Shown piece by piece: positions 1 to 64,000 of a stretch of DNA of 64,000 nucleotides. The translations under genes and the position numbers were made by a program. The notes under the pieces are model-generated. The model was not told the DNA's origin, did not search any database, and saw only the letters and a program-made list of their open reading frames with translations. The stretch's first letter is position 1. The number at the start of each line of letters is the position of its first letter. The DNA is from Pseudomonadota bacterium (GTDB lineage: Bacteria; Desulfobacterota; Desulfobulbia; Desulfobulbales; Desulfocapsaceae): the NCBI GenBank assembly GCA_018821985.1, contig JAHJKP010000045.1, positions 1 through 64,000 on the forward strand, in the 5' to 3' direction.

Positions 1-725
1 ACAATATAGCCAAGAAATGGACCTTGCCAATCAGGGACTGGAAGGCAGCTTTGAACCGCTTCTCCATTTTGTTTGGCGACAGAATGCCGGTTTATTGAAC
101 ATTAAAAAATGTCATTTACACAAAATTATTTACAGGCCCGGTCGAAATAGAGGAATCATCATTGTATTCATGAACGTTTTTGTCTCATTGCTTCATCGTA
201 AGAAGAAGATGGCAAGTGGGCGAAGGCTCCCCCTGCTCCACATATGTTATATCTTGTATCATCACGCCCAACTGAAGTTATATCTTGTATCATCACGCCC
301 AACTGAAAGCAAAATATTATTGTTTTTTTATTGTTAACCCTTTGAAGATTGCATCTTTTTTATGTTTCCTTGTCATTTGTTGGTAATATTTTGGTAGTAT
401 GTTTTTATATTATGAGATACAGATTTTTCAAATATCGTTGATTTGATGAACTCGTTTTCCGGCCCTGTAAAGGGCGGGCCTTCTTATTACCGAGCGCTAA
501 AGAACCGTAAAAAAAAGCTGTTGATTGGCTGAAATAATAAATTTCACGATGCCCCGCCACGTGATCTTCATTTTCGATCCGGTTCGCTCAAAGTGGAACT
601 TGAGCCGGAATACACGATCGAGTAAACTCAGAAATATGGCGCGGGATTAAAGGGCTTGGCTTACGTTTCATGGCAGCCCTCTGTTCCTGTTCACTCTTTT
701 CTCTTTGCCCTCAAAATTTTTTATT
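1..725. other. Gene-free left end of the window
   Basis: I find no convincing gene here. An open frame at 17-337 has no recognisable domain, low-complexity composition and a tandem repeat inside it, so I do not call it. At about 530-650 two plus-strand frames are open over the same bases (one begins at an ATG at 549), which could be a decayed coding remnant, but neither resembles a family I know. The 80 bases before the fumarase are pyrimidine-rich and must hold its leader; I cannot point to a clear promoter. Confidence 0.5.
246..307. repeat. Two head-to-tail copies of a 31-base unit
   Basis: The 31 bases at 246-276 are repeated without change at 277-307; each begins GTTATATCTTG and ends CGCCCAACTGAA. 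There is no spacer and no third copy, so this is a simple tandem duplication, not a CRISPR array. Confidence 0.9.
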
Positions 726-2249
726 ATGACTATCATCAATCCAGAAGACTTTATCAGCTCCATCGCCGACAGTCTGCAGTCTATCTCTTATGCTCATCCC
801 CGCGATTTTATCCAGGCCATGGCCCGCGCCTATGAAAAAGAGCAGAATCCGGCAGCCAAAGACGCCATGGCCCAGATCCTGATCAATTCCCGGATGGCAG
901 CCATTGGCCAGCGTCCGATCTGTCAGGACACCGGCATTGTCACCGTCTTTCTGAAGGTTGGTATGCAGTGCCGTTTTGATACGGATCTGAGTCTTCAGGA
1001 GCTGGTGGATGAAGGAGTGCGCCGGGCCTGGCTTAATCCGCAAAACCCACTGCGCGCCTCAGTGCTTGGCGATCCGGCGGGAAAAAGGAAAAATACCGGA
1101 GACAATACCCCGGCAGTCATTTACACCGAACTTGTTCCCGGCAGCGTTGTCGACATCCGCATTGCGGCCAAGGGTGGCGGTTCTGAGAATAAGAGTAAAT
1201 TTGTGACCCTGAATCCCGGCGACTCCATCGTGGACTGGGTGGTGAAGACCGTGCCGACCATGGGTGCCGGCTGGTGTCCTCCGGGAATCTTGGGAATCGG
1301 CATTGGCGGAACGGTTGATCGGGCCATGGTGCTGGCCAAGGAATCACTCTTGGAACCCATTGACATTCAGGAGCTGATCGAACGTGGGCCAGTGGGCCGG
1401 AGAGAAGAGCTGCGCCTGGAGATTTATGAGGCAGTCAATAACTTAGGCATCGGTGCTCAGGGCCTTGGTGGACTGACCACGGCACTTGATGTCAAGATCA
1501 AGGATTGGCCCACCCACGCGGCCTCCCTGCCGGTGGCCATGATCCCCAATTGTGCTGCCACCCGTCATATCCACTTTGTGCTCGACGGCAGCGGACCGGC
1601 TCATTTTGAACAGCCGCACCTGGAGGACTGGCCGCAGATCAAATGGGAAATGGGGCCAGAGGTGAAACGGGTACAGCTTGATACTCTCAGCCGGGAAGAA
1701 ATCGGTGGCTGGCGGATTGGTGAGACCCTTCTTCTCAATGGCACCATCCTCACAGGTCGGGACGCTGCCCATGGCCGCATCCAGCAGTTGCTGGCCCAGG
1801 GTGAGCCTTTGCCCGCAGGGGTGGACTTTAAAGGGAAATTTATCTACTACGTCGGTCCGGTTGATCCGGTCGGTGACGAGGTCGTTGGCCCTGCCGGTCC
1901 CACCACCGCCACCCGCATGGATAAATATACCGAGTTGATGCTGGCCCAGACCGGTCTGCTGGGCATGATCGGCAAGTCAGAACGGGGTGATGTCGCGATT
2001 GCGTCCATCAAAAAACATGGGGCAGTCTATCTGATGGCCGTGGGGGGTGCTGCCTATCTGGTCTCCAAGGCGATCAAGAAATCACGGGTGGTGGCCTTTG
2101 CCGATCTGGGCATGGAGGCCATTTACGAGTTTGAGGTGGAAGATATGCCGGTGACCGTTGCCGTAGACAGCAGGGGGGAGTCTGTACATAAGAGCGGGCC
2201 GGAGCTGTGGCAGCAGAAAATAAGGGATTACAGAAAAAGCGGAATGTGA
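726..2249 (+). CDS. fumA: Class I fumarate hydratase (iron-sulfur, fused alpha and beta parts)
   Basis: It interconverts fumarate and L-malate in the TCA cycle using an oxygen-sensitive [4Fe-4S] cluster. The 507-residue chain carries the catalytic alpha part (about 1-290) followed by the swivelling beta part (about 330-500), as in the single-chain FumA/FumB group. The three cluster cysteines can be placed at C66 (PICQDTG), C184 (GWCPPG) and C276 (PNCAATRH); their spacing of 118 and 92 is very close to the family pattern. I chose the ATG at 726 over a TTG at 705 because the family begins near that point; neither has a clear ribosome-binding site. The gene stands alone. A tartrate dehydratase is the main alternative but less likely for a fused protein of this size. 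Confidence 0.9.
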   Translation: MTIINPEDFISSIADSLQSISYAHPRDFIQAMARAYEKEQNPAAKDAMAQILINSRMAAIGQRPICQDTGIVTVFLKVGMQCRFDTDLSLQELVDEGVRRAWLNPQNPLRASVLGDPAGKRKNTGDNTPAVIYTELVPGSVVDIRIAAKGGGSENKSKFVTLNPGDSIVDWVVKTVPTMGAGWCPPGILGIGIGGTVDRAMVLAKESLLEPIDIQELIERGPVGRREELRLEIYEAVNNLGIGAQGLGGLTTALDVKIKDWPTHAASLPVAMIPNCAATRHIHFVLDGSGPAHFEQPHLEDWPQIKWEMGPEVKRVQLDTLSREEIGGWRIGETLLLNGTILTGRDAAHGRIQQLLAQGEPLPAGVDFKGKFIYYVGPVDPVGDEVVGPAGPTTATRMDKYTELMLAQTGLLGMIGKSERGDVAIASIKKHGAVYLMAVGGAAYLVSKAIKKSRVVAFADLGMEAIYEFEVEDMPVTVAVDSRGESVHKSGPELWQQKIRDYRKSGM

Positions 2250-2688
2250 GTAGCTGCTTTGGATTCAGAGCCGGTTCAAGGCGGCGAGGCTGCAGTTGAG
2301 GATGTGCTGGGTCGGGAGGAACAGGTAATCTATCCCTGCCAGTTGCGGCTGGTGCAAAGGGATAAGATTAGTAATATTTTAATCTAAACTTGATACGCCT
2401 CTCAATGAAAAATATGGGGTGTGAATTTTCTGCAGGATTTTCCGGATTATTGTTTACAAATGACTCTTAAGCCGCTGAAAAAAATAACATGCCATTGAAT
2501 GAATGGGAGCGGCATAAGGAGCCGTAACGAAATTGATATAAATGGCCATGTTATTTCGTAACGGCTCCTAAATTCCCGTTAAGGGATAATTCCTGTTTGA
2601 TTTGCTTCGTTTTTTATACTACAAGTTAAATGATCCTTTTGTGGCGCGTGCATGATGTGGTGAACAATACTTGAGTTGGAGGTTGTAA
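2250..2688. other. Intergenic region with one dispersed repeat
   Basis: This 439-base gap follows the fumarase. The frame stays open for about 45 codons after the fumarase stop, to a TAA near 2385, but has no start with a ribosome-binding site and no known match, so I leave it uncalled. The inverted repeat at 2511-2572 is the only clear structure. The last bases (GGAGG at about 2677) are the ribosome-binding site of the next gene. Confidence 0.5.
2511..2572. repeat. Dispersed inverted repeat, copy 1
   Basis: Arms of 17 bases, AGGAGCCGTAACGAAAT (2517-2533) and ATTTCGTAACGGCTCCT (2553-2569), are inverted copies with one mismatch, separated by 19 bases. The flanking GGCATA and AAAT are shared with copy 2 at 55903-55978. 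A diverged relative in the opposite orientation lies at 19633-19690. All sit between genes, as REP- or MITE-like elements usually do. Confidence 0.8.
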
Positions 2689-3945
2689 ATGAAAATGACT
2701 TGTCCCCATTGCGGGGTGATTGGTTCCGCGCATGGCTCCATGCCTGGAGAAAAGGTCCGATGTCCGCAATGTGATAAGGTTTTTAAGATCATGGAAGAGA
2801 AGATTTCCTGTCCGCATTGTGGAGTTGTTGGTTCGGCGGCGGATTCTGTGGTCGGCATGAAACTCAGGTGTCCGCGCTGCGAAAAGGTGTTTTTACTGAC
2901 GCAAGACAGGTTGATAGGGCCGTCAGTCAGCGATGTTGATGTGGGCATATTGGCGGTGGAAGGTGTCGGTGAAGTGTCTTCTACAGGGGATGAGGGAATA
3001 CTCCTTGAACCTGTAACAGAAATGGAGCCTGAAGTTATTGCAGAGCCGGAACCTGAGCTTGAAGTTATTGCAGAACCGGAACCGGAACCTGAGCTTGAAG
3101 TTATTGCAGAACCGGAACCGGAACCAGAGCTTGAAGTTATTGCAGAACCGGAACCGGAGCCGGAGCTTGAAGTTATTCCAGAACCAGAGCCGGAAGCTGA
3201 GCCGGAGCTTGAAGCTGTTCCAGAACCGGAACCGGAGCCGGAGCTTGAAGTTGTTGCAGAACCGGAAGCTGAGCCGGAGCTTGAAGTTATTGCAGAACCG
3301 GAGCCGGAGCTTGAAGTTGTTACAGAACCGGAAGCTGAGCCTGAGCTTGAAGTTATTACAGAACCAGAGCCGGAACCGGAGCCGGAGCTTGAAGCTGTTC
3401 CAGAGCCGGAAGCTGAGCCGGAGCTTGAAGTTGTTGCAGAACCGGAAGCTGAGCCGGAGCTTGAAGCTGTTGCAGAACCGGAAGCTGAGCCTGAGCTTGA
3501 AGTTATTCCAGAACCGGAACCGGAGCCGGAGCTTGAAGCTGTTCCAGAACTAGAAGCAGAGCCTGAACTTGAAGTTGTTCCAGAGGCAGAGCCAGAACCT
3601 GAAATTGTTCATGACTATGAGACTGAGACAGTATTGCCAGTTGAAGAAGGAAAAATACCAGGAGAAACCAAGGAAGGCGGTGAGGAAGGAGAGGGGCCTG
3701 AGTCACCAGCCATGCCTACCCATGTCTGTGCCGGTTGTGGTGAGTCTTTTCATCCGGAATTTATGCAGGAGATAGATTCCAAATTTTATTGTGGAGTCTG
3801 TCAGCTTCGTTCTGCCGCCTTAGATGCCAAAAAGAAAGCACCGAAATTCGTTGGTGAGCAGGTGCGGGGGATAATTGCCGCACTCTTGCTTCTTGGGCTG
3901 CTTGTCCTTGTTGTGTTGGTGTTGAAGAAGCTTGGTATCATCTGA
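2689..3945 (+). CDS. MJ0042-type zinc-ribbon protein with long Glu-Pro repeat and C-terminal membrane anchor
   Basis: Function unknown. The 418-residue protein starts with two tandem zinc ribbons of the MJ0042 kind (CPHCG...CPQC at about 4-28 and CPHCG...CPRC at about 42-66). A highly acidic low-complexity region of about 200 residues follows (about 110-305), built from units such as [13 protein letters not shown] third cysteine pair set (CAGC...CGVC, about 345-370) precedes one hydrophobic helix (about 390-412). The anchor at the C-terminus suggests a cytoplasmic head held at the inner membrane, with the repeat acting as a spacer. GGAGG lies 8 bases before the ATG. It stands alone between the fumarase and a chemoreceptor. 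In related bacteria such zinc-ribbon proteins often occur near gliding or motility genes, but nothing here shows that role. Confidence 0.75.
3015..3600 (+). repeat. In-frame Glu-Pro repeat tract
   Basis: The DNA is made of degenerate units around GAACCGGAACCGGAGCC plus GAGCTTGAAGTTATT, running without a frame break. It encodes alternating EP and ELEV blocks. Such tracts change length easily by slippage, so copy number may differ between strains or be collapsed in assemblies. Confidence 0.9.
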
Positions 3946-4072
3946 ATTCTGTATGGATTATTATGAAATAAATGTCCCTATTTCCTCTTGGCCAATGTGT
4001 TTGTTTTCGGCCTATTTTATTAAATTGAGCTGTCTATAATAGATACTCACATCGACAAGGATTGATGAAAAA

Positions 4073-6220
4073 ATGTTGAGAAAAATTGTTCCCCAGACCG
4101 TGAAGGTAAAACTGCTGGTCCTCATCGGTTTTTCTTTTTTCCTTCTTGTGGGTGCGATTGTTGTCAGCACGGCAATGGAGAAAAGGAAGGCTTTTTTTCA
4201 GGGAGAACACTTACGAGTTCAGGCCAAATATGATCAGGTGCAGAAGGTTTTTCAGGACAGTGCGGCAGAGGCATTGTCCATGGCCTTTGTGGTTGCGGAA
4301 ACGCCGGAGGTGCAGCGTCTCTTTGCAGAGCGGAATCGGGCGGAACTTTCTCGCATTACCCTGCCGATGTTCAAAAATCTGAAGGAGAAGCTTCATCTGG
4401 CTCAGTTTCAGTTCTTGACTCCTCCTGCCACTTCTTTTCTTCGTCTCCACAAACCTGAAAAATTTAATGATGACCTGACTGCGATGCGACAGACGGTGGT
4501 CCAGGCCAACCAGCAGAAACAGGCCGTGTCCGGTCTTGAAATAGGGGTTGCTGGCCTTGGGTTGCGAGGAGTGGTTCCTGTCTTTTTTGAGGGAAAACAT
4601 GTTGGTGTCGTTGAGTTTGGTAAAGACCTTAATGATGCCCTGGTAATGCCCTTGAAAGAACAATTCGGTGTTGATGTCTCTGTTGTTGCCCCGGACGGGA
4701 ATGGTTTCAAGTATCTGGCAAAAACGCACTCCCTGACCATCCCTGAGGAGCGCTATCCCTTTCTGCGCACGATCATGGAGCAGGATGCTGTTGTTTTTGA
4801 TCAGGTTTACAAGGATGGCAAGGAGCTGCTTATCGCCTATGGGCCATTGAAGGATTTTAGTGGCAAGGCCATTGGTATTCTGGCCATTCCCAGTAATATC
4901 AGCACGAATATTGCCACAATTTCCACCAATCTGTACAAGATGATTGCTGCCGGTGCTGTTTTTCTCCTGCTGTTGCTGCTGGTATTGAATTTTATCATTA
5001 ATCGTTTGATTAACAACCCGTTGCGGATGGTCATCAACACGTTTGAGAAGGCTGGCCGTGGTGATTTGACCCAGCATATAGTGAGCAAAGGTCTGAAGGC
5101 GCTGAATTGCCCTGATGGATTGCAAGAGGCGCATCTGGAATGTGGCTGCGACGATGAAAGTTCTAACTGCTGGGAGACCTGTGGATCATTTGCGTCGGTG
5201 ATTCGATGTCCGAGGCTTCTCACGAATCAGTTCAAGAACTGTCGGCAATGCCCTGATGGCTACCAGCTAGGGGTGCTTGATGAATTTGCTGAACTGGCTA
5301 CCTGTTTTAACGCCTTCCTGCGCAATGTCCGGAAGATAGTAATTGATCTTCAAGACAGTGTGCAATTGATGGCTGCTTCTTCGGGCGAGCTTTCTACTCT
5401 GGCCAGAGGTATGGAGGAAGGTGCAAACAACTCATCTGAGCGGACCAATAGTGTGGCTGCTGCTGCCGAGGAGATGAGTGCCAACATGAACTCTGTGGCG
5501 GCAGCCAGTGAACAGGCCGCCACCAATGTGAATATGGTGGCCACTGCCACCGAGGAGATGAGTGCCACTATTTCCAGGATTGCCGACAATACTGAAAAAG
5601 CAAGTTCCATTACCCATGCGGCGGTGGAGCAGGCCCGCGAGGCCTCTGAGAAGGTGAATGTGCTTGGCAAGGCGGCAAGCGAGATCAGCAAGGTGACTGA
5701 GGTGATCAGCGAGATCTCAGAACAGACCAACCTGCTGGCCCTGAACGCGACCATTGAGGCGGCGCGGGCCGGTGAGGCCGGCAAAGGATTTGCCGTCGTC
5801 GCCAACGAGATCAAGGTCCTGGCCAAGCAGACCTCGGATGCCACTCAGCAGATCAAGCAGCAGATTGAAGGAATTCAGTCATCAACGGGTGAGACCATTG
5901 ACGAGATTCGTGAGATCTCAGCGGTGATTGATCAGGTCAACGAGATCGTCACCATCATTGCTACGGCCATTGACGAGCAGGCTGCGACTACTGGCGAGAT
6001 AGGCGGTAATGTGGTGCAGGCGGCTCAGGGCATCAGTGAGGTCAATGAAAACGTGGCCCAGACCTCAGCGGTATCCGGTGATATTGCCGGAGATATCAGC
6101 GGGGTCAGCGGGGTCATCCAGGAGATGAGTCGCAGCGCCGGTGAGGTCAATGGCCGGGCCAATGATCTGGCCGCCCTTGCGGAAAAACTGCGGGAGCTGA
6201 TCAGCAGATTTAAGGTGTAA
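4073..6220 (+). CDS. Methyl-accepting chemotaxis protein with dCache-like sensor and cysteine-rich HAMP insert
   Basis: Transmembrane chemoreceptor signalling to CheA/CheW. Seen in order: TM1 (about 13-35), periplasmic sensor (about 36-285) resembling double-Cache family 3 ([14 protein letters not shown] then LRGVVPVF), TM2 (about 286-308), a HAMP first helix ending GRGDLTQHI, a cysteine-rich insert (about 345-400), the second HAMP helix ([14 protein letters not shown]), and a signalling domain (about 450-710) with the conserved hairpin [20 protein letters not shown]. The insert holds eight cysteines (LNCPDG, ECGC, SNCWETC, IRCP, NCRQC) and recalls the CW cysteine motif found in delta-proteobacterial sensors. 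A metal or redox cofactor bound on the cytoplasmic side is my inference. It stands alone; the ligand is unknown. Confidence 0.9.
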
Positions 6221-6279
6221 TCTCAGGTTTTCCTTGAGTCTCTCTTGTGGATAATAAGAGAGTGGCTTGTTCCAGTGTG

Positions 6280-6306
6280 TGTCCCGAAGGAAGTGTCTTC
6301 GGGACA
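6280..6306. terminator. Hairpin between convergent genes
   Basis: A perfect 10-base-pair stem, TGTCCCGAAG (6280-6289) with CTTCGGGACA (6297-6306), closes a 7-base loop in the gap between the rightward chemoreceptor and the leftward gspE. There is no run of T after it on either strand, so it may serve as an mRNA 3'-end stabiliser or a weak two-way terminator. Confidence 0.5.
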
Positions 6307-6356
6307 TCGCGGGGATAAGGGTCTTGATAAAGAAGGGGCTTGATTGAATAGGGTAT

Positions 6357-8039
6357 TTACTCCTTGGATACCCGGAATACCTCCTCAATAGTGGTGATGC
6401 CCTGCAGGACTTTCATGGCGCCGTCCTGGCGTAGAGTGATCATCCCGTTCCTGATAGCCTGTTCCTTGATCTCGTCGGCGTTAGCGGTCGTCAGGATCAG
6501 GTGTTTCATCTCGCGGTCCATGAGCAGCAGCTCAAAAATGCCGCACCTTCCCTTGTAACCGGTATGGTGACACTTTGCGCACCCCTTTCCTCTGTATGCC
6601 TCTTGAATGGTAGTCCCAGGAGTGATCCCCAGTTTGAGCCAGGCTTCTTTTTCGGGTGTATAGGCCTCTTTGCAGTGTGGGCAGATGATGCGCACCAGCC
6701 GCTGGGCGAGGATGGCATTGATGGATGAAGAGAGGAGAAAAGGCTCGACACCCATGTCAATGAGTCTGGTGATAGCGCTGGCGGCATCATTGGTATGCAG
6801 GGTGGAAAAGACCAGATGACCGGTCAGGGCCGACTGGATGGCAATCTCTGCCGTTTCGGTATCGCGGATCTCGCCTATCAGGATAACATCAGGATCCTGC
6901 CGGACAATGGAACGGAGGCCGGAGGCAAAGGTGAGGTCGATTTTGGGGTTGACCTGAACCTGGCCTATGCCACTGATCCGGTATTCGATGGGGTCTTCAA
7001 CGGTAATGATATTGATGTCGGTGTTGTTAATCGACGTCAGGGCCGCATAGAGGGTAGTGGTCTTGCCGCTGCCGGTAGGACCGGTGACGAGTACGATACC
7101 GTTGGCCGCCTTGATCTGTTCGGAAAAAGGGATGAAACGATCATCCGGCATGCCAAGCTCGGTCAGGGTGATCAAAACCGAGGATTTATCGAGGAGGCGG
7201 AGCACGACCCTTTCGCCAAAGGAGGTGGGCAGTGTGGAGACCCGGATATCGACATCCTTGTTGCCGACCTTCAACTCAATCCGTCCATCCTGCGGCAGCC
7301 GCTTTTCGGCAATGTTCAGATTGGCCATGATCTTGATCCTGGAGATCAGCGCCGACTGGACATGTTTGGGCGGACTGAGCATGTCGTAGAGGATCCCGTC
7401 CAAGCGCTGGCGAATCTTCAGGCTGTGCTGGTAGGGCTCGATGTGGATATCAGAGGCATTGTCGCGTACGGCCTGAGAAAACATGAGGTTGACCAGACGG
7501 ATGACCGGGGCGTCACTGGTATCATCAAGCAGGTCGCCTGTCTCTTCAATTTCAGAAAAGAGGGCCTCCGCGTCTTCACTGTCAATGTCCTGCATAACCT
7601 CTGCCGCTGAATCCTGGGTCATGTCGTAGGCAAAGTTGATGGCGGTGGTAATGGCAGCCAGGGGGCAGAGGACTGGCCGGATCGCTTTCCAGCCCATGAT
7701 CGAACGGAGATCGTCAAGGGCCTGAAAGCTGAAAGGGTCATTGATGGCAATATAGGCATCATCCTGCGTGGCCACCGGGACCATACCGTTTTTTTTCAGA
7801 AAGCCGATGGCGATACTGGCGGTGAAATCGGTCTGAATCTCTGGTGGAAGTGTGCGTATGACCTCCATGTCCAGCTGTTCCCCGAGGGTTCCCAGGAAAT
7901 CAATCTCGTCGAGGTCATTCTGTTTAATCAGAATGCGGACCAATTGACCGCCTTTTTCCACCAAGGTCTCCATGGCCTGTTCCCAGGCCTCAGGCGGCAA
8001 GTTGAAGTGTTCAATCAGGATTGTTTGTAACTGGTTCAT
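6357..8039 (-). CDS. gspE: Type II secretion ATPase GspE
   Basis: Cytoplasmic hexameric ATPase that powers pseudopilus assembly. The 560 residues show a GspE N-terminal domain (about 1-150), a second N-domain (about 175-300), Walker A GPTGSGKTTTLYAAL (about 318-332), the Asp box region and Walker B DPDVILIGEIRD, a His box (LHTNDAASAI), and a tetracysteine zinc site (CPHC and CAKC, about 451-490) typical of GspE and PilB. It is the last gene of the leftward secretion operon, 37 bases after gspD. Its usual partner gspF is not next to it nor anywhere in this window. PilB is the alternative, but the operon argues for type II secretion. Confidence 0.93.
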   Translation of the reverse strand: MNQLQTILIEHFNLPPEAWEQAMETLVEKGGQLVRILIKQNDLDEIDFLGTLGEQLDMEVIRTLPPEIQTDFTASIAIGFLKKNGMVPVATQDDAYIAINDPFSFQALDDLRSIMGWKAIRPVLCPLAAITTAINFAYDMTQDSAAEVMQDIDSEDAEALFSEIEETGDLLDDTSDAPVIRLVNLMFSQAVRDNASDIHIEPYQHSLKIRQRLDGILYDMLSPPKHVQSALISRIKIMANLNIAEKRLPQDGRIELKVGNKDVDIRVSTLPTSFGERVVLRLLDKSSVLITLTELGMPDDRFIPFSEQIKAANGIVLVTGPTGSGKTTTLYAALTSINNTDINIITVEDPIEYRISGIGQVQVNPKIDLTFASGLRSIVRQDPDVILIGEIRDTETAEIAIQSALTGHLVFSTLHTNDAASAITRLIDMGVEPFLLSSSINAILAQRLVRIICPHCKEAYTPEKEAWLKLGITPGTTIQEAYRGKGCAKCHHTGYKGRCGIFELLLMDREMKHLILTTANADEIKEQAIRNGMITLRQDGAMKVLQGITTIEEVFRVSKE

Positions 8040-8076
8040 GGCTGTTTGTTGATGCCGATCTATCCGAGATTACTTG

Positions 8077-10449
8077 TTAATTTTGGTTAGTGGGTTCCAT
8101 GGGAGGTGGCTGCGTTTTCTGTAATCGCTTGATATTCTCCTTGCAGGTCTCAAAAAGAGCATTATCCACCATGGGATTTCGGGAATTAACCAATGCCGCC
8201 TGTTTGCTGTTATTGTCCAAGATCATCTGGTACTGCTTGATCGCTTGCTGCGGGTTGCCTTCCCGTTCATTGATGGTTGCGAGGTTGAACTGGGCGTAAG
8301 GATTATACGGATCTATGCTCAGAGCCTGATTGAACTGTTCTTTGGCTTCCTCGTATTTTCCCTTTTGCATCTGTTCAAATCCCCGGTCAACCATGGACAT
8401 AACATGGCTCTTGTCAGTCGGGTTGACAAGGAGCTGCTTTGCTTCCGGGAGATCCTTCTCGATGGTGTCGGTCTTGAGCGCTGTGACACCTGCCATGTCG
8501 CCAGGATTTTTAATGATCCTGGGGGTGATGAAGATGAACATGTTGGTCTTTTTTCGGCTGGTGTTTTTCTCTTTGAAGAGCCAGCCGAGCAGCGGAATGT
8601 CCCCTAACAGCGGAATCTTATACTCGCCCTCAGTGTCGTCCTGGCCAATGATTCCGCCGATAACAATGGTATTGTTGTCTTTGACAAGGACGGTGGTCGT
8701 GGCGGTGCGCTTGAAGGTGGTTGGTTTATCTGCCGCAGAGCCCGCCTTGAGCTTGCTGACCTCGGTGGCGATTTCCAGGCGCAGGATATCGGCCTGATTG
8801 ATCTGCGGGGTGATGGTCAGCTTGGTGGCAATATCCTTGTATTCATAGTTCTGGTAACCAATGGAGCCTGTGTCTGTGGTTGTGCCGGTGCTGTCTATGG
8901 CGGCCTGTGTTCTGGTGAGATAAGGAGTGTTCTCGCCGATACTGATTTCCGCTTTTTTGTTGTCAGTGGTCAGAATCTGGGGGGTAGCAATAACATTGAC
9001 ATTGCTATCTGTCTTGTAGGCCCTTAATACGGCACCGATATCTGGAAAGGTGATGCCTCCGATCTTGATGCCCTGTTTTAAAACGCCCAGGGAAAATCCC
9101 TGACCAATGGCGGCAGTAGCGGGAATAGCGGCAACGGCAGCAGTCGTAGCAGTAGCTGCAACAGCAGGAACGGCAGGTGTATAGCCGATGGTGTCCGAGA
9201 GTTTATAACCAGCACTGCCGCCAAATCCGGCGAGCGTCTGTCCTGTTCCATCGGCAAAGACACCGCCCGCCATCCAGTTGACCCCCACATCAAAGGTGGC
9301 ATCAGCATCCACCTCCATGATCAGCGCCTCCAGATAGACCATTCGCCTGGGGATATCCAGCTTTTTGATGACATTTTCCAGCTCCCTGAATTCGGAACGG
9401 GAAGCGGTAATAATCAGGGAGTTGGTTTCGGTGTCGGGCATGATTTTGACATCTTTGGAGATAGTCGGAGCTTCGCCTTTCTTTGCCGGATCGGTGCTCT
9501 GTTGACCGGGAAGAGAGGTTAAGACCGTTGCCAGTTCCTTCGCTGTGGCATGCTGAAGATAGACCACCTGGATATTGCCTTCACTCTGCTTCATCTCTGT
9601 ATCAAGCAGAGTGATCAGGTGTTTAATCCGAGTGATATCCGTGGGCGAGGCCACCAGAATAATACAGTTGATGGGCTCATAGGCCACGACTTTAATAGAA
9701 GAAAGAGACTTTGCCCCCTTGTTGGGGCTGGGAGTTTGCTGAAAAATAGTATTGATGGCAGTAGCCGCCACGGTTGATGAAGCGTAGTTGAGCGGGATCA
9801 CCGCAATTTCTTCATCGGTGAGCGGGACATCTATGGCTTCAATAATGGTCAGAAGTTTCTGGATGTTGGAGAGGGTTTCGGTAATAATCAGCATCCCTGA
9901 CTGGGTGTGGGCAATGACCACGGAGGTTTTGGAAACAAGGGGAGCCAGCACCTTTTTCATCTCGTCAGGAGTGGTATAGCTCAAGGGGATAATCTGGGTG
10001 ACAATCTTATCTTCGGGACGGGATGGTCCGCCATGGCTGAGGGTGTTGATGTTCTGGGAAAGCGCGCGAGATGCCGGCATTATCTTGCTGATAGCACCAG
10101 CCGACACTGTTGTGAATCCGTTTACTTCCAGGACTGACTCGAAGAGCTGATATGCCTCCTTCTCTGATATCTTGGTAGGAGAGATAATGGTGACATTCCC
10201 TTGTACCGCCTTATCAACCACAAAATTTTTCCCCGTCAACTCACTGATATATTTTATAAACAGGCGGATATCAACATTGTCGAAATCAATGGTTATGAAT
10301 CGCTCGGAACTTGTATCCTGCGATTGTTGTACCGCTCCCTCCTGGGCCGCGCAGAGGTATGGTGTAAACTGGAGAAGCAGGGTGACAACCAGTGGCAGAC
10401 AAAGTGTCTTGCAGTTGAAAGATATTTTTGAAAGATGAAGCAAACTCAT
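8077..10449 (-). CDS. gspD: Type II secretion secretin GspD with C-terminal TPR extension
   Basis: Outer-membrane channel of the secretion system. A signal peptide (about 1-35, ending LCAAQ) precedes the N0 domain (FDNVDIRLFIKYISELTGKNFVV), KH-like N1-N3 domains, and the secretin core (about 370-650), which ends in the conserved VPLLGDIPLLGWLF-type segment (here IPLLGDIPLLGWLFKEKNTS). An Ala-rich stretch of about 28 residues (421-448) lies inside the secretin gate region. After the secretin, residues about 690-770 form TPR-like helices (YEEAKEQFNQALSIDPYNPY). Most GspD proteins end in an S-domain for pilotin binding instead. At 790 residues it is longer than usual. It follows gspC by 76 bases. 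Confidence 0.93.
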   Translation of the reverse strand: MSLLHLSKISFNCKTLCLPLVVTLLLQFTPYLCAAQEGAVQQSQDTSSERFITIDFDNVDIRLFIKYISELTGKNFVVDKAVQGNVTIISPTKISEKEAYQLFESVLEVNGFTTVSAGAISKIMPASRALSQNINTLSHGGPSRPEDKIVTQIIPLSYTTPDEMKKVLAPLVSKTSVVIAHTQSGMLIITETLSNIQKLLTIIEAIDVPLTDEEIAVIPLNYASSTVAATAINTIFQQTPSPNKGAKSLSSIKVVAYEPINCIILVASPTDITRIKHLITLLDTEMKQSEGNIQVVYLQHATAKELATVLTSLPGQQSTDPAKKGEAPTISKDVKIMPDTETNSLIITASRSEFRELENVIKKLDIPRRMVYLEALIMEVDADATFDVGVNWMAGGVFADGTGQTLAGFGGSAGYKLSDTIGYTPAVPAVAATATTAAVAAIPATAAIGQGFSLGVLKQGIKIGGITFPDIGAVLRAYKTDSNVNVIATPQILTTDNKKAEISIGENTPYLTRTQAAIDSTGTTTDTGSIGYQNYEYKDIATKLTITPQINQADILRLEIATEVSKLKAGSAADKPTTFKRTATTTVLVKDNNTIVIGGIIGQDDTEGEYKIPLLGDIPLLGWLFKEKNTSRKKTNMFIFITPRIIKNPGDMAGVTALKTDTIEKDLPEAKQLLVNPTDKSHVMSMVDRGFEQMQKGKYEEAKEQFNQALSIDPYNPYAQFNLATINEREGNPQQAIKQYQMILDNNSKQAALVNSRNPMVDNALFETCKENIKRLQKTQPPPMEPTNQN

Positions 10450-10525
10450 GGCTTATCCTGGTTATTGTTCTTGTTTGGTGGTGAAAAATTCTAGTAGAGA
10501 CGATTACGCACTGTTTTAATGGCCT

Positions 10526-11164
10526 TTATTTCATTGGTTCTACCGTGTTATTTATTATGGGTTCTATGGGTTGAGGTTCCATTATACCTTCAGCAGGTAT
10601 TTCCTGGGGGGGCTCTTGTGTTAGCTCCGGTGGTGCCTGAGAAAAAAGAGCAGGATTTGTCGGGGGAGTGGAATTCTTTTTCGGAGTTTCCGGAATAAGA
10701 ATCTCCTCTTTGCCGTTTCTGTTGAGGATGATTTTTCCGCGTTGGATCTCTTTGATAAGAGCGCCTTGTATCACATCACCCTGAAAATAGATATCCTGTA
10801 GCTTTGTCTTTTTGTCAAGAATAATGGCACGGCGGTTCTTGGGTGACCCGGTAATAGTGCCAAGAAGTCCTAAGTCAAGTGAGGTGGCGACAAGATCAGC
10901 GGCAGTCTGTGTTGTCTTTCCTGGTTGATCCTTTTTTGGGGGTGGCCCAAAAAGATTACGTTTGAGAATTACCTGATGGTCTGGCCGTTTGTTTTGTCTG
11001 CCAGTAATTGGCGCTGTAACCTTTGCCATTGCGTCTTGAACTTTTGCCTCAGGACTTGTGGCCATGAGCCTGGTGAATGCAATTCTGTAGAATATTTCAA
11101 CTCCACCAGTAGCCAGTATAGTTATGATGATAAATGGGATTAATGTTTTAAGATACTTGGCCAT
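10526..11164 (-). CDS. gspC: Type II secretion inner-membrane protein GspC, without PDZ domain
   Basis: Links the inner-membrane platform to the secretin. One N-terminal TM helix (about 7-27) and a homology-region domain (about 70-150: LKRNLFGPPPKK, LGLLGTITG, AIILDKK, IKEIQRGKIILNRNGKEEIL) are clear. The last 60 residues are Pro/Glu-rich (PPELTQEPPQEIPAEG) where many GspC proteins carry a PDZ or coiled-coil domain. At 212 residues it is short for the family. It sits 12 bases after gspN in the operon. PilP is the alternative, but the gene order favours GspC. Confidence 0.8.
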   Translation of the reverse strand: MAKYLKTLIPFIIITILATGGVEIFYRIAFTRLMATSPEAKVQDAMAKVTAPITGRQNKRPDHQVILKRNLFGPPPKKDQPGKTTQTAADLVATSLDLGLLGTITGSPKNRRAIILDKKTKLQDIYFQGDVIQGALIKEIQRGKIILNRNGKEEILIPETPKKNSTPPTNPALFSQAPPELTQEPPQEIPAEGIMEPQPIEPIINNTVEPMK

Positions 11165-11176
11165 TATATCAATATG

Positions 11177-12064
11177 TTATGAGTCGAAGAGAAAGGCAGG
11201 TTTGGCAATTGTCCCTTCCAGGTGAAAGGGAAGTGCTGTATGATTTTGTTGTAACTGCAGTAATAATGGCTGGGTCTGTCCGCTCTGTTTTACCAAGGAG
11301 GGCAAGGGTGTTAAGGTGCCTGTCAGCTTAAGCTGTATGGTAGCAAATGATGTGTTGAGCGAAGTCATCTGACCTGAAAATATCCCACGAAGCTCCTTGC
11401 CGTTAAATGTTCCCTTGCTCAGAACTATCTTCTGGCTTTCCAGTTTGAAGAGCACCTCTCCTTTTTCGATAGCTATGTTGTTCAGGGACAGGATTGGATA
11501 GAGCAGCTCAAAGGTTCCGTTCTCGATATGGGCAGAACCCTGCCCGCTTCCCAGGGATATCTCCTGACCTGTTTGGCCGGAATAGCTTCCTTGTGCCGTG
11601 AAAAGACCAGTTATGGCGCGTCCGGTCTGAGCCTGCAGCAATGGCAGTTTTGCCAGGTCAAGTCCATTGATCTTTATATTCGGCAGGGTAAAGGTGTTGT
11701 GTGTCCGGTCGAGTACCAGGGCGATCTGGTGTGTTCCCCCATAGGCGGTGATGGCTAGAGAGAAATTTTTGCCTGGTGCTTTGAGGTCAGGGCTAATGGT
11801 GAGTTGTTCTATCTCAAAGACTTCTTTGGCTGCTTTTTCCTTACTCTGCAGATGAATGTTTCTGGCCACCAGGGTGAGAGGAAACCTATAGTGCAATGAC
11901 TCGATGGAGTTTTCATAGTTCGGCAGTTGCAGGGTGATGAGGTGGGTGCAGAAGGTCTTGAACTTTTGTGCCGGAAAACGGAGGTACAAAAGGAGCATGA
12001 CCAGAAGCAGACCATATATGGTATAAAGCGACCAGCGCCAGAATGTGTTTGGGAAAAAGGTCAT
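11177..12064 (-). CDS. gspN: Type II secretion protein GspN (delta-proteobacterial type)
   Basis: A 295-residue inner-membrane protein: one N-terminal TM helix (about 10-28) and a periplasmic beta-rich domain of the GspN/AsmA-like kind (LPNIKINGLDLAKLP, GLFTAQGSYSGQ, GSAHIENGTFELL). The exact role of GspN in secretion is unsettled; many systems lack it. It lies 2 bases after gspM, so the two are probably translated together. The call rests on weak motif recognition plus operon position. Confidence 0.8.
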   Translation of the reverse strand: MTFFPNTFWRWSLYTIYGLLLVMLLLYLRFPAQKFKTFCTHLITLQLPNYENSIESLHYRFPLTLVARNIHLQSKEKAAKEVFEIEQLTISPDLKAPGKNFSLAITAYGGTHQIALVLDRTHNTFTLPNIKINGLDLAKLPLLQAQTGRAITGLFTAQGSYSGQTGQEISLGSGQGSAHIENGTFELLYPILSLNNIAIEKGEVLFKLESQKIVLSKGTFNGKELRGIFSGQMTSLNTSFATIQLKLTGTLTPLPSLVKQSGQTQPLLLQLQQNHTALPFHLEGTIAKPAFLFDS

Positions 12065-12066
12065 GA

Positions 12067-12648
12067 TCAGGATTTTTGGGTAAATGTTATAATCTGCATT
12101 ACCGCATCGAGTGCGCCTTCTTCTTTGCTGTTTTCCTGAATCGAAATACGTTTGATTAGCACAACATTGTCTGTTGACTCAATCTGCTGCAGGAAATCCA
12201 CCAGTTGCTGCAGGGATATCCGTTCAAACTTGAGATCAACACGGGACTCCTGCAGGAGGCCTTCACCTTCTGAAGTTGAAGGGGTCATGGAGTTGATCTG
12301 TTGCTTGACCTTGGCTTTTGTGGCTTGCTCTTCAATGAATGCAAAGAGGGTAAATGAGGGGCTCCTTTTGTACAATCTGTTCTGGATGTCCACAGCCTGG
12401 GCCTGAAATTTACGGTACTCTTCCTGGAGCTGATGTATCTTTTTGATATCTTTATTCTTTTGGATGAGTGATTTTTGTGTCTGCTGCCGGGCCTGGATCA
12501 GGGGAGAGACTGCAAAGTGGAAAAGAGCAAAGCAGACGAGAAAGAGGACCCCGGCCAGAACAACACGTTTCTCCCGGTTTTCAAGTTTATTCAAGCCGGT
12601 CTTGCCCAGAACCGTCTGGATGGTGTTCTTAACAGTTAAAGCGGTCAT
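12067..12648 (-). CDS. gspM: Type II secretion protein GspM
   Basis: Inner-membrane platform protein that pairs with GspL. The 193 residues show a cytoplasmic start, one TM helix (about 29-50, VVLAGVLFLVCFALFHFAV), a coiled coil (QKSLIQKNKDIKKIHQLQEEYR) and a ferredoxin-like end (FERISLQQLVDFLQQIESTD...IKRISIQEN). It follows gspL by 3 bases. Sequence conservation in the family is low, so the call also depends on position. Confidence 0.85.
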   Translation of the reverse strand: MTALTVKNTIQTVLGKTGLNKLENREKRVVLAGVLFLVCFALFHFAVSPLIQARQQTQKSLIQKNKDIKKIHQLQEEYRKFQAQAVDIQNRLYKRSPSFTLFAFIEEQATKAKVKQQINSMTPSTSEGEGLLQESRVDLKFERISLQQLVDFLQQIESTDNVVLIKRISIQENSKEEGALDAVMQIITFTQKS

Positions 12649-12651
12649 GGT

Positions 12652-14154
12652 TCAGACGCCCTTCATGGTCAGTTTCAGCTCAAAGCGAATTTTTGAGCTC
12701 TTGGGATCAAGATTTGCTGCACTGATTTCCACATTGCTGAACGCGGGAGATTGCTCCAGGCCTTTTTTGATTGCGTCCACGGTGTTGAACGTGTCGGTGG
12801 TGCCTTTGAGGCGCAGCCCGTTTTCATCCACCACAAAGCGGGCCAGACGGACATCAAGCGATTCTGGGATGTTGGCGGAAATCTCGGTGAGGATATCGAG
12901 CATGGTGATGGTGGGTAGGGTTCCATCCTTGTCCATGGAGCTCTCTCTGGTCTCACGGATCTTAACCTGGAGTTGCTGGATAGGGTCAACAATTCTGGTG
13001 ACTTCCGGCAGGGTCTCAGTAAATACCGCCCGGATCTGAGTGTCGAGGCTGTTTTGTTCTTTGAGAAGCTTGCTGTAATCAACCCATAGATAACTGATTG
13101 AAAAGAGGGCTGCCGCAACCAGAGGCAGGGTGATGGCAATTGTCAGTGTTCTCTTGTCGGAAAATGATTTTTTGCTGGCAAAGGATTCTTTGCGGAAGTT
13201 GAAACCCTTCCAGCTTTTGATGATCTGCCAGCCCAGGTTGACAGAATCTTCCATGATGTTGGGCAGCCATTTTTTATCAACGGGAGGTACGAATTGGGGC
13301 ACGAATTGCTGTGCTTGGTTGGCATCTGCCAGGGTGCAGCTCCGGCAAAGATTACCTAGCCCAGCTTGTATCCGCTCTCTTGTTCCTTGCATGCACCCGA
13401 CAGGCCCGCTCAGGTATACGGTAAACGATTCTGTCTGGAATACCGAGTGCAGTGTTTGTTGAATAGCAGTGCACAATGCCTGGAAGGTGTCATCAATATT
13501 TTCGGGACGAAAAACCTTGAGAGTATTGTTGTCCAGATCGGCATGGAATCCAGATTGGAGTCCGGGGTCAAAGACCAGTGGACGGATCAGGATAATCTGA
13601 CCAGAACGGACAACGATCAATGTTGCCTGCTGCAGGCTGATATTCAGAAGAAGAAAATCTGCAGGAAGTTCAGGGGTATGAATAAGACGAAGGGTGGTCG
13701 GAATTCCGGAAATGGTCACGGTTTGCGGATCAATTCCTAATGCCTGCAGGGTTGCAAGCTGATTGGCCAGTAATTCCCGGTCAATCATGGCGGCAATGAC
13801 CTGACTTTTCTGGCTGTCTTCCCGGACAATAATGGAATCAATGAGCAGTCGCTCTATTTTGACCGGTGCATTCTCTTCCAGTTCCAGCGGCAAGATCTTG
13901 TCAATGGTTTTACGGTCTGTAAAGGGCAACGAGAGATTGCGAAAAAAGAAGGAGTCGGCCGCAAGGGCGATATGGCATGAAGTTTCGTGAAGGTCAATCT
14001 TGCGGCTCAGTTCTGTCAACACCTCTTCCATGGGCCGGTCGGCAACTGACACCACGGTATGGCCCTCGATGTGCATGACTTTGGCTTCAACATTAAAAAC
14101 GATTGCAGTGATCAAATCGCTTTTAATGTCAATGGCAAGAAATTTGCTGCTCAT
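12652..14154 (-). CDS. gspL: Type II secretion protein GspL (actin-like fold)
   Basis: Inner-membrane scaffold that recruits GspE. Residues about 1-290 form an actin/PilM-like cytoplasmic domain (FLAIDIKSDLITAIVF at the start; LPLELEENAPV; LLLNISLQQATLIV). A TM helix lies at about 334-357, followed by a coiled coil and a ferredoxin-like periplasmic domain (about 410-500). At 500 residues it matches the fused GspL type, equivalent to PilM plus PilN. It lies 3 bases after gspK. Confidence 0.88.
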   Translation of the reverse strand: MSSKFLAIDIKSDLITAIVFNVEAKVMHIEGHTVVSVADRPMEEVLTELSRKIDLHETSCHIALAADSFFFRNLSLPFTDRKTIDKILPLELEENAPVKIERLLIDSIIVREDSQKSQVIAAMIDRELLANQLATLQALGIDPQTVTISGIPTTLRLIHTPELPADFLLLNISLQQATLIVVRSGQIILIRPLVFDPGLQSGFHADLDNNTLKVFRPENIDDTFQALCTAIQQTLHSVFQTESFTVYLSGPVGCMQGTRERIQAGLGNLCRSCTLADANQAQQFVPQFVPPVDKKWLPNIMEDSVNLGWQIIKSWKGFNFRKESFASKKSFSDKRTLTIAITLPLVAAALFSISYLWVDYSKLLKEQNSLDTQIRAVFTETLPEVTRIVDPIQQLQVKIRETRESSMDKDGTLPTITMLDILTEISANIPESLDVRLARFVVDENGLRLKGTTDTFNTVDAIKKGLEQSPAFSNVEISAANLDPKSSKIRFELKLTMKGV

Positions 14155-14157
14155 TGC

Positions 14158-15183
14158 TTATTCAACTTTCCAGCTCAGGAGAGCGGCCTTCTGATTATCT
14201 CGTTGCACAATTGCCACAATGTCTTTTTTTGTGGAAGCTAGTTGGGCATGAGAGGAAATGGTAAAAGAATTACTTTTAACTCTTATATTCTTTAACGCAT
14301 TTTGTCCGGTAAAGAAAGGGAGGACCTCAGTAACCCATGTTGTTGCGGCCAGTTTTTCCTTGTTGTTTTCATCTTCTCTGAATGTCTGCATATCTCCAGC
14401 CATTTCTTTTGTCATATCTTCATGCAGGGCCTGGAGCAGCAGAGGGTCGGCAGTGTTGATATTGATCTGCCCGTCATTCCCCTGGGTGGTCAGCAGCGGG
14501 GCCAGGCCAGGATGTTTTTCCGTGCCAAAGAGAAGTTCAGGAGTGACTCCTTTCACCAGCAGTAATTCCTCAATGAATTCTACCGGACCGTTTTTGCAGG
14601 GGTATGGCGTGTCCAAAGACTGATAGTAGCTGGATTCTGCGCCAAACTCCTGCTCCCAGTCACCATCTTCAGCGTCAATCCAGTCGATGAGTGAGTCGAT
14701 GATCGTTCTGGCCGCACTGTCTTCCAGGTGAAAGGGCTCCTGGCGGAGTAATCTCCACAGGATATTGCGGGCATCCTGTTCCTGCTGGTTTGTCTGTTGC
14801 CCGTTCTGTTGCCCTGCCTGTTGCTGGGTTTTACTTTGGACAATACTGTTGATCTGGAATTTTCCACTGTTGTCGGTGATTTCAACCTTTAGACTGCCAT
14901 TATCAAAGAGTGAGGAAAGGTCTTCGTTTGCCAACAGTGCCCATGAATCCTGGAGAGAATCATGTTCATTCTCTTGCGCATCTTTGTCCAGAACTGCCAT
15001 AGCCAGATTGACTCCCGACTTGGCCATGGCCTCCAGCCTGAGGCTATTGCTTTGGGTTCCCGAGACTAGAAGATGCTGGCGCATGTTTTTGTTGAACTGG
15101 ATGGTGAGGGCCACAATCAGGCTGATGACGGTCAAGGAAATCAGCAGGGCCATGCCGCGGTTGTTTTTTAAGGGGGAGCACAT
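14158..15183 (-). CDS. gspK: Minor pseudopilin GspK
   Basis: Caps the tip of the pseudopilus. I place the start at the ATG at 15183, giving 341 residues, because the prepilin signal then sits at the N-terminus: KNNRG followed by the hydrophobic helix MALLISLTVISLIVAL. As usual for GspK, Glu at +5 is absent. The large insert with an alpha domain (about 130-250, including SLIDWIDAEDGDWEQEFGAE) and a helix-hairpin-like region (GQININTADPLLLQALHEDM) fits the family. The ATG lies one base after the stop of gspJ. Confidence 0.92.
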   Translation of the reverse strand: MCSPLKNNRGMALLISLTVISLIVALTIQFNKNMRQHLLVSGTQSNSLRLEAMAKSGVNLAMAVLDKDAQENEHDSLQDSWALLANEDLSSLFDNGSLKVEITDNSGKFQINSIVQSKTQQQAGQQNGQQTNQQEQDARNILWRLLRQEPFHLEDSAARTIIDSLIDWIDAEDGDWEQEFGAESSYYQSLDTPYPCKNGPVEFIEELLLVKGVTPELLFGTEKHPGLAPLLTTQGNDGQININTADPLLLQALHEDMTKEMAGDMQTFREDENNKEKLAATTWVTEVLPFFTGQNALKNIRVKSNSFTISSHAQLASTKKDIVAIVQRDNQKAALLSWKVE

Positions 15184-15184
15184 C

Positions 15185-15865
15185 TTAGGGTGTTTCTCCT
15201 GTGGGAACTGTGCCGGGAAAAGTAACAGCGGTTGTAAATCGAATGGGCTGGGCCTCTTCGTCAGGACCCATAAAGAGAAGGCTGATCTCGATCCTGTCCG
15301 GGAGTTTTGGCGCATTGCTGTCGGATTTTACGATTTCTTTACTGTCCCAGCTGTCCTGTTGTTCCCCTTGGTTATGGTGATAAATAATTTGCACCTCTTC
15401 TAAGCCATCACAGAGAAGCAAGCCTTTCTTTGCGTCTGGCTCTTCGGTCTCTACGGGTCGAAATGCCTTGTCCTGGCGAAAGAGGCGCAAGGTCTTGGTC
15501 TCGGGATCTTCCTCGACGGTATAGCTTATGGTTGCGTATCCGGCAGCTTGTTCTTTTTTGTTCAAGACAAGATGGGCTGTGGATGTGAACTGTATGGTGT
15601 CAGCCTCTTTGCCGCCAATATTTTGGGGTTTCCCCTGCAGAAAACCACTTGTTCCCAGATACAGGGAGCCAAGGTCGCTACTGATATGACCCATGGCAAT
15701 ACTGGCCTTGCTGTATATCTCTGTCTGTGATTCTGTGGTGTCAATAATGAGAAAGGTGGCCCGGTATGAGCCGTAGGCCAAAGAAACGACAATGGCAAAA
15801 ATAGAAATCGCCATCAGGATTTCAAGGAGGGTGAAGCCACTGTTCCTGTGTCTTCTTTTATTCAT
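15185..15865 (-). CDS. gspJ: Minor pseudopilin GspJ
   Basis: Tip pseudopilin, expected to form a complex with GspI and GspK. The prepilin peptidase site is RNSG followed by FTLLEILMAISIFAIVV, with Glu at +5. The C-terminal globular domain (IEISLLFMGPDEEAQPIRFTT) is typical. The 226-residue length is normal. It starts 79 bases after gspI ends. Confidence 0.92.
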   Translation of the reverse strand: MNKRRHRNSGFTLLEILMAISIFAIVVSLAYGSYRATFLIIDTTESQTEIYSKASIAMGHISSDLGSLYLGTSGFLQGKPQNIGGKEADTIQFTSTAHLVLNKKEQAAGYATISYTVEEDPETKTLRLFRQDKAFRPVETEEPDAKKGLLLCDGLEEVQIIYHHNQGEQQDSWDSKEIVKSDSNAPKLPDRIEISLLFMGPDEEAQPIRFTTAVTFPGTVPTGETP

Positions 15866-15944
15866 CAGAATGTTATAATAATAAGCAGTATCATCTTAAT
15901 GATAACATTATGAAAATGTGAAAAAATTGTTTTTTTGGCAGGCA

Positions 15945-16406
15945 TCAAAATGCCTTGTTTTTGGGCAGATAGCTTTGAATCTGATAGACATAGTGGTTGT
16001 CACCCCAAGAGACCGTAAGAGTAAGCCGCTGGAGCATGTCTGTAAGTTTGCTCAGTATCTCTGAGGTTTCCAGATTTGCGTCTTCCGTCTCTACTTTCCA
16101 TTGATATCCTGGGAACTCATCACCAAAATCACCACTGTCAGAGGAGGGCCTGTCAGCACTTGTGGAAAATTCAGCCAGTTTCAGTTGTGCCAGAAGTGGT
16201 GCCTGGGTGTTGAACTTGACCGTTCCGCCCAGGGAAACACTTTGGGATTGGGAGCCAAACAGGGTGGTCAGGGCAATAGCGAGTAGGGAGATGGCAATCA
16301 TCACCTCAAGAAGGGTGAATCCGTTCTCTCCTGATGGCCGATGTCTTGCTGCAAGCCATGGAAAAGAAAAAAGGGGGTTCTTATTCCAGATTGATATAGC
16401 TGTCAT
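15945..16406 (-). CDS. gspI: Minor pseudopilin GspI
   Basis: Tip pseudopilin. The cleavage site is ENG followed by FTLLEVMIAISLLAIALTTL after a 28-residue leader, long but acceptable; a start further in would shorten it. The C-terminal end (LQRLTLTVSWGDNHYVYQIQ) matches the family. It overlaps the end of gspH by 26 bases, which supports coupled translation. Confidence 0.9.
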   Translation of the reverse strand: MTAISIWNKNPLFSFPWLAARHRPSGENGFTLLEVMIAISLLAIALTTLFGSQSQSVSLGGTVKFNTQAPLLAQLKLAEFSTSADRPSSDSGDFGDEFPGYQWKVETEDANLETSEILSKLTDMLQRLTLTVSWGDNHYVYQIQSYLPKNKAF

Positions 16407-16923
16407 AGGCTTTTATGGTGCTGAAAAAAGGGGAAATCACAAGGCTTATGATATTGTCCTGGTCATCGGCCAGATGGAGGACGGTTTGATCCATATATCC
16501 CTGTTTGTTGATCCAAAGAGTGACCTCCCCGGAAGTTTTTTTGTCCGCAGTTCCACTCAGGATGTCCTGAAGACGAACGGAGGGGGGCAGTTCGATGGTG
16601 GGGTGAGGGCTTGTCTGCTCTTTCTCTTCCTTTGATTCGGGAAAATCCTGTTGGTACCATATCTTTTTCCGGTCCAGATCAAAATTTATCAGATAAGGGC
16701 GTTGCTCCTGCGCTGCCAGGACTCGTACTTCTCTGATCAAGGCTATGATCTTTCTGGAGCTGGCAGCAAGTTGGTCAATGACCATGGCCTGACGGAGAGT
16801 GGGAACACTGAATGCCAGGCTGACAGCGATCAGCAGGCAGACGATGATCAGTTCCAGCAAGGTGAATCCCTGTTGGTTTTTGAGTCGGCCAGAGAAAACA
16901 GGGAAAGATGAAATCTGGAACAT
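16381..16923 (-). CDS. gspH: Minor pseudopilin GspH
   Basis: Pseudopilin just below the tip. The prepilin site is NQQG followed by FTLLELIIVCLLIAVSLAF, with Glu at +5. A GspH/FimT-type globular domain follows (IIALIREVRVLAAQEQRPYLINFD). The 180-residue length is normal. It lies 177 bases after gspG, a gap in which I see no gene. Confidence 0.88.
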   Translation of the reverse strand: MFQISSFPVFSGRLKNQQGFTLLELIIVCLLIAVSLAFSVPTLRQAMVIDQLAASSRKIIALIREVRVLAAQEQRPYLINFDLDRKKIWYQQDFPESKEEKEQTSPHPTIELPPSVRLQDILSGTADKKTSGEVTLWINKQGYMDQTVLHLADDQDNIISLVISPFFSTIKAYDSYINLE

Positions 16924-17100
16924 GTCTTGAGGGTATGGCTGCCACTGGAATTCTTGATGTTTATATGAGCTGCTTGCAAAAGGCCATTCCTGCCTGTCGC
17001 CCCGTCGAGGATCTGTACTGTAAGCTCGTGTGCCTGGTCGAAATGTGAGAACGGCGGTTTTTAAGACCTTTGCAAGGTACTTACTGTCTCAAAGAACTCC

Positions 17101-17589
17101 CTAGTCATTCGTCCAGTTAGTGATATCCACGTCGTCGCCTTCACCTCCTGCCTGACCATCGCCACCATAGGAGATAATGTCAAAATCACTGTGGCTTCCC
17201 GGACTGAGATAGATGTAGTCATTGCCCCAAGGGTCTTTGGGGACTTTACCTTTGGCAAGATAACCGCCGGTGCGCCATTTTTTAGGAAGTCTGCCGCTGG
17301 CGGGGGCCTCAACCAAGGCTTGCAGGCCTTGTTCTGTGGAGGGGTAAACGCCGTTGTCAAGTTTGTAAGATTCAACAGCTGTTTCCAGGCTGGTGATTTG
17401 AACGGCAGCCATGGTGCGTTTGGCCTCTTCCGGGTGTCCCATGATCTTTGGGCCGACATATCCAGCCAGAATGCCAATGATGATAAGGACGACCAGTAAT
17501 TCAATGAGGGTGAAGCCGTTCTCTGAATGAATTCGGTGAGCCGGGTTCGGGAGGAGACTGTATTTTTTATGCATTGATGAGAAGCTCAT
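17101..17589 (-). CDS. gspG: Major pseudopilin GspG
   Basis: Main subunit of the pseudopilus. The signal ends SENG followed by FTLIELLVVLIIIGILAG with Glu at +5. The rest is very typical: DNGVYPSTEQGLQALVEAP, GYLAKGKVPKDPWGNDYIY, and a calcium-binding-loop region near the end (SPGSHSDFDIISYGGDGQ). It is the first gene of the operon; usually gspF precedes it, but not here. The leader is 24 residues, and an internal ATG at 17574 is an alternative start; neither has a strong ribosome-binding site. Confidence 0.95.
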   Translation of the reverse strand: MSFSSMHKKYSLLPNPAHRIHSENGFTLIELLVVLIIIGILAGYVGPKIMGHPEEAKRTMAAVQITSLETAVESYKLDNGVYPSTEQGLQALVEAPASGRLPKKWRTGGYLAKGKVPKDPWGNDYIYLSPGSHSDFDIISYGGDGQAGGEGDDVDITNWTND

Positions 17590-17975
17590 GATGATGACGT
17601 AGATGAATGATAAAATGATGAAAAAGAATGTATTTCTATTAAGATAATAAAATACACACTTTTAAGAGATTTTGGTATCTGAAAAAGCTATTTGTCTGTT
17701 ATTTTATTATTATGCTTGCCATGACAGGATCATTGAAAGACAGAAGATGGGTCTGGCGGAGTGATGGCGTTGGTGTAATTTTATCGGGGCGGTGATGCTT
17801 TCCAGGGCGAAAATGAGATTGTTGTTGATGTGAGACTTGAGAACATTGCCAAGACAGTATATATAATAAGAAAACTGTTTGTTGGTAGTCGTGTCGTTTA
17901 AATGGAATCTGGCAAGACTTGTCGGTTGGATATACCGATTTTTTGATATAATCCCGTGTAAGGAGTGGAATAATT
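17590..17975. other. Divergent intergenic region between gspG and thiC
   Basis: This 386-base gap must hold the leftward promoter of the secretion operon and the rightward promoter of thiC. No TPP riboswitch core (CTGAGA, ACCTGA or the GCGTAGGGA end) can be seen before thiC. The minus-strand frame that crosses into thiC has no domain and looks like chance. Confidence 0.6.
17837..17867 (+). promoter_or_regulatory. Candidate sigma70 promoter of thiC
   Basis: TTGAGA at 17837-17842 could be the -35 box, with TATATA at 17860 (17-base spacer) or TATAAT at 17862 (19-base spacer) as the -10 box. The leader to the ATG would be about 100 bases. AT-rich sequence makes such matches easy, so this is tentative. 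Confidence 0.35.
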
Positions 17976-19307
17976 ATGAGTATTAGAGAGGACGCGCGTA
18001 ATGGTGTCGTCACCCCTTTGTTTGAAGCATGTGCGCGCTATGAGTCTCTTCCCGTTGACCAATTGATGGCGGGTGTGGCGCTGGGAACCATTGCCATAAC
18101 CAAAAATCGGCATCATGATTTTGAGAAAATTATAGGCATAGGGAAAAATACCTTTACCAAAGTTAATGCCAATATCGGTTCTTCAAGGGATATCTCCAGC
18201 CTTGAGGATGAACTGGAAAAATTGCGGGTTGCGGTCAAGGCGGGTGCGGATACGGTCATGGATCTCTCCATGGGCGGTGACCTGGATGCGGTGCGCCGGG
18301 GAATCCTGGCCAACTGTCCCGTGCCCCTGGGCACCGTGCCGATTTATCAGGCCGTGGCTGAGACGGTGGAGCGTGACAAAAAAGAGATTGTGGATGTGAC
18401 CGTTGACCAGATGTTCAAGGTCATTGAAAAACAGGCAATGGATGGTGTCGATTTCATGACCATCCATTGCGGCATTAATCGTGATCTCCAGAAACGATTG
18501 AGTAAACAGAAACGGATCATGGGGGTTGTCAGTCGTGGTGGTTCCTTTACCCTTGAATGGATGAGCCATCATAATAAGGAAAACCCCATGTTTGAGTATT
18601 TTGATGATCTCCTGGCCATTCTCAAGGAGCATGAGGTCACCTTGAGCCTTGGTGATGGGATCCGTCCCGGTTGTCTGGCCGATGCCACGGACCGGAATCA
18701 GATCCAGGAGTTAATCAATCTGGGAGAATTGACAGAACGGGCCTGGGATGCCGGGGTGCAGGTGATTATCGAGGGACCGGGCCATATGCCCATGGATCAA
18801 ATTACTGCCAATGTCCTGCTCCAGAAAAAGATGTGTAAAAACGCGCCGTTTTATGTTTTGGGGCCGCTTGTTACCGATATAGCGCCTGGTTATGATCATA
18901 TTACCGGAGCCATTGGCGGGGCTATTGCGGCCGCCGCCGGTGCTGATTATCTTTGTTATGTGACTCCGGCTGAGCATCTGAAGTTGCCTAATATTGAAGA
19001 TGTGCATGAAGGGGTTATCGCCTCCAAGATTGCCGCCCACGCTGCGGATCTGGTGAAAGGAGTGCCTGGGGCCATGGAACGTGACCGGATGATGGCAGAG
19101 CGTCGGAACAAACTGGACTGGAAGGGACAGATTGAGTTGTCGCTGGACCCTGAAAAGGCTGCCCGTTTTCGGCATGAGGGGGGGAGTGACAAGACCCCGG
19201 CCTGCTCCATGTGCGGTTCCTATTGTGCCATCCAGGTTTTCAACCGCTCCCAGGTCAATCTGGAGAAGACAGAACAGGGGAAAAAGGGGTGTAAGTCAAA
19301 TGGGTGA
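17976..19307 (+). CDS. thiC: ThiC-family radical SAM enzyme (HMP-P synthase, or possibly BzaF)
   Basis: ThiC turns aminoimidazole ribotide (AIR) into the thiamine pyrimidine HMP-P. The close paralogue BzaF turns AIR into 5-hydroxybenzimidazole for cobamides. The 443-residue protein has the family core (KVNANIGSS, IEGPGHMPMDQI, YVTPAEHLKLP) and a C-terminal cluster motif CSMCGSYC. Its spacing is C-x2-C-x3-C, whereas classical ThiC has CSMCGPKFC, C-x2-C-x4-C. This is the short anaerobe-type form. No thiamine or cobamide gene lies beside it, so I cannot settle the product. AGGAG lies 10 bases before the ATG. The next gene overlaps its stop by 8 bases. Confidence 0.88.
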   Translation: MSIREDARNGVVTPLFEACARYESLPVDQLMAGVALGTIAITKNRHHDFEKIIGIGKNTFTKVNANIGSSRDISSLEDELEKLRVAVKAGADTVMDLSMGGDLDAVRRGILANCPVPLGTVPIYQAVAETVERDKKEIVDVTVDQMFKVIEKQAMDGVDFMTIHCGINRDLQKRLSKQKRIMGVVSRGGSFTLEWMSHHNKENPMFEYFDDLLAILKEHEVTLSLGDGIRPGCLADATDRNQIQELINLGELTERAWDAGVQVIIEGPGHMPMDQITANVLLQKKMCKNAPFYVLGPLVTDIAPGYDHITGAIGGAIAAAAGADYLCYVTPAEHLKLPNIEDVHEGVIASKIAAHAADLVKGVPGAMERDRMMAERRNKLDWKGQIELSLDPEKAARFRHEGGSDKTPACSMCGSYCAIQVFNRSQVNLEKTEQGKKGCKSNG

Positions 19308-19632
19308 TTTCTTGAATGGCATCCTGGTCTGGTTTGAGTCCACCCATCTCCTGCAACAGATTAAGGATGTGGACTATGTGGGCTTGTTTACCAACCCCTG
19401 GTTTCTGGTTCCTTTTGTCGCCATGGTGTTGTATCTTTTGTACAAACAGGCATTTCGGGATCTGATTTTCGTCGCTCTCTTTGTCGCGGTGTGGTGGGTC
19501 AGTGGCCTCGATTATATGCAGACCATGGTTGTGGATGGTGAGCTACAGGTGAACAAGGTATTGCCGGTGCTTTTTGGTGCCGCTGCCGTGCTTGGTTTTG
19601 TCATTTATTTGTTGTTTGGCCGTTCTGATTAG
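19300..19632 (+). CDS. Small three-helix membrane protein coupled to thiC
   Basis: No family recognised. I place the start at the ATG at 19300, inside the last codons of thiC, with AGGGG about 10 bases upstream; this gives 110 residues. Three hydrophobic helices are visible (about 32-48, 52-68 and 87-105), with FTNPWFLVPFVAMVLYLL the first. The 8-base overlap implies translational coupling to thiC, so a linked role (for example precursor or product transport) is possible, but this is inference. Confidence 0.75.
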   Translation: MGDFLNGILVWFESTHLLQQIKDVDYVGLFTNPWFLVPFVAMVLYLLYKQAFRDLIFVALFVAVWWVSGLDYMQTMVVDGELQVNKVLPVLFGAAAVLGFVIYLLFGRSD

Positions 19633-19690
19633 AAGGTGTGACGAATAATATGGCCATTGATACTAATTTTGTGACAGTTCCTTACGCCGC
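19633..19690. repeat. Dispersed inverted repeat, diverged copy 3
   Basis: Read on the plus strand, this stretch aligns to the reverse complement of copy 1 (2511-2572) with about 80% identity over 53 bases, including an identical ATGGCCATT and a shared CCTTA-GCCGC end. A short frame of 34 codons starts at the ATG at 19650 and ends at 19757, with AAGGTG 12 bases upstream. Copy 1 has a matching frame on its minus strand (MAI..NFVT.PYAA). Whether that frame is translated is unknown. Confidence 0.6.
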
Positions 19691-19789
19691 TTTGCTTAGT
19701 CAAGGTGACCGTGTTATTTCTATAGAGCAGCTTAGTAATGGTGTTGCAATTTCCTGACTGATAGCGATTCTTTTTTTTATTGGAGTAAG

Positions 19790-20863
19790 ATGCAATATCG
19801 TAACGGTGTTTTTGCTATTACAGAAGAACAACATTGTCCACTTTATAATGTGGGAGAGGAGATCACTGTTGACGGTGGGGTGATGCGCCTGCCGGCTGGC
19901 AAGTCAACCTGCTTGACTTTGGCTCAGGATATCTTGAATCTGGTATCTGAAAATGTGGCCTATGAGCACTATCTTCAGGGAACGAAACAGAAGAGCAGGT
20001 TTGAGTGTGGTGGATGTGGTGGCCGTATCCGTTTTGAATATAAACAGGAAAAAGAATTTGCCACCGTCCAGATGAAGATGCTGGCAGCAGCCCAGCGGAA
20101 AGAAAAATTAAAAGATATATCGCAGTTTGCCGGTCTGCTCCGGGGCATTCAAATTTTTAAGCCGCTCAGCGATGAAGATCTGCTTGATCTGGCTACTCTG
20201 TTGAAACTGGAAAAATGTCCCTGGGGTTTTCCGGTTCTGCAGAAGGGTGATGTGGGTGACCATCTTTATATCATTCTTTCCGGACGGGTAGAGGTGATGG
20301 ACGAAGATGGGGTGACGCTCGCAGAGATGGGTAAGGGCGATGTCTTTGGAGAAATGAGCCTGCTGTCCGGGGAAACCGTCACCACAACGATTATGGCGGT
20401 GGAGCCCACGGAGCTGGCGACCCTGAGTAAGAAGAACTTTCGTCATATGCAGGTGCGATTTCCTGATTTGCAGGTCTTTTTTTATAAGTTGCTGGTGAGC
20501 AGGATTACGACGATCAATCGGCAGCGGGCAGAAGAGCTTTCTTCCGGCATGGTGGGACAGCTTGTTGATATCCCCCCGGTTGAGCTGGTGCAGATGATTA
20601 ATTCAAACCAGAAAACCGGTTATTTGAAGATAGAGGCAGGTAAAATAAAGGGTCAGTTACTATTTAATGAGGGTGAACTGGTTTATGCCATCTTTGATGG
20701 CAAGGATGGCCAGGAGGCTTTTTATGCAGTGCTTGCCCTCAAGGAAGGTCGCTTCAACTTTGTCCAAGGACTGGCTCCTCAGGATATGCATTATGAACCT
20801 ATAGGTGGCTTTATGGGGATGTTGATGGAGGGGATGAAGCGACTGGATGATCTGGAGGGGTAA
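19790..20863 (+). CDS. Cyclic nucleotide-binding protein with DUF4388 (PATAN-like) domain
   Basis: Likely signalling protein. Residues about 1-70 form a short uncharacterised domain, followed by CGGCGGR, a possible metal knuckle (about 75). A cNMP-binding domain spans about 115-240 (LQKGDVGDHLYIILSGRVEVMD, MGKGDVFGEMSLLSGE, TTTIMAVEPTELATL). A DUF4388 domain ends the protein (about 258-345: GQLVDIPPVELVQMINSNQKTGYLKIE, FNEGELVYAIF). In the phosphate-binding cassette, FGEMSLLSGETVTTT lacks the Arg that contacts the cAMP phosphate in classical CAP proteins, so the ligand may differ. There is no HTH domain. It stands alone. Confidence 0.85.
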   Translation: MQYRNGVFAITEEQHCPLYNVGEEITVDGGVMRLPAGKSTCLTLAQDILNLVSENVAYEHYLQGTKQKSRFECGGCGGRIRFEYKQEKEFATVQMKMLAAAQRKEKLKDISQFAGLLRGIQIFKPLSDEDLLDLATLLKLEKCPWGFPVLQKGDVGDHLYIILSGRVEVMDEDGVTLAEMGKGDVFGEMSLLSGETVTTTIMAVEPTELATLSKKNFRHMQVRFPDLQVFFYKLLVSRITTINRQRAEELSSGMVGQLVDIPPVELVQMINSNQKTGYLKIEAGKIKGQLLFNEGELVYAIFDGKDGQEAFYAVLALKEGRFNFVQGLAPQDMHYEPIGGFMGMLMEGMKRLDDLEG

Positions 20864-20895
20864 TCATTGCCTAGCATTTGCTCCATCCTCCTCCC

Positions 20896-21366
20896 TCAAT
20901 ATAAAATTTTCTGTTCCAGATCCAACCAGAGAGAAAGTCCCTTCCTTGCTTCTTGAGGCATGAGTTGTTGCATCTGTACGCTTCTTTTGTCCTTGTCCAG
21001 GGTCAGTTCTTCATAAATAAAGGCATCTGCAAAACCGATGGCTGCGGCGTCGTTGTGGTCCGCACCGTAAATGATCCGCTCCAATCTGGCCCAGTAGGCA
21101 GCCGCCAGACACATAGGGCAGGGCTCACAGTTGACAAAGAGTTCATAACTGGTCAGGTCAAAGCTTTGCAGGACGGCGCAGGCATTACGGATGCAGACTA
21201 TTTCGGCATGGGCTGTGGGGTCGTTGCTCGAGGTGACCTGGTTCCAGCCCTGGGCGACAATAATACCATTACGCGCAATGATCGCACCAAAAGGTCCGCC
21301 TTCACCAGCCAGCATTTTCTCTTTTGCCAGTCGGATTGCTGCTGCCATTATGTCCTGATCTGTCAT
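20896..21366 (-). CDS. Nucleoside or guanine deaminase of the cytidine deaminase-like family
   Basis: Zinc-dependent base deaminase. The zinc site is complete: HAEIVCIRNA (His and catalytic Glu) and PCPMCLAA (two Cys). The ending GADHNDAAAIGFADAFIYEEL resembles bacterial guanine deaminase (GuaD) more than tRNA-specific TadA. I place the start at the ATG at 21366 (MTDQDIM), where the family begins; an upstream ATG at 21393 is possible, and no strong ribosome-binding site decides it. It is convergent with the cNMP-binding gene and stands alone. Confidence 0.85.
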   Translation of the reverse strand: MTDQDIMAAAIRLAKEKMLAGEGGPFGAIIARNGIIVAQGWNQVTSSNDPTAHAEIVCIRNACAVLQSFDLTSYELFVNCEPCPMCLAAAYWARLERIIYGADHNDAAAIGFADAFIYEELTLDKDKRSVQMQQLMPQEARKGLSLWLDLEQKILY

Positions 21367-21492
21367 TTTTTTCTTATTCCCGTGTGTTGCCATTGTCTGA
21401 ACCGGTATTATTCTGTAATCAATATACGTTGAGGGACGTCGATTATGCCTCACTTAACAAGAAACTATCATATTTTTCAAGGAGACTAAACG

Positions 21493-21999
21493 ATGAAAAA
21501 GGAAATGGAAAAAGCTTTTAACAAGCAGGTGAATGCGGAGATGTATTCCAGTTATCTGTATCTGGCCATGGAATCCTATTTTCAATCAACTAGCCTCACC
21601 GGTTTTGCTGCCTGGATGCGTGCCCAGGTCCAGGAGGAGCTTTTTCATGGAATGAAGATGTATGATTATATTCATGAGCGTGGTGGGAAGGCAAGGCTTG
21701 AGGCCATTGCCAAACCGGAAGAAAAGTGGGAGTCACCGCTGGTTGCCTTTGAACATGTACTGGCCCATGAACAGCATGTGACCGGCTTGATCAATAATCT
21801 TATTGACGTGGCCCTTGATGTCCGTGACCATGCAGCTAAGGCCTTTCTCGACTGGTTTATTACTGAACAGGTTGAGGAGGAGGCTACGGTGGGGCAGATT
21901 GTTGATCGTCTCCGTCTCATCGGCAATGATTCAAGTGGTCTGTTTTTACTTGATACCGAGCTTGCCAAACGAGTTTTTGTAATGCCGGTCACAAAATAA
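21493..21999 (+). CDS. ftnA: Non-heme ferritin
   Basis: Iron-storing 24-mer with ferroxidase activity. The 168 residues contain the ferroxidase ligands: Glu in NAEMYSSYLYL (16), EE..H in QVQEELFHGMKMYDYI (about 49-53), Glu in HEQHVTGL (about 94) and Gln in ITEQVEEE (about 127). The protein ends at the usual point for FtnA. AAGGAG precedes the ATG. The next gene follows at 15 bases, so they may form an operon. Confidence 0.95.
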   Translation: MKKEMEKAFNKQVNAEMYSSYLYLAMESYFQSTSLTGFAAWMRAQVQEELFHGMKMYDYIHERGGKARLEAIAKPEEKWESPLVAFEHVLAHEQHVTGLINNLIDVALDVRDHAAKAFLDWFITEQVEEEATVGQIVDRLRLIGNDSSGLFLLDTELAKRVFVMPVTK

Positions 22000-22014
22000 T
22001 GTTTTACTGCAGGT

Positions 22015-22833
22015 ATGAGTAGCAGAAGAATCAAACAGGATGTGCTTGCTCTTCTGGCCTTGACGGATCTTGATCGTATCAGTACTGAGATGAGACTGTA
22101 CGCGGAAAAAGATCTGGTGAATCCGCTTTTTTCCGCATTGTCTCGCCCGGAAGAGATGGTGCGCTGGCATGCTATCAGTATCTTTGGTCAAGTCGTGCCG
22201 CATCTGGCTGATCAGGATATGGAAGCGGCAAGGATCGTCATGCGGCGTTTTCTCTGGAGCCTCAATGACGAATCTGGAGGGATTGGCTGGGGGGCACCTG
22301 AGGCGATGGCCGAGATCATGCTCCATCATGATCGTCTGGCCGAGGAGTATCTTCATATGCTTCTCTCCTATCTCCATCCGGATGGCCCCCTTGAACATCA
22401 GGATGGAAATTTTCTTGAATTGCCGGCGCTGCAGTGCGGTCTGCTATGGGGGATTGGCAGGCTGGCCTCGCGGCTGGCGCCAAAACTTATCTCTCGAGGG
22501 GTGGTGGCCGACCTGCTGCCCTATCTGCAATCAGAGGATGGGGGCGTGCGCGGCCTGAGTGTCTGGTCGCTCGGAGTCTTGTTTTCAGCGCGCTTTCCTG
22601 ATCGTCTGCGGGTTGCGCACGCTCTTCAACCAGATAAGCGAGGCGAAGCGGAGACTCCGGCCATGGAGAGTGCGGCACTGGACCATTCATGGCCGGCGAC
22701 TGTCCGAAACTCCTTGCTGCCACTGGCAACTGATAGCAGTCAGCTTCGCTTGTATCAGCAGGGTCAGGTTCGGGTTGTTACCGTGGCAGAACTTGTGGCA
22801 GACGCCCTGGCTCAGATCAACAGTCCCGCCTAA
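22015..22833 (+). CDS. DVU0298-type HEAT-like repeat protein
   Basis: Function unknown; this family occurs mainly in sulfate reducers and related deltas. The 272 residues look all-helical, with HEAT-like units (MVRWHAISIFGQVVPHLADQ, VRGLSVWSLGVLFSARFP) and the strongly conserved SLNDESGGIGWGAPEAMAEIM. It sits between ferritin and the nitrilase fusion with short gaps on both sides (15 and 17 bases), which suggests one transcript. Confidence 0.8.
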   Translation: MSSRRIKQDVLALLALTDLDRISTEMRLYAEKDLVNPLFSALSRPEEMVRWHAISIFGQVVPHLADQDMEAARIVMRRFLWSLNDESGGIGWGAPEAMAEIMLHHDRLAEEYLHMLLSYLHPDGPLEHQDGNFLELPALQCGLLWGIGRLASRLAPKLISRGVVADLLPYLQSEDGGVRGLSVWSLGVLFSARFPDRLRVAHALQPDKRGEAETPAMESAALDHSWPATVRNSLLPLATDSSQLRLYQQGQVRVVTVAELVADALAQINSPA

Positions 22834-22850
22834 ATTTTGAGGAATATCCC

Positions 22851-24122
22851 TTGGTTTTTGAATTTCCCTCCTTTGTTTCTGCTGGTTTTTTTCAGTTTGC
22901 AATCACTCCTGGTGAGCCGTCTGTCAACCTTGACAGGATGCGGGCCGCATTACATAAAGATCCGCCCGTGCCGGGAACCCTTCTGCTACTGCCTGAACTC
23001 TGGGCCACCGGCTTTGTCTATCCGCAACTGGCCGAACTGAGCCGGGAAACTCCCAGGCTTCTGGAACAATTAACTGAACTTGCAGCCCGGTATCGTATTG
23101 TGCTGGCTGGTTCTCTGGTGGAAAGGGTTGATGATGAGCGGAGAGTCCTGCTCTATAACACCCTGTTTTTCAGTGGCAGTGACGGTCAGACCGGCAAAAT
23201 ACGGAAACAACACCTTTTTTCCTATTGGCGAGAAGATGAGTGGTTGACTGCAGGAGAGTCGCCACGACCTGTGGCGACTGCGTCGGGTTGGGTGGGTGGA
23301 CTGGTTTGTTATGATCTGCGGTTTCCTGAGACAGCTAAGGTTCAGTGTCAGCAGGGCGCCTCTCTCCTGGTGGTCTCTGCCCAATGGCCCCTGATGCGGA
23401 TTGACCAGTGGCGAATTTTACTGCAGGCGCGGGCCATAGAAAATCAGACCTTTATTGTTTCTGCTAACGGCTGTGGTATGTGTAATGATATCGAACTGGG
23501 CGGTCATTCACTGATCATTGACCCTGGCGGAGAAATTCTGCTGGAGGCGGGTGAAGAAGAACAGCTGGCCACGATCACCCTTGATTGGCAGAAACTACAG
23601 CAATTACGGGAACGTTTTAATACTGTGGCTCCGACCCCATATCCTTTTGATGATCGGGAAAAGATCCTTAGCCTGGCAGAGTGTGTTCGGATTGTGGGGC
23701 TCAGGAAAATGCAGGGGCAGCGGATTGTCTTTACCAATGGCTGTTTTGATATCCTCCATGCGGGTCATGTGGAGTATCTGCAACAGGCCAGGAAGCAGGG
23801 CGATTTTCTGGTGCTTGGCCTGAACAGTGATCGCTCTATTCAGGCAATCAAGGGCTGTAACCGGCCGATCAATGAGGAGTTCCGGCGGGCTCGGGTTTTA
23901 GCGGCGCTGGGCTGTGTGGATGCTATTGTTATCTTCAGCGATGAGACACCCCTGGGCTTGATCACTGCTCTTCTGCCCCATGTCATGGTGAAGGGGGCAG
24001 ATTGGCAGGAGGATGCAATTGTTGGAGCCCAGGAAGTCAAGGCAAATGGCGGCAAGGTGGTCAGGATTCCGTTCACTACCGAGACCTCTACCACCAAAAT
24101 AATTGAAAAAATAAGGGAATAG
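22851..24122 (+). CDS. Fusion of carbon-nitrogen hydrolase and RfaE2-type nucleotidyltransferase
   Basis: Two enzymes in one chain of 423 residues. Residues about 9-265 are a nitrilase-superfamily amidase with the catalytic triad E49 (LLPELWATG), K119 (KIRKQHLF) and C153 (LVCYDLRFPE). Residues about 280-423 match D-glycero-beta-D-manno-heptose 1-phosphate adenylyltransferase (RfaE2, the C-terminal half of HldE): TNGCFDILHAGHVEYL, LGLNSDRSI, VKGADW, TTKIIEKI. RfaE2 makes ADP-heptose for lipopolysaccharide. The amidase resembles omega-amidases. Start is a TTG with GAGGA 7-8 bases before it. No stop or frame break separates the halves. The common job is not obvious. Confidence 0.9.
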   Translation: MVFEFPSFVSAGFFQFAITPGEPSVNLDRMRAALHKDPPVPGTLLLLPELWATGFVYPQLAELSRETPRLLEQLTELAARYRIVLAGSLVERVDDERRVLLYNTLFFSGSDGQTGKIRKQHLFSYWREDEWLTAGESPRPVATASGWVGGLVCYDLRFPETAKVQCQQGASLLVVSAQWPLMRIDQWRILLQARAIENQTFIVSANGCGMCNDIELGGHSLIIDPGGEILLEAGEEEQLATITLDWQKLQQLRERFNTVAPTPYPFDDREKILSLAECVRIVGLRKMQGQRIVFTNGCFDILHAGHVEYLQQARKQGDFLVLGLNSDRSIQAIKGCNRPINEEFRRARVLAALGCVDAIVIFSDETPLGLITALLPHVMVKGADWQEDAIVGAQEVKANGGKVVRIPFTTETSTTKIIEKIRE

Positions 24123-24146
24123 GGTTGTGCCCCCTATTCCCTTATT
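24110..24146 (-). terminator. Intrinsic terminator between convergent genes
   Basis: A perfect 14-base-pair stem (AATAAGGGAATAGG at 24110-24123 with its complement at 24133-24146) has a T-rich tail only on the minus strand (TTATTTTTTC). It therefore fits as the terminator of the leftward chemoreceptor gene; its left arm overlaps the stop codon of the rightward fusion gene. Confidence 0.75.
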
Positions 24147-24165
24147 TCCTATTCCCTTCTATTCC

Positions 24166-26409
24166 TTAAATCTTGTAACGCCCCACCAGCTCTTTCAGGC
24201 TCACGGCAAGATTAGACAGATCCTCAGCGCTGCTGTTGACCCTGTTGCCATTGGCTGAGATCTCTTCGGAGATTCTGCTGACCTCTGCAATATCCCGTGC
24301 TGTTTCACCGGCTACAACCGAACTCTGGGAGACGTTCTCATTGACCTCTGCCATCCCCACTGATGCCTGGGAGATGTTGCCGGCGACTTCCTGAGTCGTT
24401 GCCTTCTGTTCATCCATGGCGGTGGCAATGGAGGTGACAATGACATCCACCTCGCCGATGATCGAAGCAACTTCCTTGATCTCGAGGACTGTCTCGCCTG
24501 TTGATTTTTGGATTGTTTCAATACGTTGTTTGATCTCGTTGGTGGCGGCAGAGGTCTGTTTGGCCAGCTCTTTGATCTCGTTGGCCACCACGGCAAATCC
24601 TTTCCCTGCCTCTCCTGCCCTGGCCGCTTCAATGGTGGCGTTTAGAGCCAACAGATTAGTCTGTTCAGAGATGTCGTTAATGGCCTCTGTTACCTTGCTG
24701 ATCTCCAGGGTGTCACGTCCCAGTTGATCGATTTTCTCAGAGGACTTGGCGGCCCGTTTGGATGCATTGTGGGCGATGCTCTGCCCTCTTGTGGTATTCT
24801 CGGAGATCCCCTGGGCGGTGGCATTCATCTCTTCTACGGCGGCGGCCATCATGTTGACATTTTCAGTCGCAGCCTCACTGGCCATGGTCACGGATGCCAT
24901 ATTGGAGCTCATCTCCTCGGCGGCGGCCGCGACACTTACCGCTTTCTGGGAGGAAAGGTCGGCCCCGTGCGACATCTCACCGGCAATGGTGGTCAGTTCG
25001 GACGATGAAGAGGAAAGTTGAATAATGTCATCGGCCAGTTGCTGAAACATGGAGCGAATTTCAGAGCCCATGGTATTCAGGGATTGGGTTAAGGTCCCGA
25101 TTTCATCCTGGCGGTCGACTTCCAGTGTGGTGGTGAGATCGCCATTGGCCATCGTTTCAGCAAACTGTACCCCTTTATTTAATGCCGTGACAATGGAGCG
25201 GACGGTAAAAAAGGAGAGAAGCCAGCTGCAGAAAACTACAATCAGACCAATGGAGATGGCCAGAATTCCCATTTTTTTCGCCACTTGAACGGTGTTTTCA
25301 AGTTGGCTCTCTTTGCGCTCAGAGGCTTGTTTCACGATATCTTTCACCAGAGGCTCAACCTTCATGGCTGCATCATTCATGACTGCCAGATCTCTCTGAA
25401 TCTGCTTGTCTGTTGCTACAAGCTTGGTAAAGATATTGCTGTAGGCTTGCAGGTCTTTGCTGATGATTGCAGTGTATTTGGGGTCGACATTGGAGTCGGC
25501 AAAACGTGCTGGAATCTCTTCGGCGACTTCAAGGGTGGCATCGGCATATTTATCCAGCCGGGTAAGGATGTAGTTTTTCTCGATCAGGCGCAGGGTTAAC
25601 AGTCTGGCGTGGATGTTTGGTACATAGAGTTGATTGAGGGCTACCTCAACCTGAAATGCCTGTTTCTGCATCTCGGCCAGATTGTTGTCATCGGGATTGC
25701 TGGTATATTTCTGGATGGAATTTTTGTAGGCGGCCAGGGCGCTAATCTGCTGCTGGTACACATCGCCCTGGTCTTCGAGGATGTTCAGTGATGCCTCATA
25801 TTTTTTGAGCGCTGCTGCCATTTTGTTACTGTGCTCTGGCGATTTTGTCCGCACAAATTCCTTTTCAAAGCGGCGGACCTGAAGCAGGGCCAGATAGGCG
25901 TCTCCTAACTGGTGCTTCTTCAGGTTTTGAGCAACACGCAGGGCAATGGCCTTGAATTCACCCTGCAGGCCGGAGTTGTTGTCCAGGCCATTGAGCTGTT
26001 CTGCGCTAACAACATTCTGAAAGGTCTTTTCATAGAGCGCTGCCTGCTCAAGGATTGAGGAGGCCAATGCAGCCGTTTCCTTGTTTGTCTCTCCTGCCAG
26101 CTCGGAGATTGCGTTGGCATGATCTTTTAATCGCTTGATCGCTGAATTTAACAGAGGCTGATAGGCGATCTCTTTGGTCATGAGAAAATTCTTTTCATGT
26201 CTCCTGGCCAACAGTAAATCGACGTTTGCCATTGTTGCGTGATCAGCAATGGCAATATCTGTATTGATGAGTTTTTTAAAGGATCCGGTTGTGTTGCTGA
26301 CTGTCCATTGATAGAGACTGAGCACCAGAATAAAGGAAACAAAGGTGATGCCAAATATTGCCCCAAATTTGGTTGATAGTTTTAGATGAGACCATTTTAA
26401 ATTACTCAT
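24166..26409 (-). CDS. Methyl-accepting chemotaxis protein with HBM sensor
   Basis: Transmembrane chemoreceptor of 747 residues. TM1 (about 13-33) and TM2 (about 380-402) enclose a long all-helical periplasmic region of about 340 residues, which fits the helical bimodular (HBM) sensor ([15 protein letters not shown] and [18 protein letters not shown] are its two conserved helices). A HAMP domain (about 403-455) and a signalling domain (about 470-747) follow, with the tip [23 protein letters not shown] sensors often bind organic acids such as TCA intermediates; the ligand here is unknown. It lies 69 bases after recA. Confidence 0.9.
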
Positions 26410-26478
26410 TAAACACTCGCTCCCAGAGTTAATTTTAATGAAAGGTAATGAATCGTTATTTGTCTGTCGCAGGCAGGA

Positions 26479-27525
26479 TTATTTTTGTTCCTGTTCTGCT
26501 GCTTTCTGAATAATTTCCGTAGGGAGGCCATACCCCATTCTGACTTTTTTGTCAATCTCGGCAAACATCTCGGGATGATCGGCAAGGAATTTCTTGGCAT
26601 TCTCTCTCCCTTGGCCAATCCGTTCATCCTGATATGAGTACCATGAGCCGCTTTTGTTGACAATATCATTTTCAACCGCCAGATCCAGGAGATCTCCGGT
26701 TTTGGATATCCCTTCGCCATAGATAATGTCAAATTCGGCGGTCTTGAAGGGAGGGGCAACCTTGTTTTTTACCACTTTCACCTTGGTTCGATTGCCGATG
26801 ACATTGTCTGCCCCTTCTTTTATGGCGGCAATTCTTCTGATATCTAGACGAAGAGTAGAATAGAATTTCAGGGCGTTGCCGCCGGTGGTGGTCTCAGGAC
26901 TGCCGAACATGACCCCGATTTTCATCCTGATCTGATTGATGAAGATAAGAATTGTGTTGCTGCGATTGATCACAGCGGTAAATTTTCGCATGGCCTGGGA
27001 CATGAGCCGCGCCTGCAGACCCATATGAGAATCGCCCACATTGCCGTCAATCTCGGCCTTGGGCACCAGGGCGGCCACGGAGTCAATGACAATTACATCA
27101 ATACCGCCGGAGCGGATCAGGATCTCGGCAATCTCCAGGGCCTGTTCTCCAAAATCCGGCTGGGATACCAGTAGATTATCAATATCGACTCCCAGACGGG
27201 CGGCGTAAGCGGTGTCAAGCGCGTGCTCGGCGTCAATGAACGCGGCATTTCCCCCACGTTTCTGGGCCTCGGCTACAACATGCAGGGCCAGGGTTGTTTT
27301 ACCGGAAGATTCAGGGCCATAGATCTCAGAGATTCTTCCTTTGGGGAAGCCACCGACCCCAAGGGCTATATCGAGGCTCAAGACACCGGTGGGGATAACA
27401 GGGATGGGTTCGGTCTCATGGCTTCCAAGCCGCATGATAGAGCCTTTGCCGAATTGTCGTTGAATCTGGCTGATGGCATTGTCTACGCTGTCTGCTCTAT
27501 TTTTTGTTACATCTGGTGCCGCCAT
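26479..27525 (-). CDS. recA: Recombinase RecA
   Basis: DNA strand-exchange protein and LexA coprotease. Start chosen at the ATG at 27525 ([18 protein letters not shown]), which has AGGAG 8 bases upstream and gives 348 residues, the normal size. Walker A is [28 protein letters not shown] covers loop L2 near residues 195-215. No SOS box (CTGT-N8-ACAG) is visible in the 52-base gap after cinA, so any control would act from further upstream. Confidence 0.97.
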
Positions 27526-27577
27526 AAGGGTTCTCCTGGAGTCTGTGTTATTGGAACAATGTGAGAAGTGGGGTTTG

Positions 27578-28825
27578 CTAAATACCGTCCTGTTGTAGCA
27601 GGTAATGCCTGACAAGGTCAAGAGCTGTTTTGGCTGTGATCTCTTGAATTTGGTGTCGATTGCCCGCAAAGTGAAAGTGATGCGTCTGAATATTGTTTTT
27701 CGAGGCCATGCTGATATAGACGGTGCCAACCGGTTTTTCTGTCGTCCCGCCATCTGGGCCGGCAATGCCGGTGACCGCAAGAGTGATATCGGCATTACTT
27801 CTGCTCCGGATGCCAGCGGCCATTGCCTCTGCCACTTCCTTGCTGACGGCGCCATGGCTTGCCAGCAGCTCTTTGTCTACATCCAGATATCCCGTTTTCA
27901 TGCTGTTGGCGTAAGCGACTACTCCCCCCAGAAAATAGAGGGAGCTGCCGGCGACACGGGTCAACAGATGAGCAATCAGACCGCCGGTACATGATTCCGC
28001 CGTGGCCAGACACAGATTTGCCTTATGGAGGAGTTGGCCGGTGACTGAGGCCATACTGTCATTGTCGCTGCCGTAGATTGCCCGGCCAAGGTTTGTTTCT
28101 ATTATCCGGCATGCGGCCTCAAAGAGGGGCAAAGGATCGCGGCCCTTGTGGGTGCGTACGGTAAGGCTCAGGTGTACCTCCGGAAAAACCGGGTAGTAGC
28201 CGATATGGATGTTGTGGTCCAGGGCCAGTTTGACGATCTTCCGGTTGATCTCCGCCTCTGCCAAGCCAAAGATCTTGTACATCCGCTGGCAGGTTGCAAG
28301 CTGCCGCCCTTGATTCAAGGTGGCAAGCCGGGGAATGACCTGTTCCAGGAGCAGGGTCTGCATCTGGTAGGGCACGCCGGGGAGGAAGAAGATCGGCTTG
28401 TTGTCGTGGATCAGCAGGTAGCCGGACATCTGTGACTGGAGAGTTAGCGCCTCGGCTCCTTGTGGCAGCCAGGCCAGTTTTTCCAGGGGGTTTATGGGAG
28501 AGGCGGAGATGGTATCAAGGTGATTGCGGATCTGGGAGAGAAGTTCCAGATTAGGGATGGTGGGCCTGTCCAGGGCCTTGGAAACAGCCTCGGTAGTAAG
28601 GTCGTCGTCGGTTGAGCCTAAGCCCCCTGTGACCAGAACAAAATCAACCCGGCTGATGGCACGTTTCAAGGCCTCGCCAATCAGGGCCGCAGAGTCTCCT
28701 ATGGTATGCATGGCGTAGATTTCATATCCAGCCTCATAGAGATGTCGGGCCGCAAAACCGCTGGTGGTATTGGAGATGCGGCCTGAAGTCAGTTCGTTGC
28801 CAATGGCTATTATCTCACCCTGCAT
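27578..28825 (-). CDS. cinA: CinA-family protein (NMN deamidase)
   Basis: Two domains over 415 residues: a molybdopterin-binding-like N-domain ([40 protein letters not shown]) with pyrophosphatase function in homologues, and a C-terminal amidohydrolase domain ([37 protein letters not shown]) that recycles nicotinamide mononucleotide. Start at the ATG at 28825, with GAGG 6 bases before it, overlaps the end of mtaB by 11 bases. The cinA-recA pairing is common in bacteria. Confidence 0.95.
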
Positions 28826-30134
28826 GGTCGTCCTCTCTATTCCTGCCACTCACCTGGGTCCCGGAGACGCTTTCAAGTGTTATCGCCGCGATGGTGTTCA
28901 TGAGTGATTTGGGACCTGGGAAGCTGACGGGGATATAATTGTCGGTAAAGCCCCTGAGATTGCCGTCGGGGGCACGTTTGTGTTCAACCAGTACCGGCCG
29001 TGTGGCGCCCAGATATCTCTTGTAAAAGTGTTCTTTCTTCTCTGTATCCAGTTGTCTCAGCCGTGCCACCCGTTCATCTTTGACTGCCTGTGGGAGCTGC
29101 TGATCAAAGGTGGCAGCCAGGGTTCCCGGTCTCTGGGAATAGGGAAAAACATGGAGGTAGGTACAGTCAAGTTCCTGGAGCAGGGCACAGGTGCCGGCAA
29201 AGTGCTGCTCCGTCTCTCCTGGAAAGCCGACCAGGACATCAATGCCGATGGCCGCATCCGGCAGCTTCTTTCTGCATAAGAGGAGGGTTTTTTTGAATTC
29301 CTGAGTGGTATAGCCACGGTTCATACGGGCGAGGATGGTATCATCTCCGCTTTGCAGCGGGATATGGAGATGGGGCATGAAATTGTTCTGTTCGCCCATG
29401 AGCGCGAGCAGTTCCTCGCTGATCTCCATGGGCTCGATGGAGCTGAGGCGAAAGCGGATTTCCGGGTGGGCAAGACAGAGCCTGCGCATCAGTTCCACAC
29501 AGTTACTTCCTTCATGCAGATCTTTACCATACTGTCCCACATGGATGCCGGTGACCACCATCTCCTTATGTCCCTCTTCGGCAAAGATGGCAGCCTGATC
29601 CAGGACTTCTTCCAGAGGCAGGCTGCGGCTGGGGCCGCGGGTATAGGGGACAATGCAGTAGGTGCAGAAATTGTGACAGCCATCCTGGACGCGGAGGCAG
29701 GCGCGCGTACGATTGCCAAAATGGCGGACCGGCAGCCGGCAGATCTCTTTTTTCTGGGAGATTTTCCCAATCAGCATGGTCAGGTCGCAGGGGGTGTCAC
29801 AGAGCGCGGCCTGTACCAGGCGATCCTTGTTGCCATTGCCCACGATGCAGAGGGGCTTGTTGATACTATTCACCAGTTCCTGGGCGTCCATCTGGGCGTA
29901 GCAGCCGGTGATCACGATTTTGGCATCCGGATGCTTCCGCATGAGTTGACGTACCGCCTGCCGGGATTGGGTTCCAGCCTTGGCAGTCACAGCGCAGGTG
30001 TTGATGACGATAATGTCTGCTACCTCTTTGGCCCGGGCCATAACACAGCCGGCGGCCTCAAAACCGGTCTGGAAGGCAGCAGACTCATATTGGTTTACCT
30101 TGCAACCAAGGGTGGTTATTGCTATTTTTTTCAT
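28815..30134 (-). CDS. mtaB: tRNA ms2t6A methylthiotransferase MtaB
   Basis: Radical SAM enzyme that adds a methylthio group to t6A37 of ANN-decoding tRNAs. It carries the N-terminal cluster cysteines (LGCKVNQYES, INTCAVTAKA, TGCYAQ), the radical SAM site CHNFCTYC, and a TRAM-like C-terminus. LGCKVNQYE marks the MtaB branch as opposed to MiaB or RimO. The 439 residues are normal. It lies 31 bases after mnmA and overlaps cinA, so mnmA-mtaB-cinA-recA is probably one transcript. Confidence 0.93.
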   Translation of the reverse strand: MKKIAITTLGCKVNQYESAAFQTGFEAAGCVMARAKEVADIIVINTCAVTAKAGTQSRQAVRQLMRKHPDAKIVITGCYAQMDAQELVNSINKPLCIVGNGNKDRLVQAALCDTPCDLTMLIGKISQKKEICRLPVRHFGNRTRACLRVQDGCHNFCTYCIVPYTRGPSRSLPLEEVLDQAAIFAEEGHKEMVVTGIHVGQYGKDLHEGSNCVELMRRLCLAHPEIRFRLSSIEPMEISEELLALMGEQNNFMPHLHIPLQSGDDTILARMNRGYTTQEFKKTLLLCRKKLPDAAIGIDVLVGFPGETEQHFAGTCALLQELDCTYLHVFPYSQRPGTLAATFDQQLPQAVKDERVARLRQLDTEKKEHFYKRYLGATRPVLVEHKRAPDGNLRGFTDNYIPVSFPGPKSLMNTIAAITLESVSGTQVSGRNREDDHAG

Positions 30135-30165
30135 TGCTTATTGATGTTTAAATGAGTGACTGAAT

Positions 30166-31194
30166 TCATTCTATCTCGCCGCAGCCAAGAACCCTGTCCT
30201 GTTCGTAGATGACGGCAAACTGGCCGGGGGTAATGGCCCGTTGCAAGGTCTCAAAGTGGATTTTCCAGCGTCGGTCATCGATTCTTTTGATTCTGGCATC
30301 TGCACCCTGGTGCCGGTAACGGATTTTGATCTGGTATGTCTGCTCTTCCTCCGGTGCCTGGAGCCAATGAGGCTGGTGAATCAGCAGTGTGTCACGGTAG
30401 AGGTCTTCCTCTTTGCCGATAATCACGGTATTGGTTTCTGGCTCAAGGGCTGTGACGTACCAGGGGCTGATGTCGGCAATGCCCAATCCCCGGCGCTGGC
30501 CAATGGTATAATGGAAAAGACCTTGATGTACACCCAGATCCTGCCCTTCTCTGCTGATAATTCTTCCTGTTTGCTCAGCCTGAGGGATACGTTCGCTGAG
30601 GAACTGCCCAACCGGCGTTGATCCCAGAAAACAGATATCCTGGCTTTCCTGACCCCGGAAATCGGTAAACCCGTGCTCTTCAACAAGTTGATAGGCCTCT
30701 TCTTTTTGATGCTCACCCAAAGGGAAAAGAGCCCTGCTCAGTTGGCATTGATCCAACCGGGCGAGGAAATAGGATTGATCTTTGGCCTTATCGCTTCCCT
30801 TGCAAAGTTGATAGGTGTCACCATCCTTTTCAATTCGTGCATAATGTCCGGTTGCCATGGCGTCCATGCCGCATGCCAGAATGGCATCCATGAAGAGTCC
30901 GAATTTGATGGTATGATTACAGACCATGCAGGGATTTGGGGTCAGCCCTTGCTGATAGGTTGTCGTGAAGTAGTGAAGGATGCTGGTGGTAAACTCACGA
31001 CTGAGGTCGATCACTTGCAGGTCGATCCCCAGCTGCTTGGCCACGGCCCGGACCCGTTGTTCCTGTCCCGCCGGATCAGGGCCGACCAGGCGCATGAAAA
31101 AACCATGGACGTCAAAGTGCTGCTGAAGAAGCAGGGCACAGGCGGTGGAATCTACCCCGCCGCTCATGGCGATGCCAATCTTTTTTTTGTTCAC
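30166..31194 (-). CDS. mnmA: tRNA 2-thiouridylase MnmA
   Basis: Thiolates U34 of Lys, Glu and Gln tRNAs. The PP-loop is AMSGGVDSTA near residue 10. The two working cysteines lie in NPCMVCNHTIKFG and SQDICFLG. At 342 residues it is normal length. The start is a GTG (31194) with AAGGAG just upstream. It is the first gene of the leftward operon. Confidence 0.95.
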   Translation of the reverse strand: MNKKKIGIAMSGGVDSTACALLLQQHFDVHGFFMRLVGPDPAGQEQRVRAVAKQLGIDLQVIDLSREFTTSILHYFTTTYQQGLTPNPCMVCNHTIKFGLFMDAILACGMDAMATGHYARIEKDGDTYQLCKGSDKAKDQSYFLARLDQCQLSRALFPLGEHQKEEAYQLVEEHGFTDFRGQESQDICFLGSTPVGQFLSERIPQAEQTGRIISREGQDLGVHQGLFHYTIGQRRGLGIADISPWYVTALEPETNTVIIGKEEDLYRDTLLIHQPHWLQAPEEEQTYQIKIRYRHQGADARIKRIDDRRWKIHFETLQRAITPGQFAVIYEQDRVLGCGEIE

Positions 31195-31233
31195 CGAACT
31201 CCTTGCATCCTTCTAATGCTTACTTGGTAATCC

Positions 31234-31260
31234 AGGAATCATATGGTATGATTCCTTTTT
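31234..31260 (+). terminator. Terminator-shaped hairpin in the divergent gap before the U32 gene
   Basis: A perfect 10-base-pair stem AGGAATCATA / TATGATTCCT with a 3-base loop is followed by TTTTT on the plus strand. It looks like an intrinsic terminator, yet no rightward gene ends here: mnmA runs left and the U32 gene begins at 31381. It may attenuate the U32 transcript, stop leftover transcription, or be an operator dyad for the divergent genes. Confidence 0.45.
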
Positions 31261-31380
31261 GTGCGTGCGCTTGATTATCCTGCGACACGAGGCCTGGATG
31301 GCGCAGTGTTGTGCGCTCCATGGATGGATCAAGCGCGACCTCTTTTCCCTGATATTCTGACCTTTAATATATACCTTACC

Positions 31381-32706
31381 ATGGATAAAAAAGAAAGCGG
31401 CAATGGGGCTGGCCCTGCCTTGCCGGAGTTGTTGGCGCCGGCTGGAACCTTTGAAAAACTGGTGACCGCCATCCATTATGGCGCCGATGCCGTCTATCTT
31501 GGCGGCAGGCAGTTCAGTCTGCGGGCTAAGGCTGGAAACTTCCCTCCCGAGGCCATGGCAGATGCCGTCAGTTTCGCCCATGCCCGGGGCGTCAAGGTCT
31601 ATGTGACCATCAATATCCTGGCCCATAATCAGGATCTTATAGGTCTTGACCCTTATCTTCTCTCCTTGCAGCAGATTGCAGTTGATGGTCTGATCATTGC
31701 CGACCCCGGCATTCTCATGCGGGCCCGCACGGTGGTGCCGCATCTACCCATTCATCTTTCCACTCAGGCCAATGTGACCAATTACGCGGCTGCTGCCTTC
31801 TGGCTCTCCCAAGGGGTGTCCCGACTGAATCTTGCCCGTGAGCTGTCACTGATTGAGATCGGTGAGATCAGGAAAGAGGTGCAGGGTGAGCTGGAGATCT
31901 TTGTCCATGGCGCCCTCTGCATCTCCTATTCCGGCCGCTGCATGTTGTCCAATTATATGACCGGACGTGATGCCAATCAGGGCAACTGTGCCCATCCTTG
32001 CCGTTACAGCTACGCGCTCACGGAAGAGAAACGGCCCGGCCAGTATTTTCCGGTGGAAGAAGATGAGCGGGGCACCTATATCTTCAACTCAAAGGATCTC
32101 TGTCTGCTGGAGCGGCTGCCCGAGCTGCTGGCGGCTGGTGTCAACTCCCTGAAGATTGAAGGACGGATGAAGTCCATTTTTTATGTGGGTGGAGTCGTCC
32201 GCATCTACCGGGCGGCACTCGATTATCTGGCAACCCTTCCGGCTGAGGCCTGGCAGCATCCTGCGGCCATTGTGCTGCCGGAGATCTTCAGGCAGGAGAT
32301 TGCCAAGACCGGCACCCGCGGCACCACCGAGAACTTTATTGATCAGCGTCCCGGCAGCGGCGAGATGGTCTATCATACCTCGCGTGAGGTGCAGACCGTC
32401 CATCCGGTGGCGGTAATCAGAGAGGAAGGTGACTGTCCATTGGTTGAAGCCCGGAATGTGCTGCAGACTGGTGACTTGATTGAGTATATGTTGCCGGGCA
32501 TTGAGGTGATGCCGCTTAAGGTCGTGGCCATGCGTAGCGAAAAAGAGGAAGAGATCAGCCGTGCTAATCCAGGGAATATGGTTTTCTTGACCACTGAACC
32601 CTTATTGTCTTGCGGGGTGAAAAATGGAATTCTGCGTCGGCAAGATGTGGCGGAGCGTGAAGAATCTTGCAACCTTGCCCCTGATACTGCCCGTCATCCA
32701 TTTTAA
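31381..32706 (+). CDS. trhP: U32 peptidase-family protein, TrhP/YegQ-like tRNA hydroxylation factor
   Basis: Members of this branch catalyse prephenate-dependent 5-hydroxyuridine formation at tRNA position 34; others (RlhA) act on 23S rRNA. Seen: LLAPAGTFEKLVTAIHYGAD at the start, then the U32 signature with clustered cysteines (ALCISYSGRCMLSNYM, GNCAHPCRYSY), which probably hold an iron-sulfur cluster, and LKIEGRMKSIFYV. Start at ATG 31381 gives 441 residues, the usual TrhP size; no strong ribosome-binding site is seen. Its neighbours mnmA, mtaB and truA also modify tRNA, which supports the TrhP reading. Confidence 0.82.
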   Translation: MDKKESGNGAGPALPELLAPAGTFEKLVTAIHYGADAVYLGGRQFSLRAKAGNFPPEAMADAVSFAHARGVKVYVTINILAHNQDLIGLDPYLLSLQQIAVDGLIIADPGILMRARTVVPHLPIHLSTQANVTNYAAAAFWLSQGVSRLNLARELSLIEIGEIRKEVQGELEIFVHGALCISYSGRCMLSNYMTGRDANQGNCAHPCRYSYALTEEKRPGQYFPVEEDERGTYIFNSKDLCLLERLPELLAAGVNSLKIEGRMKSIFYVGGVVRIYRAALDYLATLPAEAWQHPAAIVLPEIFRQEIAKTGTRGTTENFIDQRPGSGEMVYHTSREVQTVHPVAVIREEGDCPLVEARNVLQTGDLIEYMLPGIEVMPLKVVAMRSEKEEEISRANPGNMVFLTTEPLLSCGVKNGILRRQDVAEREESCNLAPDTARHPF

Positions 32707-32721
32707 AAGAAGGTTCATGTT

Positions 32722-34929
32722 ATGTCCGTACTTTTGAATAAATTGCGTGCTCCCGGGGATTTATGGGGCGGACTGGCGTCCATGCTCGTGGCCTTGCCGG
32801 CGGCGGTGGCCTTTGGGGTCACTGTCTATGCGGCGATTGGTCCGCACTATGTGGCACTTGGCGCTGTGGCAGGGATGCTGGGAGCTGCGGCTCTCGGCCT
32901 GATTGCCCCTGTTTTTGGTGGTTCGGACCGCTTGATCAGTGCGCCTTGCGCCCCGGCTGCGGCGGTGTTGTCAGCCTTTGCCATTGAGCTGGTAAAACAG
33001 GGTGTTGCTCCTGAGAGCATTGTTCTGTTGTTGACTGTGCTTGCCGGATTAACGGGTCTGGTGCAGATCCTTTTTGGCTTTCTCGGGATTGGCCGTATCA
33101 TTAAATACATCCCTTATACGGTTGTCAGTGGCTATCTAAGCGGAGTCGGCATCATCATTATCACCAGTCAGATCCATAGTTTTATGGGGGTTAGCGCCGA
33201 TACGTCGTGGTGGCAGGTGGTGGTGAACCCAGGGCTTTGGGATCTGCGCAGTATTGCTGTTGGTGCGGCAACGGTGCTTGTCGCCCTGCTGGGACCAAAG
33301 CTGACCAAGGCGATTCCCGGCACGATCCTTGGCATATGTGCCGGCTTGTTGACGTATCTCGGGCTGGCCGCAACCGATCCGTCAATGATGACGCTTACCG
33401 ATAACACATTGGTGCTTGGCACCCTTGGCGCGGTGGAAAAAGGGTATTTCAGCACCTTTGTTGCTCGCTGGCATGACCTGGGTGAATTGAAGCTCTCTCA
33501 GATCGGGGCCCTTGTCGGCAGCGCCCTGACCCTGGCTGCCCTGCTCTCCATTGACACCTTGAAAACCTGTGTGGTGATCGATCAGAAGACGCGGACCCGT
33601 CATGAGCCGAATCGGGAATTGTGCGCTCAGGGGCTGGCCAATATCACCTCGTCGATGATTGGTGGTCTGCCAGGATCCGGCACCATGGGACCCTCCATGG
33701 TGAACCTCAACAGTGGTGCGCAGACACGTGTCTCCGGGATCATGGAAGGGGTTATGGTGCTGGTGGCGGCGCTGGCATTGAGTACGGTTATTGCCTGGAT
33801 TCCCCTGGCCACCCTGGCCGGTATTCTCATTGTTATCGGTCTGCGGATGATTGATACGGAACCCCTGCGCTTCCTCGAGTCGCGGGGGACGGTTCTAGAT
33901 TTTGCGGTGGTGCTGGCGGTGGTCACCATTGCCCTGACAGTGGGCCTGATTGCCGCCTCCGCCTCGGGTGTCGCCATGTCCATCCTTCTTTTCGTCCGTG
34001 AACAGGTTGGGGGATCTGTGGTCCGGCATAAGTCTTTTGTCAATCAACGCTCATCCACCTGGTCCCGTTCGGAGGCCGAAAGGCGCATGATCGAGCAGAA
34101 GGGTGAAAAGGCAATTATCTTTGAATTACAGGGCAGTCTTTTTTTCGGTACTACCTATGAGCTCTATTCTACTCTGGAACCGGAGGTCAAGAGTCGGGAT
34201 TATGTCATCCTCGATCTGCGTTTGGTCCAATCGGTGGATATTACGGCGGTCCATATGCTTATTCAGGTGCGGGACATGCTCGCGGAACGTGGCGCTTTTC
34301 TGTTGCTCAGCAATGTGCACGAGCAGCTGCCCAATGGCCATAATCTGCGGGAATTTTTTGAGCAGACTGGTCTAACGGGTGGAAGTGGTGATACTGTGCA
34401 TCTCTTTCCGATTCTTGAGTCCGCCATTGAATGGGTGGAGGAACGTCTGATCGGGGAGGTTAAGGCCCCAGGGGATGAGGAGGTGCTTTTACGATTACAG
34501 GAGATGGAACTCTTTCATGGGCGCAAGGATGAAACCTTGGCCGATCTTGAGGAGTGCCTGGAAGAGCGATCTTTCAAGGCCGGAGAAACCATTTACTCCA
34601 TAGGGGATCAGGGACATGCTATTTATCTGATCCGGCGCGGTGAAGTCAGGATTACGGCGCCAATCGGCGGCAGCAGGCAATTGCATCATGTGGCAACCAT
34701 AGGCCGTGGCGATTTCTTCGGCGGCCTGGCCTTTCTCGATGGCCGCCCCCGCAGTGATAATGCCATCGCTCATACGGATACTGATCTCTATATACTGACC
34801 CTGGAAAATTTTAATCAACTGGCCGAGGAGCATAAACGGCTGGCGTTGGTATTGATCTCGGCAATTTCCCGTACCCTGGCCCATCGTCTGCGCCATGCCA
34901 ATGGCGAACGAACATTGCTGCACACCTAA
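32722..34929 (+). CDS. SulP-family anion transporter with STAS and cNMP-binding domains
   Basis: Predicted inner-membrane anion transporter or channel. About 12 TM helices span residues 10-430. A STAS domain follows at about 462-575 (IIFELQGSLFFGTTYEL, VILDLRLVQSVDITAVHML), then a cyclic nucleotide-binding domain at about 600-720 (FKAGETIYSIGDQGHAIYLIRRGEVRI, GRGDFFGGLAFLDGRPRSDNAIA). Unlike the 19790 protein, the cassette keeps an Arg (GRPRSDNA), as needed for phosphate contact. The substrate (sulfate, bicarbonate or another anion) cannot be read from sequence. It follows the U32 gene by 15 bases and precedes truA by 32. Confidence 0.9.
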   Translation: MSVLLNKLRAPGDLWGGLASMLVALPAAVAFGVTVYAAIGPHYVALGAVAGMLGAAALGLIAPVFGGSDRLISAPCAPAAAVLSAFAIELVKQGVAPESIVLLLTVLAGLTGLVQILFGFLGIGRIIKYIPYTVVSGYLSGVGIIIITSQIHSFMGVSADTSWWQVVVNPGLWDLRSIAVGAATVLVALLGPKLTKAIPGTILGICAGLLTYLGLAATDPSMMTLTDNTLVLGTLGAVEKGYFSTFVARWHDLGELKLSQIGALVGSALTLAALLSIDTLKTCVVIDQKTRTRHEPNRELCAQGLANITSSMIGGLPGSGTMGPSMVNLNSGAQTRVSGIMEGVMVLVAALALSTVIAWIPLATLAGILIVIGLRMIDTEPLRFLESRGTVLDFAVVLAVVTIALTVGLIAASASGVAMSILLFVREQVGGSVVRHKSFVNQRSSTWSRSEAERRMIEQKGEKAIIFELQGSLFFGTTYELYSTLEPEVKSRDYVILDLRLVQSVDITAVHMLIQVRDMLAERGAFLLLSNVHEQLPNGHNLREFFEQTGLTGGSGDTVHLFPILESAIEWVEERLIGEVKAPGDEEVLLRLQEMELFHGRKDETLADLEECLEERSFKAGETIYSIGDQGHAIYLIRRGEVRITAPIGGSRQLHHVATIGRGDFFGGLAFLDGRPRSDNAIAHTDTDLYILTLENFNQLAEEHKRLALVLISAISRTLAHRLRHANGERTLLHT

Positions 34930-34961
34930 ACGGTGAACAAAATCAAGGAGCACGTCACAAT

Positions 34962-35759
34962 ATGAACGACCATGCAAAACGATTCAAACTGACCCTGGAA
35001 TTTGATGGCCGCCGCTATAGCGGTTGGCAGAAGCAGGATGACGCCAGAACCATTCAAGGCACTCTGCTGGCGGCAGCGGCAGAACTTTTTGGTTCCCAGG
35101 TGGACGTGCAGGGCAGTGGCCGTACTGATGCCGGGGTGCATGGATTGCGTTTTGTGGCGCATCTGGAGGCCCAGACCGACCTGAATCCCCAGGAGATCAG
35201 GGAACGGTTGAATGCAGCATTGCCCGGGGATATCGTTATCCTTGAATGCAAGCGGGCCGGGGCTCGTTTTCACGCCCGCCATAACTGTATTGGCCGGAGT
35301 TATTGCTATCAGATCGCCAGACGTAAGACGGCTCTGGGGCGGGGCCATGTCTGGCAGGTTGACGATCTGCTGGACGGGGACCGGATGCAGGAGGCGGCTT
35401 CAGCGCTGGTGGGGATGCATGATTTTACCTCCTACACCGACCGCCAGGTGGTGAAGAAAAAATCTCCTATGGTCATGATCAATCAATGTCAGGTTTTGGT
35501 AACCGGGGATCTGATTCTCTTCCGGATTGTAGGGTCGCATTTTCTGTGGAAGATGGTGCGCCGGATTGTCGGGGTGCTGGTTGCAGTAGGCAAGGGGGAG
35601 CTGGCAGTGGCGGCTGTGCAGCGCTTTCTGCAGCAACAGGTTGATCTGAAACAGTATACCGCCCCGGCCCAGGGGCTTTTCTTTGAGCGGGCCTTTTATG
35701 ACCAGGAAGAGCTGGATGGTTTCCTGCTTGCCGATGAATTGCGGCCAGAGTTTTTTTGA
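34962..35759 (+). CDS. truA: tRNA pseudouridine synthase TruA
   Basis: Makes pseudouridine at positions 38-40 of many tRNAs. The catalytic Asp is in GSGRTDAGVHGLRFVAH (about residue 55). Other family marks are YSGWQ, NARHNCIGRSYCYQI-type segment (here HARHNCIGRSYCY) and GSHFLWKMVRRIVGVLV. The 265-residue length is normal. AAGGAG precedes the ATG. Confidence 0.95.
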   Translation: MNDHAKRFKLTLEFDGRRYSGWQKQDDARTIQGTLLAAAAELFGSQVDVQGSGRTDAGVHGLRFVAHLEAQTDLNPQEIRERLNAALPGDIVILECKRAGARFHARHNCIGRSYCYQIARRKTALGRGHVWQVDDLLDGDRMQEAASALVGMHDFTSYTDRQVVKKKSPMVMINQCQVLVTGDLILFRIVGSHFLWKMVRRIVGVLVAVGKGELAVAAVQRFLQQQVDLKQYTAPAQGLFFERAFYDQEELDGFLLADELRPEFF

Positions 35760-35882
35760 TAGGCCCTGTTTAGAACATAAAATCTTTCTTGATAAAACTC
35801 TGAAAACTGCTAAGGATCTTTTTTGGTCTAAGAGCGACCTTTTTTCCCCGTACCACTCCTTCCAGCCTGGAGCATTTTGTAG

Positions 35883-38879
35883 ATGACCAAAGAACCTGAA
35901 GTGCCTTTAAACAGTGGGCGGAAGAATAGAGCTATCCAATGGTTTATCCTGATACTGGCCCTGGTAATTATTGCCAGCGTCATTGTTTATCATACTGTCG
36001 CCACCCATCGTGCCATTACCGTCCAGGAACAACAGCAACTGCTGACCCAATCCCGTGTCATCTGCAGCAATATGAATCGCTCACTGGAATCGGCTGATCT
36101 TGTTCTGCAAGGCCTGGTTATCGACCTGCCCCACTTCACTGCCACTAAGAACAGTACAGGGGTTCTCCGTCGCCTAAAGGCGCTGACCAATGCCATGCCG
36201 GGTATTCGTACCCTGTTGACCCTTGATGAAAAAGGGATAGTTCTTGCATCGAGTCGTGAAGAGTTTATTGGCAAAGACTTCAGCAGCCGCAACTATTATC
36301 AGGTGCCGCGTGATCATGGTGATGTGATGGCACTCTATGTCTCTCCGCCTTTCAAGTCCATCCTCGGGCCGATTATTCTTAATCTCAGCCGGATTATTCC
36401 GGCAGTTGATGGCAGCTTTGGCGGCGTGGTCGTTGCCGCCCTTGATCCCAGCTATTTGGGCGTTCTGCTTTCTTCGGTACGGTATGCGCCGGATCTGGTC
36501 TGCACCATCACCCATGGGGATGGCCTGCGTTTCATGGTGGTGCCGGAGAGGCCGGAATTGGTGGGGAAAAACCAGGATGAGGAAGATTCATTTTTTTTTC
36601 GTCACAAGGCCAGCAGCAAAGTGGAGAACATCTATAGCGGAAAATCCGTGTCAACCGGCGAAGAAACTATGGTGGCAATTCAGACCGTCAGGCCAGACGC
36701 TCTAAATATGAATAAGCCGCTCTATGTCTTCATCAGTCGCAGGATGGATGCCATCTATGCTCCCTGGCGCCAGCAACTTCCAGGTATTGCACTCTTCTTC
36801 TTCCTGCTCTGCACTGTCTCAACGCTGGGCCTGAAATTTCTCCAACGACGGCAGAGGCAGCTGGAAGAGCAGGCCCAACAAATTCAGGCCTTGGTCAATA
36901 TGCGGCTGGGCCTGTTGGAGTACGCGGCCACGCACGATATGCATGAGCTGCTGCAGCAGACACTGGACGAAGTGTGCAGGCAGAGTAAGAGCCCGATTGG
37001 TTTTTATCATTTCGTCGAGGCCGATCAGCAGACCCTCTCCCTGCAGGCCTGGTCGACCCGTACGCTTATGGAATTCTGCACCGCCGAGGGGAGCGGACTC
37101 CACTACCCGATTAAAGAAGCCGGTGTCTGGGCGGATTGTATCCGTCAGCGGCGACCGGTTCTTCACAACAATTATGGCGAACTACCCAACAAAAAAGGGC
37201 TGCCGGAGGGGCATGCGCCGCTGATCCGCGAACTTGTCGTACCTATTTTCCGGGGTGAGAAGGTAGTGGCAATCCTGGGCATCGGTAACAAATCTGATGA
37301 TTATAGCGAGCAAGATGTCGAGTTGGTCTCCTATCTGGCGGATGTTGCCTGGGAAATTACGGAACGCAAGCGGGGTGAGGAAGAGCGGCAGAAGCTCGGT
37401 GTCCGCTACCAAACACTGCAGTCGGTGTCTCGTGACGGTATCCATATCCTTGATGAAGACGGTAATCTGGTAGAGTCGAATGGTTCTTTCCGCCAGATGC
37501 TGGGGTATGATCCTGCAGAGAATCTGCAGCTCAATGTCGCGGAATGGGATGCCGGTATTCCTGTAGAGGAATTGACGGCAAAGGTTCGGGAACTTATTCA
37601 CGCCCCTGCCATGTTTGAGTCCAAGCACCGCCGTCGTGACGGAACCATCTTTGACGTTGAGATCAGCGCCTGCGGAGTCCAGCTGGATGGGAAGTGGTAT
37701 CTCTACGCCTCCTCCCGTGACATCTCCAATCGCAAGGAAATGGAGGCCACGCTGCGTGAATCCCGTCAGCGTCTGGCCGATATTTTTGATTTTTTACCCG
37801 ATCCAACCTTTGTGGTGGATCAGGAAAAGAAGGTAGTCGCCTGGAACAGGGCGATGGAGGAGATGAGCGGCGTATCCCAGCAAGAGATGTTGGGGCAGGG
37901 TGATAATGCCTACTCCGTCCCGTTCTATGGTGAACGGCGGAATCTGTTGATTGACCTTCTTGATGCCGATGATGGAGACCTCAATGGTAAATATCAGCAT
38001 GTTACCCGTCAGGGAGAGCGTCTCTATGCTGAGGTCTTCTGTCCGGCATTATACAGCGGAAAAGGCGCCCCTGTCTGGGCCGTTGGCGCTCCCTTATATG
38101 ACAGTGACGGCAAGAGAATCGGTGCCATTGAGACGATCCGGGATATTACGGCCATCAAGGAGATAGAGACCAACCTCGCCCGTTCCAACCGCGAGCTGGA
38201 ACAGTTTGCCTATATTGCCTCCCATGATTTGCAGGAGCCGTTGCGTAAGATAGCCGGTTTTACAGAATTGCTGGCCAGCCGTTACAAGGGAACCTTTGAT
38301 GAAAAAGGTGAATCCTATATGGACTACATTGTTGACGGTGCCACGCGGATGCGAACTCTGATCAATGACATGCTGAGCTATTCGCGGATCATCCACAATA
38401 CCAGAGAGCTTGCGGAAACAGATTGCTCAAAGGTGGTATCCAAGGTACTCCAGGACATGGAGCTTAGCATCAAGGAAAACAAGGCTGAGATCGTTTGTGG
38501 TCCCCTGCCGGTCATTCAGGTTGACAAGGCCCAGCTGGGGCAGCTGTTCCAGAACCTGATCGCTAACGCCATCAGATACCATGGCGCGGAACCGCCCAGG
38601 ATAACCATCAATGCAACTTGCCAGCAGAATGAATGGCTTTTTTCTGTTAGTGATAACGGCATTGGTATCGCCCCGGAATTCTACCAGCGGATTTTCGCCA
38701 TCTTTCAGCGTCTGCATACCCGCGCCGAGTATCCCGGCACGGGTATCGGCCTGGCGATCTGTCAAAAGATCGTTGAACGTCATGGCGGTAAAATCTGGGT
38801 AGAGTCGAAGGAAGGGAGTGGTTCGACCTTCTTTTTCACCCTGCCCACAACACCGAATAATCAGGAAAAAATAATATGA
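35883..38879 (+). CDS. Membrane sensor histidine kinase (Cache-GAF-PAS-PAS-HisKA-HATPase)
   Basis: Sensor kinase of 998 residues. TM1 (about 17-37) and TM2 (about 298-318) bracket a periplasmic PDC/dCache-type sensor of about 260 residues (LLTLDEKGIVLASSREEFIGKDFSSRNYY). Cytoplasmic parts: GAF (about 340-500), PAS1 (about 505-625, DGIHILDEDGNLVESNGSF), PAS2 (about 635-760), a phosphoacceptor helix with His781 (YIASHDLQEPLRKI) and an ATPase domain (about 870-990; NLIANAIRYHG, DNGIGIAPEF, GTGIGLAICQKI). The kinase core is of the phytochrome-like DLQEPL type, which often pairs with Rcp1-type receivers such as the one at 39833. Its stop overlaps the next start by 4 bases. Confidence 0.92.
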   Translation: MTKEPEVPLNSGRKNRAIQWFILILALVIIASVIVYHTVATHRAITVQEQQQLLTQSRVICSNMNRSLESADLVLQGLVIDLPHFTATKNSTGVLRRLKALTNAMPGIRTLLTLDEKGIVLASSREEFIGKDFSSRNYYQVPRDHGDVMALYVSPPFKSILGPIILNLSRIIPAVDGSFGGVVVAALDPSYLGVLLSSVRYAPDLVCTITHGDGLRFMVVPERPELVGKNQDEEDSFFFRHKASSKVENIYSGKSVSTGEETMVAIQTVRPDALNMNKPLYVFISRRMDAIYAPWRQQLPGIALFFFLLCTVSTLGLKFLQRRQRQLEEQAQQIQALVNMRLGLLEYAATHDMHELLQQTLDEVCRQSKSPIGFYHFVEADQQTLSLQAWSTRTLMEFCTAEGSGLHYPIKEAGVWADCIRQRRPVLHNNYGELPNKKGLPEGHAPLIRELVVPIFRGEKVVAILGIGNKSDDYSEQDVELVSYLADVAWEITERKRGEEERQKLGVRYQTLQSVSRDGIHILDEDGNLVESNGSFRQMLGYDPAENLQLNVAEWDAGIPVEELTAKVRELIHAPAMFESKHRRRDGTIFDVEISACGVQLDGKWYLYASSRDISNRKEMEATLRESRQRLADIFDFLPDPTFVVDQEKKVVAWNRAMEEMSGVSQQEMLGQGDNAYSVPFYGERRNLLIDLLDADDGDLNGKYQHVTRQGERLYAEVFCPALYSGKGAPVWAVGAPLYDSDGKRIGAIETIRDITAIKEIETNLARSNRELEQFAYIASHDLQEPLRKIAGFTELLASRYKGTFDEKGESYMDYIVDGATRMRTLINDMLSYSRIIHNTRELAETDCSKVVSKVLQDMELSIKENKAEIVCGPLPVIQVDKAQLGQLFQNLIANAIRYHGAEPPRITINATCQQNEWLFSVSDNGIGIAPEFYQRIFAIFQRLHTRAEYPGTGIGLAICQKIVERHGGKIWVESKEGSGSTFFFTLPTTPNNQEKII

Positions 38880-39784
38880 GCGATAAATTTCTGCATACCA
38901 TCCTTTTGATTGAAGACGATCCGGGCGATGTACTGCTGCTTCAAGAGATGTTGGAGCTACAGGGGTGCAAGGCGCGCTTGGTCACTGTCGAACGACTTTC
39001 TGAAGGAATAAGCTATCTGCAACAGAATCATTGTGATGTTATTTTTTTGGACATGAATCTGCCGGACAGCAGCGGGCTTCCAACCGTGACCCGTCTGTTG
39101 GAGGCTGTGTCCACCACGCCGATCATTGTTCTGACCGGACTCTCTGATGGATCCTTTGGTACTGAAGCGGTTAAGTTAGGGGCTCAGGACTATCTGCTGA
39201 AGGGAGATATTGACGGCAGGATGCTGAAACGTGCCATGTTTTATGCCGTTGAACGCAAAAAACTGGAGGTAGCCCTGAAACAGACCAGGGACCTCTTTGA
39301 ACGCGAGGCTCGTATTGACTATCTGACCGGCATTTATAACCGGATGATGTTCAACGAACTACTGGAGGCTGAACTTCAGCGTGCCAGAAGATATACCACT
39401 GATTTATCCCTGATCATGTTTGATCTGGATCACTTTAAAAAGATCAATGATTCCTGCGGCCATACTATAGGTGATCACGTTCTCAAAGAGGTGGCTCAGC
39501 TTGTATCCGACAATATTCGGGCGCATGATGTCTTTGCCCGCTGGGGCGGGGAGGAGTTTATGGTGCTTAGTCCCAAAAACATGCAAAGCCAGGCTGCTGT
39601 CTTGGCTGAAAAACTGCGCTCTTTATGCGCAGCTCATGACTTCGGCAATGGACTGCATGTTACCGCCAGCTTTGGTGTGACCCAGTATAAATCTGATGAC
39701 ACTCTGGAATCTTTTACTGCCCGGACAGATGAAGCTCTCTATCTGGCAAAGGAAAATGGCAGGAACCGGGTTGAGTCGCACTAA
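38876..39784 (+). CDS. Response regulator with GGDEF diguanylate cyclase domain
   Basis: Receiver domain (about 8-125) with acidic pair EDD at 13-15, phosphoacceptor D59 (VIFLDMNLPDSSG) and Lys in YLLKGD; then a GGDEF domain (about 150-302) with the active motif GGEEF (224-228) and substrate-binding HFKKINDSCGH. It should make cyclic di-GMP when phosphorylated. I see no RxxD inhibitory site just before the motif (sequence ARWGGEEF). ATGA overlap with the kinase gene shows coupling, so that kinase is its likely partner. Confidence 0.93.
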   Translation: MSDKFLHTILLIEDDPGDVLLLQEMLELQGCKARLVTVERLSEGISYLQQNHCDVIFLDMNLPDSSGLPTVTRLLEAVSTTPIIVLTGLSDGSFGTEAVKLGAQDYLLKGDIDGRMLKRAMFYAVERKKLEVALKQTRDLFEREARIDYLTGIYNRMMFNELLEAELQRARRYTTDLSLIMFDLDHFKKINDSCGHTIGDHVLKEVAQLVSDNIRAHDVFARWGGEEFMVLSPKNMQSQAAVLAEKLRSLCAAHDFGNGLHVTASFGVTQYKSDDTLESFTARTDEALYLAKENGRNRVESH

Positions 39785-39832
39785 TCTAGTGAATCTCCGT
39801 AAAATAATACTTCGACTAAAGGCACATGAACT

Positions 39833-40273
39833 ATGAATGGAAATAAAATAGTAGATATACTGCTTGTGGAAGATGATCCTGGTGATGTTGAATTGACCCG
39901 TGAAGGACTCGCTGCAGGAAAGCTTTTCGTCAATTTGCACACTGTTGATGATGGTATCAAGGCCTTACGCTATTTGAGACATGAGGAGCCGTATGTTGAT
40001 ACCGTTCGGCCTGATATCATTCTCCTTGACCTTAACTTGCCGCGTATGGACGGCAGAGAGACCCTGAAAGAGATCAAGGCCGATGAGCGCCTGAGAAGCA
40101 TTCCGGTGATCGTGTTGACCACCTCGGAAGCAGACATCGATATCCTCAAATGTTACGACCTGGGTGCAAGTTGCTATATCTCAAAACCGGTCGGTTTTGA
40201 GGCATTCCTGAAGGTTGTGCGGTCGCTGGAAGATTTCTGGTTCACCGTAGTCAAAATGCCACCCAAGGACTAA
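39833..40273 (+). CDS. Single-domain response regulator (Rcp1-like)
   Basis: A 146-residue receiver alone: acidic pair EDDPGDVELT at the start, phosphoacceptor Asp in IILLDLNLPRMDGRE (about 65), Thr/Ser switch VIVLTTSEAD and Lys in YISKPVGFEAFLKVV. The DPGDVELT start and the long loop after beta-strand 2 are typical of Rcp1-type receivers that serve phytochrome-like kinases. It lies 48 bases after the GGDEF regulator and ends the three-gene unit. Confidence 0.93.
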   Translation: MNGNKIVDILLVEDDPGDVELTREGLAAGKLFVNLHTVDDGIKALRYLRHEEPYVDTVRPDIILLDLNLPRMDGRETLKEIKADERLRSIPVIVLTTSEADIDILKCYDLGASCYISKPVGFEAFLKVVRSLEDFWFTVVKMPPKD

Positions 40274-40309
40274 ACAGAAGGACTATGGTTCTGAGAGAGT
40301 GAGGTCGAG

Positions 40310-40360
40310 AGCGGCTTTTTGCCAATCACCATCCATGATAGAAAGCCGCTTTCTGTTTTT
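40310..40360 (+). terminator. Intrinsic terminator of the kinase-regulator operon
   Basis: AGCGGCTTT (40310-40318) pairs with AAAGCCGCT (40342-40350) around a 23-base loop, followed by TTCTGTTTTT. It lies 37 bases after the last regulator stop. Confidence 0.7.
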
Positions 40361-40367
40361 GTTGGCC

Positions 40368-40831
40368 TCAGTTGATGACGATCAATGCATAGTTCTTGTT
40401 CTGGTAACCAATCAACGAATGAAAGACATTGGCCACCAGCTTGACTTCGGGGATAAGTCCTGCTGGGTCGACCTTGAATATCCGCATGGCCACACCGCAT
40501 GCCTCAAATCGCACACCTTTCTTTTTTAACACCCGGAAGAGGTGGAGAGCCTCCTCGTCGAGTTCGGCGGGTGTTAGAAGTTTGACCGTTGGGCCACGGA
40601 AAACAACAATCATCTCCGGTTTCACGTTTTGCGCGGAGATACCCGTCCAGGTCTCATCCAAGAGTTTCAGATTGAATATCAGCGAGTCAAGATCAGCCAA
40701 CCGCACATCGAAAATGACCTTGGCCCCAACTCGGCCAGGGCTTCGTTAGCGGCCGGTTTCTGTGCAGCGTGTAGAGGCGAAGAACAGATGAGCATGAACA
40801 GTAGTATCGGCATCAAGTGTCGAACAAGCAT
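40368..40831 (-). pseudogene. DsrE-family periplasmic protein, frame broken near the N-terminus
   Basis: A minus-strand gene that appears to be frameshifted. It starts well: AAGGAG, then ATG at 40831 and a signal peptide (MLVRHLMPILLFMLICSS..., cleaved near LHA-AQ). At the run CCCC (40724-40727; GGGG on the coding strand) the frame shifts. Adding one G joins ...EALAELG to AKVIFDVRLADLDSLIF and on through the DsrE-like body (EMIVVFRGPTVKLLT, KGVRFEACGVAMRIF, ANVFHSLIGYQNKNYALIVIN) to the stop at 40368. Without the shift the first frame stops at 40679. A homopolymer error in the assembly is as likely as true decay. Such secreted DsrE proteins are common in sulfur-metabolising bacteria; the role is unknown. 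Confidence 0.8.
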
Positions 40832-40892
40832 GGTGTCGTCTCCTTCTTTGTCAGGTTGATAAAGAACAATAAATTCTTCCCCTTCTCTTCTT

Positions 40893-43436
40893 CTATTCCA
40901 CTCTGTTACGAAAAGTTCCCAGTGATCCTGGATGGTGCAGCTCTTCTTCCATCTCTACTGTATGGCAGACGGCGCAACCGCGGTCGGCCCCGAGGGGATA
41001 GGGGCTGTTCTGGTATTGCAGAGGTTGCAGGTTTCCTATCTCTTTACTGTAGGCATTGTCAGCCGGGTAGAGGGCATGCTGTGAACCATGGCATGAGGTG
41101 CAGAGCAGAGCACCTTCCTCTCCATGTCGGTGGACAAACAATCCCTTTTTTCCCGTACTCCAGGTATTAAAGGCGGTACTGGAGTCAGGCGGTTGAAAGC
41201 CCACATGACAGGTCAGGCAGTCGGGCTCCATGCTCCACGGCATCCGGCCTTTGATGGTATCTTGTGCCACCTCTCCCTTGTCAGCAAGCAAAGCAAGAAG
41301 CCTAGCGCTTCCAGGCTTTTGTGTCTCTCCTTTTTCTTTCAGCAGGCTCATGGCGTGATCCGCGAGAGCGCCGTGGCAGTTTGTGCATTCGAGTCCGAGG
41401 GTGCTGTGCAGGTCCTCCATGTTACCGGTGGCGCCCTGAGCACTATTGGCATGACAGAAGGTGCAACTGTTGTTTTCTTTATAAAGATAGGTGGCGTGAA
41501 AACCATGCATGGCAGCTGAGAGATTGAGCAGCTCAGGTTGGCCAGCTGCCCCTTGGCTGCTGTCGGCATGACAGTTTTGGCAGACCACGATCTTGCCGGC
41601 ATGAAAGTCCTGGCTGAGCCTCGTGCTGCTGCGTTTGTCGTGGATGGCCAGGATATCTGCGGCAGTTTGCCGGGAGAGACCGGTGCGGCCCTGTTGTCGC
41701 CATGGCCCACCGTGACAGTTCCGGCAGCCGATCTCGTTTGAGATGCCAATTTTCAGACGGGTTGTGGCAATCACCTTCCCCTCTTTAACCGCCTCGATCT
41801 CGGCCAGGAGATAGGGACGGAAATCTTTGGCGATTGGAGGGATCTTTGCCAGGGTTGTTTCAAATGTGCCATCCGCACCAATCATCTTACCGAGAAGAGG
41901 TCCCTGGTCGGTGTCAATCCGGTAGCTTACCTGGATATCGTTGGTCAGGACGCTGGGGGTCTCTCCCCGCATGATGACTTGGGCCTGCAGGGTTGGTGGC
42001 GCAAAAGAGAAATCAATTCCGGACTGCTCCGGTTCGGAAGAGAGAACCATGCCCTTGTCGCTGCTGGCGAGGATCAGATATTCTGCGGTTTCCTGGTCAA
42101 AGAGCGCAGGTTTGATACTCTCTTTGCTGATTTTTACCATATTGCTAACTATTCCAGGAACAAGACGGGTGGTGAGATAATCGGCAAGAATACCCTGTTC
42201 TTCCACGGTTCCGGCAAAGGGCGGCATGTAAGGATTGGCTGTGCCCATGGTTGCCAGAAAGGAGCGCATACCGGTAGGCGAAAAACGTCTGGCCAGGGGC
42301 AGGATATCGTTTAAAGGGCCACCGGCTGAGTGGCAGGGCATGCAGAGCAGGGTGAACAGTTTCTTACCGGCATCCATGCGGTTTTCAGCGGTTATGGTTT
42401 TGTTTTTTACCCAACGTGCGGATGCAAGGACGCCTGTTTTCTGGATCTGCCCCATGTCTGCCTTTTTGATGGATGTGGAATACATGTAATCGTGAATGAT
42501 ATAGGGCCTGCGTCCACCTTCACGGATAAATTCGAAACTGCCCAGATAGAGGAAACCAAGGAGCAGGAGCAGCCAGGCCAGTGGCTTGCGCACGGCTTGC
42601 GGTCGGAGGATGGCCATGGTCAGGCCGCCGGCAAAGATCAGCGGCGAGAGCCAGATAAAGAGCGTCAGGAAAGGTTTCATCTCTGGGGCTCTGCTGAAGA
42701 TCATCTCCTGTTGCGGGAGCGGCAGCGCGGTTTTGTACCACAGGGCCGATCCCAGAAGCAGTATCAGGGGCGGCAGCAGCCACATCCCACAGTAACGGAC
42801 CAGGGTGTGGCGCACTGTTGTCTCTTTGATATTTACACTGGTCAGGAAACCAAAAAGTCCGGCAATCATCAGAGCCATAAAGGTGCGGAAGAAGAGGGCC
42901 GGCCAGAAAGTGGGGTTGAAAAATCCCGACCAGAAATTGTTGTCGGTCAGCCAGGACCCGGGGGTGAGCATGAAGTCAATGATGCCGTTGATGAGAAAAA
43001 GCGACATCCAGGCACAACCAAAGTAGATCCAGCCCAGGAGCAGGTGTTTCTTCGGTTCCAGCCGGTCAAAGGTGTAGTAGTAGAAGAGCAGGGAGACGAT
43101 CTCGGCCAGAAAAAAGACCCACTCCATGGCCCAGCCAAAGACAAAGGTATGGATCAGGGAAGAGGTGGCAGCCGGACTGAGCAGGGCGATTGTGAACCAG
43201 ATCCCCACGCCGGTCATGCCGCCGAAGACCATGGTCAGTAGCAGAAAAAATTTGGCGTGTTTGTGGGTATAGGCTAGGATCTCGGATGATCCTTCGCGCA
43301 ACCCTTTCATTTCGGTCAAGACCAGAAACAGTCCGCCGCCTACGGCAAAATGGGAGACATAAACATGGACAATGGCGATGAGGGCGATGAGCAGACCGCC
43401 GCCAAAGGCGTCCAGCTGCCAGACAGGATAGTTCAT
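40893..43436 (-). CDS. CydA-like membrane protein fused to an octaheme cytochrome c region
   Basis: Predicted electron-transfer subunit of 847 residues. Residues 1-300 have about 8 TM helices and align by eye with CydA: a His in the first helix (VHVYVSHFAVGGG), GGMTGVGIWF for CydA's GVATGI, AMEWVFFLAEI for EGIFAFFLEA, and GCAWMSLFLINGIIDFM for GSNLSALWILVANAWM. A monoheme cytochrome c domain follows (CMPCH, about 366-370; PYMPPFAGT). The rest has seven more sites: CRNCH, CQNCH, CTFCH, CTNCH, CLTCH, CTSCH and CAVCH. No signal peptide is needed, as the TM core would place the hemes outside. Quinol oxidation passing electrons to periplasmic hemes is my inference. It overlaps its partner's gene by 4 bases. 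Confidence 0.85.
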   Translation of the reverse strand: MNYPVWQLDAFGGGLLIALIAIVHVYVSHFAVGGGLFLVLTEMKGLREGSSEILAYTHKHAKFFLLLTMVFGGMTGVGIWFTIALLSPAATSSLIHTFVFGWAMEWVFFLAEIVSLLFYYYTFDRLEPKKHLLLGWIYFGCAWMSLFLINGIIDFMLTPGSWLTDNNFWSGFFNPTFWPALFFRTFMALMIAGLFGFLTSVNIKETTVRHTLVRYCGMWLLPPLILLLGSALWYKTALPLPQQEMIFSRAPEMKPFLTLFIWLSPLIFAGGLTMAILRPQAVRKPLAWLLLLLGFLYLGSFEFIREGGRRPYIIHDYMYSTSIKKADMGQIQKTGVLASARWVKNKTITAENRMDAGKKLFTLLCMPCHSAGGPLNDILPLARRFSPTGMRSFLATMGTANPYMPPFAGTVEEQGILADYLTTRLVPGIVSNMVKISKESIKPALFDQETAEYLILASSDKGMVLSSEPEQSGIDFSFAPPTLQAQVIMRGETPSVLTNDIQVSYRIDTDQGPLLGKMIGADGTFETTLAKIPPIAKDFRPYLLAEIEAVKEGKVIATTRLKIGISNEIGCRNCHGGPWRQQGRTGLSRQTAADILAIHDKRSSTRLSQDFHAGKIVVCQNCHADSSQGAAGQPELLNLSAAMHGFHATYLYKENNSCTFCHANSAQGATGNMEDLHSTLGLECTNCHGALADHAMSLLKEKGETQKPGSARLLALLADKGEVAQDTIKGRMPWSMEPDCLTCHVGFQPPDSSTAFNTWSTGKKGLFVHRHGEEGALLCTSCHGSQHALYPADNAYSKEIGNLQPLQYQNSPYPLGADRGCAVCHTVEMEEELHHPGSLGTFRNRVE

Positions 43437-44503
43437 GATTGTACCTCCTTGTCAGCAGGGAGGACCAGCTTGATCATCCACCAGATCAGATAGAGGCCGG
43501 CGGCAAAGAGCAGCAGAAAAAGGATCATTGGTGAATATTGGGGGACAACCTCTAGATCCGAGGTGGAAAACCAGGGAGCCAGAGTCTGCCGGCGGACAAG
43601 TTCCCGGACCGTCACCATGCAGATGATGGCCCCAAGGACGGCACCGGCCGCATGGCGGACGCGGTATTGCAGACCGTAGATCAGGGACAGGATGGCGGCT
43701 CCAATGCCGGCCAGGAGAAAACCCAGTAAGAATGCGCCGGCAGCCCCAGTTACACTGCGTATGGATGTGGGCAGGCCGCCGTAGTACCAAGTACCGATTC
43801 CAAAATTGCAGATGGTGGCATAGGAAAACCAGTTCATAGCAGAGGGGATGTGGGCTGCCGCTGCGGTGTTGCCGCCTCGTCTTTGCCAGTCATGGTAGAG
43901 GCCGAGGGCGAGTCCGCCCACGGCCACTGAGGCAAAGACGGAATGGAGATAGCGGGGCAGCAGGGTGGGATCTCCAAAGTTCAGCAGTAATCCGTTGGGG
44001 TGATCAAAATAGCGGACCCAGCTCTCAGGGCTGACCATCAGGCTCATGTTGTTGGTGAAGAAAAAGGCGATGGTGAGCAGGAAGAGAGCGATAACTGTGG
44101 TGAGCAGGGTGTGCAGGCCGGGCATCCTTGCAAATTGCAGGTTGTAGATATAGGCAGCATAGTAGGCAAGAATGAGAAGGGCCACGATGGAGAGCCAGAA
44201 CACGGCCATGAGCACTGAGCTGGTGTACATGAAGTGGCCGTAGAGAACCTGGAGAAAGAGCAGGGGGGCGACGCCGAAGTTGACGGCAAAGGCAATGGTA
44301 AAGGGAAGTTTTTGGGAGATCAGTTGGCTTTCAGCCGGACTTGATTCCTTGAGCGCGTGATTGATACAGGCGATGATGGCCCAGCCCAGCATGATATTCA
44401 TCACCAGTAGATGGAGGAGAAAGGTGATTGAAAGCAGGATCTGAAACCAGCCCCATGGAACTTGCAAGGCGTCCGGGGTTGGAATAAGGTGTGCGGGAAT
44501 CAT
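43433..44503 (-). CDS. Second CydA-like membrane subunit of the bd-like multiheme complex
   Basis: A 356-residue protein with about 9 TM helices and no heme c site. Its first half resembles the CydA core (WFQILLSITFLLHLLVMNIMLG, then AVNFGVAPLLFLQVLYGHFMY where CydA has INFAIGVATGIILEFQFG). It is not a normal CydB. GGAGG lies just before the ATG. The ATGA overlap with the octaheme gene shows the two are made together, so I expect a heterodimeric membrane core. Ligand residues cannot be assigned by eye. Confidence 0.75.
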   Translation of the reverse strand: MIPAHLIPTPDALQVPWGWFQILLSITFLLHLLVMNIMLGWAIIACINHALKESSPAESQLISQKLPFTIAFAVNFGVAPLLFLQVLYGHFMYTSSVLMAVFWLSIVALLILAYYAAYIYNLQFARMPGLHTLLTTVIALFLLTIAFFFTNNMSLMVSPESWVRYFDHPNGLLLNFGDPTLLPRYLHSVFASVAVGGLALGLYHDWQRRGGNTAAAAHIPSAMNWFSYATICNFGIGTWYYGGLPTSIRSVTGAAGAFLLGFLLAGIGAAILSLIYGLQYRVRHAAGAVLGAIICMVTVRELVRRQTLAPWFSTSDLEVVPQYSPMILFLLLFAAGLYLIWWMIKLVLPADKEVQS

Positions 44504-44554
44504 GATGCCTCCATGGTTTTTTTGGCAGAGTAGGGACTCTCTCTTCTGCTATCT

Positions 44555-44583
44555 GTTATAGGGGATATGAAAAAAAAAAGCAA
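44555..44583 (-). promoter_or_regulatory. Candidate promoter of the bd-like multiheme operon
   Basis: On the minus strand TTGCTT (44583-44578) and TATAAC (44560-44555) are 17 bases apart, a good sigma70-type layout. The start codon of the first gene lies about 50 bases downstream at 44503. Confidence 0.5.
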
Positions 44584-44600
44584 AAACTAAGAGAAATGAG

Positions 44601-44610
44601 AAGAATTCTT
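44601..44610. promoter_or_regulatory. Palindrome AAGAATTCTT between the two divergent promoters
   Basis: A perfect 10-base palindrome lies just before the -35 box of the rrf2 promoter and 17 bases upstream of the -35 box of the leftward promoter. Its place fits an operator that could act on both genes; it is also a short AT-rich palindrome that could arise by chance. Confidence 0.35.
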
Positions 44611-44611
44611 A

Positions 44612-44640
44612 TTGACATGATTGAGTAAATTTTTTATAGG
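44612..44640 (+). promoter_or_regulatory. Candidate sigma70 promoter of rrf2-cydAB
   Basis: A consensus -35 box TTGACA (44612-44617) is followed, after exactly 17 bases, by TATAGG (44635-44640) as -10 box. The expected start of transcription is near 44647, inside the GACTA/TAGTC dyad. Confidence 0.6.
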
Positions 44641-44661
44641 ACTATTAAAGTCTTATTAGTC
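44640..44661. promoter_or_regulatory. Candidate Rrf2 operator dyad
   Basis: GACTA (44640-44644) and TAGTC (44657-44661) form an inverted repeat with a 12-base AT-rich centre, covering the predicted transcription start of rrf2. Rrf2 regulators bind dyads of this size and often repress their own gene, so autoregulation is likely; binding is inferred. Confidence 0.45.
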
Positions 44662-44680
44662 GTGTTTGAAGGGGGTTGGT

Positions 44681-45124
44681 ATGAGGTTGACACGAGCAGG
44701 CGAGTATGCCATCAGATGTATGGTCTATCTGGCCTTCAAAGGTAACGGGGTCTTAGTGGCCAAGCAGGAGATTGCTGTGCAGGCGGATATTCCCAGTCCT
44801 TTTCTGGCCAAGATTGCTCAGGATCTGGCTCGGGCTCATCTGATCGAAATCCGCCAAGGACCGAAAGGCGGCTATGTCTTGATCAAAGATCCTGCTCGGA
44901 TTACCCTGTTGGAGGTTGTTGAAGTGATGATTGGCAAGATTCAGTTGAATGATTGTGTCAGCAGGCCTGGAAGCTGTGCGGCCAGTGGCCGGTGCCGGGT
45001 GCATAAGGTTTGGGATGATGCCAGCGCCCTGCTGCGCCACTATCTTGCTGGTGTCACCTTTGCTGAGTTATGCAAGGATGAATCTTGTCTTCCTGTTTTT
45101 TCTGTGCATAATAAAAAGATCTGA
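44681..45124 (+). CDS. Rrf2-family transcriptional regulator
   Basis: A 147-residue winged-helix regulator of the IscR/NsrR/RsrR group. The HTH begins MRLTRAGEYAIRCMVYLA; three cysteines with family-like spacing (NDCVSRPGSCAASGRC, near 90-105) can hold an iron-sulfur cluster that senses NO, oxygen or redox state. The ATG at 44681 follows GGGGG; an upstream TTG at 44666 is unlikely. It lies between the bd-like multiheme operon and cydAB and is probably the first gene of the cyd transcript. Confidence 0.93.
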   Translation: MRLTRAGEYAIRCMVYLAFKGNGVLVAKQEIAVQADIPSPFLAKIAQDLARAHLIEIRQGPKGGYVLIKDPARITLLEVVEVMIGKIQLNDCVSRPGSCAASGRCRVHKVWDDASALLRHYLAGVTFAELCKDESCLPVFSVHNKKI

Positions 45125-45178
45125 AGTCAATTTTTTTGACTGATGGACGTACGCTCACGTTGTTGGGGAGGAGAAATT

Positions 45179-45406
45179 ATGTCGCAGCCATTAACAAGGG
45201 TTTATACCTTTTACCGAAACGGATTCAGGGACATGACTGTGGGCAGGAGTTTGTGGAAGATTATCCTGATCAAGCTCTTTGTTATGTTTGCTGTCCTGAA
45301 GTTGTTTTTCTTCCCCAATTATCTTAAGACGAATTTTCAGACTGATGAACAACGGGCTGATCATGTCCTGGAGCAGCTTTCCAGGCCTGCTGTCCATAAT
45401 CACTAA
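45179..45406 (+). CDS. DUF4492 small membrane protein preceding cydA
   Basis: A 75-residue protein with the family signature FYRNGFRDMTVGRSLWKIIL and one membrane helix ending KLFFFPNYL. DUF4492 proteins are found next to cytochrome bd genes in many anaerobes, and an accessory role in the oxidase is likely but unproven. Start at ATG 45179 with GGGGAGGAG just upstream; the cydA start follows 20 bases after its stop. Confidence 0.88.
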   Translation: MSQPLTRVYTFYRNGFRDMTVGRSLWKIILIKLFVMFAVLKLFFFPNYLKTNFQTDEQRADHVLEQLSRPAVHNH

Positions 45407-45425
45407 AAACAAGGAGGTGTGATCA

Positions 45426-46958
45426 ATGGTAGATGTAGATCTGAGTTTGGTGAACTGGTCCAGGGCGCAATTTGCCTTGACGGCCATGTATCACTGGATT
45501 TTTGTGCCCCTGACCCTGGGGCTGTCTTTTTTATGTGCCATGTTTGAGTCCATTTATGTGCGTACAGGTGATGAGAAGTGGAAAGCGATCACCAGATTCT
45601 GGATGACACTATTTGGCATCAATTTTGCTATTGGGGTGGCCACGGGTATTATCCTTGAATTTCAATTCGGCACCAACTGGTCGAACTATTCCTGGATGGT
45701 GGGTGATATTTTCGGCGCGCCGCTGGCCATTGAAGGGATCTTCGCCTTCTTCCTGGAGGCGACCTTTTTCGCAGTCATGTTTTTTGGTTGGAATCGGGTC
45801 TCCAAGGGCTTCCATCTCTTTTCCACCTGGATGGTGGCCGTTGGTTCCAATCTGTCGGCTCTGTGGATTCTGGTAGCCAATGCCTGGATGCAGAATCCAG
45901 TGGGCATGGCATTTAACCCGGAGACGGCCCGTTTTGAGATGGAGAATTTCTGGGCAGTGCTTTTCTCACCGGTTGCCATGTCCAAATTCACCCATACAAC
46001 CAGTTCCGGTTTTCTTTTGGGCTCCCTTTTTGTGGTGACAGTCTCTTGCTGGTATCTGTTGAAAGGCAGGCATGTGGAGATGGCCAAGAAATCCATAGTG
46101 GTGGCATCGGTTTTTGGCCTATTGGCCTCTGCCTATGTCGGTTTCACCGGCGATGAGGCGGCCTTTGAGGTCGCGCAAAAGCAGCCCATGAAACTGGCCG
46201 CCTTTGAAGGGCTGTATAAAGGCGAGCAGGGCGCCGGTCTTGTTGCCGCCGGTATTATAAATGGTGCCAAGAAGCCTGGGGACTCGCAGGGCCCTTTTCT
46301 CTTTGAGGTAAAAGTTCCGGGGCTTCTTTCCCTGCTGGCCAATCGTGCGCCGGGCTCATTTGTGCCGGGTATTGACGATCTGGTCTATGGAAACAGTGAG
46401 CAGAAGGTCATGGGAGTGGCCGCGAAAATGAAGCTGGGACAGCTGGCCGTAGCTGATCTTGCTGCCTTTAAGCAGGCCCGTCAGGAGAAGAATGATGGCG
46501 CGGCAAGTGAAGCCCTGGCCCGATTCAGTGCCAATAAAGAATTCTTAGGTTATGGCTATCTGGACACCCCGGAAGAGGCGGTGCCGCCGGTGAGTACGGC
46601 CTTCTACTCTTTTCATATCATGGTGATCCTGGGTTCTCTCTTTCCTGTGATCTTTCTGGCCCTTCTCTTTTTTACGCTTAAAGGGAAAATCAGTGAAACA
46701 CGATGGTTACTGCCTCTTGGTCTTCTCTCTTTCTTCCTGGGTCTTGTGGCCCAGCAGATGGGCTGGGTTGTGGCGGAGGTTGGCCGTCAACCTTGGGCAA
46801 TTCAGGGCTTGATGCCGGTAAAAATGGCCACCACCAATCTGGCGGTAGGCCATGTGCAGGCAACATTTTTCATGTTTTTGGGGCTTTTCACCCTGCTGCT
46901 TATTGCTGAGATAAAAATTATGTTGAAGCAGATTTCCATCGGACCGGAGGGCCTTTAA
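45426..46958 (+). CDS. cydA: Cytochrome bd quinol oxidase subunit I
   Basis: Quinol-oxidising, heme-binding subunit that reduces oxygen to water in the inner membrane. Heme ligands expected in the family are present: His in TAMYHWIFVPLTLG (about 23), His in SKFTHTTSSGF (about 190) and Met in FHIMVILGSLFP (about 397). The quinol-site region GDEAAFEVAQKQPMKLAAFEGLY and a Q-loop of about 130 residues are seen, as is the C-terminal VVAEVGRQPWAIQGL. The 510 residues match the long-Q-loop length. AAGGAGG precedes the ATG. In an anaerobe it would serve oxygen scavenging. Confidence 0.97.
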   Translation: MVDVDLSLVNWSRAQFALTAMYHWIFVPLTLGLSFLCAMFESIYVRTGDEKWKAITRFWMTLFGINFAIGVATGIILEFQFGTNWSNYSWMVGDIFGAPLAIEGIFAFFLEATFFAVMFFGWNRVSKGFHLFSTWMVAVGSNLSALWILVANAWMQNPVGMAFNPETARFEMENFWAVLFSPVAMSKFTHTTSSGFLLGSLFVVTVSCWYLLKGRHVEMAKKSIVVASVFGLLASAYVGFTGDEAAFEVAQKQPMKLAAFEGLYKGEQGAGLVAAGIINGAKKPGDSQGPFLFEVKVPGLLSLLANRAPGSFVPGIDDLVYGNSEQKVMGVAAKMKLGQLAVADLAAFKQARQEKNDGAASEALARFSANKEFLGYGYLDTPEEAVPPVSTAFYSFHIMVILGSLFPVIFLALLFFTLKGKISETRWLLPLGLLSFFLGLVAQQMGWVVAEVGRQPWAIQGLMPVKMATTNLAVGHVQATFFMFLGLFTLLLIAEIKIMLKQISIGPEGL

Positions 46959-46959
46959 A

Positions 46960-48093
46960 ATGATAGCAAATCTTGATTACGGAACCTTACAGCAGCTATG
47001 GTGGATCCTCTGCAGCGTTGTCGGTTCATTGTTTCTGTTCCTGACCTTTGTCCAGGGCGGTAATACCCTGCTCTGGCAGGTGGCCAAAAACGATGTGGAG
47101 AGTGCTTTGGTGATGAACTCACTGGGACGCAAGTGGGAGATGACCTTTACTACCCTGGTTCTCTTTGGCGGCGCACTCTTTGCGGCATTCCCTAAATTCT
47201 ATGCCACCAGTTTCGGCGGGGCTTACTGGGTTTGGATGTTGATTCTCTTCACCTTCATTATCCAGGCCGTCAGTTACGAATACCGGAAAAAACCTGACAA
47301 TTTTTTGGGCGCCAAGGTCTATGAATTTTTTCTGCTCATTAACGGCACCGTGGGTGTGCTCCTGATCGGTGCGGCAGTTGGGACCTTTTTTACCGGTTCT
47401 AACTTTACCCTGAACGTCTATAATCAGGTAAGCTGGACGCATCCCATGCGTGGACTGGAGGCGGCCTTCTCGCTCTTTAATCTTTCCCTTGGTCTTTTTC
47501 TGGTCTTTAATGCCAGGGTGCTCGGTGCCATGTATCTGCTGAATAATATTAATTTCTCAGCCATGGATAGTTTTAAGGCACGGCTTCGTAAGGCGGTATG
47601 GGTTAACTTCCTCTGTGCCCTGCCCTTCCTCCTCTATGTGCTGGCTTCACTGCTGTTGATGCAGGGATTTGGCGTGGATGAGGCCGGCGTTGTCTCCATG
47701 GTTGCCAATAAATATCTCTTAAATCTGCTGGCTATGCCACTGGTCCTTGGCCTGTTGCTTGTTGGTCTTGTGCTGGTGATTCTGGCTGTGCTGGCCACTG
47801 CCTTTAAGGGAAGCGATAAAGGGATCTGGTTGGCCGGATTGGGTACCGTGCTTGTTGGTTTGGCGGTCTTTTTTACGGCCGGCTTTAACAATACGCCTTT
47901 TTATCCTTCCAAGGTTGACCTTCAGTCCAGTCTGACGATTTACAATGCCTCATCAAGTCCCTACACCTTGATGGCCATGACCTATGTGGCTCTGGGAATC
48001 CCTTTTGTCCTGGCCTATGTGGCTTATGTGTGGAGGCAGATGGATTCTCAAAAACTGGCAGCCCATGAAGTGATGGATCACGAGGCGTACTAG
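46960..48093 (+). CDS. cydB: Cytochrome bd quinol oxidase subunit II
   Basis: Membrane partner of CydA, 377 residues with about nine TM helices. Family segments at the N-terminus (LQQLWWILCSVVGSLFLFLTFVQGGNTL) and the ending YPSKVDLQSSLTIYNASSS are typical of the delta/epsilon-type CydB. It starts 1 base after the cydA stop. Confidence 0.95.
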   Translation: MIANLDYGTLQQLWWILCSVVGSLFLFLTFVQGGNTLLWQVAKNDVESALVMNSLGRKWEMTFTTLVLFGGALFAAFPKFYATSFGGAYWVWMLILFTFIIQAVSYEYRKKPDNFLGAKVYEFFLLINGTVGVLLIGAAVGTFFTGSNFTLNVYNQVSWTHPMRGLEAAFSLFNLSLGLFLVFNARVLGAMYLLNNINFSAMDSFKARLRKAVWVNFLCALPFLLYVLASLLLMQGFGVDEAGVVSMVANKYLLNLLAMPLVLGLLLVGLVLVILAVLATAFKGSDKGIWLAGLGTVLVGLAVFFTAGFNNTPFYPSKVDLQSSLTIYNASSSPYTLMAMTYVALGIPFVLAYVAYVWRQMDSQKLAAHEVMDHEAY

Positions 48094-48168
48094 TCAGATA
48101 ACAGAGATCTGGAGCAGATTTGTTGTCCCTGATTTTTAGAAGAAACTTGTTTTACGGAGGTAACTAAT

Positions 48169-48261
48169 ATGACTGCTGTACTTATTTTTTCCTGGATCGC
48201 CCTGATTTTTGTTTCCTATAAAGGGGCGGTTATTGCCCTCGATAAGGCTGGGCTGTTGTAG
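48169..48261 (+). CDS. 30-residue single-helix peptide after cydB
   Basis: Too short for usual gene finders but well supported: GGAGG 9 bases before ATG, a single hydrophobic helix (VLIFSWIALIFVSYKGAV) and a charged end (ALDKAGLL). It ends just before a strong terminator, so it is the last gene of the cyd transcript. In other bacteria a short peptide of this kind (CydX, CydH) is the third subunit of cytochrome bd. I infer the same role; no direct similarity to CydX is claimed. Confidence 0.72.
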   Translation: MTAVLIFSWIALIFVSYKGAVIALDKAGLL

Positions 48262-48278
48262 AATAAAGGTTGATGAAC

Positions 48279-48314
48279 AACGAAAAAGGAAGGGTACGCC
48301 CTTCCTTTTTCGTT
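48279..48314 (+). terminator. Intrinsic terminator of the cyd operon
   Basis: A perfect 16-base-pair stem (AACGAAAAAGGAAGGG and its complement) closes a TACG loop. The 3' arm is T-rich (CCTTTTTCGTT). It separates the cyd genes from the AAA ATPase gene. Confidence 0.85.
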
Positions 48315-48357
48315 TGATGGTACACGTTGATGTATGGAAAGACACATTGAGGTTATT

Positions 48358-50619
48358 ATGGACGGACAATCACAAAAAATCACCCTGCTCGGTTCCAATG
48401 TCAAGATCCGCAATCTTCCCATAAAGCAGGTCAGTCTTATGGAAGAGGGGAGTCTGCCTGCCTATGGGTATAATCCTGGTGACCATATTGAGCTGATGGC
48501 AGGCGATGTCTCCATTGAGTATGGCCGTCTGGAGCAGTGCATGACTTGGCTTGCCGCCTATGTCGCCGAGTCTGACCTGAATCCTCGAATCCATTCGGTC
48601 TCCTATGGGGATCAGAAGGATATTTTCCAGATATTCCGTAAACAGAGCGGCGCGGAAATAGAGCGTGAAGATCATGGCTGGTTTATGGTCAATCAGTATC
48701 TGCCGGCAGGAGCTCGGGCCAAGAGTGCGGAGCCGTTTCGGATTGACGACAGCAACCGTGAGCTTTTCAGCAATAATAACGGACTGGTGGTGATCGACGA
48801 TTCCGGCTGCCCTCCTCATCTGACCGAGGAGGACTTTGCCCGTAATCCGGATGCCTGGGTGATTGCCATGGGCATCAGTGTGGCCCACTGGCGGAGGTGG
48901 GCGGAGATGTGCGGGGAAAGGATAACCCTGTTCTGCCGGCTGGCAGATCTTGAGACGACCCGCATGGAGATGGACTGCTCGGTCAACTGGGAGACTATAG
49001 TGGCCATGTGTCTGCGGGCCTTACGTACGGAGGAAGTTGGACTCTGGGATGGTGTGACCAGAAAGTTTCGCTGTCACATTATCGTCGAGATGTTTCCGCA
49101 CGGTATCCTTTATATCGGTCCGGATGCTATCTTTTTCCGTCATCGCAAAGGGTGTCTGCCCGAGAAGAGCTCTCCGCGGCAGCGGGGATCAGTGCCCTGT
49201 TATGACACCTTGATTCTTGCTATGCTGGCCATGGATGCCCTCCGCTTTGGTGGCTTTGGCTTCAGCCGTAATTATTATTATGATTTTTCGCAGCGGGTGA
49301 TGCATAACTGGGCGAGTCTCTATCAACATGGCTATTATTTTAAGGATACCCTGGAGTTTCCCAACCTCGATTTTGTGAAGAGTTATCCCGGCGGTTACGC
49401 CTGTTCCTATGTTGATAACGGGCCGGACCCCTCATTCTTTGAGCTTCCTGCCCTCTCCACAGATTTTGAGACCGTGCTTGATCTGGTCTCCAGCCAGATC
49501 TGGTCCGCCCAGAAAAAAGCGGCTCTGCGTAAATTTTTCTATCTGGGTAAAAAATCTCCTATGGCCCAGCATACACCCCTTGCCGGTGCACATGGTTATC
49601 TGGATGAAATTGTTTCTGTGCTCCATGATCTGAAAGAAGAGGTGAATCGGAAGACTGGATTTCATAACCTGCCGATCTTCAATGTCGGCCATCTGCGAAC
49701 CACGGATCCGGCGGAGATTGATCCGGTTATCACTCTCCAGAATGTTATGGATTCCTATGTGTCCAAAGAGAGTGTGCAACGGCCTCTCTGTATCGGCGTC
49801 TTTGGGCCCCCAGGATCAGGGAAGTCTTTTGCCGTCCGGCAGGTGGCGAAGGTTATTGCCCAAAAATTCCAGGGCGATCCCTTTGATCTGTTTGAATTTA
49901 ATCTGACCCAGTTTTCTTCACCAGATGAGATTAATTCGGCCATAGAACCGGTGCGGGCGGCAGTAGCCCGGGGCAAGGTGCCCATTGTCTTCTGGGATGA
50001 ATTTGATTGCCGCTATGAAGGGAATGAATTTGGCTATCTCCGTTATTTCCTGCCTTCCATGCAGGATGGCGTGACCTATGTCAACGGGATTCCCCATTAT
50101 ATCGGCCGGGCTATCTTTGTCTTTGCCGGCGGGGTCAAGGCCAGTTGGGAAGGGATGGAAAAACTGCTCGATGCAGATCAGCCGGAGATGCTGGAAAAGA
50201 TGAAGACCCTGAAGATTCCTGATTTCATGAGTCGCTTGCGGGTGGTGCTTGATATCGACGGGATTGAGATATCTGACAACCTGCTGCGTGATTCAGCCAG
50301 TGCCGATGAGCTGGACGAGTTGCGGCGGGTATTGCTCAAGCGGGCCTTTATCATTGCCCATCAGATGGATACCCATTGGAAAAAGGCAGCGCGTAAGACC
50401 TCCGGTCTGCTGCTCCGCTTGCTTCTTGGTCAATACAAGTTCGGTGCCCGTTCCATTGAGGCGGTGATTGAGGCCAGTCGGGCCTCAGATCGTATTGTCT
50501 ATGGCCTGCCCGAGCTCATTGCCCCTTCTGCTGCGAGAATACATGCCGAGTGGCGGGTGGAGCTTGAACGTCGCATTGATCATCTTCGGAAGAACAAGGG
50601 GTTACGGGCGGTGTGGTGA
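48358..50619 (+). CDS. Large AAA-type ATPase with an uncharacterised N-terminal half
   Basis: Function unknown. The C-terminal third is an AAA ATPase: Walker A FGPPGSGKSFAVRQV (about 482-496), Walker B VPIVFWDEFDC, sensor-1-like RAIFVFAGG, and Arg-finger region DFMSRLRVVLDI. The N-terminal 400 residues have no domain I can name firmly; GLVVIDDSGCPPHL and DAWVIAMGISVAHWRRWAE resemble a kinase-like or RyR-associated module found in some solitary bacterial ATPases. There is no TM helix and no obvious nuclease. I choose the ATG at 48358 because GAGG lies 5 bases before it; an ATG at 48334 is the alternative. It stands alone after the cyd terminator. Confidence 0.75.
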   Translation: MDGQSQKITLLGSNVKIRNLPIKQVSLMEEGSLPAYGYNPGDHIELMAGDVSIEYGRLEQCMTWLAAYVAESDLNPRIHSVSYGDQKDIFQIFRKQSGAEIEREDHGWFMVNQYLPAGARAKSAEPFRIDDSNRELFSNNNGLVVIDDSGCPPHLTEEDFARNPDAWVIAMGISVAHWRRWAEMCGERITLFCRLADLETTRMEMDCSVNWETIVAMCLRALRTEEVGLWDGVTRKFRCHIIVEMFPHGILYIGPDAIFFRHRKGCLPEKSSPRQRGSVPCYDTLILAMLAMDALRFGGFGFSRNYYYDFSQRVMHNWASLYQHGYYFKDTLEFPNLDFVKSYPGGYACSYVDNGPDPSFFELPALSTDFETVLDLVSSQIWSAQKKAALRKFFYLGKKSPMAQHTPLAGAHGYLDEIVSVLHDLKEEVNRKTGFHNLPIFNVGHLRTTDPAEIDPVITLQNVMDSYVSKESVQRPLCIGVFGPPGSGKSFAVRQVAKVIAQKFQGDPFDLFEFNLTQFSSPDEINSAIEPVRAAVARGKVPIVFWDEFDCRYEGNEFGYLRYFLPSMQDGVTYVNGIPHYIGRAIFVFAGGVKASWEGMEKLLDADQPEMLEKMKTLKIPDFMSRLRVVLDIDGIEISDNLLRDSASADELDELRRVLLKRAFIIAHQMDTHWKKAARKTSGLLLRLLLGQYKFGARSIEAVIEASRASDRIVYGLPELIAPSAARIHAEWRVELERRIDHLRKNKGLRAVW

Positions 50620-50677
50620 GAAGGATGTCGGGGAATGGAAGGGCTTTGCTTGTTCTATTCCCTTGTCCCTGATTTGT

Positions 50678-51190
50678 TTACTGGCATCGCAGGAAAACTG
50701 TCTGGATCATGAGGCTGAAATCATAGCGGCTCTCCTGATCATCCCAGTTATTGAGCCCGAAACCGATCAGGGGACCGGCTTTTTCCCATTCCTCAATGCC
50801 AAATTTCCAGCCCATCCATCCCTGGGGGTACGGGTAGGGATATTCGGGGCCAAAGTAGTCAAAGCGGAATAGCTCCTGTTTGTTGCCGACTTCTTCGCGT
50901 GCCATGCCAATCAGCACGTGGTTCGCCCCTTTTTCCCGAGCCTCTTTGATTATAGCAGCCTGAATCTCCCTGCCGGATATTGGTGCCGCGGTGGATGCAA
51001 TGAGGTGGGCAAATCCCTGACAGGATTTTGGCACCGCATTTTCCTGAAAGCTGACCTCAACACTCTGTGTCGGTGGAAAATGGAGCCCCGTGTAGGATGT
51101 TGTTTGGGAAAAGCAGCCCGTAAGAGACAAGGGCAGGAGAAAACAGAAAAATCCGGACAGAAATCTGCTTGATTGAGGTGTCATGGGCAT
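50678..51190 (-). CDS. Predicted outer-membrane lipoprotein
   Basis: A 170-residue lipoprotein: signal peptide with lipobox LTGC (Cys near residue 26), then a small domain with AAIIKEAREKGANHVLIGMA, like the DUF4156 or metal-homeostasis lipoprotein pattern in which a two-layer alpha/beta domain binds its partner. A Tyr/Pro/Gly-rich part (FGPEYPYPYPQGWMGW) follows. The function is unknown. It stands alone, convergent with the AAA ATPase gene. Confidence 0.75.
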   Translation of the reverse strand: MPMTPQSSRFLSGFFCFLLPLSLTGCFSQTTSYTGLHFPPTQSVEVSFQENAVPKSCQGFAHLIASTAAPISGREIQAAIIKEAREKGANHVLIGMAREEVGNKQELFRFDYFGPEYPYPYPQGWMGWKFGIEEWEKAGPLIGFGLNNWDDQESRYDFSLMIQTVFLRCQ

Positions 51191-51503
51191 TCACCGGGAA
51201 GTTGGCAATGGGTTCTGGATAGTAGAGTCTAACCCTTTTAATGTTCTGTTATTTCTTGTAATTTTTTTACGCGGAGACGGAGTCTCGCAGAGAAAATCAT
51301 TTGTCTCTTTCAGTTTTTTGCACTTTTTCACGAGATCAATCGTTCATTGTCACAGATGAAAAAAGTGAATAGTTATTTTTTTACCGCATTGTGCCTCAGA
51401 AGGCAAAATCTTTCTCTTTTGTTATTTTGGACGGTTATTTTTGCCAGACCCCGCTGCAAAAGGAGTTGAGCAAAAAAAGCCTTGTTCAACTCCTTAACGG
51501 CAC
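51191..51503. other. Intergenic region before the HAD hydrolase terminus
   Basis: This 313-base gap lies upstream of the lipoprotein gene and downstream of the HAD gene (both leftward). It is AT-rich and holds the hairpin and possible repeat copy at 51455-51507. I see no other gene or clear promoter. Confidence 0.5.
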
Positions 51504-51507
51504 CTAA
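51455..51507. repeat. Hairpin and possible degenerate fourth copy of the dispersed repeat
   Basis: AAGGAGTTGA (51460-51469) pairs with TCAACTCCTT (51486-51495). The outer parts, GCAAAAGGAGT and TTAACGGCACCTAAAAA, resemble the ends of copy 2 (GCATAAGGAGT and GTAACGGCTCCTAAAAA; 15 of 17 for the latter). The right arm covers the stop codon of the HAD gene. There is no T-run, so terminator activity is doubtful. Confidence 0.45.
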
Positions 51508-52181
51508 AAAATGAGCTCATCAAAGGTGACAATTGAGGGAAATTCCTCGGAGTAGCGTATCGGCAGGCGTGAGCTTGGCCGGGCCACAAAGATGAGAAAG
51601 CCCATCTCGTAAACTCTTGCTGAGCGCAGAACCTTGGCGGTATCATCGGCCAGCAGAGTCCGTTTCCGGTCATAATTCAGCATTCCTTCCAGTTTGTCCC
51701 AGAAAGCAGGCTGTTCTTTGGCCTCTCCCACCTCTTCCGCACAGACAATCCGGTCAAACCATCCACCGAGCGCGGTCTTGCGCATTTTGATCTCCAGGGT
51801 CTTGGAGTGGGCATTGGTGACGAGATGGACCTTCTTGCCGATCTTCCTGATAAATTGCAGAAAGTCAATGACGAAAGGGTGCACCTGGATCAGGTGATCC
51901 ACCTTGCATTTCAGTTCCGGGATATCGAGCTGGAGCTGTTCCGACCAGTAGTCAAGATCCGTCCATTGCAGGGTGCTCTCAACTCGTTGATACCTCTTCA
52001 GCAGTTCCTTCCGGGCCTGTTCGCTGCTCATCTGATTCTGTTCACCAAAGATCTTGGGGACATATTCTTCCCAAAAGAAATCATCGAAGTATTTATCGAG
52101 GAGGGTACCGTCCATATCAAGGAGGACGGTGTCGATCTGTCCCCAGGAAAAATCAGGCTGGATCTGGGTTGTGTTGTTCAT
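51504..52181 (-). CDS. HAD-family hydrolase (5'-nucleotidase YrfG-like)
   Basis: A haloacid dehalogenase-type phosphatase of 225 residues. Motifs: I, VLLDMDGTLLDKYFD (Asp nucleophile); II, LVTNAHSKT; III, Lys in EAKEQPAFW and LLADDTAKVL. The FWEEYVPKIFGE segment and the LRSARVYEMGFL ending resemble GMP/IMP nucleotidase YrfG. Its start shares one base with the mfd stop (TGATG), so it is co-translated with mfd. Confidence 0.85.
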   Translation of the reverse strand: MNNTTQIQPDFSWGQIDTVLLDMDGTLLDKYFDDFFWEEYVPKIFGEQNQMSSEQARKELLKRYQRVESTLQWTDLDYWSEQLQLDIPELKCKVDHLIQVHPFVIDFLQFIRKIGKKVHLVTNAHSKTLEIKMRKTALGGWFDRIVCAEEVGEAKEQPAFWDKLEGMLNYDRKRTLLADDTAKVLRSARVYEMGFLIFVARPSSRLPIRYSEEFPSIVTFDELIF

Positions 52182-55100
52182 CAGGATTTCTCCACGGGTG
52201 CTGGAATAAGTCGGCCCAGATCAACCAAGATGCTGCGGATTGCGGCAAACAGGCTGTCCGGGGAGGTCAGGCTGGGGACTGGCACTATCAGTCGGCCATC
52301 AGGGGTGAGCTTAGGAGACTCCGTTTTTTTGTGTTTACTGCGGGTATTGCCACTGGTCTGCAGGTATTGCAGCAACAACACAGGGTCAATGGGTGTTGTC
52401 TTGAGAAAGGAGAAGACCAGCTTGTCCCTGCCCTTTTCCAGTTTACTGATCTTGAGTCTGGCCATTTCTTTTTTCAGGCTGACCACCTGCAGAAGATTAC
52501 TGGTCTCAGGAGGTAAAATGCCATAGCGGTCAAGCAGTTCGTCTTGCAGATCGGCGTGTTGGGCATCGTCGGCGCCTGCCAGGGAAGAGATCCTGCGGTA
52601 GGCAATATAACGTTGGCTCACATCAGGGATGTAGGACTCTGGGATATAGGCCGAGATCTGGAGATTGATCTCGGGGTCGAGTTCTTCAACAGTCTCACTG
52701 TTCAGCGTGTCTGGGTGCATAGCACTGGCCTTCAGGTCGGCCACTGTTTTTTGCAGCAGGTCAAGGTAGAGTTCATAGCCGATGGTGGCGATATGGCCGC
52801 TCTGGGAAACACCGAGCAGGTTGCCGCCGCCTCGGATCTGCAGGTCGCTCATGGCCAGCTTGAAACCGCCGCCCAGCTCATTGCAGTCTATAAGGGCCCG
52901 CAGACGATCTTTGGAGTCGCGGCTCAGATCATCCAGTGAGGGAACCAGCAGGTAGGCATAGGATTGGGTGCTCGACCTGCCGACCCGACCGCGCAGCTGG
53001 TAGATCTCAGCCAGCCCCAAGGTGTCGGCCCGATTGATGATAATGGTGTTGGCAGAGGGAATGTCAAGACCTGATTCGATGATGGTGGTGCAGATCAGGA
53101 CATCGATTTTGCCGCTTACAAAGTCCACCATGATCGCCTCAAGATCCTTGCCGGCCATCTGGCCGTGGGCCACAGCGATGCGGGCCTCGGGTACCAGATC
53201 CTGGACGGTTGCCGCCATGCGATGAATCGATTTTACCCGGTTGTGGACGAAAAAGACCTGACCCTGGCGGAGCATCTCTTTGCTCACCGCCTCTTTGATC
53301 ACCAGCTCGTCGTAGCGGGCGACAAAGGTCTTGACCGGTCTCCGGTGTTCCGGCGGACTGGAGATGACCGACAGGTCCCTGATCCCAAGAAGTGACATCT
53401 CCAGGGTTCGGGGAATAGGGGTGGCGGTCAGGGTGAGGATATCCACTTCGGCCTTGATCTGTTTGATCTTCTCCTTATGGCTGACTCCGAAACGATGTTC
53501 TTCATCAACGATGAGCAACCCGAGGTTGTTATAGACCACATCCTTGGAGAGCAGGCGATGGGTGCCGATAATGATATCAATCCTGCCCTCGGCCAGATCT
53601 TTGATGATCCGTTTCTGGTCTGCACTGCTGCGAAAGCGGTTGATGCAGTCAATGGTCACGGGAAAGCCCGACATCCGCTCCTTAAAGGTCTTGGCATGCT
53701 GTTCGGCAAGGACCGTAGTCGGCACCAGGATGGCCACCTGGCAACCATCTTCCACCACCTTGAAGGCGGCGCGCACTGCCACCTCGGTCTTGCCATAGCC
53801 CACGTCACCGCAGACCAACCGGTCCATGGGCTGATCCGAGATGAGATCGTCAATGGTCTCGGTAATGGCCTTGTCCTGACCTGTGGTCTCATCAAAGGGG
53901 AAAGATTCTTCCAGCTCGTGAAACAGTTCACCCGGCGGGGAAAAGCGCTTACCCTGCCGTATTTCCCGGCGGGCATAGATTTTCAGGAGTTCCTGAGCAA
54001 CCCTCCACACCTCTTCCTTGACCCGTGCCTTGGCACTCTGCCAGGACTGGGTACCAAGTTTATCAATCCTGGGCTCACGATCAGAAAGACCTTCATAGCG
54101 ACTGATCAGGTTGAGTCGGTCAACCGGCAGATAGAGTCGGTCGCCTCCTTTATACTCAAGAAGCATGAAGTCGTTTTTGATCCCCTGAATCTCCATGGTG
54201 ACCAGCCCGTGGTAGATCCCAAGGCCATGGTCACGGTGGACCACTACATCGAGCATCTTAAGATCAGCAAAACGTACAGGGTCGCCTGTTTGCCGTCTGG
54301 CGGATTTTTTTTTGCCTTTCCCGCCAATTCTCATCTCGCCAAATAATTCACTTTCAGAGAGCAGGTGCACCTTGTGTTCAACCAGGCTGAATCCTTCATT
54401 CAACGGATGCTCACAGATAAAAATGGATTTTCCAGGGTTGGGAGGGGAAGGCTCCAGAGGAGCAAGCGGAGCTGGTAAAAATTGAATAGTATGCTGGTGC
54501 TTTTCAAGAAGTTCTGCCAGAGTTCTGGCGTGACGACTTGAGCGACAGCAGAGAATTACCTGATCATCTTGTTCCTGCCAACTGCGAATCTGGTCATTGA
54601 GTGGTGCCAGCAGGCCCCTTTTTTTTCGCTGGAGTCCGATATCCTGTTTGAGCAGTTGATGGTTCGTTGTGGTGAAGGCAAGGATTTCTTCTCCTTTGCT
54701 GTTGAAGTCGGAGCATAAAAGTTGAGCAAAGCCTGTCATTGCCTCTTCCAGCTGCTCAGGATCCAGGAAGAGTTGTCCAGGCAACAAAGCAGGGGTGTGT
54801 TTTTGCTGGGCACTGGCAAAGTTTGCCAGGATACGTTCGTGGACAAGTTCCGTGGACTTCCGACCTGCCTCAGGATCCATGAAAATGAGTCGGGTGTCAG
54901 GGGGGAGAAATTCCAGAACTGTTGAGCTTGCTTGCTGTAAGTGCCGGTAAAAAAGAGGGAGAAAAAATTCTATCCCGGAAAAATGATGTCTTTGTTCTAT
55001 CTGCTCGCCAAGTTGAGCCGTCTGTTCACTGTCCCATTGCAGGTTTTCCGCTGTCTCTGCAAGTTCTTGCAGAATCTTGCTCTCTGCGTCAGTAGCGGCG

Positions 55101-55885
55101 AGGGGAAAGAGAATATCGCTGACCGGCAGCAGAATGGCCTCTTGCAGCTCCTGCTGAGAACGTTGGGTGATGGGATCAAAGACCCGCAGGGATTCGACAG
55201 TGTCGCCAAAAAAATCCAGGCGGATGGGGCCATCCTGAAGCATTTTACCGCTCGTCCCTGCACCGTCCTTGATGCTTGCGACATTCTGCCATCCTTGACC
55301 TGCGTTCATTGTAAAAGGAGGAGGGTAAATGTCAATGATGCCGCCTCGTACTGAAAAATTTCCCACTGTCTGCACCAAGGACACCTGCTCATATCCAAGA
55401 TTAATCAGGCTGCTGATCAGTTCATCCTGGGCGTATTCTTCACCTGTCATGAGCAGTTCTGCAGATCCCGTCAGTATCTCTTTGGGCATGATCCGTCGCA
55501 TCAGGGCCTCAGCAGAGACAATCAGGATAAAACGGGCTCCTGGATCCAGTAACTGGTAGAGGGTGGAGAGACGGGATGCGATAGTTGCTTGATCAGGAGA
55601 CAGAGGGGTGTAGGGAGGGATTTCATAGCCGGGATAGGTGAGGACCTGAATGTTACTGAAGAGTCTCAGGTCCTCTTCCAGGGCAACAACCTGATGTTCA
55701 TCGGCGACGACGCAGCAGCAGTTCTCAGTGCCGGCGAGTATGCTGATAAGCAAGGCAGGGCTGCTGCCGCGTAATCCGGAAACGGTGAGTCTGTTATTGG
55801 TCTGTGCGGCTAGTTTCAGGTGGTCTGCAAGTTGGGTTGACATCTTGTGGCGCTGTAAGCCATTGTTCAAAAGTATCTGGAACAT
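52181..55885 (-). CDS. mfd: Transcription-repair coupling factor Mfd
   Basis: Removes RNA polymerase stalled at DNA damage and recruits UvrA. In order: UvrB-like N-terminal region (about 30-350), CarD/RID polymerase-binding domain (about 531-600, VVHRDHGLGIYHGLV, GDRLYLPVDRLNLISRY), RecG-like translocase with Walker A GDVGYGKTEVA (about 691-701), DEEH box (LIVDEEHRFGVSH), TATPIPRTL, QLRGRVGRS, and a TRCF C-terminal domain. At 1234 residues it is slightly longer than usual. The first ATG (55885) and the one at 55843 are both possible starts; neither has a clear ribosome-binding site. Confidence 0.96.
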   Translation of the reverse strand: MFQILLNNGLQRHKMSTQLADHLKLAAQTNNRLTVSGLRGSSPALLISILAGTENCCCVVADEHQVVALEEDLRLFSNIQVLTYPGYEIPPYTPLSPDQATIASRLSTLYQLLDPGARFILIVSAEALMRRIMPKEILTGSAELLMTGEEYAQDELISSLINLGYEQVSLVQTVGNFSVRGGIIDIYPPPFTMNAGQGWQNVASIKDGAGTSGKMLQDGPIRLDFFGDTVESLRVFDPITQRSQQELQEAILLPVSDILFPLAATDAESKILQELAETAENLQWDSEQTAQLGEQIEQRHHFSGIEFFLPLFYRHLQQASSTVLEFLPPDTRLIFMDPEAGRKSTELVHERILANFASAQQKHTPALLPGQLFLDPEQLEEAMTGFAQLLCSDFNSKGEEILAFTTTNHQLLKQDIGLQRKKRGLLAPLNDQIRSWQEQDDQVILCCRSSRHARTLAELLEKHQHTIQFLPAPLAPLEPSPPNPGKSIFICEHPLNEGFSLVEHKVHLLSESELFGEMRIGGKGKKKSARRQTGDPVRFADLKMLDVVVHRDHGLGIYHGLVTMEIQGIKNDFMLLEYKGGDRLYLPVDRLNLISRYEGLSDREPRIDKLGTQSWQSAKARVKEEVWRVAQELLKIYARREIRQGKRFSPPGELFHELEESFPFDETTGQDKAITETIDDLISDQPMDRLVCGDVGYGKTEVAVRAAFKVVEDGCQVAILVPTTVLAEQHAKTFKERMSGFPVTIDCINRFRSSADQKRIIKDLAEGRIDIIIGTHRLLSKDVVYNNLGLLIVDEEHRFGVSHKEKIKQIKAEVDILTLTATPIPRTLEMSLLGIRDLSVISSPPEHRRPVKTFVARYDELVIKEAVSKEMLRQGQVFFVHNRVKSIHRMAATVQDLVPEARIAVAHGQMAGKDLEAIMVDFVSGKIDVLICTTIIESGLDIPSANTIIINRADTLGLAEIYQLRGRVGRSSTQSYAYLLVPSLDDLSRDSKDRLRALIDCNELGGGFKLAMSDLQIRGGGNLLGVSQSGHIATIGYELYLDLLQKTVADLKASAMHPDTLNSETVEELDPEINLQISAYIPESYIPDVSQRYIAYRRISSLAGADDAQHADLQDELLDRYGILPPETSNLLQVVSLKKEMARLKISKLEKGRDKLVFSFLKTTPIDPVLLLQYLQTSGNTRSKHKKTESPKLTPDGRLIVPVPSLTSPDSLFAAIRSILVDLGRLIPAPVEKS

Positions 55886-55902
55886 TTTGAAATACCGTGA
55901 CC

Positions 55903-55978
55903 GGCATAAGGAGTCGTAACGAAATAATTTAAAGTATTACTGTGTCAACGGTGATGGTTGTATCGTAACGGCTCCTAA
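55903..55978. repeat. Dispersed inverted repeat, copy 2
   Basis: GGCATAAGGAGTCGTAACGA... on the left and ATCGTAACGGCTCCTAAA on the right match the ends of copy 1 (2511-2572); the centre is longer (about 36 bases) and unrelated. It lies between mfd and bamA, beside the bamA terminator. Confidence 0.8.
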
Positions 55979-56009
55979 AAAAAGAGCCGGCTGCACATGT
56001 GCAGCCGGC
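55976..56009 (-). terminator. Intrinsic terminator of bamA
   Basis: A perfect 24-base palindrome (55986-56009; GCCGGCTGCACA and its complement) is followed on the minus strand by TCTTTTTTT. It lies 47 bases after the bamA stop. Confidence 0.85.
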
Positions 56010-56055
56010 AAAAGAACAATCAAATCTAGGACTGAGGGAAGAGAGAAGTAGAAGC

Positions 56056-58752
56056 CTAGAAACCACCGCCAATGGAGAAGTCCCAGACTGAAGCGTCTTC
56101 ATCATCTTTCGGATCGAGGTTATATCCCCAGACCAGGCGTAATGGCCCCATTGGGGAAATCCAGCGGACCTCAAATCCTGTGGATTTGTTGTAGTCTTCA
56201 ATGGTCCAGTCCATATCCTCGGCCATGTTCTTACCGATGTCAAAGAAGACGACACCATTGAGTCCGGCCTCTTTCATGAGCGGAAAGATATATTCAATAT
56301 TGCCGTACCACATCTTATCACCACCAATTCGTTCACCTGAGAGTGGGTCAATGGGGCTGGCCTTGCCATACTGGAAACCACGAATCGAATTCATGCCGCC
56401 CAGATAGAAACGCTCATAGACGGGAAGCTTGTTGGTCTCGTTTTCCCAGACTTGGCCGACAGAACCTTTCATGTGAAAAACTGTCTCCCATGGCAGGGGG
56501 AAGAACCAGCCTGAGGATGCTTCCACTTTTGTGAACTCGGCGTCTCCGGCAAATGGTCCACCAGCATATTTAACACTGACTTGATTTTGTGACCCCTTGC
56601 TGGGTGCGGTTATCCTATCCCTGGTGTCACGAACCAAGGCAAACTTAACGGCACTGGTGATGTTGATATCCATGGACTGAAGGATAATGGAAGAGGCAAA
56701 TGCAGACACATTGGAGAGCGTGGTGTCCTCATAGCTGTAGGCACCAAAGGCCTTCCATTTTTCCCAGACAGGGTAGCCCAGACGGAGGGCACCACCGGTG
56801 GATTTCTTGTCGTAATTGTCGTATTCGCGGGTCATATTATAGAGATCCGTACCCCAGGACAGTTTAGAATCGCGAAGACGAGGATCTGTATAGCTCAGAT
56901 TAAACTGAGTACTCTTTCCACTGATATTTCCAGAGAGTGAGACTCTGTCGCCACGGCCAAGGAAATTGTTTTCGGCAATCTCCGCCATGAACATCAGGCT
57001 GTCAACAGAACTGTAGCCCATACCTACTGAGAACTGTCCGGTGTTTTTTTCCTTCACATCAACGAGTACTGTCATCTTGGTGGGATCAAGAGATGGCTCA
57101 GGGTGAATGTTTACTTCTTCAAAGAATTCCAGGCGCTGCAGTTGCTCACTGCTTTCACGCAGGGCCTTGGAATTAAAAACACCACCTTCCTGGACCTCTA
57201 TTTCTCTGCGGATGACATTGTCACGGGTACGGGTATTGCCGCTGATGCTAATCCGGTCGATATAGACCAGCTCGCCTTTGTCGATATCGATTGAGATATC
57301 AACCCGGGCACCGGTCTTTGACTTGTTCATGTTGGGCCGGACATCGGCAAAGGCATAACCATGTTCGGCGTAATAATCGGTTATCTTGAGAATATCGTCG
57401 CGTAATATTTTTCTGTTGATGAACTTTTCGTTCTGGATGGTGAGCAGATTGCGCAACTCTTGCTTGTCAGTGATCAGATCGCCGTTTATGTCAATAGTTC
57501 CTACTAAATAGCGCGGACCCTCTTCCACATTAAAGGTGATGTAAATCCATTCACCTTCTTGTCTGACCACAGGATCGCTGACCTTGACTTCGAGAAAACC
57601 ATGATTGTTGTAGAAAGAACCAATGGAAGCGGCATCCTGACTCAACTGTTCTGTTTTCACCAGGCCTGAATCGGTAATCCAGGACAGAAGTCCTTTCTCT
57701 GAGGTCTGAATGACATCAAGGAGTTCATCACTGTCAAAACTCTTATTGCCGGCAAAGGTGATTTCCTTGATGTAGATCTTTGCCCCTTCTTCAATGACGT
57801 ATCTGACCACTGCCTGGTCTTTCGCGGGGTAGCTTATCTGAGTCGTTACCTTGGTGTCATAGTATCCCTTAGATTTGTAGAGAGTCTTGATGGCCTCGCC
57901 GCTTTTGTTGATGGTGGCGGGATTGACGATGGTGTTGACGTTGACATTGGCTGCCTCTTTCACCTCAGTTTCATCGATCTCACTGATCCCTGAAAACTCT
58001 ACCTTGCTGATCAGGGGTTTCTCGGTGATTTGAAAGATGATTTTCTTGCCTTCACCGCTCTCTTCGACCTTCACCTTGACATCATCAAAATAGCCCATGG
58101 AAAAGACAGCTTTGAGGTCATTGCGTAGGGCGGATGGAGAGTAAAGATCACCGACCTTGGTCTGGATTTTGCGGACAATGGCCCCTGAGTCAATACGTTT
58201 GTTCCCTTCTGGCTCGATGGAGGCGATGACCTGCTGCCGGTTGGTGAAGCGGATAATGTCTTTGCTTATCTCCTCCATGATGGAGGAGAGATCTTTGAGA
58301 GATTCTCCATGCCGGTAATAGGACTGGGGTGCGGATGATGCAAGCAGGTCGTAGACCTTGTAATCCACACTGACCTGATCACCAATGGCCGTGACGCTGC
58401 CAACGGCCACATAGTCCTGACCTGTCTTCTGAGCGATATCGTGAATGTTTTTGATTGCGGGGGGCCAGGCACCGCTGTAATCCAGCATCTGTTGCGCCTG
58501 GTCGCGTTCGATCATGGTAAAGCCTTGGGTGGCCAAGGCTGCAACAAGGTTCTTGTCTGCCTCGGTCGTCAGGGCATCGGTGTTGCCTGAGCTGTTGATT
58601 TTGGCAGGCAGAAAGGTGGTGTTCTGCTCGACTGCGCTGGCAGGCGTAACCACTACGGCACACAGTATGAGCTGCAGGAGGAGCAGAGACAGCCTGGAGA
58701 TGGCAGAAAAGGATGGACGGGCCGGAGATATTGATCTTCGTGGGCAGTTCAT
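56056..58752 (-). CDS. bamA: Outer-membrane assembly factor BamA with N-terminal TolB-like domain
   Basis: Core of the machine that inserts beta-barrels into the outer membrane. A signal peptide (about 1-40) is followed by an extra alpha/beta domain of about 120 residues (41-165: NLVAALATQGFTMIERDQAQQML, AQKTGQDYVAVGSVTAIGDQVSV) that resembles TolB-N or CsgG-type domains. POTRA repeats fill about 172-570 and the 16-strand barrel about 575-898, with the GGMNSIRGF latch motif (here YLGGMNSIRGFQYG) and the ending DFSIGGGF. At 898 residues it is about 100 longer than E. coli BamA, which the added domain explains. AAAGGA precedes the ATG. No skp/ompH, lpxD or fabZ genes follow it here. Confidence 0.93.
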   Translation of the reverse strand: MNCPRRSISPARPSFSAISRLSLLLLQLILCAVVVTPASAVEQNTTFLPAKINSSGNTDALTTEADKNLVAALATQGFTMIERDQAQQMLDYSGAWPPAIKNIHDIAQKTGQDYVAVGSVTAIGDQVSVDYKVYDLLASSAPQSYYRHGESLKDLSSIMEEISKDIIRFTNRQQVIASIEPEGNKRIDSGAIVRKIQTKVGDLYSPSALRNDLKAVFSMGYFDDVKVKVEESGEGKKIIFQITEKPLISKVEFSGISEIDETEVKEAANVNVNTIVNPATINKSGEAIKTLYKSKGYYDTKVTTQISYPAKDQAVVRYVIEEGAKIYIKEITFAGNKSFDSDELLDVIQTSEKGLLSWITDSGLVKTEQLSQDAASIGSFYNNHGFLEVKVSDPVVRQEGEWIYITFNVEEGPRYLVGTIDINGDLITDKQELRNLLTIQNEKFINRKILRDDILKITDYYAEHGYAFADVRPNMNKSKTGARVDISIDIDKGELVYIDRISISGNTRTRDNVIRREIEVQEGGVFNSKALRESSEQLQRLEFFEEVNIHPEPSLDPTKMTVLVDVKEKNTGQFSVGMGYSSVDSLMFMAEIAENNFLGRGDRVSLSGNISGKSTQFNLSYTDPRLRDSKLSWGTDLYNMTREYDNYDKKSTGGALRLGYPVWEKWKAFGAYSYEDTTLSNVSAFASSIILQSMDINITSAVKFALVRDTRDRITAPSKGSQNQVSVKYAGGPFAGDAEFTKVEASSGWFFPLPWETVFHMKGSVGQVWENETNKLPVYERFYLGGMNSIRGFQYGKASPIDPLSGERIGGDKMWYGNIEYIFPLMKEAGLNGVVFFDIGKNMAEDMDWTIEDYNKSTGFEVRWISPMGPLRLVWGYNLDPKDDEDASVWDFSIGGGF

Positions 58753-59117
58753 AAAATTGGTCCTTTCTGAGAAACAGAATGCTTAAGACTCTTAGCGAAT
58801 TAAATGGTTAGTTGATGATTCTTCTGAGAAACACGAATAAATCCTTTATGCCCGTATCTCTCTTTTGTCGATCTCCTTTTATGGCGATCAACCCCGGCTC
58901 AAAATCCGGTGTTACTTTGATAATGCTTGTTGTTGGATCTGTTCTCAGTCGTTCTTGTCTACTTTATCTGCGTATAGTAGGCATTACACTTGAACGGCAT
59001 GGGAATCAAGCGAAAAAATGTAAAAAACTCATTCCTGAAAAAAATTAATAAAATTATTATGCCATGTTTGAAAATTTTTGAAAAGAGGACAAATGGTTCT
59101 GTCGGGAAAAAATTATT
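58753..59117. other. Intergenic region upstream of bamA
   Basis: This 365-base gap holds the bamA promoter region and the end of the acyltransferase transcript. I see AT-rich stretches but no hairpin with a T-run and no open frame worth calling. Confidence 0.5.
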
Positions 59118-59843
59118 TCAATGGGATTGTGCCAGGAGCTCAGCTATTTTATCATGGATAACAATGGCTAGATCCTGTTTGTTCTTGTTGCTGTAGCCGG
59201 TAACCACTACGGGATCACCGATCCTGATCGTGATGGTGCCGGGACGGGTCAAGAAGGCCCCTTTCGGCAGGACAGAATATGAACCTATAAAAGCAACGGG
59301 AACGATTGGGACTCCTGCCTTGACGGCAAGGAGCATGGCGCCACCTTTGAAGGGCTGAAGTGTGCCGTCGATTGATCTGGTTCCTTCCGGAAAGATAAGG
59401 ATAGAGGTGCCGGTCTTTATCCGTTCTGCGGCCTGTTGCAGACTTTTCAAAGCCTCTCTGCCGTGACTGCGATTGATGGAGATGGCCCCGGAATTGGTCA
59501 TGGCGCGGCCAAGAAAGGGGACTTTGAACAGTTCTTCTTTGGCCAGCCAGCGGAAGCTGAGCGGGAAGTAGCCTTGGAAGCTGAAGATATCAAACTGACT
59601 GAGATGGTTGGCGCAGTAGATATATCCGGCCTGAGATTGGAGTTTGTCCGCTCCTTCTATGATTACCCGTACTCCGGCAAGCCGGCAAAACCACCGGGCC
59701 CATTGCCGGGGGTAGCGTTGCAATTTGTCTTCAGGAAGACGGAAGAGAAAGATAGCAATGAGAATGGCCAGGCTGTAGCAGATAGTGACAATGGGGGCGA
59801 CGAGCAGGAGTGCCCCGCCACGAATGAAAGAGGAGGCTGTCAT
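59118..59843 (-). CDS. plsC: 1-acyl-sn-glycerol-3-phosphate acyltransferase
   Basis: Makes phosphatidic acid in the inner membrane. N-terminal hydrophobic helix (about 10-35), catalytic NHLSQFDIF (H-x4-D, about 78-86), glycerol-phosphate site FPEGTRSIDG (about 152-161) and VPIVPVAFIGSYSVLP. The 241 residues are typical. Its ATG overlaps the preceding epimerase gene by 4 bases. Confidence 0.92.
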   Translation of the reverse strand: MTASSFIRGGALLLVAPIVTICYSLAILIAIFLFRLPEDKLQRYPRQWARWFCRLAGVRVIIEGADKLQSQAGYIYCANHLSQFDIFSFQGYFPLSFRWLAKEELFKVPFLGRAMTNSGAISINRSHGREALKSLQQAAERIKTGTSILIFPEGTRSIDGTLQPFKGGAMLLAVKAGVPIVPVAFIGSYSVLPKGAFLTRPGTITIRIGDPVVVTGYSNKNKQDLAIVIHDKIAELLAQSH

Positions 59844-60994
59844 GACGAGAGGTCGCGCAACTCGGCAAATGGGCTGATGGAGTCCTGGTGGATACTGTTT
59901 AAGAGTGCCTGAGGTGTCTGCTGAAAATCTGTGTCCATGACAGTTGTCTGGATCATCGAATCGCTGAAGGTGGAGATGAGATTCTGATGACTCCAGCGAG
60001 TCAGGTAGTAGATGACCAGGGCCGGGAGTTTGGTGTAGATGGTCTCCTCGGGCATGGGATCATGGAAGCTTGATCGGCGCAGTTTTTCCGATGACAGGGT
60101 CTGGGTCTTGTAGAAACTTTCCAGAAATATCAATTCGGCGGGCAGGCTTGCCTTCATACCGATCTTGGAGAAGACCTTGAGGAGGATCTCCATGGTTTTT
60201 TTGCCGATCGTTGCCACAGAATAGGGAATATAGATCTCGCGCGGTGTTTTGAGCTCAAGGTAGGATTTGATGGTGAGAATGAGGTTGGCCAGTTCTACGG
60301 GATCTTTGTCCACAAAATGATAGGTCTCCCCAGAGAATTCCTGACGATTGAGGAGGACGTGGTGGACAAAATAGGGCAATTTGTTGGCATTGGAATAAGA
60401 ATGCATCACTTTTTTTTTGGTGAAAAGGGCCGGCATGGCCTCATCGGCAATGGAAAAGAACAGGCGATGGAAGCCCTGGATCTTATGATCGTGCTCACCA
60501 TACACGACTGCCAGACGGATAGAGGTGTAGTCAAGTCCGACTGTCTGATGCATGTGGCGTAAGGTTTCTTCGGCCATCAGCTTCGATTTTGCATAATTGT
60601 TCAGGTTTGCCGTCAAGGGAAGATGATCTTCTTCTTTGAGGTCTTCACCGTTTGGCAGGGTGGCGGCCGAGCTGATATGAATATAGGGGATGTGCAGGGC
60701 TGCTGCGGCCCGAGCCAGATTCAGGGTGCCAAGATAGTTGACTTCAAAGGCAAGTTGTGAGTCGGAACCAATGTTGGCGATAGCGGTATTGATGATAAAA
60801 TCGGGACGCACCCGTTTGAGGTAATCGCGGATATCACCAGCATTTCTGATGGAAAGCTTTTTGCTGCTTGGGGCTCGGAGGTCTATGGAATCGGGGGTTA
60901 CCGTCTTAAAATAGTTGGCAATAGTACCGCCGATGAGGCCGGATCCGCCGATGAGAATACCTAGCATTTTGTTAGGGGGTGAAGATGTTTGCAC
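59840..60994 (-). CDS. NAD-dependent epimerase/dehydratase family protein
   Basis: Short-chain extended-family reductase: GGSGLIGGTIANYF nucleotide loop at the N-terminus and the catalytic YAKSK (about 140). Residues about 260-340 hold a long C-terminal part that is not typical of sugar epimerases. The substrate is unknown; pairing with plsC by a 4-base overlap suggests a lipid or envelope role. A GTG at 60994 with GGAG upstream and an ATG at 60967 right before the Rossmann strand are both possible starts; I use the former. Confidence 0.8.
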   Translation of the reverse strand: MQTSSPPNKMLGILIGGSGLIGGTIANYFKTVTPDSIDLRAPSSKKLSIRNAGDIRDYLKRVRPDFIINTAIANIGSDSQLAFEVNYLGTLNLARAAAALHIPYIHISSAATLPNGEDLKEEDHLPLTANLNNYAKSKLMAEETLRHMHQTVGLDYTSIRLAVVYGEHDHKIQGFHRLFFSIADEAMPALFTKKKVMHSYSNANKLPYFVHHVLLNRQEFSGETYHFVDKDPVELANLILTIKSYLELKTPREIYIPYSVATIGKKTMEILLKVFSKIGMKASLPAELIFLESFYKTQTLSSEKLRRSSFHDPMPEETIYTKLPALVIYYLTRWSHQNLISTFSDSMIQTTVMDTDFQQTPQALLNSIHQDSISPFAELRDLSS

Positions 60995-61546
60995 GACAGC
61001 TTACTCCACAATTTATGGACAGATCATGATGATGGAACGCTCAAGAAAATGTCTTTTTGCCCAGTGGGATGGTCACGTCGGCCCACGAGCGGAAATCCTG
61101 ATTTTGCAAGATACCCTTATTATAAATAGAGATTACGCTATCATGAATTTACAGAAAAAACACCTTTTATGAATTCTTTTTACGTTTTTCATTTTCAACC
61201 GGAAGTCGATTATTGGGTAAGAATCTGCTTGAGTGGCTTACGAAACATCAATGATAAAATCACTGGCCTTGATTGTTTTTGTCTCTTTCTGCTCGGTGAC
61301 GAGTGTTAGGCACTTACTCATGCAGTTGGTTGAGGTCTGCTCGTTCTTGATGTCGGCCCTGATGATGCTTATCTCATCGCCGTTCATTTCAAAGAGTGGG
61401 TGGTTATCTTGATTTTAGTCATTAAAAAACCTCCATTTCTTCAAAGAAAAATGTAATATATAAACAGTGAAGGTATCTGCTTGTTCACTGAGTAAAAGGA
61501 GTATTCTATTGCGTCTTGTTATTTTGTCTCTTTCCTTCTTCTTCCA
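60995..61546. other. Intergenic region with a frameshifted small reading frame
   Basis: A 552-base gap between divergent genes. Apart from the minus-strand coding-like stretch at 61238-61422, I see nothing I can name. The plus-strand frame crossing 60995-61172 has no domain and no ribosome-binding site. Confidence 0.5.
61238..61422 (-). pseudogene. Small frameshifted reading frame with a strong ribosome-binding site
   Basis: On the minus strand GGAGG lies 7 bases before an ATG at 61422 (MTKIK). After five codons the frame stops at a TGA, but a shift of one base at AATCAAGATAAC leads into DNHPLFEMNGDEISIIRADI and on to a TAA at 61238, about 60 residues in all. The last part also has its own ATG at 61387 (49 codons). 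The start faintly recalls isocitrate dehydrogenase (NP..EMDGDEM), but the rest does not, so I name no product. It could be a decayed gene, a sequencing error in a real small gene, or chance. Confidence 0.4.
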
Positions 61547-62284
61547 ATGATTCCATGGAGAGAATGGAGCAGGGGGTGTGTGGAGCTGATTTATCCATCC
61601 CGCTGCTATTGCTGCCAGATTGGTCTTACCCGCAGGGGGCAGGTGATCTGCGCTGACTGCCTTTCAAAAGTGCATTATCTGCAATCGCCCCTTTGTTCAT
61701 GCTGTGGCCGGGAGTTTCCTGACAGCAGTGGTGGCGATCATCTCTGCGGCTTTTGTTTGCGGCAGCTCCCCGTCTATGACAGGGCGCGGTCAGTCGTCCG
61801 TTATGAGGATCCGGTTAGTCATCTGCTCCATCGTTTGAAATACGCGGCAGACACCTCGACTTTGCCGGTCCTTACACAAGTCATTGAACCCTTCGTTCAT
61901 GACCTTGCTCAAGAGTTTCAGTCAGCAAATGATCGGATTGTTCCGGTTCCACTCTTTCCTGCCCGTGTGAAAAAACGGGGACTCAATCAATCATTATTGC
62001 TGGCCAGGATTTTTTTCCCGAAGGCGGGAGATGCGCTTCTGGTGGATTCCATGATCCGGACACGCGACACCCCTCCGCAAACCACACTCGATGGTGATGC
62101 CCGAAGAAAGAACCTGAGGGCTGCCTTTGCGGTCAGAAATCCGGATGCTATTCAAGGGCGGCGAATTTTTTTGGTTGATGATGTCCTTACCACCGGCACC
62201 ACCGTTACTGAGTGCGGCAGAGCCCTTCTTTCCGCCGGTGCCGTCGAGGTCTACGTGCTAACGGTTGCCCGGGTGACCGGGTAA
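61547..62284 (+). CDS. comF: ComF-family phosphoribosyltransferase-like protein
   Basis: A 245-residue protein with an N-terminal double zinc finger (CYCCQIG, CADC, CSCCGREF, CGFC) and a C-terminal phosphoribosyltransferase fold (RIVPVPLFPARVKKRGLNQS, FLVDDVLTTGTTVTECGRAL). In competent bacteria ComF helps DNA uptake; elsewhere the role is unclear. No other competence gene lies close by. Confidence 0.92.
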   Translation: MIPWREWSRGCVELIYPSRCYCCQIGLTRRGQVICADCLSKVHYLQSPLCSCCGREFPDSSGGDHLCGFCLRQLPVYDRARSVVRYEDPVSHLLHRLKYAADTSTLPVLTQVIEPFVHDLAQEFQSANDRIVPVPLFPARVKKRGLNQSLLLARIFFPKAGDALLVDSMIRTRDTPPQTTLDGDARRKNLRAAFAVRNPDAIQGRRIFLVDDVLTTGTTVTECGRALLSAGAVEVYVLTVARVTG

Positions 62285-62397
62285 AAGTGCAGGAATGATC
62301 CTCTCTTGGTCATTTGTTTATAAAAGAACTTGAAAAATAAAGAGGTTCATACCGGGAATGAAAAAAGAGAAAAGTGGAGGACAGCAGAAAAGAAGGT

Positions 62398-62817
62398 TCA
62401 GGGTTGAGTATTTTTTTCTCTTTTCTTCTCCTGATAGTAAGCTCCAAAGGTCAGATCCAGCCCTAGAACATGGTTTTTTAACCAGGCGCTTAGTTCATTC
62501 TGGATAGCGTGAACAACGCTTGGGTTCAGCCCTGTTTGTATGAACTCTTCCTGGATCTCGGTAAAGCGTAGTGCGAAAGAGCGATGCGCCTCAAGCTGTT
62601 CAGAAAGACCGGGGTAGGAAGATTGCTCCATGTAGTGCTCTTCCATGGAAAAATGCCTGGTAACGTAAAATCCCAGTTGGGTCAGGAAGTTGTCAATGGC
62701 CGCAGGTCTCAGGCCTTTAGTCAGGGCTGCGCTGAGTTCGTTTTCGCAGAGAAAGAGTTGCTTATGCTGGGTGTCAATTATGGGAATGCCAATCTTGAAT
62801 TCATCTTTCCATTGCAT
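62398..62817 (-). CDS. Bacteriohemerythrin
   Basis: Single-domain di-iron protein of 139 residues that binds oxygen reversibly. Ligands: His in IDTQHKQLF (about 18), HFSMEEHYM (His and Glu, about 55-60), His in EAHRSF, and His in WLKNHVLGLD (H-x4-D). Likely roles are oxygen sensing, storage or delivery in a bacterium that meets oxygen now and then. It starts 11 bases after the cbpM-like gene. Confidence 0.92.
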   Translation of the reverse strand: MQWKDEFKIGIPIIDTQHKQLFLCENELSAALTKGLRPAAIDNFLTQLGFYVTRHFSMEEHYMEQSSYPGLSEQLEAHRSFALRFTEIQEEFIQTGLNPSVVHAIQNELSAWLKNHVLGLDLTFGAYYQEKKREKNTQP

Positions 62818-62828
62818 AACTATAATTT

Positions 62829-63140
62829 TTACTCTTGAGGGTTGTTTAAGGGAGATGAATACCTGTATCTGGCCAGCTCTTCCAGGAGATCGAGGGCCAG
62901 GGCTGCACCGGGGAGATTGACTCCCAAATCCTGCTGCAAGCGCAGGGTGATCTGGATCCGCCTGATCTCAAGGGCTCCAAAAGACCAGTTTTGCGGGCTG
63001 TTGCCTACAGGGGAAATGACTCCTTCGTCTATCATCTCGTGGATCGTCTGGGCGCTGATTCCGCACAGGGCACAGCACTGGCGCAGGGAGTACGAGGTGT
63101 TTTCATCAAATACCGTGTATGTCACTATCGTGTCGGTCAT
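62829..63140 (-). CDS. cbpM: CbpM-type chaperone modulator (MerR-like)
   Basis: A 103-residue MerR-like HTH protein (YSLRQCCALCGISAQTIHEMIDEGVI) with helical ending. Proteins of this size directly beside cbpA bind and inhibit the J-protein. It follows the J-protein gene by 2 bases. Confidence 0.85.
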   Translation of the reverse strand: MTDTIVTYTVFDENTSYSLRQCCALCGISAQTIHEMIDEGVISPVGNSPQNWSFGALEIRRIQITLRLQQDLGVNLPGAALALDLLEELARYRYSSPLNNPQE

Positions 63141-63142
63141 GG

Positions 63143-64000
63143 TTATACTCCTAAGCCGCTGCGTGGGTTTGTCGGCATGAGCTGGGCCATCTGTTGGTAT
63201 AATTTTTTCTGGGCGTCAGTCACTGGTTCCGGAGTGATGATAGTCAGAGTGACATATTGATGACCGCTATGGCTGGTAGAAGAGAGGCCGCGTCCTTTCA
63301 ACCGTAATTTTTTGCCGCTCTGGGAGCCGGGTGGAATCTTTAACTCCACTGTTCCACCCAGGGTGGGTACGGAGACGGTTGCCCCCAGCGCTGCTTCCCA
63401 GGGGGTGACCGGCAGGGAGAGGTGAACATCTCGTTTTTCCATGGTGAAGATTCTGTGGGGTGCAAAAGCGATTTCCAGAAAGAGATCGCCATTGCCTGCC
63501 TGCCCCGTGCCGTGACCCCCCTGGCCTTCAAGTCTGATCTGCTGTCCTTCGATGATCCCTTTGGGGATGGAGAGGGCTATGGTGTGAGGGGACGTGGATA
63601 CATGACCATTTTGATCCATAACCGGACGGCTCAGGGTGATGGTTTTATGGGCGCCCAGATAACTGTCTTCGAGATTGATCACGATCTTGGCATGGACATC
63701 GTGGCCTCGGGCATGAAAAGTGCCTTGGGAACGAAAGTCAGGTCGGGCATGGGAAAAACCACCGCTTTTGCCAAAGAGCGATTCGAAAAAGTCACTGAAC
63801 TGCGAGGCGTCAGCCTGGGTAAAACCGCCACCGCTGAATTCAAAGCCGGCATCCCAGTTGGGTGGCGGCTCAAAGTCCTGGCCGGCCCGCCAGTTGCTGC
63901 CGAATTTATCATAGGCTGCCCGTTTTTCAGGGTCCTGGAGGACCTCATAGGCCTCGCCAATTTCCTTGAACTTTTCTTCCGCGTCATGGCTTTTGTTGAC
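63143..64000 (-). CDS. cbpA: CbpA-type J-domain co-chaperone, start beyond the window
   Basis: Co-chaperone that stimulates DnaK. The reading frame is open without a break from 63143 to the window edge, giving 285 residues and lacking the first 25-30. It begins with the end of the J domain just after the expected HPD (VNKSHDAEEKFKEIGEAYEV), then a Gly/Phe-rich linker (FEFSGGGFTQADASQFSDFF) and two C-terminal substrate-binding domains (IALSIPKGIIEGQQIRLEGQG). No zinc-finger cysteines are present, so it is a type II J-protein. It heads the cbpA-cbpM-hemerythrin string. Confidence 0.92.
   Translation of the reverse strand, partial: VNKSHDAEEKFKEIGEAYEVLQDPEKRAAYDKFGSNWRAGQDFEPPPNWDAGFEFSGGGFTQADASQFSDFFESLFGKSGGFSHARPDFRSQGTFHARGHDVHAKIVINLEDSYLGAHKTITLSRPVMDQNGHVSTSPHTIALSIPKGIIEGQQIRLEGQGGHGTGQAGNGDLFLEIAFAPHRIFTMEKRDVHLSLPVTPWEAALGATVSVPTLGGTVELKIPPGSQSGKKLRLKGRGLSSTSHSGHQYVTLTIITPEPVTDAQKKLYQQMAQLMPTNPRSGLGV

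Follow-up and report, generated by a model that had tools for sequence, protein, structure and literature searches.

A CydA-type protein carrying eight heme c sites and its CydA-like partner form a candidate CydB-less oxygen reductase of the bd superfamily

How sulfate reducers, sulfur disproportionators and the kin of cable bacteria reduce O2 is an unsettled question. In closed cable-bacteria genomes a complete bd oxidase is reported to be missing (PMC10030654), and a groundwater cable-bacteria genome has been reported with a bd-II oxidase (PMC6976610). One candidate for O2 reduction in cable bacteria is a CydA homolog that bears a c domain (PMC13047784). This protein, CydAh, is described as having a periplasmic cytochrome c domain and no CydB, and O2 reduction downstream of the PetAB (Rieske/cytochrome b) step has been proposed for it (PMC13047784, PMC10030654). 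A 2015 study recorded fusions of CydA to several c cytochromes, with no cydB, in more than 50 genomes, and its authors discarded them (PMC5322542). The OR-C and OR-N families and the CydAA' of Murali et al. 2021 are treated in PMC10839748, PMC13189123 and PMC12342949, and OR-N is described as having two CydA paralogs (CydAA') and as likely using cytochrome c in place of quinol (PMC10839748).

Here we analyzed a 64,000-nucleotide stretch of contig JAHJKP010000045.1 (Desulfocapsaceae), hereafter the window, which contains two adjacent genes named P and B. The initial annotation had proposed a fused-heme gene and a co-translated partner, and we found both open reading frames at the positions listed in Table 1, overlapping by 4 bp. 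In our judgement P-B is probably, if by no means certainly, a CydB-less two-subunit (A-A') periplasmic cytochrome c:O2 reductase of the bd superfamily.

Table 1. Features of the P-B locus and its neighbours in the window
Feature	Coordinates	Strand	Basis
B: CydA-type core + monoheme c + beta domain + heptaheme domain; 847 aa, 8 CxxCH	40893..43436	-	ORF, Pfam, AlphaFold model
B residues 568-847, heptaheme domain, seven CxxCH	40896..41735	-	PF22113 and PF14522 matches, aligned His
B residues 450-567, beta domain between monoheme and heptaheme	41736..42089	-	strands in model
B residues 345-425, class-I-like monoheme c, C365-x-x-C-H369 + Met404	42162..42404	-	invariant 72/72
B residues 1-322, CydA core, 8 predicted membrane helices	42471..43436	-	alignment, AlphaFold model, fold comparison
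B Glu306 codon, CydA Glu445 slot	42519..42521	-	alignment, conservation
P: CydA paralog (A'), 356 aa, 9 predicted membrane helices	43433..44503	-	profile match to B core, predicted fold, invariant residues
P His187 codon, CydA His186 (heme b558) slot	43943..43945	-	invariant 73/73
Rrf2-family regulator, Cys97/104/110, between divergent P-B and cydAB operons	44666..45124	+	PF02082
Canonical cydA-cydB, divergent neighbour of P-B	45426..48093	+	Pfam, NCBIfam

The relationship of B to CydA, also proposed initially, was borne out by the Pfam family Cyt_bd_oxida_I, which matched residues 17-195 with 32.7 bits, above the curated cut-off of 26.2. The AlphaFold model of B (mean pLDDT 78) resembled CydA chains with Z of 27.9-30.4, and ACIII chains scored lower against the predicted folds of B and P (17.9-19.2). 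For the conservation of individual sites we counted 67 distinct B with a partner and five lone B (72 in all), together with 73 distinct P. We left out duplicates with an identical core, B shorter than 400 aa and four B truncated at the end of a contig or locus. P shorter than 300 aa or scoring no more than 70 bits were removed too, together with a single B protein to which the P profile matched as well.

The oxygen-site residues of the B core are almost invariant. The equivalents of CydA H19, E107, E445 and R448 are kept in all 67 partnered B and that of E99 in 66, the remaining one having Asp. Glu445 of CydA is a heme ligand in bd oxidases. In the numbering of B, the His of helix 1 (H24), E306 and R309 are found in 72/72, E105 of the conserved Glu helix in 71/72, and E112 in 67/67 partnered sequences, with the same outcome when B was aligned with eight canonical CydA. 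Both the helix-1 His and the Glu helix had been pointed out from the window alone; the "GSNLS" segment mentioned alongside them is absent in its literal form, B having CAWMSLFLINGIIDFMLTP aligned to GSNLSALWILVANAWMQNP in the window's true CydA.

The residues of quinol oxidation and heme b558 are a different matter, and here the initial description of the enzyme as quinol-linked did not hold. The Q-loop residues K252 and E257, present in 8/8 canonical CydA, fall in a gap in 67/67 partnered and 5/5 lone B, and no K.AA.E motif was found in residues 1-320 of the window's B or in its P. The slot of the b558 ligand His186 has His in none of the 67 partnered B, and that of Met393 has Met in two, having lost it in 65; the window's B has Phe at both. 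On CydA-type heme b ligands, whose absence had been named beforehand as grounds against a bd-like assignment, the outcome is thus divided: those of the oxygen site are present, and those of heme b558 are absent from B. As for an unrelated family, the other such ground, neither B nor P matched an NrfD-type or heme-copper (COX1, PF00115) Pfam family at E ≤ 1. We also considered membership of B and P in the NrfD/ACIII group and rejected it, reading the lower Z of the NrfD-type chains (ACIII and polysulfide reductase, 14.7-19.2) as a shared scaffold.

P had no match at E ≤ 1 in Pfam or NCBIfam. In hhalign comparisons, its profile matched the B core with a probability of 95.2% (E = 2.7e-8), CydB with only 1.1% and canonical CydA directly with only 0.2%, so it is by way of B and of its predicted fold that P is tied to CydA. 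This agrees with the earlier suggestion that the partner is CydA-like rather than CydB-like. CydA chains ranked first against the predicted fold of P (Z 25.3-28.1); a Foldseek search of the PDB with P alone gave no match at E ≤ 0.001, the best (1.2e-3) being mixed CydA and CydB chains. The phmmer matches of P to PDB sequences were potassium channels only (E of 0.045 and worse) and were taken as chance. Five residues of P, namely H31, H187, G237, M296 and R300, are invariant in 73/73 distinct sequences. By an ungapped reading of the sequences, His187 would occupy the slot of CydA His186; no other residue was identified as the second axial ligand of a heme in this position. Of the oxygen site, P keeps the H19 equivalent, and the window's P has no E..R.P motif. 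On profiles and predicted folds, P-B shows the arrangement that characterizes CydAA', two CydA paralogs replacing CydA and CydB, and the two may assemble into a putative two-subunit (A-A') complex.

Beyond its core, B carries eight CxxCH motifs, at residues 365, 571, 619, 658, 684, 740, 779 and 821, in line with the proposed heme c fusion and far above the number in 20,000 residue shuffles of B (mean 0.012, maximum 2). With eight predicted helices and an N-out charge pattern in its first five loops, B should have its C-terminus, and with it the hemes c, in the periplasm; in loops 6 and 8, and in P, the charges give no clear support for this topology. The monoheme c is predicted to be His/Met ligated. 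The beta domain gave weak VIA matches to beta-sandwich domains, with Z up to 7.4. Among 31 aligned sequences, the region 568-847 contains exactly seven invariant His outside its CxxCH motifs (599, 644, 647, 677, 787, 834 and 835), from which a bis-His heptaheme is predicted; the region is poorly modeled, with pLDDT mostly below 60 from about residue 731.

P and B occur together. In a sample of 297 genomes of the phylum, 50 had both, 53 had B and 51 had P. The pair is common in the window's order, where 124 of the 242 sampled genomes had both (B, 139; P, 125). Of the 67 partnered B, 64 share their locus with P and three (L061, L062 and L074) have it elsewhere in the genome; unlinked P and B still share a genome in Desulfonema magnum, G002 and G168. 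P is a near-obligate CydA-like partner of B. Distances among B and among P were correlated (Mantel r 0.963 over 64 pairs, with 0 of 1,000 permutations as high), but shared descent confounds this value, and we do not take it as proof of contact. B also exists in one-heme versions. Of the 50 sequences classed as octaheme, 48 have exactly eight CxxCH, and L061 and L062 are cut by locus ends. In a tree of 72 sequences, the octaheme label requires four changes, at least two of them forced by starred branches, so the tree does not demonstrate a single origin of the fusion. Three one-heme members (L036, L039 and L071) lie within the octaheme part and may be either ancestral or derived by loss of the wire. 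The five lone sequences and distant one-heme sequences join on long branches, and their grouping may be false.

Of 47 related loci, 18 have a canonical cydA divergently upstream of P. In 31 loci the sequence extends 5.5 kb or more upstream of P, and 16 of these lack cydA there; the divergent cydA is a feature of close relatives. The Rrf2-family regulator between the two operons matched the NsrR profile with E = 1.2e-11, but with 44.8 bits against a cut-off of 182, and its three-Cys pattern resembles that of Fe-S sensors of NO and redox. Our scan of positions 44400-45500 returned one promoter-like site (1.6 expected) and no terminators (1.0 expected). The genome itself encodes a Rieske protein and cytochrome b, has two PF01578 (heme c assembly) matches, and gave no match to heme-copper oxidase (COX1, PF00115) at E ≤ 0.001. 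Rieske and cytochrome b genes sit between P and B in L050, the only locus where this was seen.

Taken together, the CydA core, heme c fusion, CydA-like partner and redox role of the initial interpretation stand, and its quinol link does not. In the mechanism that we propose, the CydA core of B would house the di-heme oxygen site, the monoheme c would be the entry heme, and the bis-His heptaheme would be a wire gathering electrons from periplasmic cytochromes, the most likely donor to B. P would take the structural place of CydB and supply the low-spin heme b histidine missing from B. Electrons supplied by periplasmic dehydrogenases, or by menaquinol via the Rieske/cytochrome b that the genome encodes, would reach periplasmic c hemes and pass through the heptaheme and the monoheme to the di-heme site and O2. 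Since the usual quinol input has been lost and an eight-heme wire gained, O2 is probably reduced with electrons from the outer compartment. O2 as the substrate is suggested by the ligands and the neighbouring genes, and the role may be oxygen defence or micro-oxic respiration. That the heme set is split, B holding the oxygen site and P the low-spin heme b, with the attached eight-heme periplasmic wire delivering electrons, is a tentative idea that we hold possible but doubtful. Delivery through a covalently attached wire would allow O2 to be reduced with periplasmic or external electrons, bypassing the quinone pool. The pair offers a testable case of whether a bd enzyme that has no quinol site can accept electrons from cytochrome c, and of whether a heme b site can relocate to a partner subunit; if true, it would reveal how the bd scaffold came to be rewired from quinol to cytochrome input.

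The same architecture might act on NO or another small oxidant, as a detoxifying reductase that draws its electrons from periplasmic cytochromes. We see this as a minor possibility: the three-Cys pattern of the divergent regulator would suit it, and a di-heme site cannot discriminate O2 from NO, but oxygen reduction is the chief known activity of bd-type sites (PMC10839748), and a canonical cydAB adjoins. It also seems improbable that P-B is a quinol:cytochrome electron outlet, in which P and/or B oxidise menaquinol and the electrons exit to the hemes c. CymA and CbcL are examples of menaquinol oxidation with electrons passed outward to hemes c, P and B are akin in fold to NrfD-type subunits, as the Z of 14.7-19.2 indicates, and the MtrC/MtrF domain family (PF22113) matches within the multiheme region. 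The Q-loop checks cover the CydA-type site, and a different quinone site, in P for example, might serve such an outlet. However, the Q-loop residues are missing from every partnered B, the b558 His is absent from B, and an outlet would leave the invariance of the oxygen-site residues unexplained.

These objections apply equally to flow in reverse, from the hemes c into the quinone pool (electron uptake), which we regard as very unlikely, although bd-like proteins of Nitrospina, if they meet quinone, have been suggested to resemble an alternative complex III that runs backwards (PMC3578206). There is likewise only a very slim chance that P-B is a peroxidase, sensor or electron-storage protein and not a catalytic gas reductase; the eight hemes c could hold charge, but the bd di-heme ligands are invariant and the CydA-like partner is near-obligate.

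Considered as a cytochrome c:O2 reductase, P-B can be placed among the systems described above. B shares with the canonical CydAB next to it the CydA fold and the oxygen-site residues, and differs from it in having no Q-loop, no b558 His, no CydB and eight added hemes c. Like CydAh, B is a CydA homolog with periplasmic heme c and no CydB, whereas genomes that may be cable bacteria lack P and hold a lone one-heme protein in which His186 and Met393 are retained, unlike the pair in the window. The proteins reported in 2015 are apparently of the same kind as B, with a CydA part, several c-type cytochromes and no cydB; in the parts consulted, that account is without the partner P, ligand analysis or mechanism (PMC5322542). 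Like OR-N, P-B has two CydA paralogs. OR-C stands for heme-c-bearing CydA, and in B the heme c motif, C365xxCH369 with Met404 (72/72), lies on the CydA chain itself; the OR-C family is the likely home of P-B.

B, the CydA-type core fused to c-type heme domains, carries eight CxxCH motifs, against at most two in 20,000 shuffled versions of the protein. The Pfam CydA family matched residues 17-195 of B, and multiheme cytochrome families (Pfam) matched residues 566-691 and 739-826. For its CydA-like partner P, no Pfam or NCBIfam family matched at E ≤ 1.

Coordinates of the gene pair, its neighbours and related features (L-numbers, related loci; G470, a sampled genome; others, the window)
Feature	Position	Strand	Remark
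P	43433-44503	minus	356 aa; overlaps B
B	40893-43436	minus	847 aa; after P
DsrE-like protein gene	40368-40706	same as B	downstream of B
Rrf2 regulator	44666-45124		between divergent operons
Canonical CydA	45426-46958
Type II secretion/pilus-like genes	6357-14154
Lone one-heme CydA-c	L131:6031-7311
Lone one-heme CydA-c	L132:6692-7966
Lone one-heme CydA-c	L133:5633-6940
Lone one-heme CydA-c	L134:6262-7548
Lone one-heme CydA-c	L135:6115-7458
P-like partner	L096:5247-6812		two CxxCH
P-like partner	L090:7444-8997		two CxxCH
Separate eight-CxxCH protein gene	L095:8933-10438		immediately after triheme B + P pair
P matches after shortened B match	G470:C1:3088973-3091551		several frames

To place P, we compared profiles and predicted folds. 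The P profile matched the B core at 95.2% (E 2.7e-8), and the B core matched CydA at 60% (E 8.7e-5). P scored 1.1% with CydB and 0.2% with CydA, the B core 0.3% with CydB, and CydA and CydB 0.1% with each other. The AlphaFold model of P has nine long helices (mean pLDDT 83) and was closest to CydA chains (Z 25.3-28.1), followed by ACIII chains (17.9-19.2) and polysulfide reductase (14.7); Foldseek alone gave a best E of 1.2e-3, with CydA and CydB chains mixed. The B model (mean pLDDT 78) runs from eight membrane helices through a c domain and a beta domain to a poorly modelled tail. It matched CydA from E 1.7e-7 and CydB from 4.2e-4 by Foldseek, and CydA chains at Z 27.9-30.4 by VIA, aligned inside residues 5-345. 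Because P matches the B core by profile and its predicted fold is nearest to CydA chains, we regard P as a CydA paralog, connected through B and the modelled fold and without a direct profile match to CydA.

P and B rarely occur apart. Among 297 genomes of the phylum, B was found in 53 (E ≤ 1e-15), P in 51 (E ≤ 1e-10) and both in 50 (Fisher p 7e-52); among 242 genomes of the order, the counts were 139, 125 (both E ≤ 1e-6) and 124 (p 2e-50), and in both samples kinship among genomes means that p overstates independence. One genome-contig scan with P as query yielded 47 loci, 43 of which also held a B match. The remaining four are L017 and L043, where the contig ends near P, and L038 (Desulfonema magnum) and L041, where B sits elsewhere in the genome. 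B was full-length with eight CxxCH in 34 of the 43 loci and cut by contig ends in five (L008, L011, L019, L023, L046); the count was one in L036, L039 and L050, and three in L049. In the final set, all 48 distinct full-length fused B proteins had exactly eight. In the distant L096 and L090 pairs, a diheme gene lies on the other side of B. In G470, one of the frames matching P has internal stops, and the pair looks like a decaying one.

Beside P-B, in divergent orientation, are an Rrf2 regulator and a canonical cydAB operon that includes a DUF4492 gene. Eighteen of the 47 loci have a canonical cydA placed divergently upstream of P, and of the 31 loci whose sequence extends 5.5 kb or more ahead of P, 16 do not; this arrangement is therefore a trait of closer relatives. 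The regulator has a C-x6-C-x5-C pattern (97, 104, 110), which presumably resembles that of Fe-S-binding Rrf2 proteins. The window's canonical CydA has His at the E. coli Arg391 position, two residues ahead of the b558 Met ligand, as one of four such among eight aligned canonical CydA. The type II secretion/pilus-like genes (T2SSE, secretin and T2SSL/PilN matches) are ordinary.

We then asked which CydA ligands are retained. Of the 72 distinct B, five are lone proteins; for the other 67 (50 octaheme, 4 triheme and 13 one-heme), the genome also encodes P. H24, E306 and R309 were present in 72 and E105 in 71, and the monoheme residues C365, C368, H369 and M404 in 72/72. We aligned all 72 with eight canonical CydA. 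In the partnered B, the oxygen-site slots were kept (His19, 67/67; Glu99, 66 Glu and one Asp; Glu107, Glu445 and Arg448, 67/67 each). The His186 slot held His in 0/67 (55 Phe, 12 others), and the Met393 slot Met in 2/67 (43 Phe, 22 others). The quinol-loop positions Lys252 and Glu257 were gapped in 67/67, and also in the five lone B, which kept His186 and Met393 (5/5 each) and had Leu in place of Glu107 (0/5). Among 73 distinct P, H31, H187, G237, M296 and R300 were invariant, and R304 was found in 70. P His187 lies eight residues past a conserved Pro, the spacing also seen for His186 in CydA; this placing is read from the sequences. Because this His is complementary, in B when lone and in P when paired, the comparison suggests a transfer of the low-spin heme b site to P, the lone proteins being a small, distant set (n = 5). 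No second ligand for the putative heme b at P His187 was found.

Loops 1-5 of B contain 0, 2, 0, 3 and 0 K/R, an alternation consistent with the N-terminus being outside. Three K/R occur in each of the outer loops 6 and 8, and alternation is weaker in P. With eight helices and an outer N-terminus, B from residue 323 onward would therefore lie on the periplasmic side, the compartment of heme c attachment. In 31 sequences, the invariant His besides those of the seven C-terminal CxxCH also number exactly seven, as expected of bis-His hemes. Relatives of this heme wire occur as separate proteins: a separate open frame follows the one-heme CydA-c of L036 (285 residues, running off the contig; 31% to B 430-624) and the window's own genome encodes a 505-aa protein with nine CxxCH (34% to B 541-694). 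The tree of B is compatible with one fusion event or several.

Two genera of the window's order, g250 and g251, account for 13 of the 15 B-only genomes in the order sample; their genomes, some single-contig, encode a lone one-heme CydA-c without P, the five lone B read for ligands (L131-L135) among them. They may be cable bacteria, reported as having CydA only. For cable bacteria, the part of PMC13047784 covered proposes a chain from menaquinol through PetAB, periplasmic c and fibres to O2, potentially via CydAh, and a chain of this kind would fit P-B too. A Rieske/cytochrome b pair is encoded away from P-B in the window's own genome, which also gave two PF01578 (heme c assembly) matches and none to heme-copper oxidases. 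Only in L050 (Vampirovibrionales) did we see P and B separated by genes for a Rieske protein and cytochrome b.

Among the best literature matches listed, with subscription journals mostly outside their scope, we recognised no description of P paired with octaheme B. According to the part of PMC10839748 covered, the bd superfamily has three families, of which OR-N is a likely cytochrome c-oxidising CydAA'. Within this literature, the P-B type is known in outline and uncharacterised. Read from sequence, our comparison makes it more specific, as a near-obligate A-A' pair in which the quinol input would have been removed and a heme wire added.
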